From positions 1 to 56,123 of the forward strand of contig JAFRPC010000050.1 in NCBI GenBank assembly GCA_017429325.1: a DNA stretch of 56,123 nucleotides. The letters are read 5' to 3'. Positions 1 through 56,123 of the stretch are shown piece after piece. The stretch's first letter is position 1. Every line of letters starts with the position of its first letter. The position numbers were made by a program, and so were the translations under genes. Below the pieces are notes generated by a model. The model ran no database searches. It had not been told where the DNA came from and saw only the letters and a program-made list of their open reading frames with translations. The stretch is from Oscillospiraceae bacterium. GTDB lineage: Bacteria > Bacillota > Clostridia > Oscillospirales > Oscillospiraceae.

Positions 1-388
1 AACGCGGGGGAAGGAGGGCAGGTGGCTGGATCGTTTGCTGACGCAAACGATTGTTTGCTTCGCAAACCGGGCGCTCAATGAGCGCCCCTACGGCGGGGGG
101 GAAAGTTTTATGCGGCTCGTAGGGAGCGATGCCCACATCGCTCCGGCGCCGGTACGGCGCCATTTGCCGCAGGCAAATCCAGGACGGCTGCGAAATGGAA
201 ACGCGGGGGAAGGAGGGCAGGTGGCTGGATCGTTTGCTGACGCAAACGATTGTTTGCTTCGCAAACCGGGCGCTCAATGAGCGCCCCTACGGCGGGGGAC
301 GGCGGGCAGGTGGCTGGATCGTTTGCTGACGCAAACGATTGTTTGCTTCGCAAACCGGGCGCTCGATGAGCGCCCCTACGGCGGGGGA
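1..388. repeat. Three copies of a triple-hairpin intergenic repeat
   Basis: Copies lie at 1-99, 200-298 and about 301-388; the first two are near identical over 99 bp. Each carries three adjacent perfect inverted repeats: ATCGTTTGC/GCAAACGAT, GTTTGC/GCAAAC and GGGCGCTC/GAGCGCCC, the last followed by CCTAC. The spacer between copies 1 and 2 (100-199) holds further small hairpins: GGAGCGATG/CATCGCTCC, GGCGCC/GGCGCC and ATTTGCC/GGCAAAT. Short open frames across it look like chance. No gene is seen before 457. Confidence 0.9.
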
Positions 389-395
389 CGTTTGT

Positions 396-437
396 AAAAA
401 GGAACGCCCCAACCGGGTTGTCCGGAGGGGGCGTTCC
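396..437 (-). terminator. Rho-independent terminator of nifJ
   Basis: The arms GGAACGCCCC (401-410) and GGGGCGTTCC (428-437) pair. Read on the minus strand, the stem is followed by TTTTT. It sits 20 bp past the nifJ stop codon. Confidence 0.85.
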
Positions 438-456
438 ATGCTTGGTTCAAAAAGGA

Positions 457-3400
457 TTAGTCGGCGTAGAGCTCAATGAGCTTCTTCAGGTGCTCGTAGC
501 GCTCCATAGCGGCGGCTTCGTTGCGGGCGAAGAGCTCGGTGGCACGCTCCGGGAACTCGCGGGTCAGACGGCTGTAGCGGGCCTCGTTCATCAGGAACTC
601 CTGGTAGCCGCCCTTGGGCTCCTTGGAATCCAGGGTGAACTTCTTGGCGGCAGCGGGGTTGAAGCGGAACATGTTCCAGTAGCCGCAGTCCACGGCCTTC
701 TTCATCTCTTCCTGGCAGTGGATCATGCCGCCCTTGATGGAGTGCATCTCGCAGGGGGCGTAGCCGATGATGAGGGACGGGCCGTTGTAGGCCTCGGCCT
801 CTGCAATGGCCTTGAGGGTCTGGTTGCGGTCGGCGCCCATGGCGACCTGGGCCACATAGACGTAGCCGTAGCTCATGGCGATTTCCGCCAGGCTCTTCTT
901 CTTCATCTCCTTACCGGCTGCGGCGAACTGGGCCACCTGGCCGATGTTGGAGGCCTTGGAGGCCTGGCCGCCGGTGTTGGAGTAGACCTCGGTGTCGAAG
1001 ACGAAGATGTTCACGTCCTCGCCGGAAGCCAGCACGTGGTCCACGCCGCCGAAGCCGATGTCATAGGCCCAGCCGTCGCCGCCGAAGATCCACACGGACT
1101 TCTTGTTGAGGTATTCCTTCTTGCAGAGGATCTCCTGGGCCTTCTCGCAGCCGCAGGCTTCCAGCGCCGCAATGTATTCCTTGGTGGCGGCCTTGTTGGC
1201 CTCGCCGTCGTTGTAGGTATCCAGCCACTTCTGGGCGGCAGCCTTCACAGCCTCGTTGTGGCCGTTGGCGAGGATGTCGCGGGTCTTGGCGGCCAGGGAA
1301 TCGCGGATGGTCTTCTGGGCGGTGTACATGCCTAAGCCGTGCTCGGCGTTGTCCTCGAACAGGGAGTTGGACCAGGCGGGACCCTTGCCCTCTTCGTTGA
1401 CGCAGTAGGGAGCCGTGGCGCCGGGGCCGCCCCAGATGGAGGAGCAGCCGGTGGCGTTGGAGATGTACATCCGGTCGCCGAAGAGCTGGGTGATCAGGCG
1501 GGCATAGGAGGTCTCGGCGCAGCCCGCGCAGGAGCCGGAGAACTCCAGCAGAGGCTTCTTGAACTGGGAGCCCTTGACGGTGAGGTCCTGCATGTCCTTC
1601 TTCTCAGGCAGCTTGACGCAGTAGTCGAAGACCGGCTGCTGGGCCAGCTGGGATTCCTGCGGGACCATGGTGATGGCCTTGACGGGGCAGACGCCCACGC
1701 AGACGCCGCAGCCCATGCAGTCCAGCGGGGACACGGCCATGGTGAACTTGTAGACGCCCTTGCCCTTGCCGGCCTTGACGTCCACCAGCTTGGCGGCCTC
1801 GGGGGCCTTCTCGGCCTCTTCGGCGGTCAGGGCAAAGGGACGGATGGTGGCGTGGGGGCAGACGAAGGCGCAGTTGTTGCACTGGATGCACTTGCCGGCG
1901 TCCCACTCGGGAACGGTGACGGCAACGCCGCGCTTCTCATAGGCGGAGGCGCCCAGCTCGAACTGACCGTCCACATAGGGGGTGAAGGCGGAGACGGGCA
2001 GGGAATCGCCGTCCATCTTGTCCACGGGGAAGAGCACGTCCTTGACCATCTTGACCAGGGCGGGCTTGCCCTCTAACTTGAGGTCCTCGGCCTCGTCCTT
2101 GGCGTCGGCCCAGCAGGCGGGCACGTCGATCTTGACGAAGGCGGTGGCGCCCGCGTCAATGGCGCGGTGGTTGCAGTCCACCACGTCCTGGCCCTTCTTC
2201 AGGTAGGACTTGGTGGCAGCGTCCTTCATGTAGCCGATGGCCTTCTCCTGGGGCATGACCTTCGCCAGGGTGAAGAAGGCGGACTGGAGGATGGTGTTGG
2301 TGCGCTTGCCCATGCCCACCTGGAGCGCCAGGTCGATGGCGTTGATGGTGTAGAGCTGCACGTTGTTCTTGGCGATGTAGCGCTTGGAGGCGGCGTCAAG
2401 ATGGTGCTCCAGCTCCTTCATATCCCACTGGCAGTTGATCATAAACACGCCGCCGGGCTTCACATCGCGGACGATGGGGAAGTGCTTGGTGATGTAGGAG
2501 GGGTTGTGGCAGGCCACGAAGTCGGCCTTGTTGATGTAGTAGGGGCTCTTGATGGGCTTGTCGCCGAAGCGCAGGTGGGAGACGGTGACGCCGCCGGTCT
2601 TCTTGGAATCGTACTGGAAGTAGGCCTGGACGTACTTGTCGGTGTGGTCGCCGATGATCTTGATGGAGTTCTTGTTGGCGCCCACGGTGCCGTCACCGCC
2701 GAGACCCCAGAACTTGCACTCGATGGTGCCCTTGGCCGCGGTGGCGGGGACGTTCTTGCGCTCCCGGAGGGAGAGCTTGGTCACGTCGTCCACGATGCCG
2801 ATGGTGAACTGCGGCTTGGGATTCTTCTTCTTCAGCTCGTCGTAGACGGCGAAGACGGAGGCGGGAGGCGTGTCCTTGGAGCCGAGGCCGTAGCGGCCGC
2901 CGGTCACGAGGATGTCGGTCTTGCCCGCGTTGGCAAGGGCCGTTACCACGTCCATGTACAGGGGCTCACCCTGGGAGCCGGGCTCCTTGGTGCGGTCCAG
3001 GACGGCGATCTTCTTGGCGGTAGCGGGAATGGCCTCGAGGAGCTTCTCGGGCACGAAGGGCCGGAACAGGCGGACCTTCACCAGGCCGACCTTCTGGCCG
3101 TGGGCGTTGAGGTAGTCGATAACTTCCTCGGCCACGTCGCAGATGGAGCCCATGGCGACGATGACGCGGTCCGCATCGGGGGCGCCGTAGTAGTTGAAGA
3201 GCTGGTAGTTGGTGCCGAGCTTCTTGTTGACCTTCTTCATGTAGCTCTCGACGATGGCAGGCAGGGCAGTGTAGTACTTGTTGCAGGCCTCGCGGTGCTG
3301 GAAGAAGATGTCGCCGTTCTCGTGGGAGCCGCGCATGGAGGGACGCTCGGGGTTCAGGCAGTGCTGCCGGAACTCCTCGACCGCCTTCATGTCCACCATG

Positions 3401-3978
3401 TCCTTGAGGTCCTTGTAGTCCCAGATGGCGATCTTCTGGATCTCGTGGGAGGTGCGGAAGCCGTCGAAGAAGTTGATGAAGGGGACGCGGCCCTTGATGG
3501 CGGCCAGGTGGGCCACGGCGCCTAAGTCCATGACCTCCTGGGGGTTGGTCTCGCAGAGCATGGCGAAGCCGGTCTGACGGCAGGCGTAGACGTCGGAGTG
3601 GTCGCCGAAGATGTTCAGGGCGTGGGTGGCGACGGTACGGGCGGAGACATGGAAGACACCGGGCAGCAGCTCGCCCGCGATCTTGTACATGTTGGGGATC
3701 ATCAGAAGAAGACCCTGGGAGGCGGTGTAGGTGGTGGTCAGGGCACCGGCGGCCAGAGAGCCGTGGACCGTACCGGAGGCACCGGCCTCGGACTGCATCT
3801 CAACGACCTTGACCCGGTTGCCGAAGATGTTCTCACGGCCCTGGGCGGACCACTGGTCTACATAGTCGGCCATGGGGCTGGACGGGGTGATGGGGTAGAT
3901 ACCGGCGACCTCGGTGAAGGCATAGCTCACGTGCGCGGCAGCGGTATTGCCGTCCATGGTTTTGAATTTACGTTGCAA
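457..3978 (-). CDS. nifJ: Pyruvate:ferredoxin (flavodoxin) oxidoreductase
   Basis: This enzyme oxidatively decarboxylates pyruvate with CoA to acetyl-CoA, CO2 and reduced ferredoxin in the cytoplasm. The 1173-residue length is normal for the fused single-chain form. The N-terminal pyruvate-binding part begins with GNTAAAHVSYAFTEVAGIYPITPSSPM. Two 4Fe-4S motifs are visible, CIQCNNCAFVCP near residue 694 and CMGCGVCVGVCP near 752. The cysteines of the GSCAGC segment probably serve the proximal cluster, and the thiamine-diphosphate site is GGDGWAYDIG near 964. The start is TTG: AGGAGG (3986-3991) lies 7 nt upstream, whereas the next ATG (3957) is too far from it. It appears monocistronic, with its own promoter and terminator. 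Reduced ferredoxin would feed a hydrogenase whose maturases are encoded at 32-36 kb. Confidence 0.98.
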   Translation of the reverse strand: MQRKFKTMDGNTAAAHVSYAFTEVAGIYPITPSSPMADYVDQWSAQGRENIFGNRVKVVEMQSEAGASGTVHGSLAAGALTTTYTASQGLLLMIPNMYKIAGELLPGVFHVSARTVATHALNIFGDHSDVYACRQTGFAMLCETNPQEVMDLGAVAHLAAIKGRVPFINFFDGFRTSHEIQKIAIWDYKDLKDMVDMKAVEEFRQHCLNPERPSMRGSHENGDIFFQHREACNKYYTALPAIVESYMKKVNKKLGTNYQLFNYYGAPDADRVIVAMGSICDVAEEVIDYLNAHGQKVGLVKVRLFRPFVPEKLLEAIPATAKKIAVLDRTKEPGSQGEPLYMDVVTALANAGKTDILVTGGRYGLGSKDTPPASVFAVYDELKKKNPKPQFTIGIVDDVTKLSLRERKNVPATAAKGTIECKFWGLGGDGTVGANKNSIKIIGDHTDKYVQAYFQYDSKKTGGVTVSHLRFGDKPIKSPYYINKADFVACHNPSYITKHFPIVRDVKPGGVFMINCQWDMKELEHHLDAASKRYIAKNNVQLYTINAIDLALQVGMGKRTNTILQSAFFTLAKVMPQEKAIGYMKDAATKSYLKKGQDVVDCNHRAIDAGATAFVKIDVPACWADAKDEAEDLKLEGKPALVKMVKDVLFPVDKMDGDSLPVSAFTPYVDGQFELGASAYEKRGVAVTVPEWDAGKCIQCNNCAFVCPHATIRPFALTAEEAEKAPEAAKLVDVKAGKGKGVYKFTMAVSPLDCMGCGVCVGVCPVKAITMVPQESQLAQQPVFDYCVKLPEKKDMQDLTVKGSQFKKPLLEFSGSCAGCAETSYARLITQLFGDRMYISNATGCSSIWGGPGATAPYCVNEEGKGPAWSNSLFEDNAEHGLGMYTAQKTIRDSLAAKTRDILANGHNEAVKAAAQKWLDTYNDGEANKAATKEYIAALEACGCEKAQEILCKKEYLNKKSVWIFGGDGWAYDIGFGGVDHVLASGEDVNIFVFDTEVYSNTGGQASKASNIGQVAQFAAAGKEMKKKSLAEIAMSYGYVYVAQVAMGADRNQTLKAIAEAEAYNGPSLIIGYAPCEMHSIKGGMIHCQEEMKKAVDCGYWNMFRFNPAAAKKFTLDSKEPKGGYQEFLMNEARYSRLTREFPERATELFARNEAAAMERYEHLKKLIELYAD

Positions 3979-4028
3979 AAAATTACCTCCTAATCAAAGG
4001 GACGCAAGTCCCGTATTTTGACAACAAT

Positions 4029-4057
4029 AATATAACAGAAAAGTGGCGGTTTGTAAA
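4029..4057 (-). promoter_or_regulatory. Predicted sigma-A promoter of nifJ
   Basis: Minus-strand -35 TTTACA (4052-4057), a 17-bp spacer and -10 TATATT (4029-4034), about 50 bp upstream of the nifJ start codon. Confidence 0.75.
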
Positions 4058-4104
4058 TGGGAAAAGAGAAAGTTTTTCACAAAAAATGGAAGATTCGGTG
4101 AAAA

Positions 4105-4600
4105 GGGGGAGGCAACAGGCAACAGGCAACAGGCAACAGGCAACAGACCCGCCTCTAGGGACGGCTCTCAGCCGTCCGCGGTGCCCCGCACGTACGAGTG
4201 ACCAGTCACTAGTCAACAGTCACCAGGGGTCGGGGGATGCGGATTGCCGCGCCAGTGTGCGCACTGGCTCGCAATGACAAAACCGGGGAGCGTCCCCGCC
4301 GTAGGGGCCGGCCCCTGGACGGCCCGTTCCCGTTTCGATACGCTCCACGGGGCGTCGTGGGCGCCGCCCCCTACGATTTCTTACACCGCACGGACGACCC
4401 CTCATCCGTCATCGGGCTTGCGGGGGACGCCCGATGCCACCTTCCCCCCAGGGGGAAGGCTTTCCCGCCTGTAGGGACGGCTCTCAGCCGTCCGCGGTGC
4501 CCCGCACGTACGAGTGACCAGTCACCAGTCAACAGTCACCAGGGGACGGGGAATGCGGATTCTTCGCTGCGCTCAGAATGACGGGGAACGTGATCTTGAA
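4105..4600. repeat. Mosaic of short dispersed repeats in a 700-bp intergenic gap
   Basis: The gap 3979-4680 has no convincing gene. It holds about five tandem CAACAGG 7-mers (about 4112-4146). The unit AGGGACGGCTCTCAGCCGTCC plus a shared 3' tail occurs near 4157 and again near 4476. Two copies of a GACCAGTCAC...AACAGTCACC motif lie near 4200 and 4515. Two elements of the GTCATTNNGAG...AATCC type (minus orientation) lie near 4240-4280 and 4553-4582. The 74-bp element listed separately is at 4301-4374. Short open frames across the gap are repeat-derived. Confidence 0.85.
4301..4374 (+). repeat. 74-bp GTAGGG...CCCTAC element, copy 1
   Basis: Starts GTAGGGGCCGGCCCC and ends CGCCGCCCCCTAC, so its ends form an imperfect terminal inverted repeat. 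The reverse complement of 33444-33518 matches it almost throughout; the first 33 bases are identical, with differences confined mainly to the middle. No coding capacity. Confidence 0.85.
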
Positions 4601-4607
4601 AAAATGC

Positions 4608-4636
4608 TTGATGTTTGGGCTGGGATTTGATATACT
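4608..4636 (+). promoter_or_regulatory. Predicted sigma-A promoter for the 4681 gene run
   Basis: TTGATG (4608-4613), a 17-bp spacer and TATACT (4631-4636), about 45 bp before the first ATG. Confidence 0.75.
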
Positions 4637-4680
4637 ATAAGAAGTAATAAATTGGATAACTATGGACTGAGGGATCTTTT

Positions 4681-5352
4681 ATGCTCTATTCCAACGCCTG
4701 CCGAGGCTTGAAAAATATTCGGCGGTCCATTGTGATCACCGTCGCGGGGCTGCTTGTCTATTTGATGAGCAGGCTGTTTCTGCTGCGCAGCGGCTATCTC
4801 TCGGAAACCGCAGAAGGGATCCTTGCTGCCGTGGAGCTCCTGGCTTCCGTCGCTGCCGCGGTCCTGCAAATCCTCGGCCTGTTCCAGGCCGCAAAGGACG
4901 AGGACGCCTTCAAAGCTGCGCTGGCCGTCTCGCTGCTGTCTTTTCTGACGGAGCTCAGCATCGTCTTCTTGGACCGGGAGAGCAAGGCCGCCCGCGTGCT
5001 GTCCCTTATGAGCATCGCGGCCTCGATGCTCTGCCTGCTGATGATCCTGCGGGGCGTGCGGAACCTGGCGCAGCGCCTGGAAAACCCGGTGCTTGTGAAG
5101 CAAAGCAGGCGCTTGGGGATATTGACCCTGATCACCACCGGACTTGGGATGCTCCTGGTGCTTGCCGGGGGCGCTGCGGAGACGGACGCGGAGCTGTTCC
5201 TGCTGCTCCTGTTTTTCATCGTCGTCATGGTTCTTTGCGGCCTGCTTGCGTTCAGGGTCATCCGCTATCTGCGGGAGGCTGTCAAAATGCTGGATTTTCA
5301 CCGGGCGAAAATGATGTCAGTCAGCTGGATCCATAACAGAAAACAAATCTGA
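4681..5352 (+). CDS. Six-helix integral membrane protein, function unknown
   Basis: A 223-residue protein I do not recognise. About six hydrophobic segments are visible near residues 16-35, 44-67, 78-97, 105-122, 145-164 and 169-193. The ends are basic and there is no catalytic or transporter motif. The ATG follows GAGGGA with good spacing. It is the first gene of a plus-strand run; the next gene starts 17 bp after its stop. A membrane location is well supported, but no function can be assigned. Confidence 0.75.
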   Translation: MLYSNACRGLKNIRRSIVITVAGLLVYLMSRLFLLRSGYLSETAEGILAAVELLASVAAAVLQILGLFQAAKDEDAFKAALAVSLLSFLTELSIVFLDRESKAARVLSLMSIAASMLCLLMILRGVRNLAQRLENPVLVKQSRRLGILTLITTGLGMLLVLAGGAAETDAELFLLLLFFIVVMVLCGLLAFRVIRYLREAVKMLDFHRAKMMSVSWIHNRKQI

Positions 5353-5369
5353 CAACGGGAGGCGGAGCT

Positions 5370-6107
5370 GTGAAACAGGACATTCTCGGCTTGAACTTCG
5401 ACAATGTGACAATGGAAGAGGCGCTGGCCGCCGCCGAGGGCTTTCTGGACGGAGACCGGGCCGCTGTGGTGGTGACGCCCAACGCGGAGATCGCCTACGA
5501 CGCCGCGAAGGACGCGGAGTTCTGCGCCCTGCTGAACCGGGCGGATCTGATGCTTCCGGACGGCGCCGGGGTGGTGCTGGCGGCGAAGCTCCGGAAGACC
5601 CCCCTTAAGGGCAAGGTGGCCGGGATAGACTTCGCCCGGAACCTGCTCTCCGTCTTTGCACGGCGGGGCACCCGGCTCTATCTGCTGGGCTCCAAGCCCG
5701 GCGTGGCGGAGCAGGCCGCGGAACGGATGAAGCAGGAAAATCCCGCGCTCCAAATCTGCGGCTGCGCCGACGGCTATTTCAAAGACGAGGCTGCGGTGGT
5801 CCAAAAGATCAACGAAGCGGGCGCCGAGGCGGTCTATGTCTGCCTGGGTGCGCCCAAGCAGGAGAAGTTTATGCTGGACCACCGGGACGAGCTGCCCACG
5901 GTGCGGCTCATGGCGGGTCTCGGCGGGAGCTTAGACGGCTTCGCCGGGAACGTGAAGCGGGCCCCCCAGTGGATGATCCGCATGAATCTGGAGTGGTTCT
6001 ACCGGCTCTGCAAGGAGCCCAAGCGTATCGGACGGATGATGCGGCTGCCCAAGTACGTCATAAAGGCAACAGGCAACAGGCAACGGGCAACAGGGGACGG
6101 GGAATAG
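5370..6107 (+). CDS. WecG/TagA/CpsF-family glycosyltransferase
   Basis: A GT26-type enzyme that adds N-acetylmannosamine or a related sugar to an undecaprenyl-linked acceptor in teichoic acid or polysaccharide synthesis (family role). Visible family features are TPNAEIAYDA near residue 33, LPDGAGVV, the RLYLLGSKPG nucleotide-sugar segment, VYVCLGAPKQEKFM and AGLGGSLDGFAG followed by RAPQW. The GTG start (5370) follows GGGAGGCGG. The length is 245 residues. The last 12 or so residues (ATGNRQ...) are encoded by the tandem repeat beginning at 6063, so the natural C-terminus has been replaced or extended by repeat DNA. Substrate is not determinable; it may serve the polysaccharide operon 4 kb downstream. 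Confidence 0.93.
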   Translation: MKQDILGLNFDNVTMEEALAAAEGFLDGDRAAVVVTPNAEIAYDAAKDAEFCALLNRADLMLPDGAGVVLAAKLRKTPLKGKVAGIDFARNLLSVFARRGTRLYLLGSKPGVAEQAAERMKQENPALQICGCADGYFKDEAAVVQKINEAGAEAVYVCLGAPKQEKFMLDHRDELPTVRLMAGLGGSLDGFAGNVKRAPQWMIRMNLEWFYRLCKEPKRIGRMMRLPKYVIKATGNRQRATGDGE

Positions 6108-6215
6108 GCATCGAGCATCAGGCAACAGGCAACAGGCAACGGGCAACAGGGGACGGGGAATAGGCATCGAGCATCAGGCAACAGGCAACAGGCAACAGGC
6201 AACAGGGAACGGAGA
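6063..6215. repeat. Tandem 56-bp repeat built of CAACAGG/CAACGGG 7-mers
   Basis: GGCAAC-type heptamers alternate with a spacer containing GGGGACGGGGAATAGGCATC. CAGGGGACGG recurs at 6091 and 6147, giving a 56-bp period equal to eight heptamers. A diverged GTAGGGACGGCTCACAGCCGTCC unit follows at about 6236. The first heptamers are translated as the C-terminus of the preceding glycosyltransferase. Confidence 0.9.
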
Positions 6216-6306
6216 ATAGGCATCAGACCCGCCTGTAGGGACGGCTCACAGCCGTCCGCCGTTCCCCGCACGGACGAGGCAATAGAAAACAGGAGCGAGA
6301 GTTGAT

Positions 6307-6975
6307 ATGGGTAAACTCATTGTATTAGAGGGGACCGACGGGTCCGGGAAGTCTACGCAGTTTGGGCTTCTGAAAAAACGGCTGGAGCAGGACGGCACAG
6401 CCTTTCGGACCATTGTGTTTCCGCAGTATTCCGAGGAATCTTCGGCGCTGATTCGCATGTATTTGAGCGGCGCTTTCGGCAGTCACCCCAGGGACGTGAA
6501 CGCCTACGCGGCCTCCACCTTCTACGCGGTGGACCGCTTCGCCGCCTACCAAAGGCAATGGGGGGAGGACTATCGCCGCGGACTGCCGATCCTCTCCGAC
6601 CGCTACACCACCTCCAACGCGGTGCATCAGGGCGCAAAGCTGCCCGAGAAGGAACAGGAGGAATTCTTCCGCTGGCTCTACGATTTGGAGTTCCACCGCT
6701 TCGGCCTGCCGAAGCCGGACCTGGTGCTCTATCTGGACATGCCCACGGAGATGACGGAAAAGCTGATGCGGAGCCGGGAAGCCGTGACCCATACCAACGC
6801 CGACATCCATGAAAAGGATTTGGACTACCTGAAGCTTTGCCGCGAGACCGGGCTGAAGGCTGCCTGCTATTATGGCTGGCACGTGGTATCCTGTGTCAGG
6901 AGGAAGTCGCTCCGCACCGTCGATGACATCAACGAGGAACTGTATCGCCTGGTAAAAAAAGCTATGGAGGATTAA
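6307..6975 (+). CDS. tmk: Thymidylate kinase
   Basis: Phosphorylates dTMP to dTDP with ATP. The P-loop is GTDGSGKST near residues 9-17, the DRY-type thymidylate kinase motif is DRYTTSNAVHQGAK near 98, and a Leu-Tyr-Leu-Asp strand with MPTEMTEKLM follows. The length of 222 residues is normal. The ATG follows AGGAGCGAG at slightly long spacing. It is followed after one base by the DJ-1 gene. Confidence 0.95.
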   Translation: MGKLIVLEGTDGSGKSTQFGLLKKRLEQDGTAFRTIVFPQYSEESSALIRMYLSGAFGSHPRDVNAYAASTFYAVDRFAAYQRQWGEDYRRGLPILSDRYTTSNAVHQGAKLPEKEQEEFFRWLYDLEFHRFGLPKPDLVLYLDMPTEMTEKLMRSREAVTHTNADIHEKDLDYLKLCRETGLKAACYYGWHVVSCVRRKSLRTVDDINEELYRLVKKAMED

Positions 6976-6976
6976 A

Positions 6977-7519
6977 ATGGTTTATATCTTACTTGGAACC
7001 GGTTTTGAAGAGATAGAGGCCCTGACGCCCTGCGACCTGCTGCGGCGGGCGGGGGTGGAGGTGGCCCTGGTGGGGATTCACGGCATTGAGATTGTGGGCT
7101 CCCACAAAATCACGGTCCGGGCGGACATCCCCCTGGACGCGGTGCATTTGGAGAACATGGAAATGCTGGTCCTGCCCGGCGGGCTGCGGGGGGTCGAATC
7201 CATCCTGCACTGCCGCACCGCCCTGGAGCTGGTTAAGAGCGCCTGGCGGGCCGGGAAATACGTCTGCGCCATTTGTGCAGCGCCGACGATCCTTGCCCAG
7301 CTGGACCTGATCGGAGACGCCCCTGTCACCTGTTACCCGGCGAAAAAGCCGGAGATGCTGGGCGCTTCGGTGCAGGACGCGGGCGTGGTCCGGGCCGGAC
7401 GGCTCATCACAGGCCGGGCGGCGGGCAGCTCTGTGGACTTTGCCCTGGCCCTGCTCGAGGCCCTGAAGGGGCCGGAGGAAGCGGAGCGCATTGCAAAGCA
7501 GATCGTTTTCGAGCGCTGA
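6977..7519 (+). CDS. DJ-1/PfpI family protein (ThiJ-like)
   Basis: A 180-residue single-domain glutamine-amidotransferase-like fold. The conserved acidic motif GFEEIEA is near residue 9. The nucleophile elbow is VCAICAAPT, with the likely catalytic cysteine near residue 99. A LITGRAAGSSVDFAL segment near the C-terminus is typical of bacterial DJ-1 proteins. Proposed family roles are deglycase or chaperone activity and oxidative-stress handling; the actual substrate is unknown. The ATG follows GGAGG. It is probably cotranscribed with tmk and mltG. Confidence 0.9.
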   Translation: MVYILLGTGFEEIEALTPCDLLRRAGVEVALVGIHGIEIVGSHKITVRADIPLDAVHLENMEMLVLPGGLRGVESILHCRTALELVKSAWRAGKYVCAICAAPTILAQLDLIGDAPVTCYPAKKPEMLGASVQDAGVVRAGRLITGRAAGSSVDFALALLEALKGPEEAERIAKQIVFER

Positions 7520-7538
7520 AACAGGGGAGGGAACTGCC

Positions 7539-8735
7539 TTGACGGAAGAAACGAACCGCGTCGATGTGGAGAAGACCCAGGCCTTCACCCCCGACTTCGG
7601 CAACACCTTCGACGACTACGGGGAATACCGGGAACCGGAAACGGAGCCGCCTGTCCGTGCCGCCTCCGAGAAGAGCTGGCATTTCAAGCGGATGCGCATC
7701 CCCCGGCTGCTTTGGGTCGCCCTGGCTCTGGCCGTTGCGGTGGGCCTGGGCTGGCTGGCCTCGGAGCTGGGCTGGAAGTGGGCGGACGACGTACTGGCCC
7801 TCACCCGGCCCGACCAGGAGGTCGTGGTGGTCATCAACGACAACGACGACCTGGACGACATCGCCCTGACCCTGAAGGAGGCAGGCGCCATTAAATATGA
7901 GTGGCTCTTCAAGCTCTACTGCAAATTCAGCGGCTCGGAGAATTACTTTGACCCCGGCGTCTACACCATTAACCTGACCTATGATTATCACGCCCTGGTG
8001 AACAACCTGATGGCCAGCGCCGCCACCCGCGGCACCGTGAAGCTTATGATCATCGAGGGCCTGGACAGCTTCGAGATTTTTGACCTGCTGGAGCAGAACG
8101 GCGTCTGCTCCCGGGAGAAGTTAGAGGACTGCGCCGCCAACTATCATTTTGAGTTCGACTTCTTGAAGGGCCTGCCCTACGGCGCAGCCAACCGGCTGGA
8201 GGGCTATCTCTTCCCGGACACCTACGAGTTCTACCTGAAGGACGAGCCGGAAAACGTGCTGGGGAAGCTGCTTCGGAACTTTGAAGCCCGGCTGGACGAA
8301 GAAGATCTGGCGATGATTGAGGAGAGCTCCTACAGCTTGCAGCAGATCCTGACCCTGGCCTCCATCATTGAGGGCGAGGCCGCCAACGACGACGAACGCG
8401 GCCTGGTCGCCTCCGTCATGTTTAACCGTCTGAACGAGTGGCCAAGGCCGCTGCTGCAAATGGATTCCACCGTCTACTACGGCGCGAGGCTCCTGGGGAC
8501 CACCTTCTCCATGGAGCTGGACAGCCCCTACAACACCTATAAATATCCAGGCATCCCGAAGGGACCTATCTGTAATCCCGGCCTGAAATCCATCCGGGCC
8601 GTCCTGACGCCCAAGGAATCGGACTACTACTACTTTGCCACCGGTGTGGACGGCGTCAACCACTTCTTCAACGACGAGAATGACTTTGCCGACTTCCTGA
8701 ATTCGGATGAATATGAGCCAATCATCCCCGACTGA
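7539..8735 (+). CDS. mltG: Endolytic murein transglycosylase MltG (YceG-like)
   Basis: Cleaves nascent peptidoglycan strands at the outer face of the membrane, helping to terminate glycan chains. The TTG start at 7539 follows GGGGAGGG; upstream in-frame starts lie inside the DJ-1 gene. The 398-residue product has a cytoplasmic acidic N-tail, one membrane segment near residues 57-76, a LysM-like part (VVVINDNDDLDDIA) and the YceG catalytic domain. The catalytic glutamate is expected in ASIIEGEA. MDSTVYYG, YNTYKYPGIPKGPICNPG and the C-terminal FATGVDGVNHFF are family signatures. In Bacillus the mltG homologue also lies near U32-type genes, matching the order here. Confidence 0.95.
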   Translation: MTEETNRVDVEKTQAFTPDFGNTFDDYGEYREPETEPPVRAASEKSWHFKRMRIPRLLWVALALAVAVGLGWLASELGWKWADDVLALTRPDQEVVVVINDNDDLDDIALTLKEAGAIKYEWLFKLYCKFSGSENYFDPGVYTINLTYDYHALVNNLMASAATRGTVKLMIIEGLDSFEIFDLLEQNGVCSREKLEDCAANYHFEFDFLKGLPYGAANRLEGYLFPDTYEFYLKDEPENVLGKLLRNFEARLDEEDLAMIEESSYSLQQILTLASIIEGEAANDDERGLVASVMFNRLNEWPRPLLQMDSTVYYGARLLGTTFSMELDSPYNTYKYPGIPKGPICNPGLKSIRAVLTPKESDYYYFATGVDGVNHFFNDENDFADFLNSDEYEPIIPD

Positions 8736-8750
8736 GCAACGAACAATGCT

Positions 8751-9968
8751 ATGAAAAAACCCGAACTGCTCTCCCCGGCGGGGGATATGGAGAAACTGAA
8801 TATGGCCCTGCGCTACGGGGCCGACGCCGTGTATCTGGCGGGGACCTCCTTTGGGATGCGCTCCTTTGCGGGGAACTTCAGCCCGGAGGAGCTGCCGAAG
8901 GCTGTGGCCCTGGCCCACAGCTTCGGGGTGCGGGTCCACGTCACGGTGAACACCATGGCCCGGGACGAGGAGCTGGAGCGGCTGCCCGCCCACCTGGAGC
9001 TCCTGAACGATAGCGGCGTGGACGCCCTGATTGTGGCGGACTTAGGCGCCTTCCGGCTGGCCCAGCGCTGGGCGCCCCGCTGCGAGCTCCACGTCTCCAC
9101 CCAGGTCAGCGTGGCGAACCACGCCTCCGCCGCGGCCTGGCATGACTTGGGCGCGAAACGGGTCGTGCTGGCCCGGGAGCTCTCCTTGGAGGAGATCGCC
9201 GCCATTCGGGCGAAGACGCCCCCGACGCTGGAGCTGGAGGTCTTCGCTCACGGAGCGATGTGCGTGTCCTATTCCGGCCGCTGTCTGCTGTCCAACTATA
9301 TGACGGGCCGGGATTCCAACCGAGGCGCCTGCGCTCAGCCCTGCCGCTACCAGTACTTTCTGATGGAGGAAAAGCGGCCCGGCGAATACTTCCCCGTCTT
9401 TGAGGACGAGAAGGGCACCTATATCATGAATTCTCGGGATATGTGCATGATAGACCACCTGGACGACCTGATGCGGGTGGGCGTGGACTGCCTGAAAATC
9501 GAGGGCAGGGCCAAGTCGGCCTACTACGCCGCCATTGTCACCGGCGCCTATCGGCACGTGCTGGACGACGTGGCCGCAGGCCGGGACCCGGACCCGGTGT
9601 GGCGCGACGAGGTGGAGAAGATCTCCCACCGCCACTATTCCACCGGCTTCTTCTACGGCCAGCCGGGGCAGTACTACGAAGATTCCCGCTACATCCGGGA
9701 CTATCAGGTGGTCGCCGTGGTCACGGACTGCGACGATACCGGCCTGGCCTCCCTGCGCCTGCGGAACAAGTTCGCCGCGGGAGACGAGATCGAGGCCGTC
9801 GGCCCCGACCTGAAGCCCTTTGGATTCCGGGCCGGGAGCTTCGAGACCCCGGAAGGGGAGAAGCTGTACGAGGTGCGAACCCCGCAGATGCCCTTCCGGA
9901 TGCGGCTGCCCAAGGCCGTGCCGCCTTATACGATTCTGCGGCATCAGGTGGAGCTGTCTGCAAAATAG
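8751..9968 (+). CDS. Peptidase U32 family protein, probable tRNA uridine hydroxylase component (TrhP-like)
   Basis: The 405-residue protein contains a full U32 signature, EVFAHGAMCVSYSGRC, followed by GRDSNRGACAQPCR, which supplies cysteines typical of the tRNA-modifying members. The N-terminus, PELLSPAGDMEKLNMAL, is characteristic. U32 proteins related to TrhP (YegQ, YrrO) act in 5-hydroxyuridine formation at tRNA position 34, while others were called collagenases; the tRNA role is the better guess for this housekeeping context. It follows mltG after 15 bp. Confidence 0.9.
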   Translation: MKKPELLSPAGDMEKLNMALRYGADAVYLAGTSFGMRSFAGNFSPEELPKAVALAHSFGVRVHVTVNTMARDEELERLPAHLELLNDSGVDALIVADLGAFRLAQRWAPRCELHVSTQVSVANHASAAAWHDLGAKRVVLARELSLEEIAAIRAKTPPTLELEVFAHGAMCVSYSGRCLLSNYMTGRDSNRGACAQPCRYQYFLMEEKRPGEYFPVFEDEKGTYIMNSRDMCMIDHLDDLMRVGVDCLKIEGRAKSAYYAAIVTGAYRHVLDDVAAGRDPDPVWRDEVEKISHRHYSTGFFYGQPGQYYEDSRYIRDYQVVAVVTDCDDTGLASLRLRNKFAAGDEIEAVGPDLKPFGFRAGSFETPEGEKLYEVRTPQMPFRMRLPKAVPPYTILRHQVELSAK

Positions 9969-10032
9969 TGAAAGGGATTGGAATCGAATTATGTTAATCC
10001 TGTGAAGAAGGCGGTTGTTCGGCCTCTCCTGG

Positions 10033-10061
10033 TTGACATTTCTGACAGTTACATGTACAAT
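10033..10061 (+). promoter_or_regulatory. Predicted promoter of the polysaccharide operon
   Basis: Consensus TTGACA (10033-10038), a 17-bp spacer and TACAAT (10056-10061). The ATG at 10107 follows TGGAGG. Confidence 0.8.
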
Positions 10062-10106
10062 AATTGGGTAATTTTGCGATTTTGCATCGTCTGTGGAGGC
10101 CTCGGT

Positions 10107-10745
10107 ATGTACCGGATTATTGTCAAACGATTCCTGGATGTTCTGCTTTCCCTGCTGGGCTTGCTGCTGCTCCCCTGGGTGTTTCTTCTGATTGCCGCGG
10201 CGATTTTCATAGACGATCCCGGCCCGGTATTCTTCCGCCAAAAGCGGGTGGGGCTGCACAAAAAGACCTTTATGCTCCACAAATTCCGCAGTATGCGCCG
10301 CTCCACGCCCCATGATATGCCCACCCATCTGCTGGAAAACCCTGAGCAGTACATCACCCGCGTGGGCCGTTTCCTGCGCAGGAGCAGCCTGGACGAGCTG
10401 CCCCAGATTTGGGACATCTTTGTGGGGAACATGAGCATCGTCGGGCCCCGGCCCGCCCTCTGGAATCAGGAGGATCTGATCGCGGAGCGGGACCGGTACG
10501 GGGCCAACGAGCTGCGGCCCGGTCTCACCGGCTGGGCGCAGATCAACGGAAGAGATGAGCTGGAGATCCCAGAGAAGGCAAGGCTGGACGGAGAATACGC
10601 CGCGATTCTGAAGCGGGGCGGCCTGCGGGCCTTTGGGATGGACGTCAAGTGTTTCTTTGGCACCCTCAAGCCCGTCGCCACAGCCAAAGGCGTCGTCGAG
10701 GGCGCAGCTCCGGCACAGCCGCTGACAAACAACGAAAACAAGTAG
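10107..10745 (+). CDS. Polyprenyl-phosphate sugar-1-phosphate transferase (initiating sugar transferase)
   Basis: Starts repeat-unit synthesis by moving a sugar-1-phosphate from a nucleotide sugar to undecaprenyl phosphate at the inner membrane face. The 212-residue protein corresponds to the minimal catalytic domain (bacterial sugar transferase, PF02397). One N-terminal membrane or re-entrant helix (KRFLDVLLSLLGLLLL) is followed by DPGPVFFRQKRVG, KFRSM, SSLDELPQ, SIVGPRP and RPGLTGWAQINGRDE. I chose ATG 10107 over a longer in-frame start because it has a Shine-Dalgarno sequence and the promoter lies just upstream. It is the first gene of the operon. Confidence 0.95.
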   Translation: MYRIIVKRFLDVLLSLLGLLLLPWVFLLIAAAIFIDDPGPVFFRQKRVGLHKKTFMLHKFRSMRRSTPHDMPTHLLENPEQYITRVGRFLRRSSLDELPQIWDIFVGNMSIVGPRPALWNQEDLIAERDRYGANELRPGLTGWAQINGRDELEIPEKARLDGEYAAILKRGGLRAFGMDVKCFFGTLKPVATAKGVVEGAAPAQPLTNNENK

Positions 10746-10751
10746 GTGCTT

Positions 10752-11711
10752 ATGGCTGAGTTTGAGAACAAAAGACTGATCCTCACTGGCGTCACCGGGG
10801 CAAAATCCGGGGGCGCTTTTGCGGAAAAGTTAGGAATCTTTCTGCGGGAGAACCCGGATCGCTTTTCAAAGGGCATCCGGGCCCTTGTTCGTTCTTCCTC
10901 CAATCCCGAAAAGCTGCGCAGCGCCCTGCCCGGCGTCGAAGTGATGGCAGGGGACTTCGGGGACGAGTCCTTTTTGGACCGGGCAATGGAGGGCGGGGGG
11001 ATCCTGCTCCACATTGCGGGGATCTTTCTCTCCCTGCCCCTGGTCCGGGCCGCCGTCCGGCAGGGGGTGGAGCGCATCATCCTGGTCCACACCACCGGCA
11101 TCTATTCCAAATACAAGGCGGCAGGGGAGAACTACCGGCAGATCGACGACGAGGTGACGGCCCTGTGTCAGCAGGCTGGCATCCCGCTGACCATCCTCCG
11201 GCCCACCATGATTTACGGCAATCTGACGGACCACAACCTCTGTACCTTTATCCGCATGGTGGACCGCTTGCCCCTCATGCCGGTGCTCCGGGGCGCCCGC
11301 TACAGCTTGCAGCCGGTGTATTACGGGGATTTGTCGGAGGCCTATCTGCGGGTCCTGCTGGACCCGGAACACACCGCGGACAAAAACTACATCCTCTCTG
11401 GGGCGGAGCCCATACTGCTGCGGGAGATGTTTCAGGAGATCGGCGCCCAGCTCGGTAAAAAGAAAGTCCGCTTCCTGAACTGCCCCTACTGGCTCGGCTA
11501 TGGCGCGGCCTGGGGCCTGTATGTCCTGACCCTCGGGCGGAAGGATTACCGGGAAAAGGTGCAGCGCCTGTGCGAGAGCCGCTGCTATCCCCACGAGGAG
11601 GCCAGCCGGGATTTCGGCTATGCGCCGCTGCCCTTCGACCAGGGGATTCGGGGGGAGATACAGGAATATCTGGCGGCGAAGGCCGCCGGGAAAGCGGAAG
11701 GTGCAACATGA
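10752..11711 (+). CDS. NAD(P)-dependent epimerase/dehydratase (extended or atypical SDR)
   Basis: A 319-residue Rossmann protein starting KRLILTGVTGAKSGGAF, a glycine-rich dinucleotide motif that departs somewhat from the usual GxxGxxG. YSKYK supplies a Tyr-x3-Lys pair, and LRPTMIYGN and the later QPVYYGDLSEAYLRVL are usual in sugar epimerases. It probably makes or modifies the nucleotide sugar, or the lipid-linked sugar, used by the adjacent transferase; the substrate is unknown. An in-frame GTG at 10746 is an alternative start. Its last four bases overlap the next start (ATGA). Confidence 0.85.
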   Translation: MAEFENKRLILTGVTGAKSGGAFAEKLGIFLRENPDRFSKGIRALVRSSSNPEKLRSALPGVEVMAGDFGDESFLDRAMEGGGILLHIAGIFLSLPLVRAAVRQGVERIILVHTTGIYSKYKAAGENYRQIDDEVTALCQQAGIPLTILRPTMIYGNLTDHNLCTFIRMVDRLPLMPVLRGARYSLQPVYYGDLSEAYLRVLLDPEHTADKNYILSGAEPILLREMFQEIGAQLGKKKVRFLNCPYWLGYGAAWGLYVLTLGRKDYREKVQRLCESRCYPHEEASRDFGYAPLPFDQGIRGEIQEYLAAKAAGKAEGAT

Positions 11712-12898
11712 AGCTGCTGGTCGTCTGTCAATACTATCATCCGGAGCCCTTCCGGGTCCATGCCATCTGCGCGGAGCTGGCAAAGCGGGGCCACGAAGTC
11801 CAGGTGGTCACGGGGATGCCCAACTATCCCATGGGGCAGCTCTATCCCGGCTACGAGGCCAACCGTCCTGTGGACGAGGAGCTGGACGGGGTGAAGATCC
11901 ACCGCTGTCCCATCCACCCGAGAAAGCAGGGGCCGGTCCATCGGCTCTGGAACTACATCTCCTACCCGGCTGCCGCCTCCCGCTGGCTGCGCCGCAGCAA
12001 AGGCCAGTATGACGCGGTGCTGATCAATCAGCTCAGCCCCGTGATGATGGCAAATCCCGGCCTGCGCTACGGCAAAAAGGCCGGCATTCCCACGGCCCTG
12101 TACTGCTTAGACCTCTGGCCGGAAAGCCTGCTGGCCGGGGGCGTCCGCCGCGGGAGCTGCGTCTATCGGCTTTTTCACAGGGTCTCCAAAAAGATTTACC
12201 GCGCCGCGGACCGGCTTTTGATTTCAAGCTATGAATTCCGGGACTATCTGCACCGGGAATTCGACCTCGACCCGGCGAAGATCCGATACCTGCCGCAGTT
12301 TGCGGAGGAACTGTTTCAGCCCCTTCCGGACAAGACTCCGGCGGGGACCCGCCGCCTGCTCTTCGCGGGCAACGTGGGCGCCTTCCAGAGTGTGGACACC
12401 ATCCTGCGGGCCGCGGAGCGCACGAGGGAGCTGCCCGTGGTCTATGAAATTTTGGGGGACGGCACGGAGCTGGAGGCTCTCAAAAAGCTGGCCCAGGAGC
12501 TGAACTTGGACAACGTGGAATTTTTAGGCAGGCACAGCCTGGAAGAGATGCCTGCCTATTATGCCGGGGCCGACGCGATGCTGCTGACCCTGAAGGCCAA
12601 TCCGGTCCTGAGCCTGACCCTGCCGGGGAAGATCCAGTCCTATCTGGCCGTGGGCAAGCCCATTATCGGCGCCGCCGACGCGGCGGCCCAGCGGGTCATT
12701 CAGGAGGCAAACTGCGGCTTCTGCGGACCCGCCGAGGACTGCCAAGCCCTGGCGGAGAACGTGCGGCGCTTCTGCGCCCTTGCCGACCCGGCGGAGCTGG
12801 GCCGGAACGGACGCGCCTATTCCGAGCTGCATTTTTCCAGAAAGAACATCATGGACCGCCTGGAAGAAACCCTGCTGGAGCTGGCGGGGGGACGGTGA
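11708..12898 (+). CDS. Glycosyltransferase family 4, WbuB-like
   Basis: A 396-residue GT-B enzyme. The N-terminal domain opens with VVCQYYHPEPFRVHAICAELAKRGHEVQVVTGMPNYP, the hallmark of WbuB-like transferases. The donor-binding domain contains LLFAGNVGAFQSVDTI and ILGDGTELEAL and ends in a variant E-x7-E region, SLTLPGKIQSYLAVGKPI. The family moves an activated (often N-acetylated) sugar onto a lipid-linked intermediate; the exact sugar is unknown. Its ATG overlaps the SDR stop, implying translational coupling. Confidence 0.9.
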   Translation: MKLLVVCQYYHPEPFRVHAICAELAKRGHEVQVVTGMPNYPMGQLYPGYEANRPVDEELDGVKIHRCPIHPRKQGPVHRLWNYISYPAAASRWLRRSKGQYDAVLINQLSPVMMANPGLRYGKKAGIPTALYCLDLWPESLLAGGVRRGSCVYRLFHRVSKKIYRAADRLLISSYEFRDYLHREFDLDPAKIRYLPQFAEELFQPLPDKTPAGTRRLLFAGNVGAFQSVDTILRAAERTRELPVVYEILGDGTELEALKKLAQELNLDNVEFLGRHSLEEMPAYYAGADAMLLTLKANPVLSLTLPGKIQSYLAVGKPIIGAADAAAQRVIQEANCGFCGPAEDCQALAENVRRFCALADPAELGRNGRAYSELHFSRKNIMDRLEETLLELAGGR

Positions 12899-12902
12899 GC
12901 CC

Positions 12903-14102
12903 ATGAAGATCCTGATGATAAACTCCGTCTGCGGCATTCGCAGCACGGGCCGGATCTGCACCGATTTGGCCGGGGTCCTGCAATCCGAAGGGGTTGATGT
13001 CCGCATCGCCTGGGGCCGGGAAATCGTTCCCCCGGAGTTCGAGGCCGTCAGCGTCCGCATCGGCGGCCCGATGGGCGTCTATGCTCACGCCCTGAAGGCG
13101 CGGCTCCTGGACCAGGCCGGCTTCGGCAGCCGCTTTGCGACGGAGCGCTTCCTGCGCTGGGTCCGGGATTGGGACCCGGACGTGATCCACCTGCACAACC
13201 TCCACGGCTACTATCTCCACGTGGGCCTGTTGTTTGACTATCTGCGCGGCTGTGGAAAACCGGTCATCTGGACCCTGCACGACAGCTGGGCCTACACCGG
13301 CCACAGCCCGCTCTGCGAGCTGGAGCGCTGCGAAAGCTGGCGCACGGGCTGCGGGAGCTGTCCGCTGCGAGGGACCTATCCCGCGTCGCTGCTGGACCGC
13401 TCCGGGCTGAACTGGCTCCGCAAAAAGGCCTGCTTTTCCGGCGTTCCCGGCCTCACCCTCGTAACGCCCTCCCGCTGGCTCGCCGCCTGCGTGGAGCAGT
13501 CCTTTCTTGGGCAGTACCCCGTGACCGTCATCGGCAACGGCATTGATACGACGGTCTTCCGCCCCACGGAAAGCGATTTCCGCAGGGAATACGGCCTGGA
13601 GGGAAAACGCATCCTGCTGGCCGTTTCCACGGTCTGGGACGACACCAAAGGCCTGTCCGACTATCTGAAGCTGGCGCAGCGGCTGGGGGAGCCCTGGCGC
13701 GTCGTCCTCTGCGGGATGACAGACGCGGAGCTCCAAGCCCTCCCGCAGGGCGTGACCGGCGTGGGCAGAACGGCGGACCCGAAAACCCTCGCCGGGATCT
13801 ACAGCGCCGCGGACCTGCTGCTGAATTTTTCCCGCTGCGAGAGCTTTTCCATGGTCAATTTGGAGGCCCAGGCCTGCGGAACGCCGGTTTTGACCTACGA
13901 CGCGGGCGGCACCGCCGAGACCGTGTTCCCCGGCTGCGGGAAGGTGATCCCGAAGGGAGACTTAGACGCGGCGGAAGCGGCGCTGCGCTCCTTCTGGAGC
14001 AGGGGCGACGGCCCGGCCAGGGTGACGATCGACAACAGGGCCGTGGACCGTGCCAGGATGCTGGAACAATATCTGAAGCTGTATCGAGGAACATCTGCCT
14101 GA
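12903..14102 (+). CDS. Glycosyltransferase family 4, WcaC-like
   Basis: A 399-residue GT-B enzyme. The N-terminal part has INSVCGIRSTGRI, DVIHLHNLHGYYLH and TLHDSWAYTGHSPLCELERC, the last resembling colanic-acid WcaC-type transferases with clustered cysteines (CERCESWRTGCGSCP region). In the C-terminal half, SRCESFSMVNLEAQACGTPVL carries the usual acidic motif followed by TYDAGGTAET. It starts 4 bp after the previous stop; a longer in-frame start lies inside the previous gene. Confidence 0.9.
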   Translation: MKILMINSVCGIRSTGRICTDLAGVLQSEGVDVRIAWGREIVPPEFEAVSVRIGGPMGVYAHALKARLLDQAGFGSRFATERFLRWVRDWDPDVIHLHNLHGYYLHVGLLFDYLRGCGKPVIWTLHDSWAYTGHSPLCELERCESWRTGCGSCPLRGTYPASLLDRSGLNWLRKKACFSGVPGLTLVTPSRWLAACVEQSFLGQYPVTVIGNGIDTTVFRPTESDFRREYGLEGKRILLAVSTVWDDTKGLSDYLKLAQRLGEPWRVVLCGMTDAELQALPQGVTGVGRTADPKTLAGIYSAADLLLNFSRCESFSMVNLEAQACGTPVLTYDAGGTAETVFPGCGKVIPKGDLDAAEAALRSFWSRGDGPARVTIDNRAVDRARMLEQYLKLYRGTSA

Positions 14103-14115
14103 AAGGAGCTTCCAC

Positions 14116-15213
14116 TTGAAAACCGTCCTGTTTGTTACCAATATTCCCTCGCCCTATCGCGTGGAGTTTTTTACCCTGTTTGCAAAAACCGTGAAGCTGA
14201 CGGTCATCTATGAGCGCAGGAACGCGGCAAACCGGGAAAAAAGCTGGCTGGGAGAAGCCGGGCAGAAAGCCTATGAAGAGATTTTTTTAGACGGCAGGAC
14301 CTTCGGGGAGGAAAACTCTCTCTCCCTCGGTCTCGTCCGGCATCTTCGGAAGCACCGCTATGACCACGTCATCTTCGGCGGCTACAATTCCCCCAGCGTC
14401 ATCCTGGCCATGCGCTGGATGAGGCGGCATCATCGTCCCTACGGCATCACCTGTGACGGGATGCTGCCCAAGGAAGGGGAGGTCACGGGCTGGAAGGAAA
14501 AGCTCAAGCGCAGCTTGATTTCCGGCGCGGACTTCTGGCTCAGCTCGGGACACATCACCACCCGGGAGCTGGTCCGCTACGGCGCAAACACGGAGCGGGT
14601 GTTTGAGTTTCCCTTTTCCTCTGTGCGGGAGGAGGACATCGACGAGCTGCCCTCGGACCGGGCGGCCTGCAAGGCGGCGCTGGGACTGCCCGACTGTAAG
14701 CTGCTGCTCTATGTGGGGCAGTTTATCCCCCGCAAGGGTCTGGATGTGCTTCAAAAGGCAATGGAGCTGCTGAAGGAAAGCTTGCCCCAGGAAACATTTC
14801 GGCTCTGCCTCGTCGGCGGCGACGAAAAGAAGTTAGAGGCGCTGGGCTGCTCTTTTCCGAAGGCGGAGACCGTATTTCCCGGCTTTTTGAACAAGACCCA
14901 GCTGGCGGCCTGGTATCGCGCCGCGGAGCTCTTCGTCCTTCCCACCAGAGAGGACATCTGGGGCCTGGTCGTCAATGAGGCCTTTGCCCACGGCCTGCCC
15001 GTCGTCACCACCGAGCGCTGTGTCGCCGGGATGGAGATGATAGAAGCCGGGAGGACCGGCGTGCTGGTCCCCATAGACGACCCCAAAGCCCTGGCGGTGG
15101 GGATCGCGGCGGGACTGAAGCTGACAGACCGGCAGGCCGTTCTGGAGGCGGCCCGGGCCTATACTCTTGAAACCATGGCGGAGACCACGGGGAAGATCCT
15201 GGAAAGGCTCTGA
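14116..15213 (+). CDS. Glycosyltransferase family 4
   Basis: A 365-residue GT-B enzyme with TTG start (14116) after GAAAGGAG. The N-terminus VLFVTNIPSPYRVEFFTLFAK is typical of transferases acting on lipid-linked oligosaccharides. The donor site includes YVGQFIPRKGLDVL, LVGGDEKKLEAL and PTREDIWGLVVNEAFAHGLPVV with the E-x7-E glutamates. Donor and linkage cannot be inferred. Thirty bases separate it from the polymerase gene. Confidence 0.92.
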   Translation: MKTVLFVTNIPSPYRVEFFTLFAKTVKLTVIYERRNAANREKSWLGEAGQKAYEEIFLDGRTFGEENSLSLGLVRHLRKHRYDHVIFGGYNSPSVILAMRWMRRHHRPYGITCDGMLPKEGEVTGWKEKLKRSLISGADFWLSSGHITTRELVRYGANTERVFEFPFSSVREEDIDELPSDRAACKAALGLPDCKLLLYVGQFIPRKGLDVLQKAMELLKESLPQETFRLCLVGGDEKKLEALGCSFPKAETVFPGFLNKTQLAAWYRAAELFVLPTREDIWGLVVNEAFAHGLPVVTTERCVAGMEMIEAGRTGVLVPIDDPKALAVGIAAGLKLTDRQAVLEAARAYTLETMAETTGKILERL

Positions 15214-15242
15214 GCCCTCGGTCCCGCGCTTGAGGAAGCGCA

Positions 15243-16634
15243 ATGAAGAAGACCATTTCCTTTGTATGCAAGCTGTATCTGCTGCTGATGCCCTTTCAGC
15301 TCATGCCGTTTTTCCGGCCCTTCCGGAACACCTTTTCCAGGGTGGCGGCCATCGACAACTGTATGTTCATCATGCTGATCGGCCTGCTTTTGATCATGAT
15401 TTATACCAAGGGCACCCTTCTGTTCCGAAACGAACTGATGCGGAAGGCCATCCTCCTGGTCTTTGAGCTGATCGGCATTTCGCTGCTGACCAGTCTGGTT
15501 TTGCTGCCGGTCTTTGGGAGCTTGTTTGGCGAAGACACGATTTCCGCTTCCTTATCCACAAACATCTACTATGTTTTGCTGGCTGTCACCTTCTTCTTCA
15601 ACGCGCATTTATTCGATTTTCTGACCAAAGAACAGATCCGGAAGATCATGGATTTCCTCTGTGTCTTCAATCTCGTCATCGGTTTCGTTCAGATCCTGAT
15701 CGTTTCCGATGTCCCCATTATCGGCAAATTCTATGACGATTTGGATTATTTCGATATTTTTGTGGACAGCGGAAAGATGCTGCTGATCGGGCGCATCTGT
15801 GCCACCCGGGTGGAACCTGCCAATATGGGCATCAGTATCTGTGTGTTTCTGCTTCCCTATGCAATGGCGCAGCTGCTGCACGCAAAGAACAAGCGGAAGT
15901 ACCTGCTGTATATGGTCGGCTTGACCGTGCTCTGCGGCTACGCCCTCAGCAGTGCGGTGCTGGTCTCTCTGCTGGCCGCTTATATGCTTTTTATCATCCT
16001 GTCCTCCCGGAAAACCGGCGCCGGGAAATTCGTGATCCTGCTCCTGGTCCTGGCGATGATTGGCGTGCTGATTATCAGCTCCGGTATGATAGACAACACG
16101 GAATTCGGGCAGAAGATCTCCTATCTTTTGGTGGAGAAGACCACCAACACCAGCAATCTATCCTCCGGCTTTCGCTATACCACCGTGGTCAACGACCTGG
16201 TCTGCTTTGTCCGCTATCCCTTCTCCGGCATCGGCAACGGCAACCAGGGCTTCCTGTACAACGAAACGATGAACAGCAATCTGGTCTCCGAGGCCATGCG
16301 GAACAACTATCAAACGGTGAAGGCCATGAGCGGCGCAAACGGCGTCCTCAGCGGCGGCGCCTTCGTGCCCGCTTTTATTTCCGGCTACGGGATCCTCGGC
16401 CTGGTGCTGCTGGGGATCTATATCAACGCCGTGCGGAAGAAGCTGAAGGAGAAACGGGAATCGCTGAATTATTACTATGAGTGGTTCTGCATCGGCGCCA
16501 TTACCTTCCTGATCGTCAGCACCGTGGCCGGTTCCATTGAAGGAAACTATATCGTGATGTTCGTGCTCAGCCTGCCCTTTGCGGCAGACCCCGTCCTGGA
16601 AGAGAAGGAGGAAGTACACAGCCTTGCAAACTGA
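15243..16634 (+). CDS. O-antigen polymerase/ligase-like membrane protein (Wzy-type)
   Basis: 463 residues with ten or more predicted membrane helices spread along the chain, and a longer polar loop around residues 275-385 (GQKISYLLVEKTTNTSNLSSGFRYTT to SGANGVLSGG). Topology, size and position between transferases and flippase suggest a Wzy-type polymerase that joins repeat units at the outer membrane face. Wzy sequences are poorly conserved, so the call rests mainly on topology and context. Codon use is somewhat richer in AT than in neighbouring genes, which is usual for Wzy. Confidence 0.8.
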   Translation: MKKTISFVCKLYLLLMPFQLMPFFRPFRNTFSRVAAIDNCMFIMLIGLLLIMIYTKGTLLFRNELMRKAILLVFELIGISLLTSLVLLPVFGSLFGEDTISASLSTNIYYVLLAVTFFFNAHLFDFLTKEQIRKIMDFLCVFNLVIGFVQILIVSDVPIIGKFYDDLDYFDIFVDSGKMLLIGRICATRVEPANMGISICVFLLPYAMAQLLHAKNKRKYLLYMVGLTVLCGYALSSAVLVSLLAAYMLFIILSSRKTGAGKFVILLLVLAMIGVLIISSGMIDNTEFGQKISYLLVEKTTNTSNLSSGFRYTTVVNDLVCFVRYPFSGIGNGNQGFLYNETMNSNLVSEAMRNNYQTVKAMSGANGVLSGGAFVPAFISGYGILGLVLLGIYINAVRKKLKEKRESLNYYYEWFCIGAITFLIVSTVAGSIEGNYIVMFVLSLPFAADPVLEEKEEVHSLAN

Positions 16635-17469
16635 GATTTATTATTCCCCGGAGGAGCTGCAAAAGATCCAGCGGACCGAGAAACAGGCCCTGGTCGTGCT
16701 CCTGGAGCTCTGCGAGAAGCTGAAGCTCAACCCGTTTCTGATTGGCGGCTCGGCCCTGGGCGCCGTCCGGCATCAGGGCTTTATCCCCTGGGACGACGAC
16801 ATCGACGTGGGACTGCTGCGCAGGGATTACGAGATCTTTATGCGGCAGGCGGAGAAGCTGCTCCCGGCGGGCTATACGCTGCAAACTCCCGAAAACGGCG
16901 CAAAGAACCCCTATTGCTATGTCAAGCTGCGGGTGGACGGGACCCGCTTTGTGGAATACTGCAACCACCGCAACCGCGTCATGCACCAGGGCGTCTACAT
17001 CGACGTGTTCCCCTTTGACGAGGTGCCGGACGATGAGCAGGAGAACCTGCGTCAGTTCCAAAAGGCCCAGAAGCTCTGCCGCCTGTACACCGTGCGGCAG
17101 TCCGCCGACGTGAGCCGCCCGCCGCAGTCCACCAAGGAAAAGGCCGTCGCGGCCCTCCGCCGGGTCTGTCACTGGCTCGTCAGGGCCTTTGTGCCGCGGC
17201 AGGTCCTGCTGAATCGGCTCAACCGCACATTCACGGCCTGGAACGGGACCGGACAGCAGGCCCTGGCCTGCCTGAATTTCCCGAAGCGGAAATGCGAATA
17301 CGTCCGGCGGGAGGACCTCTATCCCTTTGAGACCGCCGTCTTCGAGGGGCTGCGGGTTTCGATTCCCAGGAACTACGACGCCTATCTGACCACCCATTAC
17401 GGGGACTACCGGAAGCTTCCGCCCCCGGAGGAACAGCTGGGGCATCGGCCTTATGAAGTGGAGATCTGA
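16624..17469 (+). CDS. LicD-family phosphotransferase
   Basis: LicD enzymes attach phosphocholine, or another phospho-substituent, from a CDP-activated donor to surface glycans. The core is visible: GGSALGAVRHQGFIPWDDDIDVGLLRRDYE near residues 41-70, with the nucleotidyltransferase-fold GGS and the DDDID metal-binding acids, then YIDVFPFDEVPD. The likely start is TTG 16624, which follows GAAGGAGGAAG and overlaps the polymerase stop by 11 bp; an earlier ATG at 16579 lies deep in the polymerase. About 281 residues. No choline-activation genes (licA, licC) are seen here. Confidence 0.9.
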   Translation: MQTEIYYSPEELQKIQRTEKQALVVLLELCEKLKLNPFLIGGSALGAVRHQGFIPWDDDIDVGLLRRDYEIFMRQAEKLLPAGYTLQTPENGAKNPYCYVKLRVDGTRFVEYCNHRNRVMHQGVYIDVFPFDEVPDDEQENLRQFQKAQKLCRLYTVRQSADVSRPPQSTKEKAVAALRRVCHWLVRAFVPRQVLLNRLNRTFTAWNGTGQQALACLNFPKRKCEYVRREDLYPFETAVFEGLRVSIPRNYDAYLTTHYGDYRKLPPPEEQLGHRPYEVEI

Positions 17470-17503
17470 GCGCCGCGTCGAAATGCTGACATAGGAGAGC
17501 GCT

Positions 17504-18616
17504 ATGAAACTGTTTATCATTTGCCGACAATTCTATGACTTTGAAAAACAGGAACGGATCATCGGCGGCATTCAGACTTATCTGCGGCAGCTCGTCCGGC
17601 TCGCGGAGGCCAACGGCTATGCGCTGACGATTTTGCAGTGCGCCGCTGCGCCCTGTGAAAAGCTTTTGAACGCGGCGGGCAGCCTTCGCGTGGTGGGCGT
17701 TCCCACGCAGAACAAGAAATTTGTCCGGGCCCTCCTCCAGAAGGCGGAGCGCTTAGGCGACCCGGAACGGGACCTTCTCCTGTTTGCCACCTCCACCATC
17801 ATTGAGAAGCACGGCTTCCGCAAGTCCCTCGCCATTCAGCACGGGATCTACTGGGACATCGAGACCATCCACGGCAAGCATCCGCCCTTCCCGCTGGACC
17901 TTGCCCTGCGGGCTGTGCAGGCCCGCCGGATTATCTCCCAGCACAGACAGGTCTCCCGGATGGTCTGCGTCGATTACAACTACGTCAATTGGCTGCGTTC
18001 GCTGACGGTAGACCGCAGTCTGGCCTATACGGTCATACCCAACACGGCTTCGCTCCCGGAAACCGTTCCGGTGCGGAGCGGCCCGACGGTCCGGATGGTT
18101 TTTGCCCGCCGCTTTGTGGAGATTCGGGGCGTTCGCCTGCTGACCAAGGTCCTGCCCCAGCTGCTCCGGCGCTTCCCCCAGCTGTCCCTGACCCTGGCCG
18201 GAAGCGGCCCGCTGGAAGCTGAGCTGCGGGAATGCTTTGCGGGCTTCGACCGGGTGAATTTTTGCAGCTATGACCCGGACGAGAGCATTCCCTTTCATGC
18301 GCAGTTCGACATCGCAGTTGTTCCCACCGTGGGCTCGGAAGGGACCTCGCTCTCTCTGCTGGAGGCGATGGCTGCCGGGTGCGCCGTGGTCTGCTCCGAC
18401 GTGGGCGGGATGTCCAACCTGATTTTAGACCGCTACAACGGGCGCATTCTGCCGCCGGAACCGGAGGCCTTCGGCGCCGCGCTGACAGAGCTGATCGAAG
18501 ACGAAACGCTTCGCCGCAGACTGGCGGAAAACGGAAGAGCCACTCTGAAGTCCTCCTTCTCCCAGGCTGTCTGGGAGGAGCGCTGGCGCAGCGTTCTGCG
18601 CCAATTTGAAGCTTGA
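17504..18616 (+). CDS. Glycosyltransferase family 4
   Basis: A 370-residue GT-B protein. The N-terminus has GGIQTYLRQLVRLAEANGY, and the donor domain has FARRFVEIRGVRLLTKVLPQL, LTLAGSGPLEAEL and EGTSLSLLEAMAAGCAVVCSDVGGMSNLI, which carries the E-x7-E region and the nucleotide-binding loop. It starts at ATG after AGGAG. It is the fourth GT4 enzyme of the operon, suggesting a repeat unit of several sugars. Confidence 0.92.
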   Translation: MKLFIICRQFYDFEKQERIIGGIQTYLRQLVRLAEANGYALTILQCAAAPCEKLLNAAGSLRVVGVPTQNKKFVRALLQKAERLGDPERDLLLFATSTIIEKHGFRKSLAIQHGIYWDIETIHGKHPPFPLDLALRAVQARRIISQHRQVSRMVCVDYNYVNWLRSLTVDRSLAYTVIPNTASLPETVPVRSGPTVRMVFARRFVEIRGVRLLTKVLPQLLRRFPQLSLTLAGSGPLEAELRECFAGFDRVNFCSYDPDESIPFHAQFDIAVVPTVGSEGTSLSLLEAMAAGCAVVCSDVGGMSNLILDRYNGRILPPEPEAFGAALTELIEDETLRRRLAENGRATLKSSFSQAVWEERWRSVLRQFEA

Positions 18617-18633
18617 GCAAAGGGGAACAAGGT

Positions 18634-20085
18634 ATGCGAGTGTCGCGGAAAAGCGTGATTTTTTCCCTGCTCTGGAAATTCCTCGAACGGATGGGGAGCC
18701 AGCTTTCCACCTTCCTGGTGGGGATTCTGCTTGCCAGGATCTTAGGGCCTACGGAATACGGCACCGTTGCGCTGATCACCGTCTTTATCAGCATTGCCAC
18801 GGTGTTCGTGCAGGGCGGCTTCAATACCGCGCTGATTCAGCGCAAGGAGGTTGAAGAGCAGGATTATTCCAGCGTCCTCTATTTCTCCCTGACCGTTGCA
18901 GCCCTGCTCTATGGGGTGCTGTTTCTCTGTGCGCCGCTGATCGCGGACTTTTATGAGATACCGGAGCTGACGAAGATCATCCGGGTGCTGGCCCTGGTCC
19001 TGCTTCCGGGGGCCTTCAACTCTGTGCAGGTGGCCTATGTCACTCGGCGGATGCAGTTCCGCAAGCTGCTGATCAGCAACCTGACTGCTGTGATTCTCAG
19101 TGGGGGATTGGGCATCGTGATGGCCCTCTGCGGCGCCGGGTGCTGGGCCATTGTGGCGCAGCAGCTCACTAATCAGGTGTTTATCTGCGTGATTTTGTTC
19201 TTCATCTCCGAGTGGAAGCCCACTTCCGTGTTTTCCCTGGATTCCATTCGGCGGCTGATCCCCTTCGGCAGCAGAGTGTTGGCCTCCAACCTGCTGGTCA
19301 CGGTCTTCCTCAACGTCCGCACCCTGATCATCGGGCGCTATTACAGCAAGGAGGATCTGGCCTATTTCAACCGGGGCAAAACCTTCCCGGCCACCGTCAT
19401 GGACGCGGTCAACGGCACGATACAGTCCGTGATGCTCCCCACCTATTCCTCGGTGCAGGACCAAAAGGACCAGCTGCTTGCGATGCTCCGGCGCTCCGTC
19501 CGCGTGAGCTGCTATGTGATTTTTCCCAGCCTGATTGGGCTGGCAGCGGTCGCAAAGCCCTTTGTCAGCCTGGTGCTGACGGAGAAATGGCTCCCCGCGG
19601 TCCCGTTCCTGCAAATCTTTGCCATTGGCTATCTCACACACCCCATTCAGATGGCGACGAATCAGGCCCTGAAAGGGCTGGGCCTCAGCAATTTAACGCT
19701 CCGGATCGAGCTGCTTCGCAAGCTCTCCGAGGCGCTGCTGCTGATCGCGGCCCTGTTCTACGGTCCCATTATGATCGCCTGGAGCGGCGTTGCCGCGTCC
19801 CTGATCGCCTGCGTCATCAGTGCGCCCATCATCAAGCGGAATTTAGGTTATTCCTATTCCGCCCAAATCATGGACCTGCTGCCGTCGCTGTTCCTCTCGG
19901 CGCTGATGTATCTGGGCGTCTGGGGCCTGCTGCACTTCACCGCCTTTGGCAGCCTGGTCTCTCTGGTCCTCGGGGCCTGTACCGGCGCCGCCCTCTACCT
20001 GCTCCTCTCCGTTGTCACCCGCAACCGGGAGCTGCGCTATCTGCTGTCCATATTGTTCAAGAACCGCCGAAGGAGCTGCGTATGA
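18634..20085 (+). CDS. Polysaccharide flippase (Wzx-like, MOP superfamily)
   Basis: About 483 residues with 12-14 predicted membrane helices. The N-terminus, LLWKFLERMGSQLSTFLVGILLARILGPTEYGTVALITVF, is typical of WzxC/TuaB-type lipid-linked oligosaccharide exporters. It would turn the completed repeat unit to the outer membrane face for the polymerase. I prefer ATG 18634 (after AAAGGGG) over the TTG at 18613, which overlaps the preceding stop. The stop overlaps the next ATG. Confidence 0.93.
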   Translation: MRVSRKSVIFSLLWKFLERMGSQLSTFLVGILLARILGPTEYGTVALITVFISIATVFVQGGFNTALIQRKEVEEQDYSSVLYFSLTVAALLYGVLFLCAPLIADFYEIPELTKIIRVLALVLLPGAFNSVQVAYVTRRMQFRKLLISNLTAVILSGGLGIVMALCGAGCWAIVAQQLTNQVFICVILFFISEWKPTSVFSLDSIRRLIPFGSRVLASNLLVTVFLNVRTLIIGRYYSKEDLAYFNRGKTFPATVMDAVNGTIQSVMLPTYSSVQDQKDQLLAMLRRSVRVSCYVIFPSLIGLAAVAKPFVSLVLTEKWLPAVPFLQIFAIGYLTHPIQMATNQALKGLGLSNLTLRIELLRKLSEALLLIAALFYGPIMIAWSGVAASLIACVISAPIIKRNLGYSYSAQIMDLLPSLFLSALMYLGVWGLLHFTAFGSLVSLVLGACTGAALYLLLSVVTRNRELRYLLSILFKNRRRSCV

Positions 20086-21299
20086 ACCGAATTCTGCAAG
20101 CCGCGGTCCAATTCTGTTACGGGGACCTGTATTGCCGCCTGCTGCCGGTGAAGAAAAACCGCATCCTGTTCAGCAGCTTTTACGGCCAGCACTATTCCGA
20201 CGGACCGAGAGCCATCTCGGAACATCTGCACGAGCAGGACCCGGACATGGAGATCTGGTGGGCGTTCCGGGAGCCGGAAGGACACCGGCTTCCGGCCTAT
20301 GTGCGGGCCGTCTCCATGGACAGCCCCAGGTATTTCCGCATCAAGGCCACGGCGAAGTTTTTGGTGACGAACGTCTATCAGCAGGGGGGCTACCTGAGCG
20401 GTTCCCGCCTGCGGGACAGCCTGATCCGCCTGCATCTGCGGCTGGAAAACCGAAAAAAACAGAGCGTCCTGACCACCTGGCATGGGACGCCCCTGAAACG
20501 CATGGGAAACGACGCGGTAGGCGCCAAGCAGCAGCGCTTCGCCTGCAATCAGCCCTGTTATTATTTGGTTGGAAACGCCTTTGAAGAGTCCGTGATGCTG
20601 CGGCTGACCCAGAACAAGCTGACGCCCCTCCGCTTTGGCAGTCCCAGGAGCTTCCGCCCCAGTGCCGCAGCCCAGGCCCGGGCCGCGGCGGACAGACAGG
20701 CCCTTGGCATCGGCCCGGAGGACGGGGTGGTGCTGTACGCGCCGACCTTCCGCTCTGCCCCGGACGGCAGAAAGCTGCCGGAAGCCTCCGGCCTTTCCCA
20801 GCTCCAAGCCCTCGATTTTGCCCGCCTGGAGCGCTGCCTCTGCGACCGCTTCGGCTGGAAAAAGCTGGTTTTGATTTGTCGATTCCACAATCTTGTGGAG
20901 CGGTCGGTGGATTGGAAGCGCCTGCAGGGAGTGGGGACCATCCTGCCGGGAAACGAAAGGGAAGATATTCAGGATTACTATCCCATGGCGGATATGGTGA
21001 TTACGGACTATAGCTCTGTCATGTTTGACTTTATGAATTCTGGCCGTCCCGTGTTTTTGCTCTGTCCGGACTATGCGAGCTATTCCGGGCAGGAGCGCGG
21101 GCTGTATTTTGCCCCGGAAGAGCTGCCCTTTCCCATGTCGGAGCATTGGGAGGCCTTAGAGGCCCAGGTCAACGCCTTCGACGAGGCAGCCTATCGGCAC
21201 AGGCTCCGGCGCTTTCGGGAGCGGCTCGGCAGCTATGGGGATGAGGCCGTGCTGGAAAAGACTGCCGCCTTCCTGCGGGGAGAAGCTGTCGAGCTTTGA
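20082..21299 (+). CDS. CDP-glycerol:polymer glycerophosphotransferase family protein (TagB/TagF-like)
   Basis: A 405-residue protein; a longer in-frame reading upstream overlaps the flippase and is not real. Family signatures are TTWHGTPLKRMGND near residues 129-142, VVLYAPTFR, and the donor-site motif ITDYSSVMFDFMNSGRPVFLL, including the conserved DYSS and FDF. Enzymes of this type transfer glycerol- or ribitol-phosphate from CDP-alditols to wall polymers. With LicD in the same operon, this suggests a phosphate-decorated polymer. Whether it elongates a chain or adds single units cannot be told. Last gene of the operon. Confidence 0.92.
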   Translation: MNRILQAAVQFCYGDLYCRLLPVKKNRILFSSFYGQHYSDGPRAISEHLHEQDPDMEIWWAFREPEGHRLPAYVRAVSMDSPRYFRIKATAKFLVTNVYQQGGYLSGSRLRDSLIRLHLRLENRKKQSVLTTWHGTPLKRMGNDAVGAKQQRFACNQPCYYLVGNAFEESVMLRLTQNKLTPLRFGSPRSFRPSAAAQARAAADRQALGIGPEDGVVLYAPTFRSAPDGRKLPEASGLSQLQALDFARLERCLCDRFGWKKLVLICRFHNLVERSVDWKRLQGVGTILPGNEREDIQDYYPMADMVITDYSSVMFDFMNSGRPVFLLCPDYASYSGQERGLYFAPEELPFPMSEHWEALEAQVNAFDEAAYRHRLRRFRERLGSYGDEAVLEKTAAFLRGEAVEL

Positions 21300-21312
21300 A
21301 AAACATAGAATA

Positions 21313-21366
21313 GAAGCCCGCCGTGCGCAGCTCCAATGCTTCTGCGCACGGCGGGGTCTATTTTTT
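21313..21366. terminator. Strong bidirectional terminator
   Basis: A perfect 14-bp stem (21317-21330 with 21342-21355) around an 11-nt loop, followed by TTTTTT at 21361-21366. It ends the polysaccharide operon and faces the convergent minus-strand gene. Confidence 0.92.
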
Positions 21367-21377
21367 AAGATTTGAGA

Positions 21378-22577
21378 TTATTCGGAGACCTCCAAGCCTA
21401 AGTCCCTGAGCTGGTCGGCGCGGCGGCGCAGCTCGGAGCCGGAGGCGCTGAGCACTGCGCCGAGCTCCTGCGCGTTGGCGGAGTGCCGTCCGCGGACGGC
21501 CCTGCGGACCCAGGCGTAGGGGAGAAGCCAGGGCTTGCCCCGCAGATATGCGTATTTTTCGGAGACGGTGAGGGTCTTGTAGGAGGGGAAAGCCAGGCGG
21601 GCCGCGGAGCGGAGCTTCACCAGGGCCAGGGGCTGGGAGGAGCGGCGCCGGGCCTGCTCCAATTCATAGACCTGATTGTCGTCGTTGGAAAAGCCAAAGA
21701 CGCCGTCCTGGAAGATTTTTTCGGTGATGGAGCTGTAGAGCTCCTCTGACAGGGCCTCGGTGCCATAGGGCGAGGGCACGCCGAACCAGCGCTCCACCAG
21801 AGCGAGACAGCAGACCGTGAAGCGGAAGAAGCCGATGCGTTCCGCCTCGGCGCGGATCCAGTCCCAGTCATAGCGCTCTCTGCCGTCTTGCATCAGGATC
21901 GCCAGGTCGTAGAATTGGCGGAAGCCGACGCCGGACCAGCGCAGATGCTTTGCAATGTGGGCGATCAGATAGAAGAAATGGAAGCTGGGCTCCAGTCGAA
22001 GGCCCCCCTCCGGGGTCTGGCAGGCGTGGGGCCAAAAATCGTTGAAATAATTGTAGATGTGACCAAGGCCGGGCTCGTCGCGCTTCATCAGATGGCCCTG
22101 GATCTCAAACAGGGATTGATTCAGGGAATAGTGCCATTCGTCATCCGCCCATTTGACGTTCTGAAAGCCCTTTGCCTCCAGGCTGCTGCGGATCCGGTCC
22201 CGGTCCTCCGCGTGGACCAGAATATCTATATCGCCCATGGTGCGCAGCTCCGGAACGGGATAGCGGCTTGCGATGACGGCCCCCTTCACCGGGAGGAAGG
22301 GGATATTCTGCGCTGACAGCGCGGATCGAAGCAGGGAAAAGGAACGCATTAAATTTTCGGAATTGCCGATGGCAGCGCCAAAGGCGGTGTTCAGCCGACG
22401 AAAAATCGCCGCATCTTTGACAATGGCTGCGCACTGCGTAAAGAAAATGCCGCCGAGCTTGTGCGCCTCCGCCCAGGTGCAGACCTGGTCCCAATCCAAC
22501 TGCTCCGGGGCCGCCGTGACTTGGCCCTGTAAATGGTCGCGCAGGACCTGAAAGAAGAATGTCTGTTCTGTTGTCAA
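21378..22577 (-). CDS. Nucleotidyltransferase-fold family protein (NTP_transf_5 type)
   Basis: About 399 residues, convergent with the polysaccharide operon. The signature block is FLPVKGAVIASRYPVPELRTMGDIDILV, where KG and DIDILV (two metal-binding aspartates) mark the nucleotidyltransferase fold of this family; HLRWSGVGFRQFYDLAILM follows. Such genes often sit in polysaccharide or lasso-peptide loci and have no firmly established reaction. I favour a TTG start at 22577, 8 nt after GGAGG, over TTG 22592, whose Shine-Dalgarno is too close. Confidence 0.8.
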   Translation of the reverse strand: MTTEQTFFFQVLRDHLQGQVTAAPEQLDWDQVCTWAEAHKLGGIFFTQCAAIVKDAAIFRRLNTAFGAAIGNSENLMRSFSLLRSALSAQNIPFLPVKGAVIASRYPVPELRTMGDIDILVHAEDRDRIRSSLEAKGFQNVKWADDEWHYSLNQSLFEIQGHLMKRDEPGLGHIYNYFNDFWPHACQTPEGGLRLEPSFHFFYLIAHIAKHLRWSGVGFRQFYDLAILMQDGRERYDWDWIRAEAERIGFFRFTVCCLALVERWFGVPSPYGTEALSEELYSSITEKIFQDGVFGFSNDDNQVYELEQARRRSSQPLALVKLRSAARLAFPSYKTLTVSEKYAYLRGKPWLLPYAWVRRAVRGRHSANAQELGAVLSASGSELRRRADQLRDLGLEVSE

Positions 22578-22658
22578 GTTCTGTGCCTCCAATCCTTCAA
22601 GCTGGATGCATCATACCACAAAACGGAAAAAAACGCAACTGTTTTCACACTTTCCTGA

Positions 22659-22687
22659 TAGACATTTTCCGTCGAATATGTTACAAT
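22659..22687 (+). promoter_or_regulatory. Predicted promoter of the dipeptidase gene
   Basis: TAGACA (22659-22664), a 17-bp spacer and TACAAT (22682-22687); the Shine-Dalgarno AAGGAG precedes ATG 22719. Confidence 0.75.
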
Positions 22688-22718
22688 ATAATAACAATCA
22701 TAATAAGGAGATGGTTCC

Positions 22719-24167
22719 ATGCCAAACCGTGTATTGGAAGGCCTTCAGCCGGAACGGGCTTTGTATTATTTTGAGGAGATCGCAAAGATCCCCCATGGCT
22801 CCCGCAACACAAAACAGATCAGCGATTATCTCGTGGACTTTGCAAAGGCCCACGCGCTCCGCTATGTGCAGGATGAAGTCAACAATGTCGTCATCTACAA
22901 GGAGGGCAGCGCGGGCTATGAGCATCATCCCACGGTGATTCTCCAGGGACACATGGACATGGTGGCCGAGAAGACCAAGGACAGCCCCATTGATTTTACC
23001 AAGGACCCGCTGGAGCTCCGCACCGACGGAGTGGATATTTGGGCCGAGGGCACCACCTTAGGCGGCGACGACGGCATTGCCGTGGCCTACGCCCTGGCGA
23101 TTTTGGAGGCGGACAACATTCCCCACCCGCCGCTGGAATGTGTCTTCACGGTGGATGAGGAGATCGGCATGGAGGGCGCGGCGGCTTTGGACCCCGAGCT
23201 GCTGAAGGGCCGCATCTTCCTCAACTGCGATTCCGAGAACGAGGGCATTTTGACGGTGAGCTGCGCCGGCGGCGCCCGCTCTGATTTGAATCTGCCCATT
23301 TCCATTGAAGCGGCGGAGGGGAAGGGCATCCACATCTATGTGGACGGGCTGACCGGCGGACACAGCGGCGCCGAGATCCACAAGGGCCGGGCCAACTCCA
23401 ACAAGGTCATGGGAGAACTGCTGTCCAAGCTGCTGAAACGGCTGCCCTACCGCCTGGTGTACGTCCGGGGCGGGCAGAAGGACAACGCCATTCCCCGCTA
23501 TTCCATGGCGAAGATCATCGTCGCGGAGAACCGGCTGGAAGACGCGCTGGCGGACATTGACGAGCTTGCCGCGCAGATCCTCAGGGAACTGCCCAAGGAA
23601 GAAGAGAAGGCGAAAATCACCCGGGAGCTCTGCGTCTGCCGGGGCAAGGCGATGACCATTGCCTCCACCCGCAAGGCGGTGGGACTGCTTTCTGACGTTC
23701 CCAACGGCATTCAGGCCTGGAGCAAGGATATTGAGGGTCTGGTCCAGACCTCTCTGAACTTAGGCGTGCTCAAAACCGAGGACGGCGAGCTCCGCATGTC
23801 CTTCTCCGTGCGCTCCTCTGTGGAGCAGGAGAAGCTGGCACTGTTTGAGAAGCTTCGCGCTCTGGCCGAGAAATACGGCGCGTCCTACGGCGAGCACGGG
23901 AACTATCCCGCCTGGGAGTATCGCAAGGATTCTCCGCTGCGGGAGCTGATGTCCCGGGTGTTTGAGAAGCTCTACGGACGCAAGCCTGTGGTGGAGGCCA
24001 TTCACGCGGGCCTGGAATGCGGCCTCTTCTCCGGCAAGCTGCCCGGACTGGACTGCGTTTCCTTCGGCCCCGATATGCAGGACATCCACACCACGCGGGA
24101 GCGGCTGAACCTGGCCTCCACCGCCCGGACCTGGAAGTATCTGCTGGCAGTTCTGGAACAACTCTGA
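22719..24167 (+). CDS. pepD: Aminoacyl-histidine dipeptidase (beta-Ala-His dipeptidase, M20)
   Basis: A cytosolic zinc peptidase that splits Xaa-His and other dipeptides. The 482-residue length fits PepD. Metal-site motifs are ILQGHMDMV near residue 76, GGDDGIAVAYALA, and FTVDEEIGMEGA with the catalytic glutamate pair; GLTGGHSGAEIHKGRANSNK and the C-terminal HAGLECGLF supply further conserved residues. It has its own promoter, and the MATE gene follows after only 4 bp, suggesting cotranscription. Confidence 0.95.
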   Translation: MPNRVLEGLQPERALYYFEEIAKIPHGSRNTKQISDYLVDFAKAHALRYVQDEVNNVVIYKEGSAGYEHHPTVILQGHMDMVAEKTKDSPIDFTKDPLELRTDGVDIWAEGTTLGGDDGIAVAYALAILEADNIPHPPLECVFTVDEEIGMEGAAALDPELLKGRIFLNCDSENEGILTVSCAGGARSDLNLPISIEAAEGKGIHIYVDGLTGGHSGAEIHKGRANSNKVMGELLSKLLKRLPYRLVYVRGGQKDNAIPRYSMAKIIVAENRLEDALADIDELAAQILRELPKEEEKAKITRELCVCRGKAMTIASTRKAVGLLSDVPNGIQAWSKDIEGLVQTSLNLGVLKTEDGELRMSFSVRSSVEQEKLALFEKLRALAEKYGASYGEHGNYPAWEYRKDSPLRELMSRVFEKLYGRKPVVEAIHAGLECGLFSGKLPGLDCVSFGPDMQDIHTTRERLNLASTARTWKYLLAVLEQL

Positions 24168-24171
24168 TTTT

Positions 24172-25563
24172 ATGCAATTGAAACGTCTCTTCGGAGACCG
24201 CCGCTTTTATCGCGCCGCCCTGACCGTCGCGCTGCCTATCATGGTCCAAAACGGCATCACCAACTTCGTGGGAATGCTGGACAACATCATGGTAGGCCGC
24301 GTCGGTACGGTGGAAATGACCGGCGTCTCCATCGCAAATACCCTGCTTTTCGTGTTCAATCTCTCCATTTTCGGCGCCGTTTCCGGCGCCGGAATTTTCG
24401 GTGCGCAGTTTTACGGAAAGGGCGACAACGAGGGCGTTCGCTATGCCTTTCGCTTCAAGCTTCTGGAAAGCGCGGCCCTGCTGGCCCTGGGCTGCCTGGT
24501 CTTTCTCTGCTTCGGAAAGGAGCTGATGCTCCTCTATCTGCGGGGGGAAGGGGAGCAGGCCGATATTTTGGACAGTCTGCGCTTCGGGGAAAGCTACCTG
24601 CGCATCATGCTCCTGGGTCTGCCCGCCTTTGCGCTGGCGCAGTGCTATTCCGGGACCCTCCGGGAGACGGGCCAGACCGTCGTCCCCATGACCGCGGGGC
24701 TGATCGCCGTGGGGGTCAACTTTGTCTGCAACTGGCTGCTGATTTTCGGCAAGCTGGGTCTTCCCCGGCTGGGCTCCGACGGCGCTGCCGTCGCCACGGT
24801 CCTGTCCCGGTACGTCGAAGCGGCCATTGTGATGGCTTGGGCGCATCGGAATCCGCAAAAGGCGCCCTTCTTTCGCGGCGCCTGGCGAAGCCTGCGCATC
24901 CCCCTCCGGCTGGCGGGGCAAATTGCAAAACGCGGCACCCCGCTGATCCTCAACGAGACCCTCTGGGCCCTGGGACAGGCCCTGCTGATCCAGTGCTATT
25001 CCATTCGGTCCTACGACGTGGTCTCCGCTGTGAACATCTGCTTTACCCTGGGTAATGTGTGCAGCGTGGCCTTCTTCGCAATGGGCGTCGCCATCGGCAT
25101 CCTGGTGGGGCAGCTGCTCGGCGCGGGAAAGGTCGAGGAAGCCATTGATACCGACAGAAAGCTCATCGTATTTACGGAGCTGACCTGTCTTCTGTTTGGA
25201 GGCATAATGGCCGCGGTCTCCGGGGTCTTCCCGGGCATTTACAACACGGAGCCCTCGATCCGGCAGCTGGCCTCCGCCCTGATCCTCATCAACGCGGCCC
25301 TGATGCCGGTCCAGGCCTTTGCCAACGCCTGCTACTTTACCCTGCGTTCCGGCGGCAGGACCTTCATCACCTTCCTGTTCGATTCCGTGTTTTCCTGTGT
25401 CATTGTGGCCCCGACGGCCTATGTGCTGTCCAGATTCACGGCCCTGCCGATTCTCTGGCTCTTCTTCTGCTGTCAGGGGCTGGAGCTGCTCAAATGCTTT
25501 GTCGGATATCGGATGATTCGCAGCGGTATTTGGATCCAAACCATCGTAAAGGAGGCATATTGA
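24172..25563 (+). CDS. MATE family efflux transporter
   Basis: 463 residues with about 12 membrane helices in two similar halves. The N-terminal half has ALPIMVQNGITNFVGMLDNIMVGRVGTVEM and the second half RGTPLILNETLWALGQALLIQ, both standard for MATE cation/drug antiporters. The substrate is not predictable. It starts 4 bp after the pepD stop without a clear Shine-Dalgarno, consistent with coupling, and is followed immediately by an ABC exporter. Confidence 0.93.
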   Translation: MQLKRLFGDRRFYRAALTVALPIMVQNGITNFVGMLDNIMVGRVGTVEMTGVSIANTLLFVFNLSIFGAVSGAGIFGAQFYGKGDNEGVRYAFRFKLLESAALLALGCLVFLCFGKELMLLYLRGEGEQADILDSLRFGESYLRIMLLGLPAFALAQCYSGTLRETGQTVVPMTAGLIAVGVNFVCNWLLIFGKLGLPRLGSDGAAVATVLSRYVEAAIVMAWAHRNPQKAPFFRGAWRSLRIPLRLAGQIAKRGTPLILNETLWALGQALLIQCYSIRSYDVVSAVNICFTLGNVCSVAFFAMGVAIGILVGQLLGAGKVEEAIDTDRKLIVFTELTCLLFGGIMAAVSGVFPGIYNTEPSIRQLASALILINAALMPVQAFANACYFTLRSGGRTFITFLFDSVFSCVIVAPTAYVLSRFTALPILWLFFCCQGLELLKCFVGYRMIRSGIWIQTIVKEAY

Positions 25564-25564
25564 T

Positions 25565-27322
25565 ATGCACGCAAAAGAATTTCAGAAACGTTCGCTGCTG
25601 CGGATCTTTCTGAGCTACTTCAAGCCCCACCGGAAGCTCTTTGCGCTGGACCTGAGCTGCGCCTTTACGGTGTGCCTGATCGACCTGGCCTTCCCGCTGG
25701 CGACCCGCAGTGCCCTCTATCAGCTTTTGCCGGACAAGAATTATCAGAGCTTCTTCCTGCTGATGGGCGCAATGGTCCTGTGTTATTTGCTCCGCTCCTT
25801 TTTGCAGTTCGTGATCGCCTATTGGGGGCACACCTTCGGCATCCGCGTGGAGGCGGACATCCGCCGGGACCTGTTCAGTCATCTTCAGAGCTTAAGCTTC
25901 AGCTACTATGACAATAACCGGACCGGCCAGCTCATGAGCCGTCTGACCACGGACCTCTTTGAGCTCACAGAGCTGGCCCACCACGGGCCGGAGGACCTGT
26001 TCACCTCTATTTTGACGGTCATCGGCGCGATGATCATCATGTTTACCGTCCAGTGGAAGCTTGCGCTGGTGGTCTGTCTGATGTTCCCGGTCTGCCTGTC
26101 TGTGGTCATTTTCCGGCGCAGGAAGATGGGCAAGGTCTCCAAGATGGTCAAGCAGCGGACCGCGGGCATTAACGCCGACATCGAATCATCGCTCTCCGGG
26201 TTCCGGACCTCCAAGGCCTTTGCCAACGAGGAGGCAGAATACGACAAATTCAGCCACTCCAACGAGCGCTTCAAGGTCTCCAAGCGGGAATTCCACAAGG
26301 AAATGGGAATTTTTCACGCTACGATGGAGTTCTTTACTTCCATTCTCCACGTCGTCGTGATCTCCGTGGGCGGCTATCTGATCATGAAGGACCAGATGGA
26401 CTACCGGGACATCATCACTTTTTCCCTGTATATCGCCTCCTTCGTCAACCCCATCCGCAAAATGGCCGCCCTGTCTGAAATGCTGGCAAACGGCCTGGCG
26501 GGCCTCCAGCGCTTTGTGGAGATCATGCGCACGGAGCCTACGGTCCAGGACCTGCCGGACGCCGAGGAGCTGACAAACGTACAGGGCGCCATCCAGCTGG
26601 ACCACGTGGATTTCTCCTACAAGGAAGAGCTGCCCGTGCTGACGGATGTGAATTTGGAGATCCGGGCAGGGGAGACCATTGCGGTGGTCGGTCCCTCCGG
26701 CGGCGGCAAGACGACCCTCTGCCAGCTCATTCCCCGCTTTTACGAGACCTCCGGCGGCGTCATTTCCGTGGACGGCAAGGACATCCGCCACGTCACCCAG
26801 CGCTCCCTGCGGGCCAACATCGGCATTGTCCAGCAGGATGTGTTCCTCTTTGCCGATACGGTGCTGGAGAACATCCGCTACGGAAAGCCCGGCGCCTCCT
26901 TTGAGGAGGTCGTGGAAGCGGCCAAACGGGCGGAAATCTATGAAGATATTATGGAAATGCCGGAGGGCTTCGACACCTACGTGGGCGAACGCGGCATACT
27001 TCTCTCCGGCGGCCAGAAGCAGCGCATCTCCATTGCCCGCATTTTCCTGAAGAATCCGCCCATTCTGATCCTGGACGAGGCGACCTCCGCCCTGGACAGC
27101 ATCACGGAGGCCAAGATCCAAAAGGCCTTTGACGAGCTTGCCAAGGGCAGGACGACCCTGATCATCGCCCACCGCCTCTCCACCATTCACGCGGCCAACC
27201 GCATCATCGTGATTTCGGAGGGGAGGATCCGCGAGCAGGGCAGCAGGGAAGAACTTTTGGAGCGCAATGGGGTCTTCGCCCAGCTCTATCACACGCAAAA
27301 TCTGGTGGAAGGAAAATTCTGA
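25565..27322 (+). CDS. ABC exporter, fused permease and ATPase
   Basis: A 585-residue half-transporter. Six membrane helices occupy roughly residues 1-320, followed by an ATPase domain with Walker A GPSGGGKTTL (near 377), Q-loop VQQDVFLF, signature LSGGQKQRISIARI, Walker B ILILDEATSALD and H-loop IIAHRLSTI. It probably works as a homodimer exporting lipids, peptides or drugs. A strong AAAGGAGG precedes the ATG, 1 bp after the MATE stop, and the pair may form one efflux unit. Confidence 0.95.
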   Translation: MHAKEFQKRSLLRIFLSYFKPHRKLFALDLSCAFTVCLIDLAFPLATRSALYQLLPDKNYQSFFLLMGAMVLCYLLRSFLQFVIAYWGHTFGIRVEADIRRDLFSHLQSLSFSYYDNNRTGQLMSRLTTDLFELTELAHHGPEDLFTSILTVIGAMIIMFTVQWKLALVVCLMFPVCLSVVIFRRRKMGKVSKMVKQRTAGINADIESSLSGFRTSKAFANEEAEYDKFSHSNERFKVSKREFHKEMGIFHATMEFFTSILHVVVISVGGYLIMKDQMDYRDIITFSLYIASFVNPIRKMAALSEMLANGLAGLQRFVEIMRTEPTVQDLPDAEELTNVQGAIQLDHVDFSYKEELPVLTDVNLEIRAGETIAVVGPSGGGKTTLCQLIPRFYETSGGVISVDGKDIRHVTQRSLRANIGIVQQDVFLFADTVLENIRYGKPGASFEEVVEAAKRAEIYEDIMEMPEGFDTYVGERGILLSGGQKQRISIARIFLKNPPILILDEATSALDSITEAKIQKAFDELAKGRTTLIIAHRLSTIHAANRIIVISEGRIREQGSREELLERNGVFAQLYHTQNLVEGKF

Positions 27323-27333
27323 GCAGAAATTGT

Positions 27334-27362
27334 TTGCTTTTTCTCCCATCGTTTGATATAAT
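27334..27362 (+). promoter_or_regulatory. Predicted promoter of the kinase-nagA genes
   Basis: TTGCTT (27334-27339), a 17-bp spacer and a consensus TATAAT (27357-27362), immediately after the ABC exporter stop. Confidence 0.75.
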
Positions 27363-27388
27363 CACACAAATACAGCTTGGAGGTGCCT

Positions 27389-28450
27389 ATGCAGCAGGCC
27401 ATTTATCATTTCCAGATCATGAGCCAGCCGGTATTCTGCCGGAACTTCGGCCACGGAAATATCAACTACACCTTTTTGATTACCACCGACAACGGCAAGC
27501 AATATATTTTGCAGCGCATCAATACCCATGTGTTCAAGCAGCCGGAGCAGCTCATGGACAACGTGATTGCCGTGACCCAGCACATCCGCAAGAAGGACCC
27601 CGACCCCTCCCACGTTCTGAATTTCATTCCCGCCCTGGACGGGAAGTACTACTATCGGGACGAGCGCAGACGCTTCTGGCGCTGCTATGAGTTTGTGGGC
27701 GGCTTTTGTCTGGAGGCGCCGGAATCGGACGCCGACTTCTATGAAAGCGCCGTTGCGTTTGGACGGTTCCAGGAGCTGCTCTCCGATTTCCCCGCCGATA
27801 CGCTCTATGAGACCATTCCGAATTTCCACAACACGCCGGACCGCTACCGCCAGCTCCACATTGCCATGGACGAGGACGCCTGCGACAGACTGCAATACGT
27901 TCAGCCGGAAGTGGATTTCATTATGGAGCGGGAGCAGGAGGCCGGGATCATCCAGCGGATGCTGGAATCCGGGGACCTGCCCCTGCGCGTGACCCACAAC
28001 GACACGAAGCTCAACAACGTGCTGCTGGATATGAAGACCCGAAAAGCGCTCTGTGTTCTGGACCTGGATACCGTCATGCCCGGCTCCTCGCTCTTTGACT
28101 TTGGCGATTCCATTCGCTTTGGCGCGGCCACCGCACCGGAGGATGTCCAGGAGCTCAGCCGCATGAGCATGGACCTTCACCGTTTCGAGGTCTATACCAG
28201 GGGCTTCCTGGACGGCTGTCACTCCCTGACCAAGCGGGAAATGCTGCTGCTTCCCATGGGAGCGAAAATCATTACCTTAGAGCTTGCGGTCCGCTTCCTC
28301 ATTGACTATCTGGAATCCGACCACTATTTCAAGACCCAGTACTCCGACCACAATCTGGTCCGCACCAGAGCCCAGCTCAAGCTGGTGAAGGATATGGAGG
28401 CCAAGTGGTATCAGATGCAGAAAATCATCGAACGGTATATGGAGAATTGA
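27389..28450 (+). CDS. Phosphotransferase of the APH/choline-kinase fold, N-acetylhexosamine kinase-like
   Basis: 353 residues. The N-lobe has FGHGNINYTFLITTDNGKQYILQRIN followed by VFKQPEQLMDN, which resembles N-acetylhexosamine 1-kinases (NahK) and related mucin-sugar kinases. The catalytic loop is THNDTKLNNVL near residue 203, and the metal site is CVLDLDTVMPGS. ATG 27389 follows GGAGG; a TTG 12 bp earlier is less likely. nagA follows after 2 bp, so the substrate is probably an amino sugar. Because NagA needs a 6-phosphate, the position phosphorylated is open. Confidence 0.85.
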   Translation: MQQAIYHFQIMSQPVFCRNFGHGNINYTFLITTDNGKQYILQRINTHVFKQPEQLMDNVIAVTQHIRKKDPDPSHVLNFIPALDGKYYYRDERRRFWRCYEFVGGFCLEAPESDADFYESAVAFGRFQELLSDFPADTLYETIPNFHNTPDRYRQLHIAMDEDACDRLQYVQPEVDFIMEREQEAGIIQRMLESGDLPLRVTHNDTKLNNVLLDMKTRKALCVLDLDTVMPGSSLFDFGDSIRFGAATAPEDVQELSRMSMDLHRFEVYTRGFLDGCHSLTKREMLLLPMGAKIITLELAVRFLIDYLESDHYFKTQYSDHNLVRTRAQLKLVKDMEAKWYQMQKIIERYMEN

Positions 28451-28452
28451 CG

Positions 28453-29577
28453 ATGAATTACAAAAATGCCAATATCTATACGAAAGATTTCCGCTTTGTG
28501 TCCGGCGGCTTTTCCGTGGAGGACGGGAAATTCTGCGACGTTCTGCTGGAAAAGGACGACGCTGTGGACCTGCACGGCGCTTATGTCATCCCCGGTCTCA
28601 TTGACGTTCACAACCACGGCAATTCCAACGCCGACTTCTCCGACGGCTCCTATGAGGGGGACGTGAAGATGGCCCGCTACCTGGCGAGCATCGGCGTGAC
28701 GAGCTTTGCGCCTGCCACCATGACCCTGCCCTATGCCGTCATCGCAAAGGCCCTGGAGGCCGGTCTGCGGCTTCACAAGGCCCCGGTGGAGGGCTGTGCC
28801 CGGCTGCTGGGCGTCCAGATGGAAGGGCCCTTCTTCTCCGAGAAAAAAAAGGGCGCCCAGAACGCGGAATACCTGCGTCTGCCGGATTTTGAAGCCTTCC
28901 GCAAGCTCTATGCGGACAGCGAGGGCCTGATCTCCATCGTGGACCTGGCCCCCGAGTTAGAGGGCTCCGTGGCCTTTGTGGAGCAGGCGAAGGCGCTGTG
29001 CACCGTCTCCATTGCCCACACGGATTCCGACTACGAGCACGCGAGGGCCGCCATCGAGGCCGGCGTCACTCATCTGACCCACCTCTACAACGCCATGCCG
29101 CCCATCCACCACCGGAAGCCCGGCGTCATCGGGGCGGCCTCGGAGGTGCCCGCCGTTTCCGCGGAGATCATCTGCGACGGCATCCACGTCCATCCCGCTT
29201 CGATTCGGATGGCCTTCAAGCTCTTCGGCGCGGACCGAATGGTGCTGATCTCCGACGCCCTGCGCTGCTGCGGGATGCCGGACGGGGAATATGAGCTGGG
29301 CGGACAGCAGGTATTTTTAGCGGAAAATGTGGCGAGACTGTCAGACGGGACCATTGCGGGCTCCGCCACCAATCTCTATGACTGTATGCGCAACACCGTC
29401 GCCTTCGGCATCCCGAAGGAGGACGCGGTCCGGGCCGCCACCTGGAATCCCGCCAGGCAGATCCACGCCCTGGATCGGGTGGGCTCCATCGAGAACGGCA
29501 AGCTGGCAGATTTTGTGGTCTGCGACGCGGAGCTGAACCGGAAGGAAGTCTGGCTTGGCGGAGAGCGGCTCAAATAA
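28453..29577 (+). CDS. nagA: N-acetylglucosamine-6-phosphate deacetylase
   Basis: Removes acetate from GlcNAc-6-phosphate to give glucosamine-6-phosphate. The 374-residue amidohydrolase shows PGLIDVHNHGNSNADFSDG, GVQMEGPFFSEKKKGAQN (metal-binding glutamate), IAHTDSDYEHA, THLYNAMPPIHHRKPG, CDGIHVHP and the catalytic aspartate in LISDAL. All active-site elements are present. ATG 28453 is preferred over an in-frame start inside the kinase gene. No glucosamine-6-phosphate deaminase (nagB) is seen nearby. Confidence 0.95.
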   Translation: MNYKNANIYTKDFRFVSGGFSVEDGKFCDVLLEKDDAVDLHGAYVIPGLIDVHNHGNSNADFSDGSYEGDVKMARYLASIGVTSFAPATMTLPYAVIAKALEAGLRLHKAPVEGCARLLGVQMEGPFFSEKKKGAQNAEYLRLPDFEAFRKLYADSEGLISIVDLAPELEGSVAFVEQAKALCTVSIAHTDSDYEHARAAIEAGVTHLTHLYNAMPPIHHRKPGVIGAASEVPAVSAEIICDGIHVHPASIRMAFKLFGADRMVLISDALRCCGMPDGEYELGGQQVFLAENVARLSDGTIAGSATNLYDCMRNTVAFGIPKEDAVRAATWNPARQIHALDRVGSIENGKLADFVVCDAELNRKEVWLGGERLK

Positions 29578-29592
29578 AGGAGGAACAAACGG

Positions 29593-30696
29593 ATGAAAAA
29601 AGCATTTATTTTTCTGGTCATCACTGCGCTGCTGATAACGCTCTGCGCTTGTGCAGCGGGGAATGAGACGACCACCGCAGCGAAGTGCTCTGAGGAAACG
29701 GAGCCGAAGCTCACGATGAATCCGGAGATCGAGACAAAGGAGCCTCAGACGCAGGAACCCACGCAGACGGAAGCACCGTTCATCACAACGGAGGCTCCTG
29801 CCGCGAATGGCGCGGAATTCAACATCTATTCCCTGAAGGGCCCCACCACCATGGGCATCGTCACCCTGCTGGAGGAGAGCAAAAACGGGAACACCGTCAA
29901 TACCTATCACTCCACCATCTGCGCTGCTGCCGACGAGGTGACGGCTGCTATCGTCAACGGAGACGCGGACATCGCCCTGCTGCCTGCCAACGCCGCGGCT
30001 GCCCTGTACAACAAGGCCGGTGGCTTCTCTGTGGTCGCCATCAACACCTTGGGCGTTCTCTACCTGGTGGAAAACGGCGATACGGTCCAGTCCGTCGAGG
30101 ACCTGGCAGGGAAGACCGTCTGCCTGACCGGCAAGGGGACCACGCCGGAGTACTCCCTTCGGTATCTGCTGGCCTCCTATGGCATTGAGGATCAGGTCAA
30201 TCTGGAATTCAAATCCGAGGCCCAGGAGGTCGTGGCCGCTCTGAGCGAGGATATGTCCATGATCGGGCTGCTGCCCCAACCCTTTGTCATCGCGGCGATG
30301 ATGCAGAATGAAAATCTCCGCATCGCCGTGGACCTCAACAGCGAATGGAACACTGTGTCCGCGGACAGCTCGCTCGTCACCGGCGTAACAGTCGTTCGGA
30401 CGGAGGTCCTGGAGAAGAATCCCGAAGCGGTTAAGGCCTTTTTGAAGGAAGCCGCCGAGGGGGTGGATCAGGTCAACAGCGACCCGGAAGCGGCGGCCAA
30501 GCTCATTGCGGAGCTGGGCATCGTCAACAAGGATGTCATTGCCGCGAAGGCCATTCCGTTCTGCAACCTGGTCTGCATCGACGGCGCAGGCATGAAGGAT
30601 ATGCTTTCCGGCTATCTGAAGACCCTGTTCGACCAGAATCCCAAGGCCGTCGGCGGGTCCATGCCCGCTGAGGAATTCTACTACACGGGAGAATAA
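29593..30696 (+). CDS. ABC transporter substrate-binding lipoprotein (NitT/TauT, SsuA/ThiY type)
   Basis: 367 residues. A signal peptide ends in a lipobox-like ITLCAC, so the mature protein would be lipid-anchored. A Thr/Glu/Pro-rich linker covers about residues 28-75. The binding domain includes NGDADIALLPANAAAALYNKAGGFSVVAIN and the hinge segment VQSVEDLAGKTVCLTGKGTTPEYSL, typical of family members for sulfonates, thiamine precursors and similar ligands. The ligand cannot be told. AAGGAGG precedes the ATG. It forms an operon with the next two genes. Confidence 0.9.
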   Translation: MKKAFIFLVITALLITLCACAAGNETTTAAKCSEETEPKLTMNPEIETKEPQTQEPTQTEAPFITTEAPAANGAEFNIYSLKGPTTMGIVTLLEESKNGNTVNTYHSTICAAADEVTAAIVNGDADIALLPANAAAALYNKAGGFSVVAINTLGVLYLVENGDTVQSVEDLAGKTVCLTGKGTTPEYSLRYLLASYGIEDQVNLEFKSEAQEVVAALSEDMSMIGLLPQPFVIAAMMQNENLRIAVDLNSEWNTVSADSSLVTGVTVVRTEVLEKNPEAVKAFLKEAAEGVDQVNSDPEAAAKLIAELGIVNKDVIAAKAIPFCNLVCIDGAGMKDMLSGYLKTLFDQNPKAVGGSMPAEEFYYTGE

Positions 30697-30699
30697 GTG

Positions 30700-31449
30700 A
30701 TGAAGCCTGTCAAATCGCCGCGCCACATCGTCCGGGGACTGCTGATTGCCCTGTTCTGGCTGGGGATTTGGCAGGCTGCCTCTATGCTGGTGGGAAAGCC
30801 GGTGCTTTTTGCCTCCCCCCTGGACACGGTGAAGGCCCTGGCGGAGCTGCTTCCCACGGCGGATTACTGGTCCGCCGTGCTGGGCTCCTTAGAACACATC
30901 GCCCTGGGCTTCTTCCTGGCGCTGCTGCTGGGCCTGCTGGTCGGTATCGCGGCCTTTCGTTTTCCCCTGGTCAAGGCCCTGGTCTCGCCCCTGCTGACTA
31001 TGATGAAGACCGTCCCCGTGGCCTCCTTCATCATTCTGGTGCTGGTTTGGTTCGGCTCGAAGCATCTGGCCGTCATTGTGGCTCTGCTGATCGTCTTTCC
31101 GCAGATCTATTTTGCGACGGTGACAGGCCTTTCCAGCACCGACAAGGAATTGCTGGAGCTGGCAAGGGTGTTCCGGGTCCCCGGCGGAAGGACGGCCTGG
31201 CAGGTCTATCGCCCGGCGCTGTGGCCCTATCTCAACGCCGCCTGCGCCTCCGCGCTCGGCATGAGCTGGAAGGCCGGGATCGCCGCTGAGGTCATCGGCA
31301 CCCCCGCCCGCTCCATCGGCGAGCAGATGTATCTGTCCAAAATCTATCTGGCGACAGCGGAGCTCTTTGCCTGGACCCTGACGGTGATCCTGCTCAGTAT
31401 GGCATTTGAACGGGCTGTGCGCTGGCTGCTGAGAAAGGTGGGGAAGTGA
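30700..31449 (+). CDS. ABC transporter permease (SsuC/TauC type)
   Basis: About 249 residues with six membrane helices. The ATPase-contact loop is recognisable: ELARVFRVPGGRTAWQVYRPALWPYL, the EAA-type motif. MSWKAGIAAEVIGTPARSIGEQMY is a strong marker of the SsuC/TauC/ThiX subfamily. The ATG overlaps a GTG (GTGATG) right after the binding-protein stop. Confidence 0.92.
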   Translation: MKPVKSPRHIVRGLLIALFWLGIWQAASMLVGKPVLFASPLDTVKALAELLPTADYWSAVLGSLEHIALGFFLALLLGLLVGIAAFRFPLVKALVSPLLTMMKTVPVASFIILVLVWFGSKHLAVIVALLIVFPQIYFATVTGLSSTDKELLELARVFRVPGGRTAWQVYRPALWPYLNAACASALGMSWKAGIAAEVIGTPARSIGEQMYLSKIYLATAELFAWTLTVILLSMAFERAVRWLLRKVGK

Positions 31450-32018
31450 TGGATCTGAACATCAGCGGGCTTTCTCACCGCTTCGGGGATAAGGTAATTT
31501 TCGACGATTTCTCTCTGACCCTGCGCCGCGGCGGCCTCTACGGGCTGACGGCCCCCTCCGGACGGGGCAAAACGACCCTGCTCCGGATCCTGATGGGCCT
31601 CCAGGTCCCGGACGCCGGGACCCTGCCCCAGGGCGTCCGCTATTCCGCCGTGTTCCAGATGGACCGGCTGCTGCCGGGCCGCAGCGCCGTGGACCAGCTT
31701 CTGTTCGTCCGGGGCGGCAAGCGGGAGGCCGAAGCCTGCCGGGCCTTTCTGGCGGAGCTGCTGCCGGAAGGCAGCCTGGACCAGCCGGTGGGCGAGCTCT
31801 CCGGAGGAATGCAGCGGCGGGTCGCCATTGCCAGGGCTCTCTGGGCCGAGAGCGACTGCATCCTCATGGACGAGCCCTTCACCGGCTTGGATGAGGACAC
31901 GCTGCACAAAACGGCGGATTTTATCCTCGCGAAGCGCAAAGACCGCACGCTTCTCCTTTCCACACACCAAAAGGAGCTTCTGGAGGCTTATCCATTTGAA
32001 TGGCTGACGCTGCCGTAA
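31449..32018 (+). CDS. ABC transporter ATP-binding protein (SsuB/TauB type, short)
   Basis: 189 residues, shorter than the usual 240 or so, but all catalytic motifs are present: Walker A APSGRGKTTLL, Q-loop AVFQMDRLLPG, signature LSGGMQRRVAIARAL, Walker B CILMDEPFTGLD and H-loop LLSTHQ. It powers the preceding importer. Its ATG overlaps the permease stop by one base. A long hairpin follows the stop codon. Confidence 0.93.
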   Translation: MDLNISGLSHRFGDKVIFDDFSLTLRRGGLYGLTAPSGRGKTTLLRILMGLQVPDAGTLPQGVRYSAVFQMDRLLPGRSAVDQLLFVRGGKREAEACRAFLAELLPEGSLDQPVGELSGGMQRRVAIARALWAESDCILMDEPFTGLDEDTLHKTADFILAKRKDRTLLLSTHQKELLEAYPFEWLTLP

Positions 32019-32024
32019 AAAGAC

Positions 32025-32074
32025 AATCCCCCCCAGGAAAAAACCGCAAAACGGTTTTTTCCTGGGGGGGGATT
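32025..32074. terminator. Long bidirectional terminator hairpin
   Basis: The arms AATCCCCCCCAGGAAAAAACCG and its complement (with one extra G) form a stem of about 22 bp around CAAAA. Upstream on the plus strand is TAAAAAGAC, giving the minus-strand transcript a TTTTT tract, so it serves the ABC importer operon and hydF, which meet here tail to tail. Confidence 0.85.
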
Positions 32075-32085
32075 TGTTCCCGTCG

Positions 32086-33423
32086 TTATGACAGCGACAG
32101 CTCCTCGGCAAACGGCTCCAGACTTCTCTGTAAGATCCCGTGCATCTGGGCAATGGCGACGCCGTAGTTGACCATGGGGACCCCCGCTTTCCGGGCGGTC
32201 TCGATGCGGTGCTGCATGGCGGCCTCGTTCAGCATACAGCCGCCGCAGTGGATGACCAGGGCGTAGGGGGAGAGGTCCTCGGGGAACTCCCCGCCGGAGG
32301 TGAAGCAAAACTCCGGCTCCTTGCCGGTATAGGCCCGGACCCAGCCTGGCATTTTCACCGTGCCGATGTCGTTGCACTGCCGGTGATGGGTGCAGCCCTC
32401 GGAGATCAGCACCTTGTCGCCGTCCTGAAGCCGGGAAAGGGCTCTGGCCCCGGCGGCCAGGGTGGAGAGCTGACCCTTGTAGCGGGCAAAGAGAATGGAG
32501 AAGGAGGTCAGCGGGATGGAGGCCGGGACCAGCGGAGAGACCTTTCCAAAGGCCTGAGAATCCGTCACCACCAGCCGGGGCGGCTTGTTCAGATTTTGGA
32601 GGACGGATGTAATTTCCTCCACCTGACAGCAGAGGGGAACGCAGTGGAGGTCCAGCAGCTCCCGCAGGGTGAGCTGCTGGGGCAGGATCAGGCGGCCCTT
32701 CGGGGCGCTCTCGTCGATGGGGATCACAAGAACCACCGTGTCGCCGGGGTCCACCAGGTCCGCTAAGATGTACTTGGGGGCCTTGGCGGTACGGCCCAGA
32801 GCGGCGAGGCGCTCCTTCAGCTCGTGGACGCCCTCGCCAGTCAGGGCGGAGACAAGGATAACGTCCCCCTCACTGTCATTGCGAGGCACGGAGGGCCGTG
32901 GCAATCCGCGTCCCTCGTCTCCTGTTGCCGGTTGCCGGTTGCCTGTTGCCTCATACGGGGGGCACCCCTCCACCGGCCTTGAGGCCGGTCCCTCTCCTCT
33001 GCAAGCAGGGGAGGTACATACCGCCCCTACAAGGTCGCACTTATTCGCCGCTAAAATCACGGGAAGCTTGCGGGCTTTGATGCGTTCCAGCAGGGACCGA
33101 TCGGCTTCGGTCATGCCCTCTGCCGCGTCGTAGACCAGGACGGCGATGTCGGTCTTGGTCAGGATCTCGTTGGTCTTCTCCACCCGGAGTTCACCTAAGA
33201 AGCCCTCGTCGTCCCAGCCGGGGGTGTCAATGATGACCACCGGGCCTAAGGGCAGCAGCTCCATGGCCTTTTTGACCGGGTCTGTGGTCGTGCCCTTGAC
33301 GGGGGAGACCACCGAGAGCTTCTGCCCGGTGACGGCGTTCACCAGGCTGGATTTCCCGGCGTTGCGCCGTCCGAAAAAAGCGATATGAAGTCGTTCCGCA
33401 GAAACAGTTTCATTCAAACTCAT
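32086..33423 (-). CDS. hydF: [FeFe]-hydrogenase maturation GTPase HydF, with an in-frame repeat insertion
   Basis: HydF is the scaffold on which the 2Fe subcluster is assembled before transfer to the hydrogenase. The GTPase domain shows G1 GRRNAGKSSL, G2/G3 KGTTTDP and DTPGWDD, G4 NKCD and G5 VSAL. The C-terminal cluster-binding part has CTHHRQCNDIG and HCGGCM. At 445 residues it is longer than the usual 400 or so. The excess, about 52 residues between NKCDL and DVILVSAL, is encoded by repeat DNA (32874-33030) and keeps the frame. I prefer ATG 33423 (7 nt after AAGGA) over ATG 33435. hydG and hydE lie upstream. Confidence 0.93.
   Translation of the reverse strand: MSLNETVSAERLHIAFFGRRNAGKSSLVNAVTGQKLSVVSPVKGTTTDPVKKAMELLPLGPVVIIDTPGWDDEGFLGELRVEKTNEILTKTDIAVLVYDAAEGMTEADRSLLERIKARKLPVILAANKCDLVGAVCTSPACRGEGPASRPVEGCPPYEATGNRQPATGDEGRGLPRPSVPRNDSEGDVILVSALTGEGVHELKERLAALGRTAKAPKYILADLVDPGDTVVLVIPIDESAPKGRLILPQQLTLRELLDLHCVPLCCQVEEITSVLQNLNKPPRLVVTDSQAFGKVSPLVPASIPLTSFSILFARYKGQLSTLAAGARALSRLQDGDKVLISEGCTHHRQCNDIGTVKMPGWVRAYTGKEPEFCFTSGGEFPEDLSPYALVIHCGGCMLNEAAMQHRIETARKAGVPMVNYGVAIAQMHGILQRSLEPFAEELSLS
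32874..33030. repeat. Composite dispersed repeat inserted inside hydF
   Basis: About 157 bp. From the hydF 5' side it starts with GTAGGGGCGG (minus strand, 33030), carries a GACCGGCC/GGCCGGT hairpin, then CAACAGG/CAACCGG-type heptamers, and ends with a GTCATTGCGAG...GCAATCC unit with its own CACGG/CCGTG hairpin. These modules are the same types found at 4.1-4.6 kb and 6.06-6.28 kb. It is read through without a stop and encodes a Gly/Pro/Arg-rich stretch including the peptide ATGNRQPATGDEGRG. Confidence 0.88.
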
Positions 33424-33443
33424 AGAAACATCCATCCTTATTC

Positions 33444-33518
33444 GTAGGGGGCGGCGCCTTCGACGCCCCGTGCCGACGTGTCGATACGGGAACGGGCCGT
33501 CCAGGGGCCGGCCCCTAC
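33444..33518 (-). repeat. 75-bp GTAGGG...CCCTAC element, copy 2
   Basis: Its reverse complement is nearly identical to 4301-4374. It fills most of the hydG-hydF gap (33424-33535) and lies a few bases upstream of the hydF Shine-Dalgarno. Confidence 0.85.
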
Positions 33519-33535
33519 AGTCCTCTCAAACGTCG

Positions 33536-34993
33536 TCAGAACCTAAAATCTCGGGCGTTGGAGGCCTTGATGGCCGCGATGTGCTCGGCGGCGATTTCCC
33601 GGACCCGGTCTCTGGGGATCTTCTTCAGCTCTTCCTCCACCATGCGGAAGCCGATCTCCTTCGTCTCCGGGCTGGCGTAATCCACTAAGTACTCCGTCAG
33701 GGTCATCAGGGCGTTGGGATGGCAGCAGTTGAGGATCTGACCGGACTTGCAGAGGCTCATGAAGCGGTCGCCGGTGCGGCCCTCCCGATAGCAGGCGGTG
33801 CAGAAGGAGGGGATGTGTCCGTTCTCCATCAGCCAGCGCACCACCTCGTCCAAAGAGCGCTGGTCGGAGACGTCGAACTGCTCCGTGTCGTGGGGCCGCT
33901 CCTCGGACGAATAGCCTGCGTAGCCGCCCACAGAGGTCCGGGAGCCGCCGCTGACCTGGCTGACGCCCAAGCGCAGGAGCTTGGACCGGGAGGCCTCGGA
34001 TTCCCGGGTGGAAATGATGATGCCGGTATAGGGCACCGCCAGACGGATGCAGGCGGTGATTTTGGCAAACATCTCATCGGAGATGGAGTTGTTGAATTCC
34101 TCGGGGTCAATGCCGTCGGCGGGCTTCACCCGGGGGACGGAAATGGTATGAGGACCGACGCCGTGCACCGCTTCTAAGTGCTCCGCGTGCATCAGAAGGC
34201 CCGCAAACTCATAGCGATAGAGCTCCAGACCGAAGAGAACGCCTAAGCCCACGTCGTCGATGCCCGCCTCCATGGCCCGGTCATGGGCGGAAGTGTGGTA
34301 GTCATAGTCGTGCTTGGGGCCGGTGGGGTGCAGCTTGAGATAGCTCTGTTTGTGGTAGGTCTCCTGGAAGAGGATGTAGGTGCCGATGCCCGCGTCCTTG
34401 AGCTTTTTGTAGTTCTCCACCGTGGTGGCGGCGATGTTCACATTGACCCGGCGAATGGCGCCGTTTTTGTGCTTGATGGAGTAGATGGTGTTGATGCAGT
34501 CCAGGATGTATTCGATGGGGTTGTTCTTGGGGTCCTCACCGGCCTCGATGGCAAGCCGCTTGTGGCCCATATCCTGGAGGGCGATGACCTCCTGCTTGAC
34601 CTCCTCCTGGGTCAGCTTCTTCCGGGCGATGTGCTTGTTTTTCAGGTGGTAGGGACAGTAGACACAGCCGTTGACGCAGTAGTTGGACAGGTACAGCGGG
34701 GCAAAGAGGACGATGCGGTTGCCGTAGAAGGCCAGCTTGATCTCCTCGGCGATTTGATAGATGCGCTCCAGCACCTGTGGGTCCTCGCAGGCCAGCAGGA
34801 CGGAGGCCTCCCGGTGGGTCAGGCCGCGGCAGTGACAGCCGCTGCCCTCTTTGACAGGCCGGGCTTTTTCCAGGATCTCGTTGATGAGCGGCAGATTGTT
34901 TTTGTTGGCGTCGGCATAGGCAAGGGTCTCCCGGATCTCTTCGTCGTTGATGAATTCATCCGGAAGCAGGGATTTGGGGTTGTAGACAGGCAT
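33536..34993 (-). CDS. hydG: [FeFe]-hydrogenase maturase HydG (radical SAM tyrosine lyase)
   Basis: Cleaves tyrosine to p-cresol and dehydroglycine, supplying the CO and CN ligands of the H-cluster. The 485-residue length is usual. The radical-SAM cluster motif is CVNGCVYCPYHLKN near residue 105. The C-terminal auxiliary cluster has FCTACYREGRTGDRF with a second cysteine set in ILNCCHPNA. GGSRTSVGGYAGYSSEERPHDTEQF is a conserved HydG block. AAAGGAAG precedes the ATG. It lies between hydE and hydF in one transcription unit. Confidence 0.97.
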   Translation of the reverse strand: MPVYNPKSLLPDEFINDEEIRETLAYADANKNNLPLINEILEKARPVKEGSGCHCRGLTHREASVLLACEDPQVLERIYQIAEEIKLAFYGNRIVLFAPLYLSNYCVNGCVYCPYHLKNKHIARKKLTQEEVKQEVIALQDMGHKRLAIEAGEDPKNNPIEYILDCINTIYSIKHKNGAIRRVNVNIAATTVENYKKLKDAGIGTYILFQETYHKQSYLKLHPTGPKHDYDYHTSAHDRAMEAGIDDVGLGVLFGLELYRYEFAGLLMHAEHLEAVHGVGPHTISVPRVKPADGIDPEEFNNSISDEMFAKITACIRLAVPYTGIIISTRESEASRSKLLRLGVSQVSGGSRTSVGGYAGYSSEERPHDTEQFDVSDQRSLDEVVRWLMENGHIPSFCTACYREGRTGDRFMSLCKSGQILNCCHPNALMTLTEYLVDYASPETKEIGFRMVEEELKKIPRDRVREIAAEHIAAIKASNARDFRF

Positions 34994-35009
34994 GGAAAAG
35001 TTCTTCCTT

Positions 35010-36059
35010 TCAAATGGTTTTCGGGTCGCCCCGATCGGTAACTAATTCATAACCAATGGCTGCCATCCGCTGTGCCAGGCAGCCTCTGCACTGGGCGGAT
35101 TCCTCGCCGGTGCAGATCTTGTTATCGTAAAGCGCATATTTTTTGCGCACACTGACAGGGGAGAGGTTCGGCATGACCACATTGGCGCCGGACTGGATGC
35201 CCTTTTCCCGGCCCAGCGGGTCCAAGGTCCCCAGGGCGGTGGTGGCTGGAAGGAGGAGGTTTGGTTGGATCAGCCTTAAAATGGAAAGCAGGTAGCAGCT
35301 CAGCTCCACACTGCCGCCGGGCTCTGCGCCAAAGGGCGTATCCTTGTGGGGGATGAAGGGGCCGATGCCGCACATGGCGGGGCGGAAGCGCTCGACGAAT
35401 TTGAGGTCCTTCGCCAGTTCCCGTTCCGTCTGACCGGGAGAACCTACCATGAAGCCGCAGCCCACCTGATAGCCGATCTCTTTGAGCGTGGTGAGACATT
35501 GCATCCGGTGATCCCAGGACATGGTTTCCGGGTGCAGCTGCCCGTAGTGGGCCTTGTCGGCGGTCTCATGCCGCAGCAGATAGCGGTCCGCGCCTGCGTC
35601 GAAGAGTTTTTGATAGCTGTCCCGGCTTCGTTCACCCAGGGACAGGGTGACGGCGCAGGCAGGGAACTCCCGCTTGATTTGCCGCAGCATCCCGCAGAGC
35701 AGGGCGTCATTGAAGTAGGGGTCCTCGCCGCCCTGGAGCACAAAGGTGCGGAAGCCCAGGTCCCAGCCCTCCCGGCAGCAGTCTAAGATCTCCTTCGGAG
35801 ACAGGCGGTAGCGCTCCGCGCTGCGGTTGTCCCGGCGGATGCCGCAGTAGTAACAGTTGTTTTTGCAATAGCTGCTGATTTCAATCAGACCACGGGTAAA
35901 CACTGTATTGCCATAGACAGCCTGCCGGACCCGGACGGCGCGTTCCCGCAAAGACGCGGCGAGGGCCTCGCTCCGTTGCCGGAGCAAGGCCTCGTATTCC
36001 GCGAGACTGAGACTGCGGTCCGTTTCCAGCTTTGCTGCGAGCGCAAAGCCGTCAATCAT
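35010..36059 (-). CDS. hydE: [FeFe]-hydrogenase maturase HydE (radical SAM)
   Basis: A radical-SAM enzyme needed to make the 2Fe precursor, working on the HydG product in current models. The 349 residues have the motif CKNNCYYCGIRRDN, followed by LQGGEDPYF and the barrel segments SLGERSRDSYQKLFDAGADRYLLRHET and GCGFMVGSPGQTEREL. C-terminal cysteines (CTGEESAQCRGC) could hold a second cluster, as in many HydE proteins. I set the start at 36059; the longer frame to 36140 lies inside the upstream regulator. It overlaps that gene by 8 bp. Confidence 0.96.
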   Translation of the reverse strand: MIDGFALAAKLETDRSLSLAEYEALLRQRSEALAASLRERAVRVRQAVYGNTVFTRGLIEISSYCKNNCYYCGIRRDNRSAERYRLSPKEILDCCREGWDLGFRTFVLQGGEDPYFNDALLCGMLRQIKREFPACAVTLSLGERSRDSYQKLFDAGADRYLLRHETADKAHYGQLHPETMSWDHRMQCLTTLKEIGYQVGCGFMVGSPGQTERELAKDLKFVERFRPAMCGIGPFIPHKDTPFGAEPGGSVELSCYLLSILRLIQPNLLLPATTALGTLDPLGREKGIQSGANVVMPNLSPVSVRKKYALYDNKICTGEESAQCRGCLAQRMAAIGYELVTDRGDPKTI

Positions 36060-36309
36060 TGCTGACCACGTTGGAGTAAGCGGTCTTCGCGCTGACTCCC
36101 TCCAAGGCGCCAATCTTGCCGGACAGGGCTGCGATGACATCCTGGGGCCCGTCCACCGCGATGCTGATGATATTGATGTCGCGCTGACGGTAGGGGATAC
36201 CCATTCTGCCGATGATGATTTGGCCGTATTCGTGCAGCAGTGCGTTGAGCTGCTCTACGGCCTCATTGTTTTCCACAATGATGCTGATGACGGCGACTCT
36301 GGTTTCCAT
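36052..36309 (-). CDS. TM1266-family putative hydrogenase-system regulator
   Basis: An 85-residue ACT-like protein beginning METRVAVISIIVENNEAVEQLN, with GRMGIPYRQRDINIISIAVDG in the middle. This small family is regularly encoded next to hydE/hydF/hydG and is described as an iron-only hydrogenase system putative regulator; its mechanism is not established. ATG 36309 follows GGAGGG with ideal spacing. First gene of the maturation operon, preceded by a leader with a terminator. Confidence 0.92.
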   Translation of the reverse strand: METRVAVISIIVENNEAVEQLNALLHEYGQIIIGRMGIPYRQRDINIISIAVDGPQDVIAALSGKIGALEGVSAKTAYSNVVSND

Positions 36310-36343
36310 AGTGTTTCCCTCCATAGAATGATTTGATGAAAAC

Positions 36344-36424
36344 AAAAAGACCGCGTGCGAACGCGGCCTTCTGTTTCCTCGTATCGCACCTTTCCCCTGG
36401 GCCAGCGCCCTCATGTCAGGTTAC
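36344..36424 (-). promoter_or_regulatory. Leader RNA with a terminator hairpin before the hydrogenase maturation operon
   Basis: About 115 nt separate the predicted transcription start (near 36424) from the first ATG (36309). The leader holds a GGGC/GCCC hairpin near 36398-36410, a purine-rich segment GGGGAAAGGTGCGATACGAGG, and an 8-bp hairpin ending at 36349 (GGCCGCGT, loop TCGC, ACGCGGTC) followed by TTTTTG. This is the usual build of a transcription attenuator. I do not recognise a known riboswitch class. Alternatively the hairpin only ends read-through from tcdA. Confidence 0.55.
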
Positions 36425-36430
36425 GCATCT

Positions 36431-36459
36431 ATCATAACGGAAAAACAGGCAATTGTCAA
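36431..36459 (-). promoter_or_regulatory. Predicted promoter of the hydrogenase maturation operon
   Basis: Minus-strand TTGACA (36454-36459), a 17-bp spacer and TATGAT (36431-36436), overlapping the last codons of tcdA. Confidence 0.8.
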
Positions 36460-37208
36460 TCTCTTTTTTTGTGATTCAACAAATATCGCACCACATCGGA
36501 GGCGATCAGCAGACCTGCTGCGGGAGGAACAAAGGGACTGCTGCCCGGAATGGCACGGCGCTGATTGCCATAGGCTTCCGGCCCTTCCGTCGGAGCGGCC
36601 TCCGCAGGCGGAGTAAACAGCGGGGTGAGGGGAGGTTCTTTCGAGTAGAGCACCCGCAGGCCTTTGACGCCCCGGCGGCGCAGCTCTTTTCGCATGATGC
36701 GGGCCAGGGGGCAGACGTCCGTTTCATAGATGTCCGCAAGCTCCAACTGCGCGGGGTCCAGCTTGTTGCCGGTGCCCAGGGCGGATAGGATCGGGGTGCC
36801 TGCCGCCTGGCACTGCATCACCAGGTCCAGCTTCGCCGTGACGGTGTCAATGCAGTCCACAACGTAGTCATATTCCCGAAAGTCAAAGCTTGCCCCGGTT
36901 TCCGGCAGATAGAAGGTCTGATAGGTCCTGAGCTTGATTGTCGGGTCGATGTCCCGCAGACGGGCTGCGGCAGCCTCTACCTTCGTCATGCCTAAGGTGC
37001 TGTGCAGCGCAAAGATTTGTCTGTTCAGATTGGAAAGGGCGATCCTGTCATTGTCGATCAGGTCCAAATTTCCGACGCCGGAACGGGCAAGAGCCTCCGC
37101 CGCATAGCCGCCCACGCCCCCAAGGCCGAAGACGGCGACCCGCGCCTTCCGCAGCAGCTCGATCCCCTCGGTCCCGACAAGCATTTCAAATCGAATCAAC
37201 TGCTCCAT
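36456..37208 (-). CDS. tcdA: tRNA threonylcarbamoyladenosine dehydratase (TcdA/CsdL-like, ThiF family)
   Basis: An ATP-dependent E1-like enzyme that cyclises the t6A modification in tRNA to ct6A. The 250-residue protein has the start RFEMLVGTEGIELLRKARVAVFGLGGVGGYAAEALARSG, the adenylate-binding DLIDNDRIALSNLNRQIFAL and VVDCIDTVTAKLDL, all usual for TcdA. A loop, PLFTPPAEAAPTEGPEAYGNQRR, and a conserved Gly/Pro-rich end follow. It lies downstream of the lipoprotein gene in a long minus-strand run. Confidence 0.93.
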   Translation of the reverse strand: MEQLIRFEMLVGTEGIELLRKARVAVFGLGGVGGYAAEALARSGVGNLDLIDNDRIALSNLNRQIFALHSTLGMTKVEAAAARLRDIDPTIKLRTYQTFYLPETGASFDFREYDYVVDCIDTVTAKLDLVMQCQAAGTPILSALGTGNKLDPAQLELADIYETDVCPLARIMRKELRRRGVKGLRVLYSKEPPLTPLFTPPAEAAPTEGPEAYGNQRRAIPGSSPFVPPAAGLLIASDVVRYLLNHKKRD

Positions 37209-37241
37209 ACGTCCGTGGCTCCTTCCTTTTTCGCTATGCTG

Positions 37242-38660
37242 TCATTGAAAGGGGATCTCCGTCAATCCCAGCTCTGCGGCAGCTTTGGCTAAGTCAATTT
37301 CTGTGTACCAGGTAGGGTAGAGGGCTTTGCAAAGGGCCATACGGGCGTAAAGTCCCGCAGCGCATTCTCCAAGGGCGGCCTCCGTCATCAGATACACAGC
37401 TTTTCCGGGGAATCTGAGAGAGACTGCATTGCGCACGGACGCAGCTGCTGAGAGGGAGGGGACTAGCTTCAGGACCGCATCCGGGTTTTTGGCAAGGACC
37501 CAATCGTCCGTAACATAGGGGTCGCTTCGGTTTTCTGCAATGTTGTAACTCTCCGTATCCGCAATCAAATCGCAGTAGAGAATCGTGTGTCCGGGCTCCT
37601 CCAGTTCCACATAGAGGGAAAGGGTCTGGCAAAGATAGCGGCGCTGGTTTCCGTTTTGCAGCAGGAAGCTCCAGTAGGCGAAGGCGTTGTAGCTCCAATG
37701 CGCATAGAGGGTTTGGTCGGTCTCCTGAAGAAACACAGAATCGGCGTCAATCTGTTCCCCGCCCTGGGCCTCCGTCCACCAGCCGGAAAAATCGTAGCCC
37801 TCCCGCAGCGGGGTGGGCAAGGTCCCATAGCATTCCCCATATCGAATGCGGGCCTCCTGGTCATAAGGACGGAGGCGGCCGCCGTTTCCGTCGAAGCGCA
37901 GGGTCAGAGCGTCCTGCTCCAGCCAGTGCGCATAGAGAAAATGGTCTTCCGTCGTCTCCACCAGGGTGTCGGAAGTGATGCGGACGCCCTCCTCCGCCTC
38001 TGTCCACCAGCCGTCAAAGCTCCATCCGCGGCGGCTTGCCTGGGGCAGATTGCCATAGCATTCTCCGGGATAGACAACGACGGTCATGGTCCCCGTGTCG
38101 CCGCCGTTGTCCAGGAGGGTCAGCGTGACGGAATGCTCGCTTGTCTCCGGGGGCTCTGTCTCGGTGGATTCCCTTGGCTCCGTTTCCGGTCTTGGCGCCG
38201 GTCCCGCCGGTCCGGGGCCTGTTTGACCGGACCCTGCGCCGGGGGCCGGGTTCGGCTCCGCTTCGGGAGAAGCTTCTGCCGTTGCCTGGACCGGTTCCTG
38301 CGGTGCTTCCGTCTCAGTGGGGGTCGTTTCCGGCGCTTTTGTCTCTGAAGGGCTTGGGTCCGGCGCTTTTGTCTCGGAAGGCCTTGGTTCCGGAGGCTTT
38401 GTCTCTGTCGGCTCTGTCTGCTCCGCGGTCTCTGGGGGTGCAGTCGTTGTCACAGGGGCTTCCGTCTCTGCTGTCGTCGGCGGCAGAGGCTCCGTGGTTT
38501 GCGGCGCTGCTGTCGGGGCTTCTGTCGTTGGCTGCGTGGGCAGCGCTTCGGTCTGCATGACAAGATCCGCCTGCGCAGCGTCCGTCAGAAGGCGCACCCG
38601 GCAGCCGGAAAAGAATGTCAGAAGAAGGAAGAATATCCAAAAACAGAGCTTGCGTTTCAC
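37242..38660 (-). CDS. Lipoprotein with Listeria-Bacteroides (Flg_new/InlB B-type) repeats
   Basis: About 472 residues. The start is best placed at GTG 38660, giving a lipoprotein signal ending LTFFSGC (Cys 20). A long Thr/Glu/Pro/Ala-rich spacer follows, with degenerate short repeats such as PSETKAPDPSPSETKAPETT. Two Flg_new-type repeats come next: VTLTLLDNGGDTG...GWWTEAEEG...FLYAHW and LTLRFDGNGGRLR...GWWTEAQGG...TLYAHW. The C-terminal 150 or so residues are unrecognised. It is probably surface-displayed; the spacer would carry the domains through the wall. Its role is unknown. Confidence 0.85.
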   Translation of the reverse strand: MKRKLCFWIFFLLLTFFSGCRVRLLTDAAQADLVMQTEALPTQPTTEAPTAAPQTTEPLPPTTAETEAPVTTTAPPETAEQTEPTETKPPEPRPSETKAPDPSPSETKAPETTPTETEAPQEPVQATAEASPEAEPNPAPGAGSGQTGPGPAGPAPRPETEPRESTETEPPETSEHSVTLTLLDNGGDTGTMTVVVYPGECYGNLPQASRRGWSFDGWWTEAEEGVRITSDTLVETTEDHFLYAHWLEQDALTLRFDGNGGRLRPYDQEARIRYGECYGTLPTPLREGYDFSGWWTEAQGGEQIDADSVFLQETDQTLYAHWSYNAFAYWSFLLQNGNQRRYLCQTLSLYVELEEPGHTILYCDLIADTESYNIAENRSDPYVTDDWVLAKNPDAVLKLVPSLSAAASVRNAVSLRFPGKAVYLMTEAALGECAAGLYARMALCKALYPTWYTEIDLAKAAAELGLTEIPFQ

Positions 38661-38680
38661 AGGTACCGCCTTTCCGCAGG

Positions 38681-39934
38681 TCAAAGACCTGTCACATACT
38701 TGACACGAAGCCGCTGCTTCCAGTTCATCCGATGCAGAGACAGCGCCTTTGCAGATTCCAGGAAGGCTTGGAAGGCCGCTTCATCACAAGGCTCCAGGGG
38801 ATGCTCCCGGTAGGAGAGCTCCTGCCATTGGGGCAAGAGCGCGGAAAACTGGGCGCCGAGCTCCGCGTCCATTTCGCTGACTGCCGGAAAATATGCGGAG
38901 ATCGGCTGATTCTGTTCCTCCATGCCGCACTCTGTCAGCCAGCGAAGGGCATAGAGCAGCGTCGCATGACAGCGTTCTTCCGGCGCCTCCGCCTCCAATC
39001 CGGCCCGATTTTTCAAGCGGCGGCGGCGCAGACTGTCGCTCCAGACAGCCGGAACGAAAAGCAGCAGAAGCGTAAGAAGGATGACAAGGAGGGGGAGCAG
39101 CTTTTTGAAGGAAAACGCTTCGCCGGGGTCCTCTGCGCTATGGGGTTCCAGGGTGTAGGGACGGGTCTCCTGCACCGGAGCTTCCGGTTCTGCCTGTGTT
39201 TCTTCCCGCTGTCCGTAGGCCATCGTTTGCAGCGCAAGACGGTCTCGCGCTGCCTCAGAGAGCCTTCGGACCTGGTTTTGTTCTCCCGGGTCGAGCAAGA
39301 GATAGCTGCATCCGATTATCAAAGCAAGCAGCAGAGGAAGCAGCCGCAGGGAAATCGGGAGGTGAAAACGCGGTGCCGACATGGCAGCAAGGAAAGACAG
39401 GAGCAGCAAAAGCATCCAAACCGGATTCGGCGAAAGACCGAGCCAGGCCGCAAGGCAGAGCAGCAATACGCCGAAAACCACAAACGCAGCGCGGGAGCCA
39501 TTTCTCGCGCAAAGGCCAAAAACGGCGCCGGACAGAAGGCCGAAGGGCAAAAACAAAGCGTTGAGCAGCTCCGGCGCGGCGGAAACAGAAAATTTCTCAT
39601 AGAGGTATCGCTGCTTTGCTTCACTGTTCAGAAAAAGCCGATTCAGCAATACCAGAAATCCATCTTTGAGCGAGGAGAAGCGAAGCGCGGTCCAAAGCAC
39701 AACGGCTGTCCCGGTGAGCAGCAGGCAGCTCCAAAGCAGCTTTTTCGAGGGGATTAGGGCTGTCAATCCAAGAAGTACAAAACCGGGCAGCAGCGCAGAA
39801 AGCCCAAGGGTCGAAAGCGACGCCAGATCACACAGACCGCCCCAAAAAGCTGCGCAAAAAAGAAGCGCTGCGCCGGTGCGCCAGAGGGCAGGTTCCAGCC
39901 CTGTTTTCGTTGGGCGATTGATGTTCCACTCCAT
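38681..39934 (-). CDS. Multi-pass membrane protein with cytoplasmic tail (DUF4129-like), partner of DUF58/MoxR
   Basis: 417 residues. About seven hydrophobic helices lie in residues 18-214, then a Glu/Pro-rich region near 230-270, an eighth helix near 276-296, a basic KRRR-type stretch and a C-terminal helical domain (ELGAQFSALLPQWQELSYR...). This plan and the gene order MoxR-DUF58-this gene resemble MoxR/DUF58/DUF4129-transglutaminase systems, but no transglutaminase Cys-His-Asp triad is visible. ATG 39934 is preferred over the longer frame to 39970, which overlaps the DUF58 gene. Confidence 0.7.
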   Translation of the reverse strand: MEWNINRPTKTGLEPALWRTGAALLFCAAFWGGLCDLASLSTLGLSALLPGFVLLGLTALIPSKKLLWSCLLLTGTAVVLWTALRFSSLKDGFLVLLNRLFLNSEAKQRYLYEKFSVSAAPELLNALFLPFGLLSGAVFGLCARNGSRAAFVVFGVLLLCLAAWLGLSPNPVWMLLLLLSFLAAMSAPRFHLPISLRLLPLLLALIIGCSYLLLDPGEQNQVRRLSEAARDRLALQTMAYGQREETQAEPEAPVQETRPYTLEPHSAEDPGEAFSFKKLLPLLVILLTLLLLFVPAVWSDSLRRRRLKNRAGLEAEAPEERCHATLLYALRWLTECGMEEQNQPISAYFPAVSEMDAELGAQFSALLPQWQELSYREHPLEPCDEAAFQAFLESAKALSLHRMNWKQRLRVKYVTGL

Positions 39935-39939
39935 GTTTC

Positions 39940-41079
39940 TTATAGCTCCAATTCCGTCAATTCCGGCCAAAACGGCTGAAAATCAATGCGCGAGCTGGGA
40001 CCGGAAAAGGCCTCGGACAGGGCAGAGGGCAGCAACGCAGTGACGCGGTTCCCATGGTGCAGCAGTTCATAGTCCGGCAGCGCTTGGGTAGAAAAAACCG
40101 CGGCATGGGCATAGGCGCAAAAGGGATTTTGCTGGGCGTAGAGGGCACATACGGATTGCCGGGCCGTATCCTTCGGCGCTGACAAAAGCTCACACAGGGC
40201 GGCGTCCAGGGCCTCAGGACCGTCGATTTGGTACAGATACAGGCAGTCTTCCGCTCCGGACCAGCCGAGCGAAAAGACAAGCTCCTGCCGAAGGAGTTCC
40301 TTTGCGACGCCGCACAGCGTATCCAGCATCGCCTCTGTCTGGGAAGCATCGCAATTGGGACCTCCCGGCTGAAGCAGCAGGAGCAGGCGGGATAGAACGG
40401 GAAGGCCGAAATCCCGGACCATGGTGGTCTCGGTTTTTTCCGTCAGCTTCCAGTGGATCTGTCGAATGGCGTCGCCCGGCTGATATTCCCGAATTTGCAG
40501 GGTCTCGCTGGGGTCATAGCCGGGCTTCGATGCGGAATATCGCTGAGAATCTGTCAAAAAGGCCGCATCGTCCGTTACGGAAACAGGAATCAGGGGCGCG
40601 ATCGGCAGAACCGTCCAAGCTGCGCCCTCGAGCTGTTCCAGGGAAACACGAAAGAAACCGAACAGGTCCGTCCCGCAGCACTGGTTCAGGGAAAGCTCGA
40701 GTTTCCCGCTGTGAAAACAGTTCAGAGCAGGGGAGAGGGAACAGGCCTTGCCTCGGTACAGCACCCGATCCAGGGGCTGATGGAGCAGTTCCCCGGTAAA
40801 GAGATTCCTGGCAGACAGCTCTGCGTGAAAGAACACCGGCAGCCGGGAGCTTGCCGCAAGGGTCAGGCGAACCATGACAGCATCGCCTCTGTCCGCGGTG
40901 GGCGGGAGCTCCCAGGAGACCTGGACTTTGGGCGGGCAGAAGTGCAGCAGACACCAGGACATCAGGGGGAGGGCAAGCAAGCCCGCCAGCAGCAGGCGTG
41001 TTCCGGTCTGATTTACAAAAAACCAGGCAGCCGCCGCAGCAAGCAGGAACAGGAAATAGAGAACTCTGTTTCGTTTCAT
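39940..41079 (-). CDS. DUF58 domain protein
   Basis: 379 residues. Two N-terminal membrane helices (residues 6-22 and 30-47) are followed by a beta-rich part and the DUF58 core, PSETLQIREYQPGDAIRQIHWKLTEKTETTMVRDF. This block defines the family, whose members sit beside MoxR AAA ATPases and have a von Willebrand A-like fold. The molecular role is unproven; complex assembly or envelope functions are proposed. Its ATG overlaps the MoxR stop codon (ATGA). Confidence 0.92.
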   Translation of the reverse strand: MKRNRVLYFLFLLAAAAAWFFVNQTGTRLLLAGLLALPLMSWCLLHFCPPKVQVSWELPPTADRGDAVMVRLTLAASSRLPVFFHAELSARNLFTGELLHQPLDRVLYRGKACSLSPALNCFHSGKLELSLNQCCGTDLFGFFRVSLEQLEGAAWTVLPIAPLIPVSVTDDAAFLTDSQRYSASKPGYDPSETLQIREYQPGDAIRQIHWKLTEKTETTMVRDFGLPVLSRLLLLLQPGGPNCDASQTEAMLDTLCGVAKELLRQELVFSLGWSGAEDCLYLYQIDGPEALDAALCELLSAPKDTARQSVCALYAQQNPFCAYAHAAVFSTQALPDYELLHHGNRVTALLPSALSEAFSGPSSRIDFQPFWPELTELEL

Positions 41080-42014
41080 TTCACTTTGTCCGGCTGCGGG
41101 ACACTTTTCAAAAGGTCCGCGATGACGTCATGCTCTGTCACATGCTCCAGCCTTGCCCTCTGACACAGCAGCAGACGGTGCGCACATACGTCTTCAAACA
41201 CTTCCATGACATCCTCGACAATGGAAAAATCCCTGCCCCGGAGACAGGCGCAGGCACGGGCCATACGGCTGAGAAACAGGGCGCCTCGGGGACTGATGCC
41301 GAGACTGAGCATGGGATGTTCCCGGGACGCAATGGAAAGCCGGGTGATATAGGCAAGAAGCTTCTCATGGACGCTCACGTTTGAGACGGCCTCCTGCATA
41401 CGCAGCACATCTGCTTTTTCCGCAATTTGCCGCACGGAATCCAGCGGATTGCCTTTCTGACGGTCCCGAAGAAGCTTGACCTGGCTGTCAAAATCCGGGT
41501 ATCCCAAGCTGAGACGCACCAGGAAACGGTCCAGCTGGGCGTGGGGAAGAGGCTGAGTCCCGGCTGTGCCGATTTGGTTCTGGGTTGCGATGACGCAGAA
41601 AGGACGTTCCATCGGATACACTGTTCCGTCAACGGTTGCCTGTCGCTCTTCCATTGCCTCCAGCAGGGCAGACTGGGTCTTGCTGGAGGTACGGTTGATC
41701 TCGTCTCCCAAAAGCAGATTGGTTCCGGTGACGGCGCCGGGCATATAGCGAAAAGCGCCCCGCTCACGGTCATACATGGAAAAGCCCACAATGTCGGAGG
41801 GCAGCACATCCGGCGTGAACTGGATGCGTTTGTAATTCAAACCCAGGGTTTTGCTCAGGGCAACGGCCAAGGTGGTTTTGCCAACGCCGGGAACATCGTC
41901 CAAAAGGATATGCCCGTCACTGAGCAGAGACATCAGAAGCTTGTCAATCACGGCATCCTTGCCGACGATGACATGGGAAAGTTCCAGGCGGATCTGGTCA
42001 AGCAGCTGCTTCAT
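41076..42014 (-). CDS. MoxR-family AAA+ ATPase
   Basis: 312 residues. Walker A is DVPGVGKTTL (near residue 38) and Walker B LLLGDEINR; sensor 1 lies in FCVIATQNQIGTAGTQPLPHAQLDRFLVRL, a MoxR hallmark. The C-terminal lid has ISPRGALFLSRMARACA. MoxR ATPases act as chaperone-like partners of DUF58/VWA proteins. AGGAAG precedes ATG 42014; a longer frame to 42566 covers the upstream S-component gene and is spurious. Confidence 0.95.
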   Translation of the reverse strand: MKQLLDQIRLELSHVIVGKDAVIDKLLMSLLSDGHILLDDVPGVGKTTLAVALSKTLGLNYKRIQFTPDVLPSDIVGFSMYDRERGAFRYMPGAVTGTNLLLGDEINRTSSKTQSALLEAMEERQATVDGTVYPMERPFCVIATQNQIGTAGTQPLPHAQLDRFLVRLSLGYPDFDSQVKLLRDRQKGNPLDSVRQIAEKADVLRMQEAVSNVSVHEKLLAYITRLSIASREHPMLSLGISPRGALFLSRMARACACLRGRDFSIVEDVMEVFEDVCAHRLLLCQRARLEHVTEHDVIADLLKSVPQPDKVK

Positions 42015-42016
42015 GT

Positions 42017-42550
42017 TCAGCTTCCTTTCGATTCTCTCGGCGGAATCACTTTGATTTTTTTCAGCAAAAGATACAGGGTCGGGATCAAAATCAGGTGCAG
42101 CAGAATTCCCGGCAGGGCGGTGAGCACATAGGCGCCGAACCAGAGCGAGAGAGAATAGGCGCCCTGCAAATAGACAAGCCTTGCAAGACCGCCCACGATT
42201 CGCCCCAGGAGCATTGCAGGGACCAGGGACAGCAAAAGATCCGCTGTCACGCTGCCAGTCCGGATCCGGCGAAACAGAAGGCCGGAGACGGTGCCGTAGA
42301 CCGCGAGCTCCGGAAGCATATAGACGAGCTGAGCGGCTGAGGGCATCCCGTTGGTAAGCCAGGAGATCGCAACGCCCGCCGTGCCGCAGAAGAAACCATA
42401 CCAGGGGCCGCAGAGCAAGCCGCAGAATAGGGCGGGAATATGAAGGGGCGAAAATGCTGCGCCGAGACCGACTACATGAAACGCCAAGGGCAAAACGACG
42501 CACAGAGCAATGCAGACAGAGGTAAAGGCCGCACGTTTGACAGACGACAT
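42017..42550 (-). CDS. ECF transporter S component, substrate unknown
   Basis: 177 residues with about six hydrophobic helices. The N-terminal region KRAAFTSVCIALCVVLPLAFH, then SPLHIPALFCGLLCGPWYGFFCGTAG with its small-residue-rich helix, resembles vitamin or precursor-binding S components of energy-coupling factor transporters. No EcfA/EcfT is encoded here, so it would share a module from elsewhere. No riboswitch is seen in the short leader. It is the first gene of the MoxR unit. Confidence 0.82.
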   Translation of the reverse strand: MSSVKRAAFTSVCIALCVVLPLAFHVVGLGAAFSPLHIPALFCGLLCGPWYGFFCGTAGVAISWLTNGMPSAAQLVYMLPELAVYGTVSGLLFRRIRTGSVTADLLLSLVPAMLLGRIVGGLARLVYLQGAYSLSLWFGAYVLTALPGILLHLILIPTLYLLLKKIKVIPPRESKGS

Positions 42551-42583
42551 AGGCAGCTCCAATCATGAAAATTTTACAGCTTG

Positions 42584-42612
42584 ATTATACCCGGATTTTG
42601 CTGTAGTGTCAA
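42584..42612 (-). promoter_or_regulatory. Consensus promoter of the ECF S component-MoxR operon
   Basis: Minus-strand TTGACA (42607-42612), exactly 17 bp, then TATAAT (42584-42589): full consensus at both hexamers. Confidence 0.88.
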
Positions 42613-42615
42613 CAA

Positions 42616-42653
42616 AAAAGAAAACCGGGGAAAGCCACAGTGACTTTCCCCGG
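42616..42653 (-). terminator. Terminator of ilvE
   Basis: The 10-bp arms CCGGGGAAAG (42625-42634) and CTTTCCCCGG (42644-42653) are followed on the minus strand by TTTTCTTTTTTG. Confidence 0.9.
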
Positions 42654-42672
42654 AATTTTCGTGATAGAAAAA

Positions 42673-43746
42673 TTACATGTGTCCGATTTCAACAGACCAG
42701 CCTTCGGGGCCCTTGGCGCGGCCCCACTGGATGTCAGTGAGGGTCTTGTAAGCGTACAGGGAGATTTCGCCAATTTCGCCGTTGTTGATCTTCATGACCT
42801 TGTCGCCCCACTCGAGCTGACCCACAGGGGAGATGACAGCGGCGGTGCCGGTGCCGAAGACCTCCTGGAGCTTGCCCGCGTCGTAGGCGTCGGCGATCTC
42901 CTGGATGGCGATTTTCCGCTCGGTGACTTTGTAGCCCTTGTCCCGCAGGACCTGGATCATGGACTTCCGGGTGATGCCGGAGAGGATGGAGCCGTCCAGT
43001 TCGGGGGTCAGGACCTCGCCGTCCACCACAAAGAAGATGTTCATCGCGCCGACTTCGCCGATATACTTCTTCTCCACACCGTCCAGCCAGAGCACCTGGG
43101 AATAACCCTTGTCATGGGCGATGGACTGGGCTTTCATGGAGGAGGCGTAGTTGCCGCCGGTCTTGGCAAAGCCGGTGCCGCCGCGGACCGCACGGACATA
43201 GTTCTCTTCCACGTAGATGGGTACGGGCTTCAGGCCGCTGGGATAGTAGGGGCCGGAGGGGGAGAGGAGCACGCAGTAGATATAGCTGTCGGCCTCCTTG
43301 ACGCCCAGCTTGGCCTCGTTGCCGATGACAAAGGGACGGATGTACAGGGAAGCTTCCTTGTCCGTGGGGATCCAGTCCTTGTCCAGCATGACCAGTTCCT
43401 TCAGGCTCTCGATGCAGAAGTCCACGTCCAGCTCGGGGATGCAGAGACGCTCGTTGGATTGATTCAAACGCTTGAAGTTCTCTTCGGGCCGGAACAAAAG
43501 GATACGGCCATCCTCGGCACGGTAGGCCTTCATGCCCTCAAAGGTCTCCTGGGCATAGTGGAAGACGGTGGCCGCAGGGCTCAGAGAGATGGGGCCGTAG
43601 GGAACGATGCGGGCGTCATGCCAGCCGATGCCGCGGGTGTAGTCCATGAGCAGCATGTGGTCGGTGAACACGGAGCCGAAGCCAAGCTTCGCGCCCTTGG
43701 CAGGTTTTTCCTTGGGGGTGGTGGTTTTGGTAATTTTGATTTCCAT
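42673..43746 (-). CDS. ilvE: Branched-chain amino acid aminotransferase
   Basis: A PLP fold-type IV enzyme that interconverts Leu, Ile and Val with their 2-oxoacids. The 357 residues have FGSVFTDHMLLMDY, YAQETFEGMKAYR, RLCIPELDVDF, the catalytic lysine region FAKTGGNYASSMKAQS, WLDGVEKKYIGEVGAMNIFFV, and the C-terminal EVFGTGTAAVISPVG phosphate-binding turn, all standard for the longer bacterial/mitochondrial BCAT subgroup. It lies downstream of a GntR regulator, a CoA transferase and a 2-oxoacid oxidoreductase, which suggests catabolic use. Confidence 0.96.
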   Translation of the reverse strand: MEIKITKTTTPKEKPAKGAKLGFGSVFTDHMLLMDYTRGIGWHDARIVPYGPISLSPAATVFHYAQETFEGMKAYRAEDGRILLFRPEENFKRLNQSNERLCIPELDVDFCIESLKELVMLDKDWIPTDKEASLYIRPFVIGNEAKLGVKEADSYIYCVLLSPSGPYYPSGLKPVPIYVEENYVRAVRGGTGFAKTGGNYASSMKAQSIAHDKGYSQVLWLDGVEKKYIGEVGAMNIFFVVDGEVLTPELDGSILSGITRKSMIQVLRDKGYKVTERKIAIQEIADAYDAGKLQEVFGTGTAAVISPVGQLEWGDKVMKINNGEIGEISLYAYKTLTDIQWGRAKGPEGWSVEIGHM

Positions 43747-43778
43747 ACAGTATTAACCTCATTTCTGTACGCGTTTGC

Positions 43779-43801
43779 GGACAAGCGATGCTTGTCCCTA
43801 C
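43779..43801. repeat. Short hairpin repeat, GGACAAGC/GCTTGTCC-CTAC
   Basis: A perfect 8-bp inverted repeat with a 3-nt loop, ending in CCCTAC like the other dispersed elements. It lies between gntR and ilvE. Confidence 0.75.
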
Positions 43802-43823
43802 ATTGTAATAGGAAAGTCGGCAG

Positions 43824-44510
43824 TTAATCCAGCGGGATGTGGAAGGCCCGCATGGTGTTGATGATGTGCAGATACATGGCGGTTTTCGCGCCCTCCGGAT
43901 TCCGCTCCCGCAGATATTCCATCAGAACTCTGTGGTCGTGGAGCGTCATCTCAGAGACCTCGGGGCTTTCGTTTGCCAGAATGATGCCCTGATGGATGGC
44001 GCGGTTGAACACCGGCAGCAGGGCAGTGATAAATTGATTGTGGGTCGCGGAGGCGATGGAGTTGTGGAATTTCTGTTCGCTTTCGTCCCATAAGGGGTCT
44101 CGGCGCAAAATCATTTCCTCGTCCAGCTCGCCGTAGCGGAAGATGGTCTCAAGCTCTTCCTCGCTGGCGCGGAGAGAGGCGTAATACGCGGCCTGGGGCT
44201 CGAACATCAAACGCATCTCATAGAGCTCTTTGGTCGTGACATTGGTGTTCTGAATTTTGAGAACATCGTAATCCGCGTGGATGCTTTTGCTCTTGGTGAC
44301 GAAGGTGCCGATGCCCCGGCGGACCTCTACCAGCCCGCGGGTGGACAGGATCCGCATGGCCTCCCGGAGAGTGGTCCTGCTGACCTGAAGCTCCTCGGCC
44401 AGCTCCAGCTCGTTGGGAAGCTTGTCTCCCGGCTGGAAGCGGCGATTAGAGATCATTTCCGTGAGCTGGTCTGCAATTTTTACGGATAAGGCGTTGCCGA
44501 CGTGGGGCAT
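43824..44510 (-). CDS. GntR/FadR-family transcriptional regulator
   Basis: 228 residues. The N-terminal winged helix reads ISNRRFQPGDKLPNELELAEELQVSRTTLREAMRILSTRGLVEVRRGIGTFV. The C-terminal all-helical FCD effector domain includes HNSIASATHNQF and HDHRVLMEYL, with histidines that often hold a metal. FadR-type regulators bind TNGTNNNACNA operators, and such a site occurs at 49502-49512 upstream of the P-loop NTPase-oxidoreductase-CoA transferase genes. ATG 44510 follows GGAGG at 8 nt; a GTG at 44519 is too close to it. The effector may be a branched 2-oxoacid or an acyl-CoA (inference). Confidence 0.93.
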   Translation of the reverse strand: MPHVGNALSVKIADQLTEMISNRRFQPGDKLPNELELAEELQVSRTTLREAMRILSTRGLVEVRRGIGTFVTKSKSIHADYDVLKIQNTNVTTKELYEMRLMFEPQAAYYASLRASEEELETIFRYGELDEEMILRRDPLWDESEQKFHNSIASATHNQFITALLPVFNRAIHQGIILANESPEVSEMTLHDHRVLMEYLRERNPEGAKTAMYLHIINTMRAFHIPLD

Positions 44511-44535
44511 TTCATTCACCTCCGTTCAACCTTTT

Positions 44536-44580
44536 AGGGACAAGCCTTGCTTGTCTGCGGACGAGCAAGGCTCGTTCCTG
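44536..44580. repeat. Double hairpin repeat between CoA transferase and gntR
   Basis: Two adjacent inverted repeats, GGACAAGC/GCTTGTC and GACGAGC/GCTCGTT, follow a TTAGGG boundary. Same type as 43779-43801. Confidence 0.75.
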
Positions 44581-44583
44581 CAT

Positions 44584-46113
44584 TCAGAATTCAATCAGGT
44601 TTTCCGCTACCTCTACGGGGAACGGCAGCAGGTCCAGAATGTCCTTCTTCACGTCGATGCCCTTGGCGACTTCCGTGAGCACAAGGCCGTGCTCGCCCAG
44701 CCGGAACACGCAGCGCTCCGTGACGTAGGTGACGTCCTGCTCGTTGTCGTGGGCGTTCTGCGCGGAGAAGCTCAGGGCCGTGACGTGGTCGGCAAACTTG
44801 AGGAACTTGCCTTCCTTGATGATCTTCAGACCGTCTTCCGTCTTTGCGATTTCCAGGCCGCCGGCAGAGAAGGTGGTGCAGAAGACAACGCGGTGGGTAA
44901 ACTGGGTGATGTTGATGAAGCCGCCGATGCCGGAGAGCTTCTTGGGGTTGTAGTGGCCGTTGACGTTGCCCTCTTTGTCAATCTCCAGAGCGCCGATAAA
45001 GCAGATGTCCAGACCGCCGCCGTCATACAAGTCAAACTGCTCGGCAGTGGTGCAGACCGCCTGGGTGCCCATGGCGGCGCCGAAGGCCAGACCGCCCATG
45101 GGAAGGCCCTTCATGGAACCGGCCTCCACCGTCAGGGAGACCTGGGGCAGGGTCCCGACTCGGGCGGCTTCCACCGCCACGAATTCGGGAGCTCCGACGC
45201 CGATGTTGACCACGTCGCCGGGCTTCAGCTCCTTGGCCGCCCGCTGGGCGATGAGCTGCTTCGCCAGGTCCTTGGGGTTCGTGGAGGCGTGGCTCTTGGC
45301 GTATTCTACCAGGGCCTCGTCGGTCATGGGAACGTCGCCCGCAAATTTGGGGTCGGAACCGGGAATGCCCTGGATCTGGGTCTGCTCCGGGGTCACGCAG
45401 ACATAGTCCACCAGCACTGCGGGAATGGAGACCTCAATGGGACGGCGGGGCGTGTCCAGAACCTTTTCCACCTGGACGATGACCTTGCCGCCGCGGCGCT
45501 TGGTGGCCTGGGCAATGGAGAGGGGATCGCCGATGACCGGCTCGTTCTCCATGGAAATGTTGCCGCGGCTGTCCACGCTGCTGGCCTTGATGAGCGCCAC
45601 GTCGGGCTTGGGCGTCGCGTACTTCAGGTGCCGCTTGCCATTGATCCAGATCTCCTCCACAAGCTCCTGCTTGGAGCGCTCGTTGAGCTGATAGCCCTTG
45701 TATTTCGGGTCCACAAAGAGGTTGAGACCGGCGTCGGAGATGACGAAATCCTGACCGCTGGCCGCAGCCCGGACCGCGTGGGACATGACGCCGAAGGGCA
45801 GGTTGTAGGCCTCGACCTGATTGTCGAGGACCATTTGCGCGGTGACAGGCATGGAGGCGTAGTGGCTCAGATACAGGCACTTGACGGCACCCAGGGTGAC
45901 GATCCGCTCGCAGGCTGTGTTGGGAGCCCAGCCGCCGAGACCGGCAGTGCAGTAGATGGTCAGGTCCTTGGGGTGGCCCTCCGCCTCATAGCGCTCGTTG
46001 AGGGCGATGGAGAGCTGCTCGCAGTTGTACATGCCGAGGAAGTTGTTGTAGATCAGCGTGTCGCCGTCCTTGATCAATTTTACAGCTTCAGCCGGCGTAA
46101 TAAATTGGGGCAT
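44584..46113 (-). CDS. Acyl-CoA:acetate (acyl) CoA transferase, fused YdiF/propionate-CoA-transferase type
   Basis: 509 residues holding both alpha and beta halves. It moves CoA between acyl-CoA and a carboxylate through a glutamyl-CoA intermediate. The N-terminus AEAVKLIKDGDTLIYNNF and VVNIGVGAPEFVAVEAAR are family blocks. The catalytic glutamate is expected in LTVEAGSMKGLPMGGLAFGAA. TAGGAGGG precedes the ATG. Directly downstream of the 2-oxoacid oxidoreductase, it could release branched acids from their CoA esters and conserve the thioester as acetyl-CoA. Confidence 0.93.
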   Translation of the reverse strand: MPQFITPAEAVKLIKDGDTLIYNNFLGMYNCEQLSIALNERYEAEGHPKDLTIYCTAGLGGWAPNTACERIVTLGAVKCLYLSHYASMPVTAQMVLDNQVEAYNLPFGVMSHAVRAAASGQDFVISDAGLNLFVDPKYKGYQLNERSKQELVEEIWINGKRHLKYATPKPDVALIKASSVDSRGNISMENEPVIGDPLSIAQATKRRGGKVIVQVEKVLDTPRRPIEVSIPAVLVDYVCVTPEQTQIQGIPGSDPKFAGDVPMTDEALVEYAKSHASTNPKDLAKQLIAQRAAKELKPGDVVNIGVGAPEFVAVEAARVGTLPQVSLTVEAGSMKGLPMGGLAFGAAMGTQAVCTTAEQFDLYDGGGLDICFIGALEIDKEGNVNGHYNPKKLSGIGGFINITQFTHRVVFCTTFSAGGLEIAKTEDGLKIIKEGKFLKFADHVTALSFSAQNAHDNEQDVTYVTERCVFRLGEHGLVLTEVAKGIDVKKDILDLLPFPVEVAENLIEF

Positions 46114-46131
46114 AAACGTCCCTCCTATGAA

Positions 46132-46668
46132 TTATTCGATGCAGGAAGCGCCGCGCTTCAGCGCTTCGCGGTTCAGGGGGATCAGCTTGGCCTTGCGCTC
46201 GCCCAGCTTCTCCAGCAGAGCTTCCAGAACGGTCTCAATATCGACACACTTGGCCTTGCCGATGTAAGCGCCCAGCATGATCATGTTGGAGACCTTGGGG
46301 TTGCCCAGCTCCGTGGCGATCTCGGTGCAGGGAACATAATAGGCGTTGACGTCGGTCCTTTTGACCTTGATGTCGATCATGGAGCTGTTGACGAAGATGG
46401 AGCCGCCGGGAACGACGGAATTCTCAAACTTCTCCAGCGAGGGACGGTTCATGACGATCAGGGAAGTGGGACGGGTGACGAGAGGAGAGTCGATCTCATC
46501 GTCGGAGAGCATGACGGAGCAGTTGGCCGTGCCGCCGCGCATCTCGGGACCGTAGGAGGGGATCCAGGAGGTGTTTTTGCCTTCCTTCATACCGGCAGCA
46601 GCCAGAAGCTGGCCCATGAGCAGAACGCCCTGACCGCCGAAGCCTGCGAAAATATTTCTTTCAACCAT
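46132..46668 (-). CDS. 2-Oxoacid:ferredoxin oxidoreductase, gamma subunit
   Basis: 178 residues, the gamma subunit of VOR/KOR-type enzymes. The start [55 protein letters not shown] is a clear family mark. It forms one complex with the three subunits upstream. GGAGG precedes the ATG. Confidence 0.95.
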
Positions 46669-46671
46669 GAC

Positions 46672-47406
46672 TTATACCTCCTTAAAAGTGCCCAGAGGAT
46701 AGTAGGGGATCATGTTGTCCTGAAGCCAATCCATGGACTCGGCGGGAGATTTGCCCCAGTTGGTGGGGCAGGGAGACAGGACCTCCACCAGGGAGAAGCC
46801 TTTGCCCTCGATCTGGCACTGGAAAGCCTTCTTGATGGCGGCCTTGGTCTTGCGGATGTTGGCTGCGTTGTTCAGTGCGCAGCGGGCGATATAGGCGGAG
46901 CCGTTGATGGTGGCCAGCATTTCGGCGATGCGGATGGGCTCGCCGCAGTGGTCCTTCTGACGGCCATAGGGAGAAGTGGTCGTCACCTGACCCACCAGGG
47001 TGGTGGGGGCCATTTGGCCGCCGGTCATGCCGTAAATCGCGTTGTTGATGAAGATGGTGGTGATCTTCTCGCCGCGGTGGGCAGCGTGGACGATCTCGGC
47101 GGTGCCGATGGAGGCCAGGTCGCCGTCGCCCTGATAGGTGAAGATGTACTTGTCGGGGTGGACCCGCTTGAAGCCGGTGGCGACGGCGGGAGCACGTCCG
47201 TGAGCGGCCTCGTACATATCCACGTTCATATAGTTGTACATGAACACGGCGCAGCCGACGGGGGCGACGCCAGCGCTCTTTTCCTGAATCCCAAGCTCCT
47301 CAATGACCTCGGCAACCAGACGGTGCACGATGCCGTGACCGCAGCCGGGGCAGTAGTGGAAGGGGACATCCGTCAAAACGGGAGTTTTCTGAAACACAAC
47401 TGCCAT
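46672..47406 (-). CDS. 2-Oxoacid:ferredoxin oxidoreductase, beta (thiamine diphosphate) subunit
   Basis: 244 residues. Cofactor and cluster residues are visible: YCPGCGHGI (Cys-x2-Cys), the thiamine-diphosphate/Mg site QGDGDLASIGTAE, and NNAIYGMTGGQMAPTT. It catalyses the decarboxylation step and passes electrons to the delta-subunit clusters. It starts 2 bp downstream of the alpha gene. Confidence 0.96.
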   Translation of the reverse strand: MAVVFQKTPVLTDVPFHYCPGCGHGIVHRLVAEVIEELGIQEKSAGVAPVGCAVFMYNYMNVDMYEAAHGRAPAVATGFKRVHPDKYIFTYQGDGDLASIGTAEIVHAAHRGEKITTIFINNAIYGMTGGQMAPTTLVGQVTTTSPYGRQKDHCGEPIRIAEMLATINGSAYIARCALNNAANIRKTKAAIKKAFQCQIEGKGFSLVEVLSPCPTNWGKSPAESMDWLQDNMIPYYPLGTFKEV

Positions 47407-47408
47407 TC

Positions 47409-48479
47409 TTAAGCCCTCCTCATAATCTGCATTACGCGCTCAGCAATCTCTTCCGCAGAGGGAATGATGCTGCCGCCCTTGCCCATGAATTCCACAGGCT
47501 TCTCGCCGTTGACGGCAAGGCGGACATCCTCGACCATCTGGCCGTTGGAGATCTCAACCGTCAGCGCACCCTGCACAGTCTCCTGCGTGATCACATCATG
47601 TACGTCCTGCGTGGGGAAGGGCCACAGGGTAATGGGCCGTACCAGGCCGCACTTGATGCCGTTTTCCGCAAGGATGCGAACGGCGGCCTTGCAGACACGG
47701 GCTACGGTGCCGTAGGCGCAGAGCACAAAATCGGCGCCCTCGGTCTTGAACTTCTCCACCATGACCTCGTTCTTGCGGATCTCGTCATACCGGGCATTGA
47801 GCCGGGTCATCACTTCGTCCAGCGTTTCGGTCTCGATGTACAGGGAGTTGATGACGGCTCTGGGACGGTCGCCTTTGGGGTCCCAGCCCTGGCAGGCCCA
47901 AGGCTTCTCGGGCATGGTGGGGTTATCGTTCATCTTGAGTTCCACGGGCTCCATCATCTGACCGATCAGGCCGTCAGCCAGAATGATAACGGGGGTGCGA
48001 TACTTGTCGGCAGTATCAAAGGCATGGGGCATCAGGTCGCAGGTCTCCTGAATGGAGGAAGGCGCAAAGACCACGCAGCGATAGTCGCCGTGGCCGCCGC
48101 CCTTGCAGGCCTGGAAGTAGTCGCCCTGGGAGGCTTGGATGTTGCCGAGGCCGGGGCCGCCGCGCATCATGTTGACGATGACGCAGGGAACCTCAGCGGC
48201 AGCACAGGTGGAAATGCCCTCCTGCTTCAGGGAGATGCCGGGAGAGGAGGAGGAGGTCATGGCTCTGGCACCGGCGCCGCCGGCGCCGTAGACCATGTTG
48301 ATGGCAGCCAGCTCGCTCTCAGCCTGGAGGAAGCAGCCGCCCACCTGGGGCATACGCCGGGACATATATTCAGGAATATCGTTCTGCGGGGTAATGGGAT
48401 AGCCGAAGAAATAGCGGCAGCCCGCCTGGATTGCGGCTTCGGCAATGGCCTCGCAACCCTTCATCAGTTTCTTAGCCAT
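47409..48479 (-). CDS. 2-Oxoacid:ferredoxin oxidoreductase, alpha subunit (VorB/KorA type)
   Basis: 356 residues. GCEAIAEAAIQAGCRYFFGYPITPQNDIPEYM and TSSSSPGISLKQEGISTCAAAEVPCVIVNMMRGGPGLGNIQASQGDYF are the conserved pyrimidine-binding regions. The substrate is probably a branched-chain 2-oxoacid, judged by the nearby ilvE and CoA transferase, but 2-oxoglutarate or an aryl pyruvate cannot be excluded. I use ATG 48479, 8 nt after GGAGG, and not the longer frame that overlaps the ferredoxin gene. Confidence 0.95.
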   Translation of the reverse strand: MAKKLMKGCEAIAEAAIQAGCRYFFGYPITPQNDIPEYMSRRMPQVGGCFLQAESELAAINMVYGAGGAGARAMTSSSSPGISLKQEGISTCAAAEVPCVIVNMMRGGPGLGNIQASQGDYFQACKGGGHGDYRCVVFAPSSIQETCDLMPHAFDTADKYRTPVIILADGLIGQMMEPVELKMNDNPTMPEKPWACQGWDPKGDRPRAVINSLYIETETLDEVMTRLNARYDEIRKNEVMVEKFKTEGADFVLCAYGTVARVCKAAVRILAENGIKCGLVRPITLWPFPTQDVHDVITQETVQGALTVEISNGQMVEDVRLAVNGEKPVEFMGKGGSIIPSAEEIAERVMQIMRRA

Positions 48480-48492
48480 ACACGGTTCCTCC

Positions 48493-48699
48493 TTATTTCT
48501 CGATGATGATGGCAACGTCCGGGCAGGTCATTGCGCAGGACATGCAGCCGATGCATTCCTCCGGATGCGCCACTTCGACAGGGTAGTATCCCTTGACGTT
48601 CAGATGGCTTGTCTGGGGAGCCAGAACGCCCTTGGGACACAGGCGCACACAAAGGCCGCAGCTCTTGCACACGTCTTCTTGGATGATGACTTTAGTCAT
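48493..48699 (-). CDS. 2-Oxoacid:ferredoxin oxidoreductase, delta (2x[4Fe-4S]) subunit
   Basis: A 68-residue ferredoxin-like protein with two Cys motifs, CKSCGLCVRLCPKG and CIGCMSCAMTCPDV. It carries electrons from the beta subunit to free ferredoxin. It is encoded just upstream of the alpha gene, the usual order in four-subunit enzymes. Confidence 0.95.
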   Translation of the reverse strand: MTKVIIQEDVCKSCGLCVRLCPKGVLAPQTSHLNVKGYYPVEVAHPEECIGCMSCAMTCPDVAIIIEK

Positions 48700-48763
48700 G
48701 GCATTTCCTCGCTTTCATTACATTTCATTGATTGGTTTGATACCACAAAAATGACAAACTGAA

Positions 48764-49480
48764 TTACAAGCCTTCAGAAAGGAACTTATCCCAGCTCCTG
48801 TGCATCATCACCTCGATCGGTTGATATTTTCCAACATACGTCTGATCGAGACGATGCTCCAAGACGTATTGTTTGAACGAATTTAATACGGCTTCCGTGC
48901 CGCAGCTGCCCCAGACCGGGATCCCGGTCTCCAGGGAAAGCGCCTTCACCAGTTCATAGCCCTCAACCAAATGGGAGAGCTCCGTCTCTCCGGCCAGATT
49001 GGCGTTGTTGACGATTCCGGTGACGGAAAGGCGGGAGACATATTGGATCTTGTCCAGCGTAGCAATGGCGCTGGGGAGGTCCGCTGCGGTGGGCCGCAGG
49101 GGATTGACGATGAACAGTACGTGAAGCAGCTCCGGCGGGATCTGCTCGAAGCGGGGCTTATACTGCCCCAGGGCAATGGAGCCCACGTCGTCGCCGCCAA
49201 TGTCGAAGATCACCGTGCCCTCGCCGGGAGCAAAGGCCGAATAGACCTGGGCGGAAAGGGACAGGATCTCGATTTTCTCCAGGGCGTAGGGGGGCATGAT
49301 TAGCCTGACGCCGGCAGGGGAGAGCACGTCTCCCCGTTCGCTGACCCGGAAGTAGGGATTGATGACGTCCAGGTCCACCACCGTGCAGGGACCCTCCTTG
49401 GCCTTTTGAATCGCCAGATTCAGGGCCATCTCGCTCTTGCCGCTTCCAAAACTGCCCATCAGGACCCAATACTCTTTCAC
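48764..49480 (-). CDS. P-loop NTPase, conserved neighbour of the 2-oxoacid oxidoreductase
   Basis: 238 residues. The N-terminus EYWVLMGSFGSGKSEMALNLA is a Walker A motif, followed by VVDLDVINPYFR, VIFDIGGDDVGSIALGQY and FIVNPLRPTAADLPSAI, so it resembles MinD/SIMIBI-class or adenylate-kinase-like NTPases. GTG 49480 is the better start; a TTG at 49486 is too near the Shine-Dalgarno. It is the first gene of the oxidoreductase operon. A role in assembly or regulation of the complex is a guess only. Confidence 0.82.
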   Translation of the reverse strand: MKEYWVLMGSFGSGKSEMALNLAIQKAKEGPCTVVDLDVINPYFRVSERGDVLSPAGVRLIMPPYALEKIEILSLSAQVYSAFAPGEGTVIFDIGGDDVGSIALGQYKPRFEQIPPELLHVLFIVNPLRPTAADLPSAIATLDKIQYVSRLSVTGIVNNANLAGETELSHLVEGYELVKALSLETGIPVWGSCGTEAVLNSFKQYVLEHRLDQTYVGKYQPIEVMMHRSWDKFLSEGL

Positions 49481-49500
49481 GCACAAACCACCTTCCGTAT

Positions 49501-49513
49501 GTTGTCAGACAAC
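49501..49513. promoter_or_regulatory. Predicted FadR/GntR operator
   Basis: GTTGTCAGACAAC is a perfect palindrome with a central A. Its core TTGTCAGACAA fits TNGTNNNACNA, the FadR-subfamily pattern. It lies about 22-34 bp downstream of the predicted transcription start, where a bound regulator would block elongation, and the operon it precedes probably extends to the gntR gene. Confidence 0.65.
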
Positions 49514-49541
49514 CTTTCCATGATGTCATACTTTTAACTTC

Positions 49542-49570
49542 ATTTTAGCAAACGAAATACAGAATGTCAA
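49542..49570 (-). promoter_or_regulatory. Predicted promoter of the oxidoreductase-CoA transferase operon
   Basis: Minus-strand TTGACA (49565-49570), a 17-bp spacer and TAAAAT (49542-49547). Confidence 0.82.
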
Positions 49571-49591
49571 CCGGATTTTATATATTTTATA

Positions 49592-49628
49592 TGAAAAAAA
49601 CAGGAAAACGCCTGTTTGCATTTTCCTG
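49592..49628 (-). terminator. Terminator downstream of the paralogue pair
   Basis: The arms CAGGAAAA (49601-49608) and TTTTCCTG (49621-49628) form a hairpin; the minus-strand transcript continues into TTTTTTTCAT. Confidence 0.8.
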
Positions 49629-49654
49629 CTTTTTTGATGTGAAATGTGTTGTAA

Positions 49655-52117
49655 TCAGGGAATATCTTTTGTATCCGCTTCTGTTGGGATCCGTTTCTTG
49701 ACTGCCGCGTCGATGAGCAGTCGATAGTTCTCGCCGAAATCTGCCACGGTAGAATAGACCTTCTTATCGTCCTCGCTGATTGCGCCGTCCAGGAAGGTGC
49801 TCTTATCCGGCGCAGTGGCCTGGAGATAATACCCGATGACCTGTGTGGTGTCAAACGTCAGCGTTACGGTTTCATCTGTAAAGGTGGTATGGACGCCTTC
49901 CAGGTCGGAATTGCCGTGCTCGTCACGCCCTCTGAACAAGAGGAAGCCTCCGTTGGATTTCGCGTGTTTTTCAAAGGTTTCCCGCGTCTTTTCGTCGATG
50001 GTCTCCTGGTACTTGAATTTGATTTGCATATTTCGGGCCAGCACCATGGAAACCGGATAGCAGGGGAATATCTTATTCTGCATCTCCAAAAAGCGCTTAT
50101 CATTGAAACCTGCGGCAGTAATGTCACTGGAAGGCGAAATCAAAGTCTCGCTGAGCCGGAACATGTCTCCGGTCAGGGAAAAAATGCCGGGGTTGAACCA
50201 ATCCCGGTTGATTCCGATTTTTGCCACATTCATACTGACCTGAACGGTACATTTTTTGTTCAGCAGGGAAGAGGAAATCTTGCTCTCTGCCGCGCTGAGT
50301 TTCCGCGAACGGTTTCCATTGAAGAGAAACATAGAACCGGAGGAGATCATGCTGGCAGAGGTTGTGTAATCCGTCTTCACATCCAGAGAAGCTGCGTCTG
50401 TTTCAAATTCAACCTTCGTAAAACCTTTGGGCGTACTGGGAGAAACAATATCGTTTTGAAGGATATCTTCATCCATATTATCATGGATGGCAGTGGAAAT
50501 AATGAGCTGTTGGTGCAGATACGTGATCTCTTCATTCAGCGCGTCTATCTCGTTCTTCAACGGTTTGATAAGCGCAGGGTAGGAAGACTTTTTGGTCTCC
50601 TTCGCTTCTTTTTCTTCCACAAGCCGAATCAGCAGCGTTGTCAGCTCGTAAGACTGCTCCAAATACATGTCATGTGCATCCAGGTAGTTCCTGCTGACGC
50701 TGTTCAAATCTTTGTAGATGCTTTTGATGTCCTTTTCCGCTTTGGACCCGGCTTCCACGACAGAGGGGAAGGAGGTGATCAGCTTATCCAGCATTCTGTC
50801 GGTGAGCTGAATTTTCGATTTGGAGCGAATCTCCAAAATAGGGATAACGACTTTCGGAGTCAGCTTTGCATCGAAGGTCTTCAATGTCAGGTGTTCTACT
50901 TCGGTTTTATACTTCAGCACACTGCTCATCAAAGGCTTCAGCTTGGTGGAACCCAAATCGTTCCCGATGGTTTTGCAGATGTCGTAGATGCCGGAATAGA
51001 GAAAAATCCTACGCAGAGAGAGGCGCTGGAGCTTTTCAATGATTTTTTCGGGGCTGTCCATCAGCTCAGCGGAGGTAAAGGAAGTCCCGATCATCTCAAA
51101 CCAGTTCTTGGGCTCAAAACTCACTGGGTAAATATACCCGCCTGTGGGAGTCAGCTTTCTATAGTTGTAGAGGGTCTGCCTGGCCTCCTGGAGTTCTGCA
51201 CCGGAGCCGCTGTCCAAAATGCCCTCAAGAATCTTCATATCGTTGGGCGAGAACACGGCGAGCACCTTGGATTTCTTTTCGTTGATTTCATCCAGAAAGT
51301 CCTCGGCGTTGTCCTCGTACCACTCCATAAAGGCGTTTTCGTAGTCCTCCTTCAGGGGATACTGCTCTCTCAGAGCCATTTTCGTTTCCGTCAGCAGCTT
51401 TTTCCATTTGTAGATTTCATTCGTGTATTCTTCATACAGGCGGAAATAGACCTCCTGAAGGGTATAGCCATTCTCCACGCCGTCGCCAAAATCGTAGGGA
51501 TAGGGAGAAATCAAAAGTTTGCGCAGCTTGTTCTTGTGGAGGGCCAAGCGTTTGTTCACCTTGGGCGTCAGCATATCCAGCGCCATTTTATATTGGTATG
51601 CGAGATTTCTGCCGTTGTCCGAATTGGTCATCGTGCAGGGGTCAAACATCTTATTGGCAAGCTGGCATTCGTTGGCCTCAATGACGGGACCTTTGATTTC
51701 CTTGTTTACATCATAGCTGAAATCCTCCGCCCGGAGAATGATTCCCGGAATCAGCAGGCAGAGAAATTGATTGTATCCGTTTCCGCCGATTTTGGAGTCG
51801 ATCTCATCGTACACCTGGGAGGAAAAGGCCTTGGTCTTTTTGGTTGTTGTTTCTTTTTTCAGCTCATCCTTAAGTCCCAGCGGGAGCCTTTCAAAGATTG
51901 GAACGGCGGTTGTTGTACTTCCTGTTTCTGTGGCTGTGGAAACGCCCAGTCCACTCTCTTCCGATTCTTTTTTCTCTTTGATCATCAGAACCATGTATGC
52001 AATCTTCTGGATCAGATCCAGACGCTGTGCCTCCAGCTCTTTTGTCAAAAGGGTTTCCTTAATCGGTTTTTTCCCGCTTCCGGATTTTGCGTTATTCTTT
52101 TTTTTCTGACCGGCCAT
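49655..52117 (-). CDS. Large protein of unknown family, paralogue A
   Basis: 820 residues with no recognised family. The N-terminus is Lys-rich, then an acidic Ser/Thr linker to about 75. Blocks shared with the upstream gene are LLIPGIILRAEDFSYD (121-136), GPVIEANECQLANKMFDPC (143-161), LTPKVN...KNKLRKLLISPYPYDF (183-210), NDMKILEGILDSGSGAELQEAR (292-313), LTPTGGYIYPVSFEPKNWFE (322-341), MNVAKIGINRDWFNPGIF (628-645), FPCYPVSMVLARN (683-695) and VIGYYLQATAPDKS near 765-780. A helical, probably coiled-coil section covers about 455-545. No signal peptide or clear membrane span is seen. ATG 52117 follows AGGAGC. Base composition is AT-richer than in flanking genes. Function unknown. Confidence 0.85.
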   Translation of the reverse strand: MAGQKKKNNAKSGSGKKPIKETLLTKELEAQRLDLIQKIAYMVLMIKEKKESEESGLGVSTATETGSTTTAVPIFERLPLGLKDELKKETTTKKTKAFSSQVYDEIDSKIGGNGYNQFLCLLIPGIILRAEDFSYDVNKEIKGPVIEANECQLANKMFDPCTMTNSDNGRNLAYQYKMALDMLTPKVNKRLALHKNKLRKLLISPYPYDFGDGVENGYTLQEVYFRLYEEYTNEIYKWKKLLTETKMALREQYPLKEDYENAFMEWYEDNAEDFLDEINEKKSKVLAVFSPNDMKILEGILDSGSGAELQEARQTLYNYRKLTPTGGYIYPVSFEPKNWFEMIGTSFTSAELMDSPEKIIEKLQRLSLRRIFLYSGIYDICKTIGNDLGSTKLKPLMSSVLKYKTEVEHLTLKTFDAKLTPKVVIPILEIRSKSKIQLTDRMLDKLITSFPSVVEAGSKAEKDIKSIYKDLNSVSRNYLDAHDMYLEQSYELTTLLIRLVEEKEAKETKKSSYPALIKPLKNEIDALNEEITYLHQQLIISTAIHDNMDEDILQNDIVSPSTPKGFTKVEFETDAASLDVKTDYTTSASMISSGSMFLFNGNRSRKLSAAESKISSSLLNKKCTVQVSMNVAKIGINRDWFNPGIFSLTGDMFRLSETLISPSSDITAAGFNDKRFLEMQNKIFPCYPVSMVLARNMQIKFKYQETIDEKTRETFEKHAKSNGGFLLFRGRDEHGNSDLEGVHTTFTDETVTLTFDTTQVIGYYLQATAPDKSTFLDGAISEDDKKVYSTVADFGENYRLLIDAAVKKRIPTEADTKDIP

Positions 52118-52212
52118 GTTTCCAGCTCCTGTTACTGTGATAAATTGGTTTCTTTCCAGGCGCATGGGAGTTCAGGATCCCTTGCGCCTGGCAGAATCGC
52201 AGGAAAGCACGT

Positions 52213-54423
52213 TTATTGGCTCTCCAGCTCCTTCATCTTCTTCTTGATAACAGTCATATACTCTTCAACGTACTTACGGATGTTAACAATATCTTTCTTG
52301 TTATCATCCGTCTCGGAATTATAGGGTAAACTCTTGTCTTCCGGCGTATTCTCCAGATAGTATCCAATGATTTGAGGTGTCGGAATCTTAATAATTATAG
52401 ACATGTATTCCTTCCCACTATCATTCTGGTTTGTCGTTGAAGTCGTTTTGCTGCCGCTGCCGGAATTGTAGAACACATAGCTCTTTGCGGTGGAGGCCTC
52501 TTTCACGGCTTCATGAACCTTGGAAAAGTAACTCTCTGCCATGACATTTAGCTTGATTGTGACATCCCTCGCCAGCAGCATCGCAACCGGGAAACAGGGG
52601 AAAATATAGTCATCTGCATTAAAGTTTTTCGCGTCAAATTGAGAGGAGATCCGTTTTGTTGTCAGATGATACATATCGTCAGAGAGTACAAAGACGCCCG
52701 GGTTGAACCATTCGCGCTCAATACCAATCTTGGCGATATTCATCGCAATCTCAATCGTTGCATTTTCGGACTCACAAAGAGATTCAAAGTCAGTCTTTGT
52801 TTCTGTATTCGTGGTTTTCTTCTTGAAAATCCAGAAGCCCTTTGACTTCGTGTTCGTAGAAACGGTGATATCCTCTTTGGAAAAATCATGGGATTCGCCC
52901 TGTTCATGCTTGATATAGAAGAAGGAGTAGCCCTCCGGTGTAATTCGAGAAGAAATATCTTCATTCGTACTCATGCACTGCGCATAAACCGCGCTTGTGC
53001 TGATTTCCTCGATTTGGGCTTCAATTTCATCGAGCTCCGCCTGCAATGCGTCTCGTGTCCTGGAAAGGTTTTTGTTGTTGCTGATTTTTGCTGATTTTGC
53101 CAGCGCGGAAGTATATGTTTTAATCGCCTTATTGAGGGCATCGGCTTTATCTGAAACGGTTGTACCTTGATCTTGGATGTTTTTAATCAGGGTCGTTTTA
53201 TCTTCGCTGATAATATAGGGCTTTACGACGGAACTGATGATCTCACTTCTCCCTGCGCTTGACGGAAGAAGGCATATGCCGGTAATCATGCCCGCCAGGG
53301 TCTTTGTGAAATTCGCAAACGCAGTGGTCCCTGCCGATTCCATATTTTTGAAGGCTTTGTCATATTCGGTATTTGCCTGAGCCAAAGCTGTAGCTGCTGC
53401 TTTCACATCATTGTCATCCGGAACGAGCCCTTTCATTGCATCCAGCTTGGCAGAGACAGAGCGTTTTCTCTTCAAGAGGTTGGACATCTTCTCAAACAGT
53501 ACCGTCGGGGAGTCGAGCAGATCGATGCCCTCCTTGAAGCCGGCCTTATACTTTTCTGAAGTATCCAGCAGTTCAAACCAGTTGGTGGGGTTAAACTTTA
53601 CGGGGTAGATATAGCCGCCGTCCGGTGTGAGTTTCCGAAGATTCCGCATGGTGGCCCTGGCCTCCTGGAGCTCCGCGCCGCTGCCGCTGTCCAGGATGCC
53701 TTCGATGATCTTCATGTCATTTTCGGAAAACACCGAAAGCAGGGTTGACATCTTCTGGTTGACTGCATTCAGGGACGAATATGCATTGTCTTCATACCAT
53801 TGTAAATAATCATTATTGATTTTTGTGTTGATTCTTTTGAGTTCTTCTTGGTTATTGGTTGCTTCCGCAGCATTCTTTTGCGCCTCATACTTCTTGTTGA
53901 ATTCTTCTCTTTTACTGCTCTGAAGTTTGCTCCATGCTTCAAGTGTCTTTACATAGTCATCATAAAGGCGGAAGAACACCTCCTGGAAGGTGTTGATTTC
54001 TGTGTCGGATTCCAGGTTGAACTTATACGGATATTTGGATAATAACAGGTCGCGCAGCTCGTTTTTGGATTTCGCGATTTCGAAATTCAGCTTTGGCGTC
54101 AGGGCATCCAGCGCAGATTTGTACTGATGCGGCAGCATCCGACCGTTGTCGGCGCCGCAAATAGAGCAGGGGTCATAGAGCTTGTTGGCAAGCCTGGATT
54201 CATTTGCTTCCACGGTGGGACCTTTGTCTGCGTGGTTTTTATAGTCATATTCAAAGTCTTCCATGGTGAGAGCAATACCGGGCAGCAGAAGAATCAACTT
54301 CTGATTGGGGTTATCGCCGCCGATGACATTGTTGACTTTCTTGTGAAATTGATACGTAAAGTCCTTTTGTTGGTCATTCAATTTGAGAACATCTTTCTTC
54401 TCATATTCGGTGTTTTCAGGCAT
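52213..54423 (-). CDS. Large protein of unknown family, paralogue B
   Basis: 736 residues, same architecture as the downstream 820-residue protein: LLLPGIALTMEDFEYD (45-60), GPTVEANESRLANKLYDPC (68-86), ADNGRMLPHQYKSALDALTPKLN (91-113), NDMKIIEGILDSGSGAELQEAR (235-256), LTPDGGYIYPVKFNPTNWFE (265-284), MNIAKIGIEREWFNPGVF (561-578), FPCFPVAMLLARDVTIKL (608-625) and PQIIGYYLENTPEDK near 684-699. Helical stretches lie near 155-225 and 405-475. A mildly hydrophobic run, TTAFANFTKTLAGMITGICLL (366-386), is absent from paralogue A. AAGGAG precedes the ATG. The two genes are 95 bp apart and surely one transcription unit. Function unknown; a heteromeric pair is plausible. Confidence 0.87.
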   Translation of the reverse strand: MPENTEYEKKDVLKLNDQQKDFTYQFHKKVNNVIGGDNPNQKLILLLPGIALTMEDFEYDYKNHADKGPTVEANESRLANKLYDPCSICGADNGRMLPHQYKSALDALTPKLNFEIAKSKNELRDLLLSKYPYKFNLESDTEINTFQEVFFRLYDDYVKTLEAWSKLQSSKREEFNKKYEAQKNAAEATNNQEELKRINTKINNDYLQWYEDNAYSSLNAVNQKMSTLLSVFSENDMKIIEGILDSGSGAELQEARATMRNLRKLTPDGGYIYPVKFNPTNWFELLDTSEKYKAGFKEGIDLLDSPTVLFEKMSNLLKRKRSVSAKLDAMKGLVPDDNDVKAAATALAQANTEYDKAFKNMESAGTTAFANFTKTLAGMITGICLLPSSAGRSEIISSVVKPYIISEDKTTLIKNIQDQGTTVSDKADALNKAIKTYTSALAKSAKISNNKNLSRTRDALQAELDEIEAQIEEISTSAVYAQCMSTNEDISSRITPEGYSFFYIKHEQGESHDFSKEDITVSTNTKSKGFWIFKKKTTNTETKTDFESLCESENATIEIAMNIAKIGIEREWFNPGVFVLSDDMYHLTTKRISSQFDAKNFNADDYIFPCFPVAMLLARDVTIKLNVMAESYFSKVHEAVKEASTAKSYVFYNSGSGSKTTSTTNQNDSGKEYMSIIIKIPTPQIIGYYLENTPEDKSLPYNSETDDNKKDIVNIRKYVEEYMTVIKKKMKELESQ

Positions 54424-54647
54424 AATATCTCTCCTTTATGTGATAGTTTTGGATGTGTTTGATATCGTCATACAACAATCGCCGCACCTGAACTGCCAAT
54501 AGAACCGCTGAATCCTCACATCCTTTCTGTTTATTTTTTACTTGCTTCCCGCTGTCCGCGGTTCGGACTGCTCCTTGTCAGGCAGGAAGAATCGCTGCGC
54601 CATTTGCAATCGCAAAACCAAGACTACAATGGACTACTATCAATATA

Positions 54648-55115
54648 TCACAAAATACAAGAATTGTAAATAATATAATCGGATATATTGCACAAAATTC
54701 TGAAAACATCATCCGATTCAGAGTTTTTTTTCAGGAAGTAAATAATGCGATTGGCTTCCTGAAATCCCATTGCAAGATGGAAGTTCAGACTGTCACGGTT
54801 TTCGAGCTCGCAATCGCTGGCAAACTCCGTGCAGTGCTTTTCCTTCGACCATTTTTCACAGCTTTGCAGAAGCTCTCTTGCATAGCCGTGATGCCGGTAG
54901 GCTTCCAGAATGAAAATCCCTTCCAAGTAACCGACCGGCGAGGTCTCGGTCCCTTCCACATAATCTCTCCGCAACTGACATTGTGCAAATCCAATGGGGG
55001 TTTCCCCCACATATTTGATAAAACAGACCGAATCCTCCGCTTCTGTCAGCTTTTCAAATTCCTCCTGAAAACTGCTTAAGCTGTGCTCCTGCCACAGGTA
55101 TCTTTCACAGAGCAA
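54648..55115 (-). pseudogene. 5'-truncated GNAT acetyltransferase, AAC(6')-like
   Basis: The reading frame encodes most of an aminoglycoside 6'-N-acetyltransferase-like GNAT protein: RRDYVEGTETSPVGYLEGIFIL, the acetyl-CoA loop YRHHGYARELLQ, then CTEFASDCELENRDSLNFHLAMGFQEANRIIYFLKK. Related enzymes begin about 15 residues earlier. Here the frame reaches a stop (TAG, 55125-55127) inside a terminator hairpin, leaving only a TTG at 55115 whose sequence is part of that hairpin. No promoter is seen and a gene-sized tail continues past the usual C-terminus. Probably a truncated remnant; weak translation from TTG cannot be excluded. Confidence 0.65.
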
Positions 55116-55140
55116 AAAGACGCCCTAAGGCGTCTTTTTG
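55113..55140. terminator. Bidirectional terminator hairpin
   Basis: A perfect 11-bp stem, AAAAAGACGCC (55114-55124) and GGCGTCTTTTT (55129-55139), with loop CTAA. It ends the flavodoxin-family gene and abuts the truncated acetyltransferase frame. Between it and 55244 only a short direct repeat (GAACAAACGTA, near 55152 and 55183) is seen. Confidence 0.88.
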
Positions 55141-55243
55141 CTGTGTAAGAAGGAACAAACGTACACTTTCCGATGGGAGAAAGAACAAACGTAACGTCTG
55201 CCGCCTCGACAAACGGGATTCTATTGATCTTTCTTTCCTTTGC

Positions 55244-55963
55244 TTATTGCTTCCACGGTCTTTGCGCGTCGGTCCATCCGTTGTGATTCCAATACCGATA
55301 GTCTGTATATTCGGGATCCTGCTTACCGAGGTTCTTCTGCAGCATTCTCACCATATAGAATTTCATTTTTGTGATAAATCCCGTGCGAGCGGGTCTTGTG
55401 AAATCGAATTTGCACGTTTGCTTTGCGATCCGAACGAGTCTCTCCGACATCTCCGTTTTTTTCTTTTCGGGAATCTTATCCCATACGACTTCGCTCATCA
55501 GCTTGAAGCTGCACGCCTTGATCTTGCTGATCCCCCACCATGAAAGGCTGTCCCTAATATCCTTTGCTGCCGACTTTCCGCCGGCACCGAGGCACTGCGT
55601 GATGATCACGGCGCGTTTGCCGAACATCTCCTTTGCGGGACGGTGCGGCATCCACCTGTATCCGAAATGATCCAGCATCGTTTTCATGGCGCCTGTCGCG
55701 TGGAAAACATACGCGGGCGAGGCGAAAACAAGAAGATCGGCGGCAAGCATCGCTTTTTCTATCTTCTGAACATACTCCGCATCCTTGCACAGATGCTCGT
55801 CCTTCAGAAAGCAAACGGTGCAGCCCGCGCAGAAGTTGGGGCAGTCGCGCGGAAGATAAAACTCCGTTATCTCGGCGTCCTCTCTGAACTGATCGAGGAA
55901 TATCTCTTTCAGGTGATATGTAACGCCTCGTTTTTCGGTACCGTTTACAACCGTTATTCTCAT
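55244..55963 (-). CDS. Flavodoxin-family NAD(P)H-dependent oxidoreductase, iron-sulfur-flavoprotein type
   Basis: 239 residues. The FMN phosphate loop is in VNGTEKRGVTYHL, and the family cysteine motif is CPNFCAGCTVCFLKDEHLC near residues 41-59, which in iron-sulfur flavoproteins can hold a 4Fe-4S cluster. FASPAYVFHATGAMKTMLDHFGYRW is the second flavin-binding block. The C-terminal 60 residues are basic and aromatic. It may reduce quinones, nitro compounds or similar electrophiles. ATG 55963 follows GGAGG. A small palindrome, CCAGATTCTGG (55980-55990), lies upstream and could be an operator. Confidence 0.88.
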   Translation of the reverse strand: MRITVVNGTEKRGVTYHLKEIFLDQFREDAEITEFYLPRDCPNFCAGCTVCFLKDEHLCKDAEYVQKIEKAMLAADLLVFASPAYVFHATGAMKTMLDHFGYRWMPHRPAKEMFGKRAVIITQCLGAGGKSAAKDIRDSLSWWGISKIKACSFKLMSEVVWDKIPEKKKTEMSERLVRIAKQTCKFDFTRPARTGFITKMKFYMVRMLQKNLGKQDPEYTDYRYWNHNGWTDAQRPWKQ

Positions 55964-56095
55964 TTTTACCTCCACAAATCCAGATTCTGGTTATCGGTTT
56001 TAATCAGCAAAATACAAGATATAGGTTAATGTGCCTTTTATGGGACATCGGCCATGGTATACTTGGTGCATAGAGAACGAAAGGCGGCGTGAGCT

Positions 56096-56123
56096 ATGCA
56101 CCACAAGAAAGAATTGAGTCTGA
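56096..56123 (+). CDS. Start of a plus-strand gene cut by the window end
   Basis: ATG 56096 opens MHHKKELSL and runs off the window. AAGGCGGCG lies upstream at a reasonable distance, and a TATACT at 56058-56063 could be a -10 element, with a poor -35. It is divergent from the flavodoxin-family gene, so a regulator is possible, but nothing can be identified from nine codons. Confidence 0.4.

Follow-up and report, generated by a model that had tools for sequence, protein, structure and literature searches.

Bacterial gasdermin operons sometimes carry genes for a lysozyme, an amidase or a phospholipase, and a mimicry of holin-endolysin lysis has been proposed for those with endolysin-like genes, according to excerpts of PMC9612521. 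A known case of a bicomponent system is provided by the long-short CDCL pairs of Bacteroidota (excerpts of PMC11952106 and PMC11169675). In the gasdermin or MACPF-like layout, two hairpins per subunit enter the membrane (excerpt of PMC11952106). Here, we analyze a pair of adjacent genes, A and B, located in a stretch of 56,123 nucleotides from an Oscillospiraceae bacterium, hereafter the window, which is one entire contig of a genome assembly that is only 72.8% complete, with 68 contigs totalling 2.03 Mb.

Results

Gene B (52213..54423, minus strand) comes first in the pair and encodes 736 amino acid residues, with an AGGAG-type ribosome site just 5′ of its ATG. Gene A (49655..52165, minus strand) follows after 47 bp, counted to its first ATG at position 52165, from which it would encode 836 residues. 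Because another AGGAG motif stands just upstream of the ATG at 52117, this position is most likely the better start (49655-52117, 820 residues). The similarity between the two proteins is not due to chance since BLASTP aligns them with 33% identity over 753 columns (346 bits, E 1e-111), and the tandem 820- and 736-residue paralogues described by a first-pass annotation of the window were recovered in place, on the minus strand. Behind gene A lies an intrinsic-terminator-like hairpin with a T run (49598..49617, minus strand), one of 15 such sites in the window where 7.9 are expected, and a weak promoter-like site stands approximately 220 bp upstream of B (54642..54670, minus strand), one of 11 where 8.6 are expected by chance. 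Neither protein had been credited with a signal peptide, and by a rough rule the maximal hydropathy over 10 residues near the start indeed stays below 1 in both. We claim this absence for A and B only, because the same rough rule gives high N-terminal values for a few other members of the family (2.33 for one L030 copy, 2.15 for L040 and 1.6 for L054). The first cysteine of B is residue 86, and the first 100 residues of A contain none.

With a GC content of 48.0% and 45.0%, respectively, A and B are AT-richer than positions 44584-49486 (59.6%), as the first-pass annotation had pointed out. This composition is not restricted to the pair: positions 54424-56123 have a GC content of 46.6%, and the AT-richer DNA begins near 49.5 kb and continues as far as the contig does. 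A GC content below that of the flanks was found for the family stretch in 9 of the 11 pair loci. The ORF at 48764-49486 codes for an ATPase, as judged by eye from its Walker motif, and the neighbors on the other side of the pair are a GNAT acetyltransferase ORF (54648-55115, minus strand, TTG start) and an FMN reductase. The GNAT ORF looks N-terminally truncated and is probably the “gene remnant” reported earlier beside the pair, because its Pfam alignment lacks the beginning of the 116-position profile and sets in at position 16. ARAGORN detected no tRNA in the window, and no Rfam match was found in 49400-56123. Of the 18 other same-genus loci compared, two of which are distant homologues, 3 share similar DNA over the 79-102 bp that precede the ATPase gene, and the search for a clean empty site among the same-genus loci yielded none because the gene beyond this conserved stretch varies among the 15 loci inspected.

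Sequence and profile searches of Pfam, NCBIfam, PHROGs, PADLOC and the PDB name neither protein, in agreement with the first impression that no named domain could be recognized. In the first four of these libraries, A returned nothing or weak matches, and B returned weak matches alone, mostly in its coiled coil; PDB sequence searches using B and family-wide, C-domain and N-domain profiles gave weak or coiled-coil matches only. Testing many members against Pfam (C and N domains), PHROGs and PADLOC produced just weak or coiled-coil matches, and those of the N domain were at chance level both in a Pfam scan of 41 members and in a PDB profile search. For the C domain, the best Pfam-scan match is PHA01746, seen in 2 of 40 members with a best E of 0.0003. 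Fold matches of the coiled coil to RipA, SMC, F-BAR, Tc, colicin and helical toxins were set aside as generic, and a viral fold library gave no match at E ≤ 0.001. The libraries searched contained no confident match to a characterized family, and searches of the open-licence literature listed no publication recognizably on this family, which has no name to query. We found no relatives of B in plasmids, phages (50,697 phage records) or viral contigs, none of a Salmonella member in plasmids, E. coli or the same 50,697 phage records, and none in viral contigs using alignment A3. A phage or plasmid origin was rejected on these grounds, the collections searched possibly lacking records close to the window's own genome.

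The N-terminal conserved domain of B (residues 17-292; 53548..54375, minus strand; alignment A5) is without a convincing family match. It is followed by a long helical coiled coil of variable sequence (residues 301-495; 52939..53523, minus strand), seen in an AlphaFold2 model and giving generic coiled-coil matches, and by a C-terminal beta domain bearing a WFNP motif (residues 486-736; 52216..52968, minus strand), for which alignment A4, the model of a relative's domain and its comparison by VIA-align are the evidence. Two Ser/Thr-rich loops with aromatic tips belong to this last domain, loop 1 at residues 508-555 (52759..52902, minus strand) and loop 2 at residues 625-672 (52408..52551, minus strand). 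In A, the N-terminal conserved domain (51074..51841, minus strand) is preceded by an extension without counterpart in B, and the C-terminal beta domain spans 49682..50482 (minus strand); its loop 2 is poorer in Ser/Thr in the A-type clade. The mean pairwise identities of the N part, the coiled coil and the C part (0.51, 0.21 and 0.39 over the 42 members of alignment A3) fit the conserved ends and variable middle that had been described from A and B alone.

The most Ser/Thr-rich stretch of 25 residues falls in the two C-domain loops in 38 of 42 members, and a Gly-aromatic patch occurs on each loop in most members listed. The Ser/Thr fraction of loop 2 is 0.19 in the A type versus 0.39 in the B type and 0.43 in singletons, and its aromatics number 8.0 versus 4.8 in both B type and singletons; because of this difference in composition, A and B are not equivalent. 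A test of the Ser-rich loops as transmembrane beta hairpins failed since their arms lack the expected beta alternation; they may be flexible loops instead. The first-pass annotation had also raised a pore-forming hypothesis, loosely held, from a hydrophobic run at residues 366-386 of B. This run exists, with a KD value of 1.34 over 19 residues centred on 377, yet it is weak and does not characterize the A type; A itself has nothing comparable, its best value being 0.88, with four charged residues. Over the whole protein, the best 19-residue hydropathy is 1.40 in B and 1.24 in A. The data do not support a membrane helix at this place as a family trait, the most hydrophobic 19-mer of the coil lying at 360-395 in 18 of 42 members, namely 7 of the 10 B-type proteins, 2 of the 10 A-type proteins and 9 of the 22 singletons. 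Structure comparison of a relative's modelled C domain placed bacterial gasdermins in the top three positions, at Z scores of 4.0, 3.6 and 3.2 that are at chance level and lie below the typical chance best of the tool.

The family is sporadic and rare. The pair is present in 2 of 23 same-genus genomes, counting the window's own; an order-level search matched 4 of 394 genomes, two of them by short stretches only, and a phylum-level search matched 4 of 398, one being the window's own and the other three matching in the coiled coil only at E > 1e-4. One scan of 84,980 species genomes with a five-member alignment yielded 37 loci from six phyla by record title, many of them from metagenome assemblies, in which taxon labels can be mistaken. 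Two of these loci (L020 and L050) lie, as judged by length and match, on contigs already in the set (those of L008 and L009) and were left out of the counts. Also left out were the decayed relic L018, ORFs shorter than 600 residues (tree), L041 (A3, its gene being truncated at the start of the contig), the second L042 copy (A4) and L054 (A4 and A5). Named strains include Ruminococcus flavefaciens ATCC 19208, which bears a pair, and Lysinibacillus macroides DSM 54, which bears a singleton; further loci come from Fibrobacter, Lysinibacillus, Metasolibacillus, Kluyvera, Atlantibacter, Salmonella enterica subsp. diarizonae, Bacteroides timonensis, a Helicobacter assembly and a Treponema assembly. 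Two side observations concern genomes close to the window: the relic L018, from another genome of the same order, spans about 7400-10900 and contains stops, and a same-genus genome encodes a 772-residue protein convergent with its pair (L008, 2769-5087, plus strand), whose PI3/PI4-kinase-like match scores 29.4 bits against a cut-off of 27.1.

In a tree of 43 near-complete proteins (quick method, SH-aLRT support only), gene B falls in a B-type clade (100, starred) and gene A in an A-type clade (99, starred), both of which contain Ruminococcus-type bacteria and Fibrobacter, that is, two phyla. It follows from these separate clades that the duplication predates the split of the pair lineages or that the pair was transferred as a unit. 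The order is B then A in all 11 readable pair loci, comprising nine complete pairs (window included), L019, whose second gene is cut by the contig end, and L046, whose first gene is a fragment scoring best as B-type; the A-type genes of L041 and L052 begin at a contig edge, where pairing cannot be judged. Pairwise identities among the nine B proteins and among the nine A proteins are correlated (r 0.85, equalled in 2 of 20,000 permutations), a value that partly reflects the split between the two pair groups; computed inside each group, r amounts to 0.90 over six distances and to 0.73 over ten. By comparison, none of 22 complete singletons, which include L044 and L045 from two separate contigs of a single assembly and exclude the fragments L049, L051 and L055, has a second copy adjoining within the DNA fetched. 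The family has two forms: an ordered B-A pair in Ruminococcus-type bacteria and Fibrobacter, and singletons elsewhere. These results bear out the duplication and divergence advanced by the first-pass annotation and, in addition, a lasting pairing. Homologues that always stood singly beside unrelated genes would have spoken against its inference; the two pair clades are not of this kind, although the 22 complete singletons look so.

We considered as a partner any downstream ORF on the same strand with at least 90 codons for amino acids and an ATG, GTG or TTG start. Such an ORF starts within 50 bp of the stop codon in 13 of 22 complete singletons versus one of nine complete pairs, the latter with a doubtful GTG start. 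The contrast holds at 50 bp and fails at 135 bp, where the counts are 16 of 22 and 6 of 9; of these six pair ORFs, the one in the window shares DNA with the ATPase gene in a different reading frame, and the L029 and L039 ORFs resemble a housekeeping gene by eye. Among the 16 first partners that start no farther than 135 bp away, 13 stay below 1.5 in rough N-terminal hydropathy, the exceptions being L023 (2.62), L024 (1.6) and L048 (1.53).

Wall hydrolases that resemble phage lysins and represent four Pfam families stand beside some of the singletons. The partner in Enterobacteriaceae is an N-acetylmuramidase (PF11860 in L033 and L048, with which the L035 copy clusters; in L034 the gene is split into two ORFs), L009 has an M15 peptidase as second gene, L043 an NlpC/P60-Amidase_5 protein, and L026 a stop-interrupted GH108 fragment 259 bp away. 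Matches to the muramidase, M15 and amidase partners were found in 649, 142 and 300 of the 50,697 phage records, respectively, and some of the phage proteins like them are annotated as endolysins or lysins. Other partners are a DUF6765 protein (L028), a nameless family common to L025, L027, L036, L037, L044 and L045 (at 249 bp in L045), and a further one that occurs in both L009 and L023. Within 300 bp, no ORF satisfies the rule in L031 or L040, and the downstream ORFs of L047 (91 residues, 281 bp) and L054 (868 residues, 167 bp) are doubtful or atypical.

Conserved genes were also observed upstream. A small protein, possibly a regulator, is encoded directly upstream of some singletons (L023 1264-1602, L028 1555-2022, L032 3-401 and L054 9326-9724), with no Pfam match for the L028 and L023 copies, and a 302-residue gene precedes the family gene in the Enterobacteriaceae loci L033, L034 (195 residues), L035 and L048, with no Pfam match for the L033 copy. 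Two Fibrobacter pairs (L042 13587-15810 and L030 6556-16358) sit among effector-like genes: a patatin and a match to a barnase-type ribonuclease (27.9 bits) lie downstream of one of them, and small genes of one family (77-116 residues), of which three accompany the L030 pair and one the L042 pair, could be immunity genes.

Discussion

The separate clades, fixed order and correlated divergence form the trace expected of a heteromeric two-component system, and we infer joint action of A and B from this evolutionary record. On such sequence evidence, their two-component nature appears well supported by evolution. B and A go back to a single old duplication and have been an ordered two-gene unit ever since; we tentatively propose that they act together as a cytoplasmic two-component membrane-permeabilising system. 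This reading is the most economical because it accounts for the pairing, the missing signal peptides, the lysin-type neighbors and the weak gasdermin resemblance, and it could nonetheless well be wrong: there is no sequence match, the Z scores are low, and the Ser-rich loops lack beta alternation. A pore is plausible, short of probable, since the C domain of a relative is weakly gasdermin-like and some single relatives adjoin lysin-like genes.

According to this proposal, A and B would both be made without a signal peptide, and a trigger would lead to their assembly via the N-terminal domain and the coiled coil. The C-terminal beta domains would then gather, their Ser-rich, aromatic-tipped loops engaging the membrane; the presence of two Ser-rich segments in every subunit would be in keeping with the gasdermin or MACPF-like arrangement. 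The resulting lesion would cause cell death or lysis, or protein release. Many singletons would work with the changing small partner encoded closely downstream, sometimes a lysin-like wall hydrolase, as in holin-endolysin lysis, and in the pair the A paralogue, which differs from B in loop 2, would take this second place. That the whole many-phylum family consists of large permeabilising proteins, with a gasdermin-like C domain on a coiled-coil stalk and exchangeable lysin-type partners, bicomponent in Ruminococcus-type bacteria and Fibrobacter, is a broader view that we regard as rather doubtful.

A heteromeric scaffold or container without any pore is an almost equally plausible, if insecure, interpretation. 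The N domain and the coil would build a cytoplasmic assembly with the loops as linkers, the partner of a singleton would be an enzyme held or positioned by it, and the two paralogues would alternate. This suits the N domain being the most conserved part, the long helical coil of the AlphaFold2 model, the loops without beta alternation and the differing partners that occupy one position, but leaves unexplained both the wall hydrolases of four Pfam families beside singletons and the three gasdermins that head, weakly, the structure list of the C domain. Those same hydrolases could be read in an outward direction. The muramidase, amidase and M15 peptidase found among the partners are similar to antibacterial effectors, and one could imagine a protein that carries or translocates the changing downstream product into rivals after release, with A as a second part of the carrier; the patatin and ribonuclease match beside one Fibrobacter pair, and the small genes, possibly for immunity, that recur near two such pairs, point the same way. 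We consider such delivery unlikely given that A and B have no evident signal peptide, that 13 of 16 first partners score low on the hydropathy rule, and that no secretion genes were noticed by eye among the ORFs listed around the loci.

Horizontal acquisition of a duplicated gene, the copies doing the same and having no joint function, would be compatible with the low GC content of most pair loci and with the presence of the pair in few genomes of the genus. It is the least probable of these explanations: the separate clades and fixed order argue for two distinct roles that were both kept, as does the different Ser/Thr content of loop 2 in A versus B and singletons.

If the permeabilising system is real, the known bacterial systems for pores or lysis gain a form made of two large proteins, and the prediction is that A and B are required together and that singletons require their small partner. 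Pore or not, the family is conserved, sporadic, spread over six phyla by title and without a match in the family libraries searched. The pairing question is open to a direct test because named strains carry the pair (ATCC 19208) and the singleton (DSM 54).

Holins are small membrane-spanning proteins. Holin-endolysin cassettes resemble the family in a works-like sense only, in that some singletons combine a protein that may act on membranes with a nearby gene for a wall hydrolase; unlike holins, the A/B family proteins are large, and no relative was found in phages for B or the Salmonella member, or in viral contigs for B or alignment A3. Helical pore-forming toxins (AhlB, SmhB, XaxB and MakA) are matched by the coiled coil among many other coiled coils, no better than RipA, SMC and colicin coils in the same list, and the likeness of a hydrophobic run within the coil is seen in B and not in A. 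The weak top structural matches of the relative's C domain are bacterial gasdermins (PDB 7n50, 7n51 and 7n52), to which searches of the A/B family found no sequence similarity. Gasdermin chains of 240-263 residues consist of the domain alone, whereas B and A, at 736 and 820 residues, have in addition an N domain and a coiled coil. According to excerpts of PMC9612521, the majority of gasdermins have a palmitoylated N-terminal cysteine and their activating protease is often encoded adjacent; A and B lack such a cysteine, and no protease was recognized beside the window pair.

The studied CDCL pairs act on rival cells and have a MACPF/CDC-type fold (excerpts of PMC11952106 and PMC11169675); for the A/B family, MACPF/CDC is absent among the listed Pfam matches of the C domain and the listed structure matches, which does not exclude that fold. 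Diglycine and helix-turn-helix motifs are further marks of the two-component CDCL. The pairs of PMC11169675 were, according to an excerpt, selected by SpII signal peptides, in contrast with A and B, which have no hydrophobic N-terminus. On account of size, N-terminal cysteine, adjacent protease and signal peptide, in all of which it differs as described above, the A/B pair is filed under neither the gasdermin nor the CDCL family. In organization it resembles the two-component CDCL of Bacteroidota, long and short, which are likewise adjacent paralogues, as B and A are in every readable pair locus, and whose bicomponent assembly, proposed here for A and B, is known (excerpts of PMC11952106 and PMC11169675).
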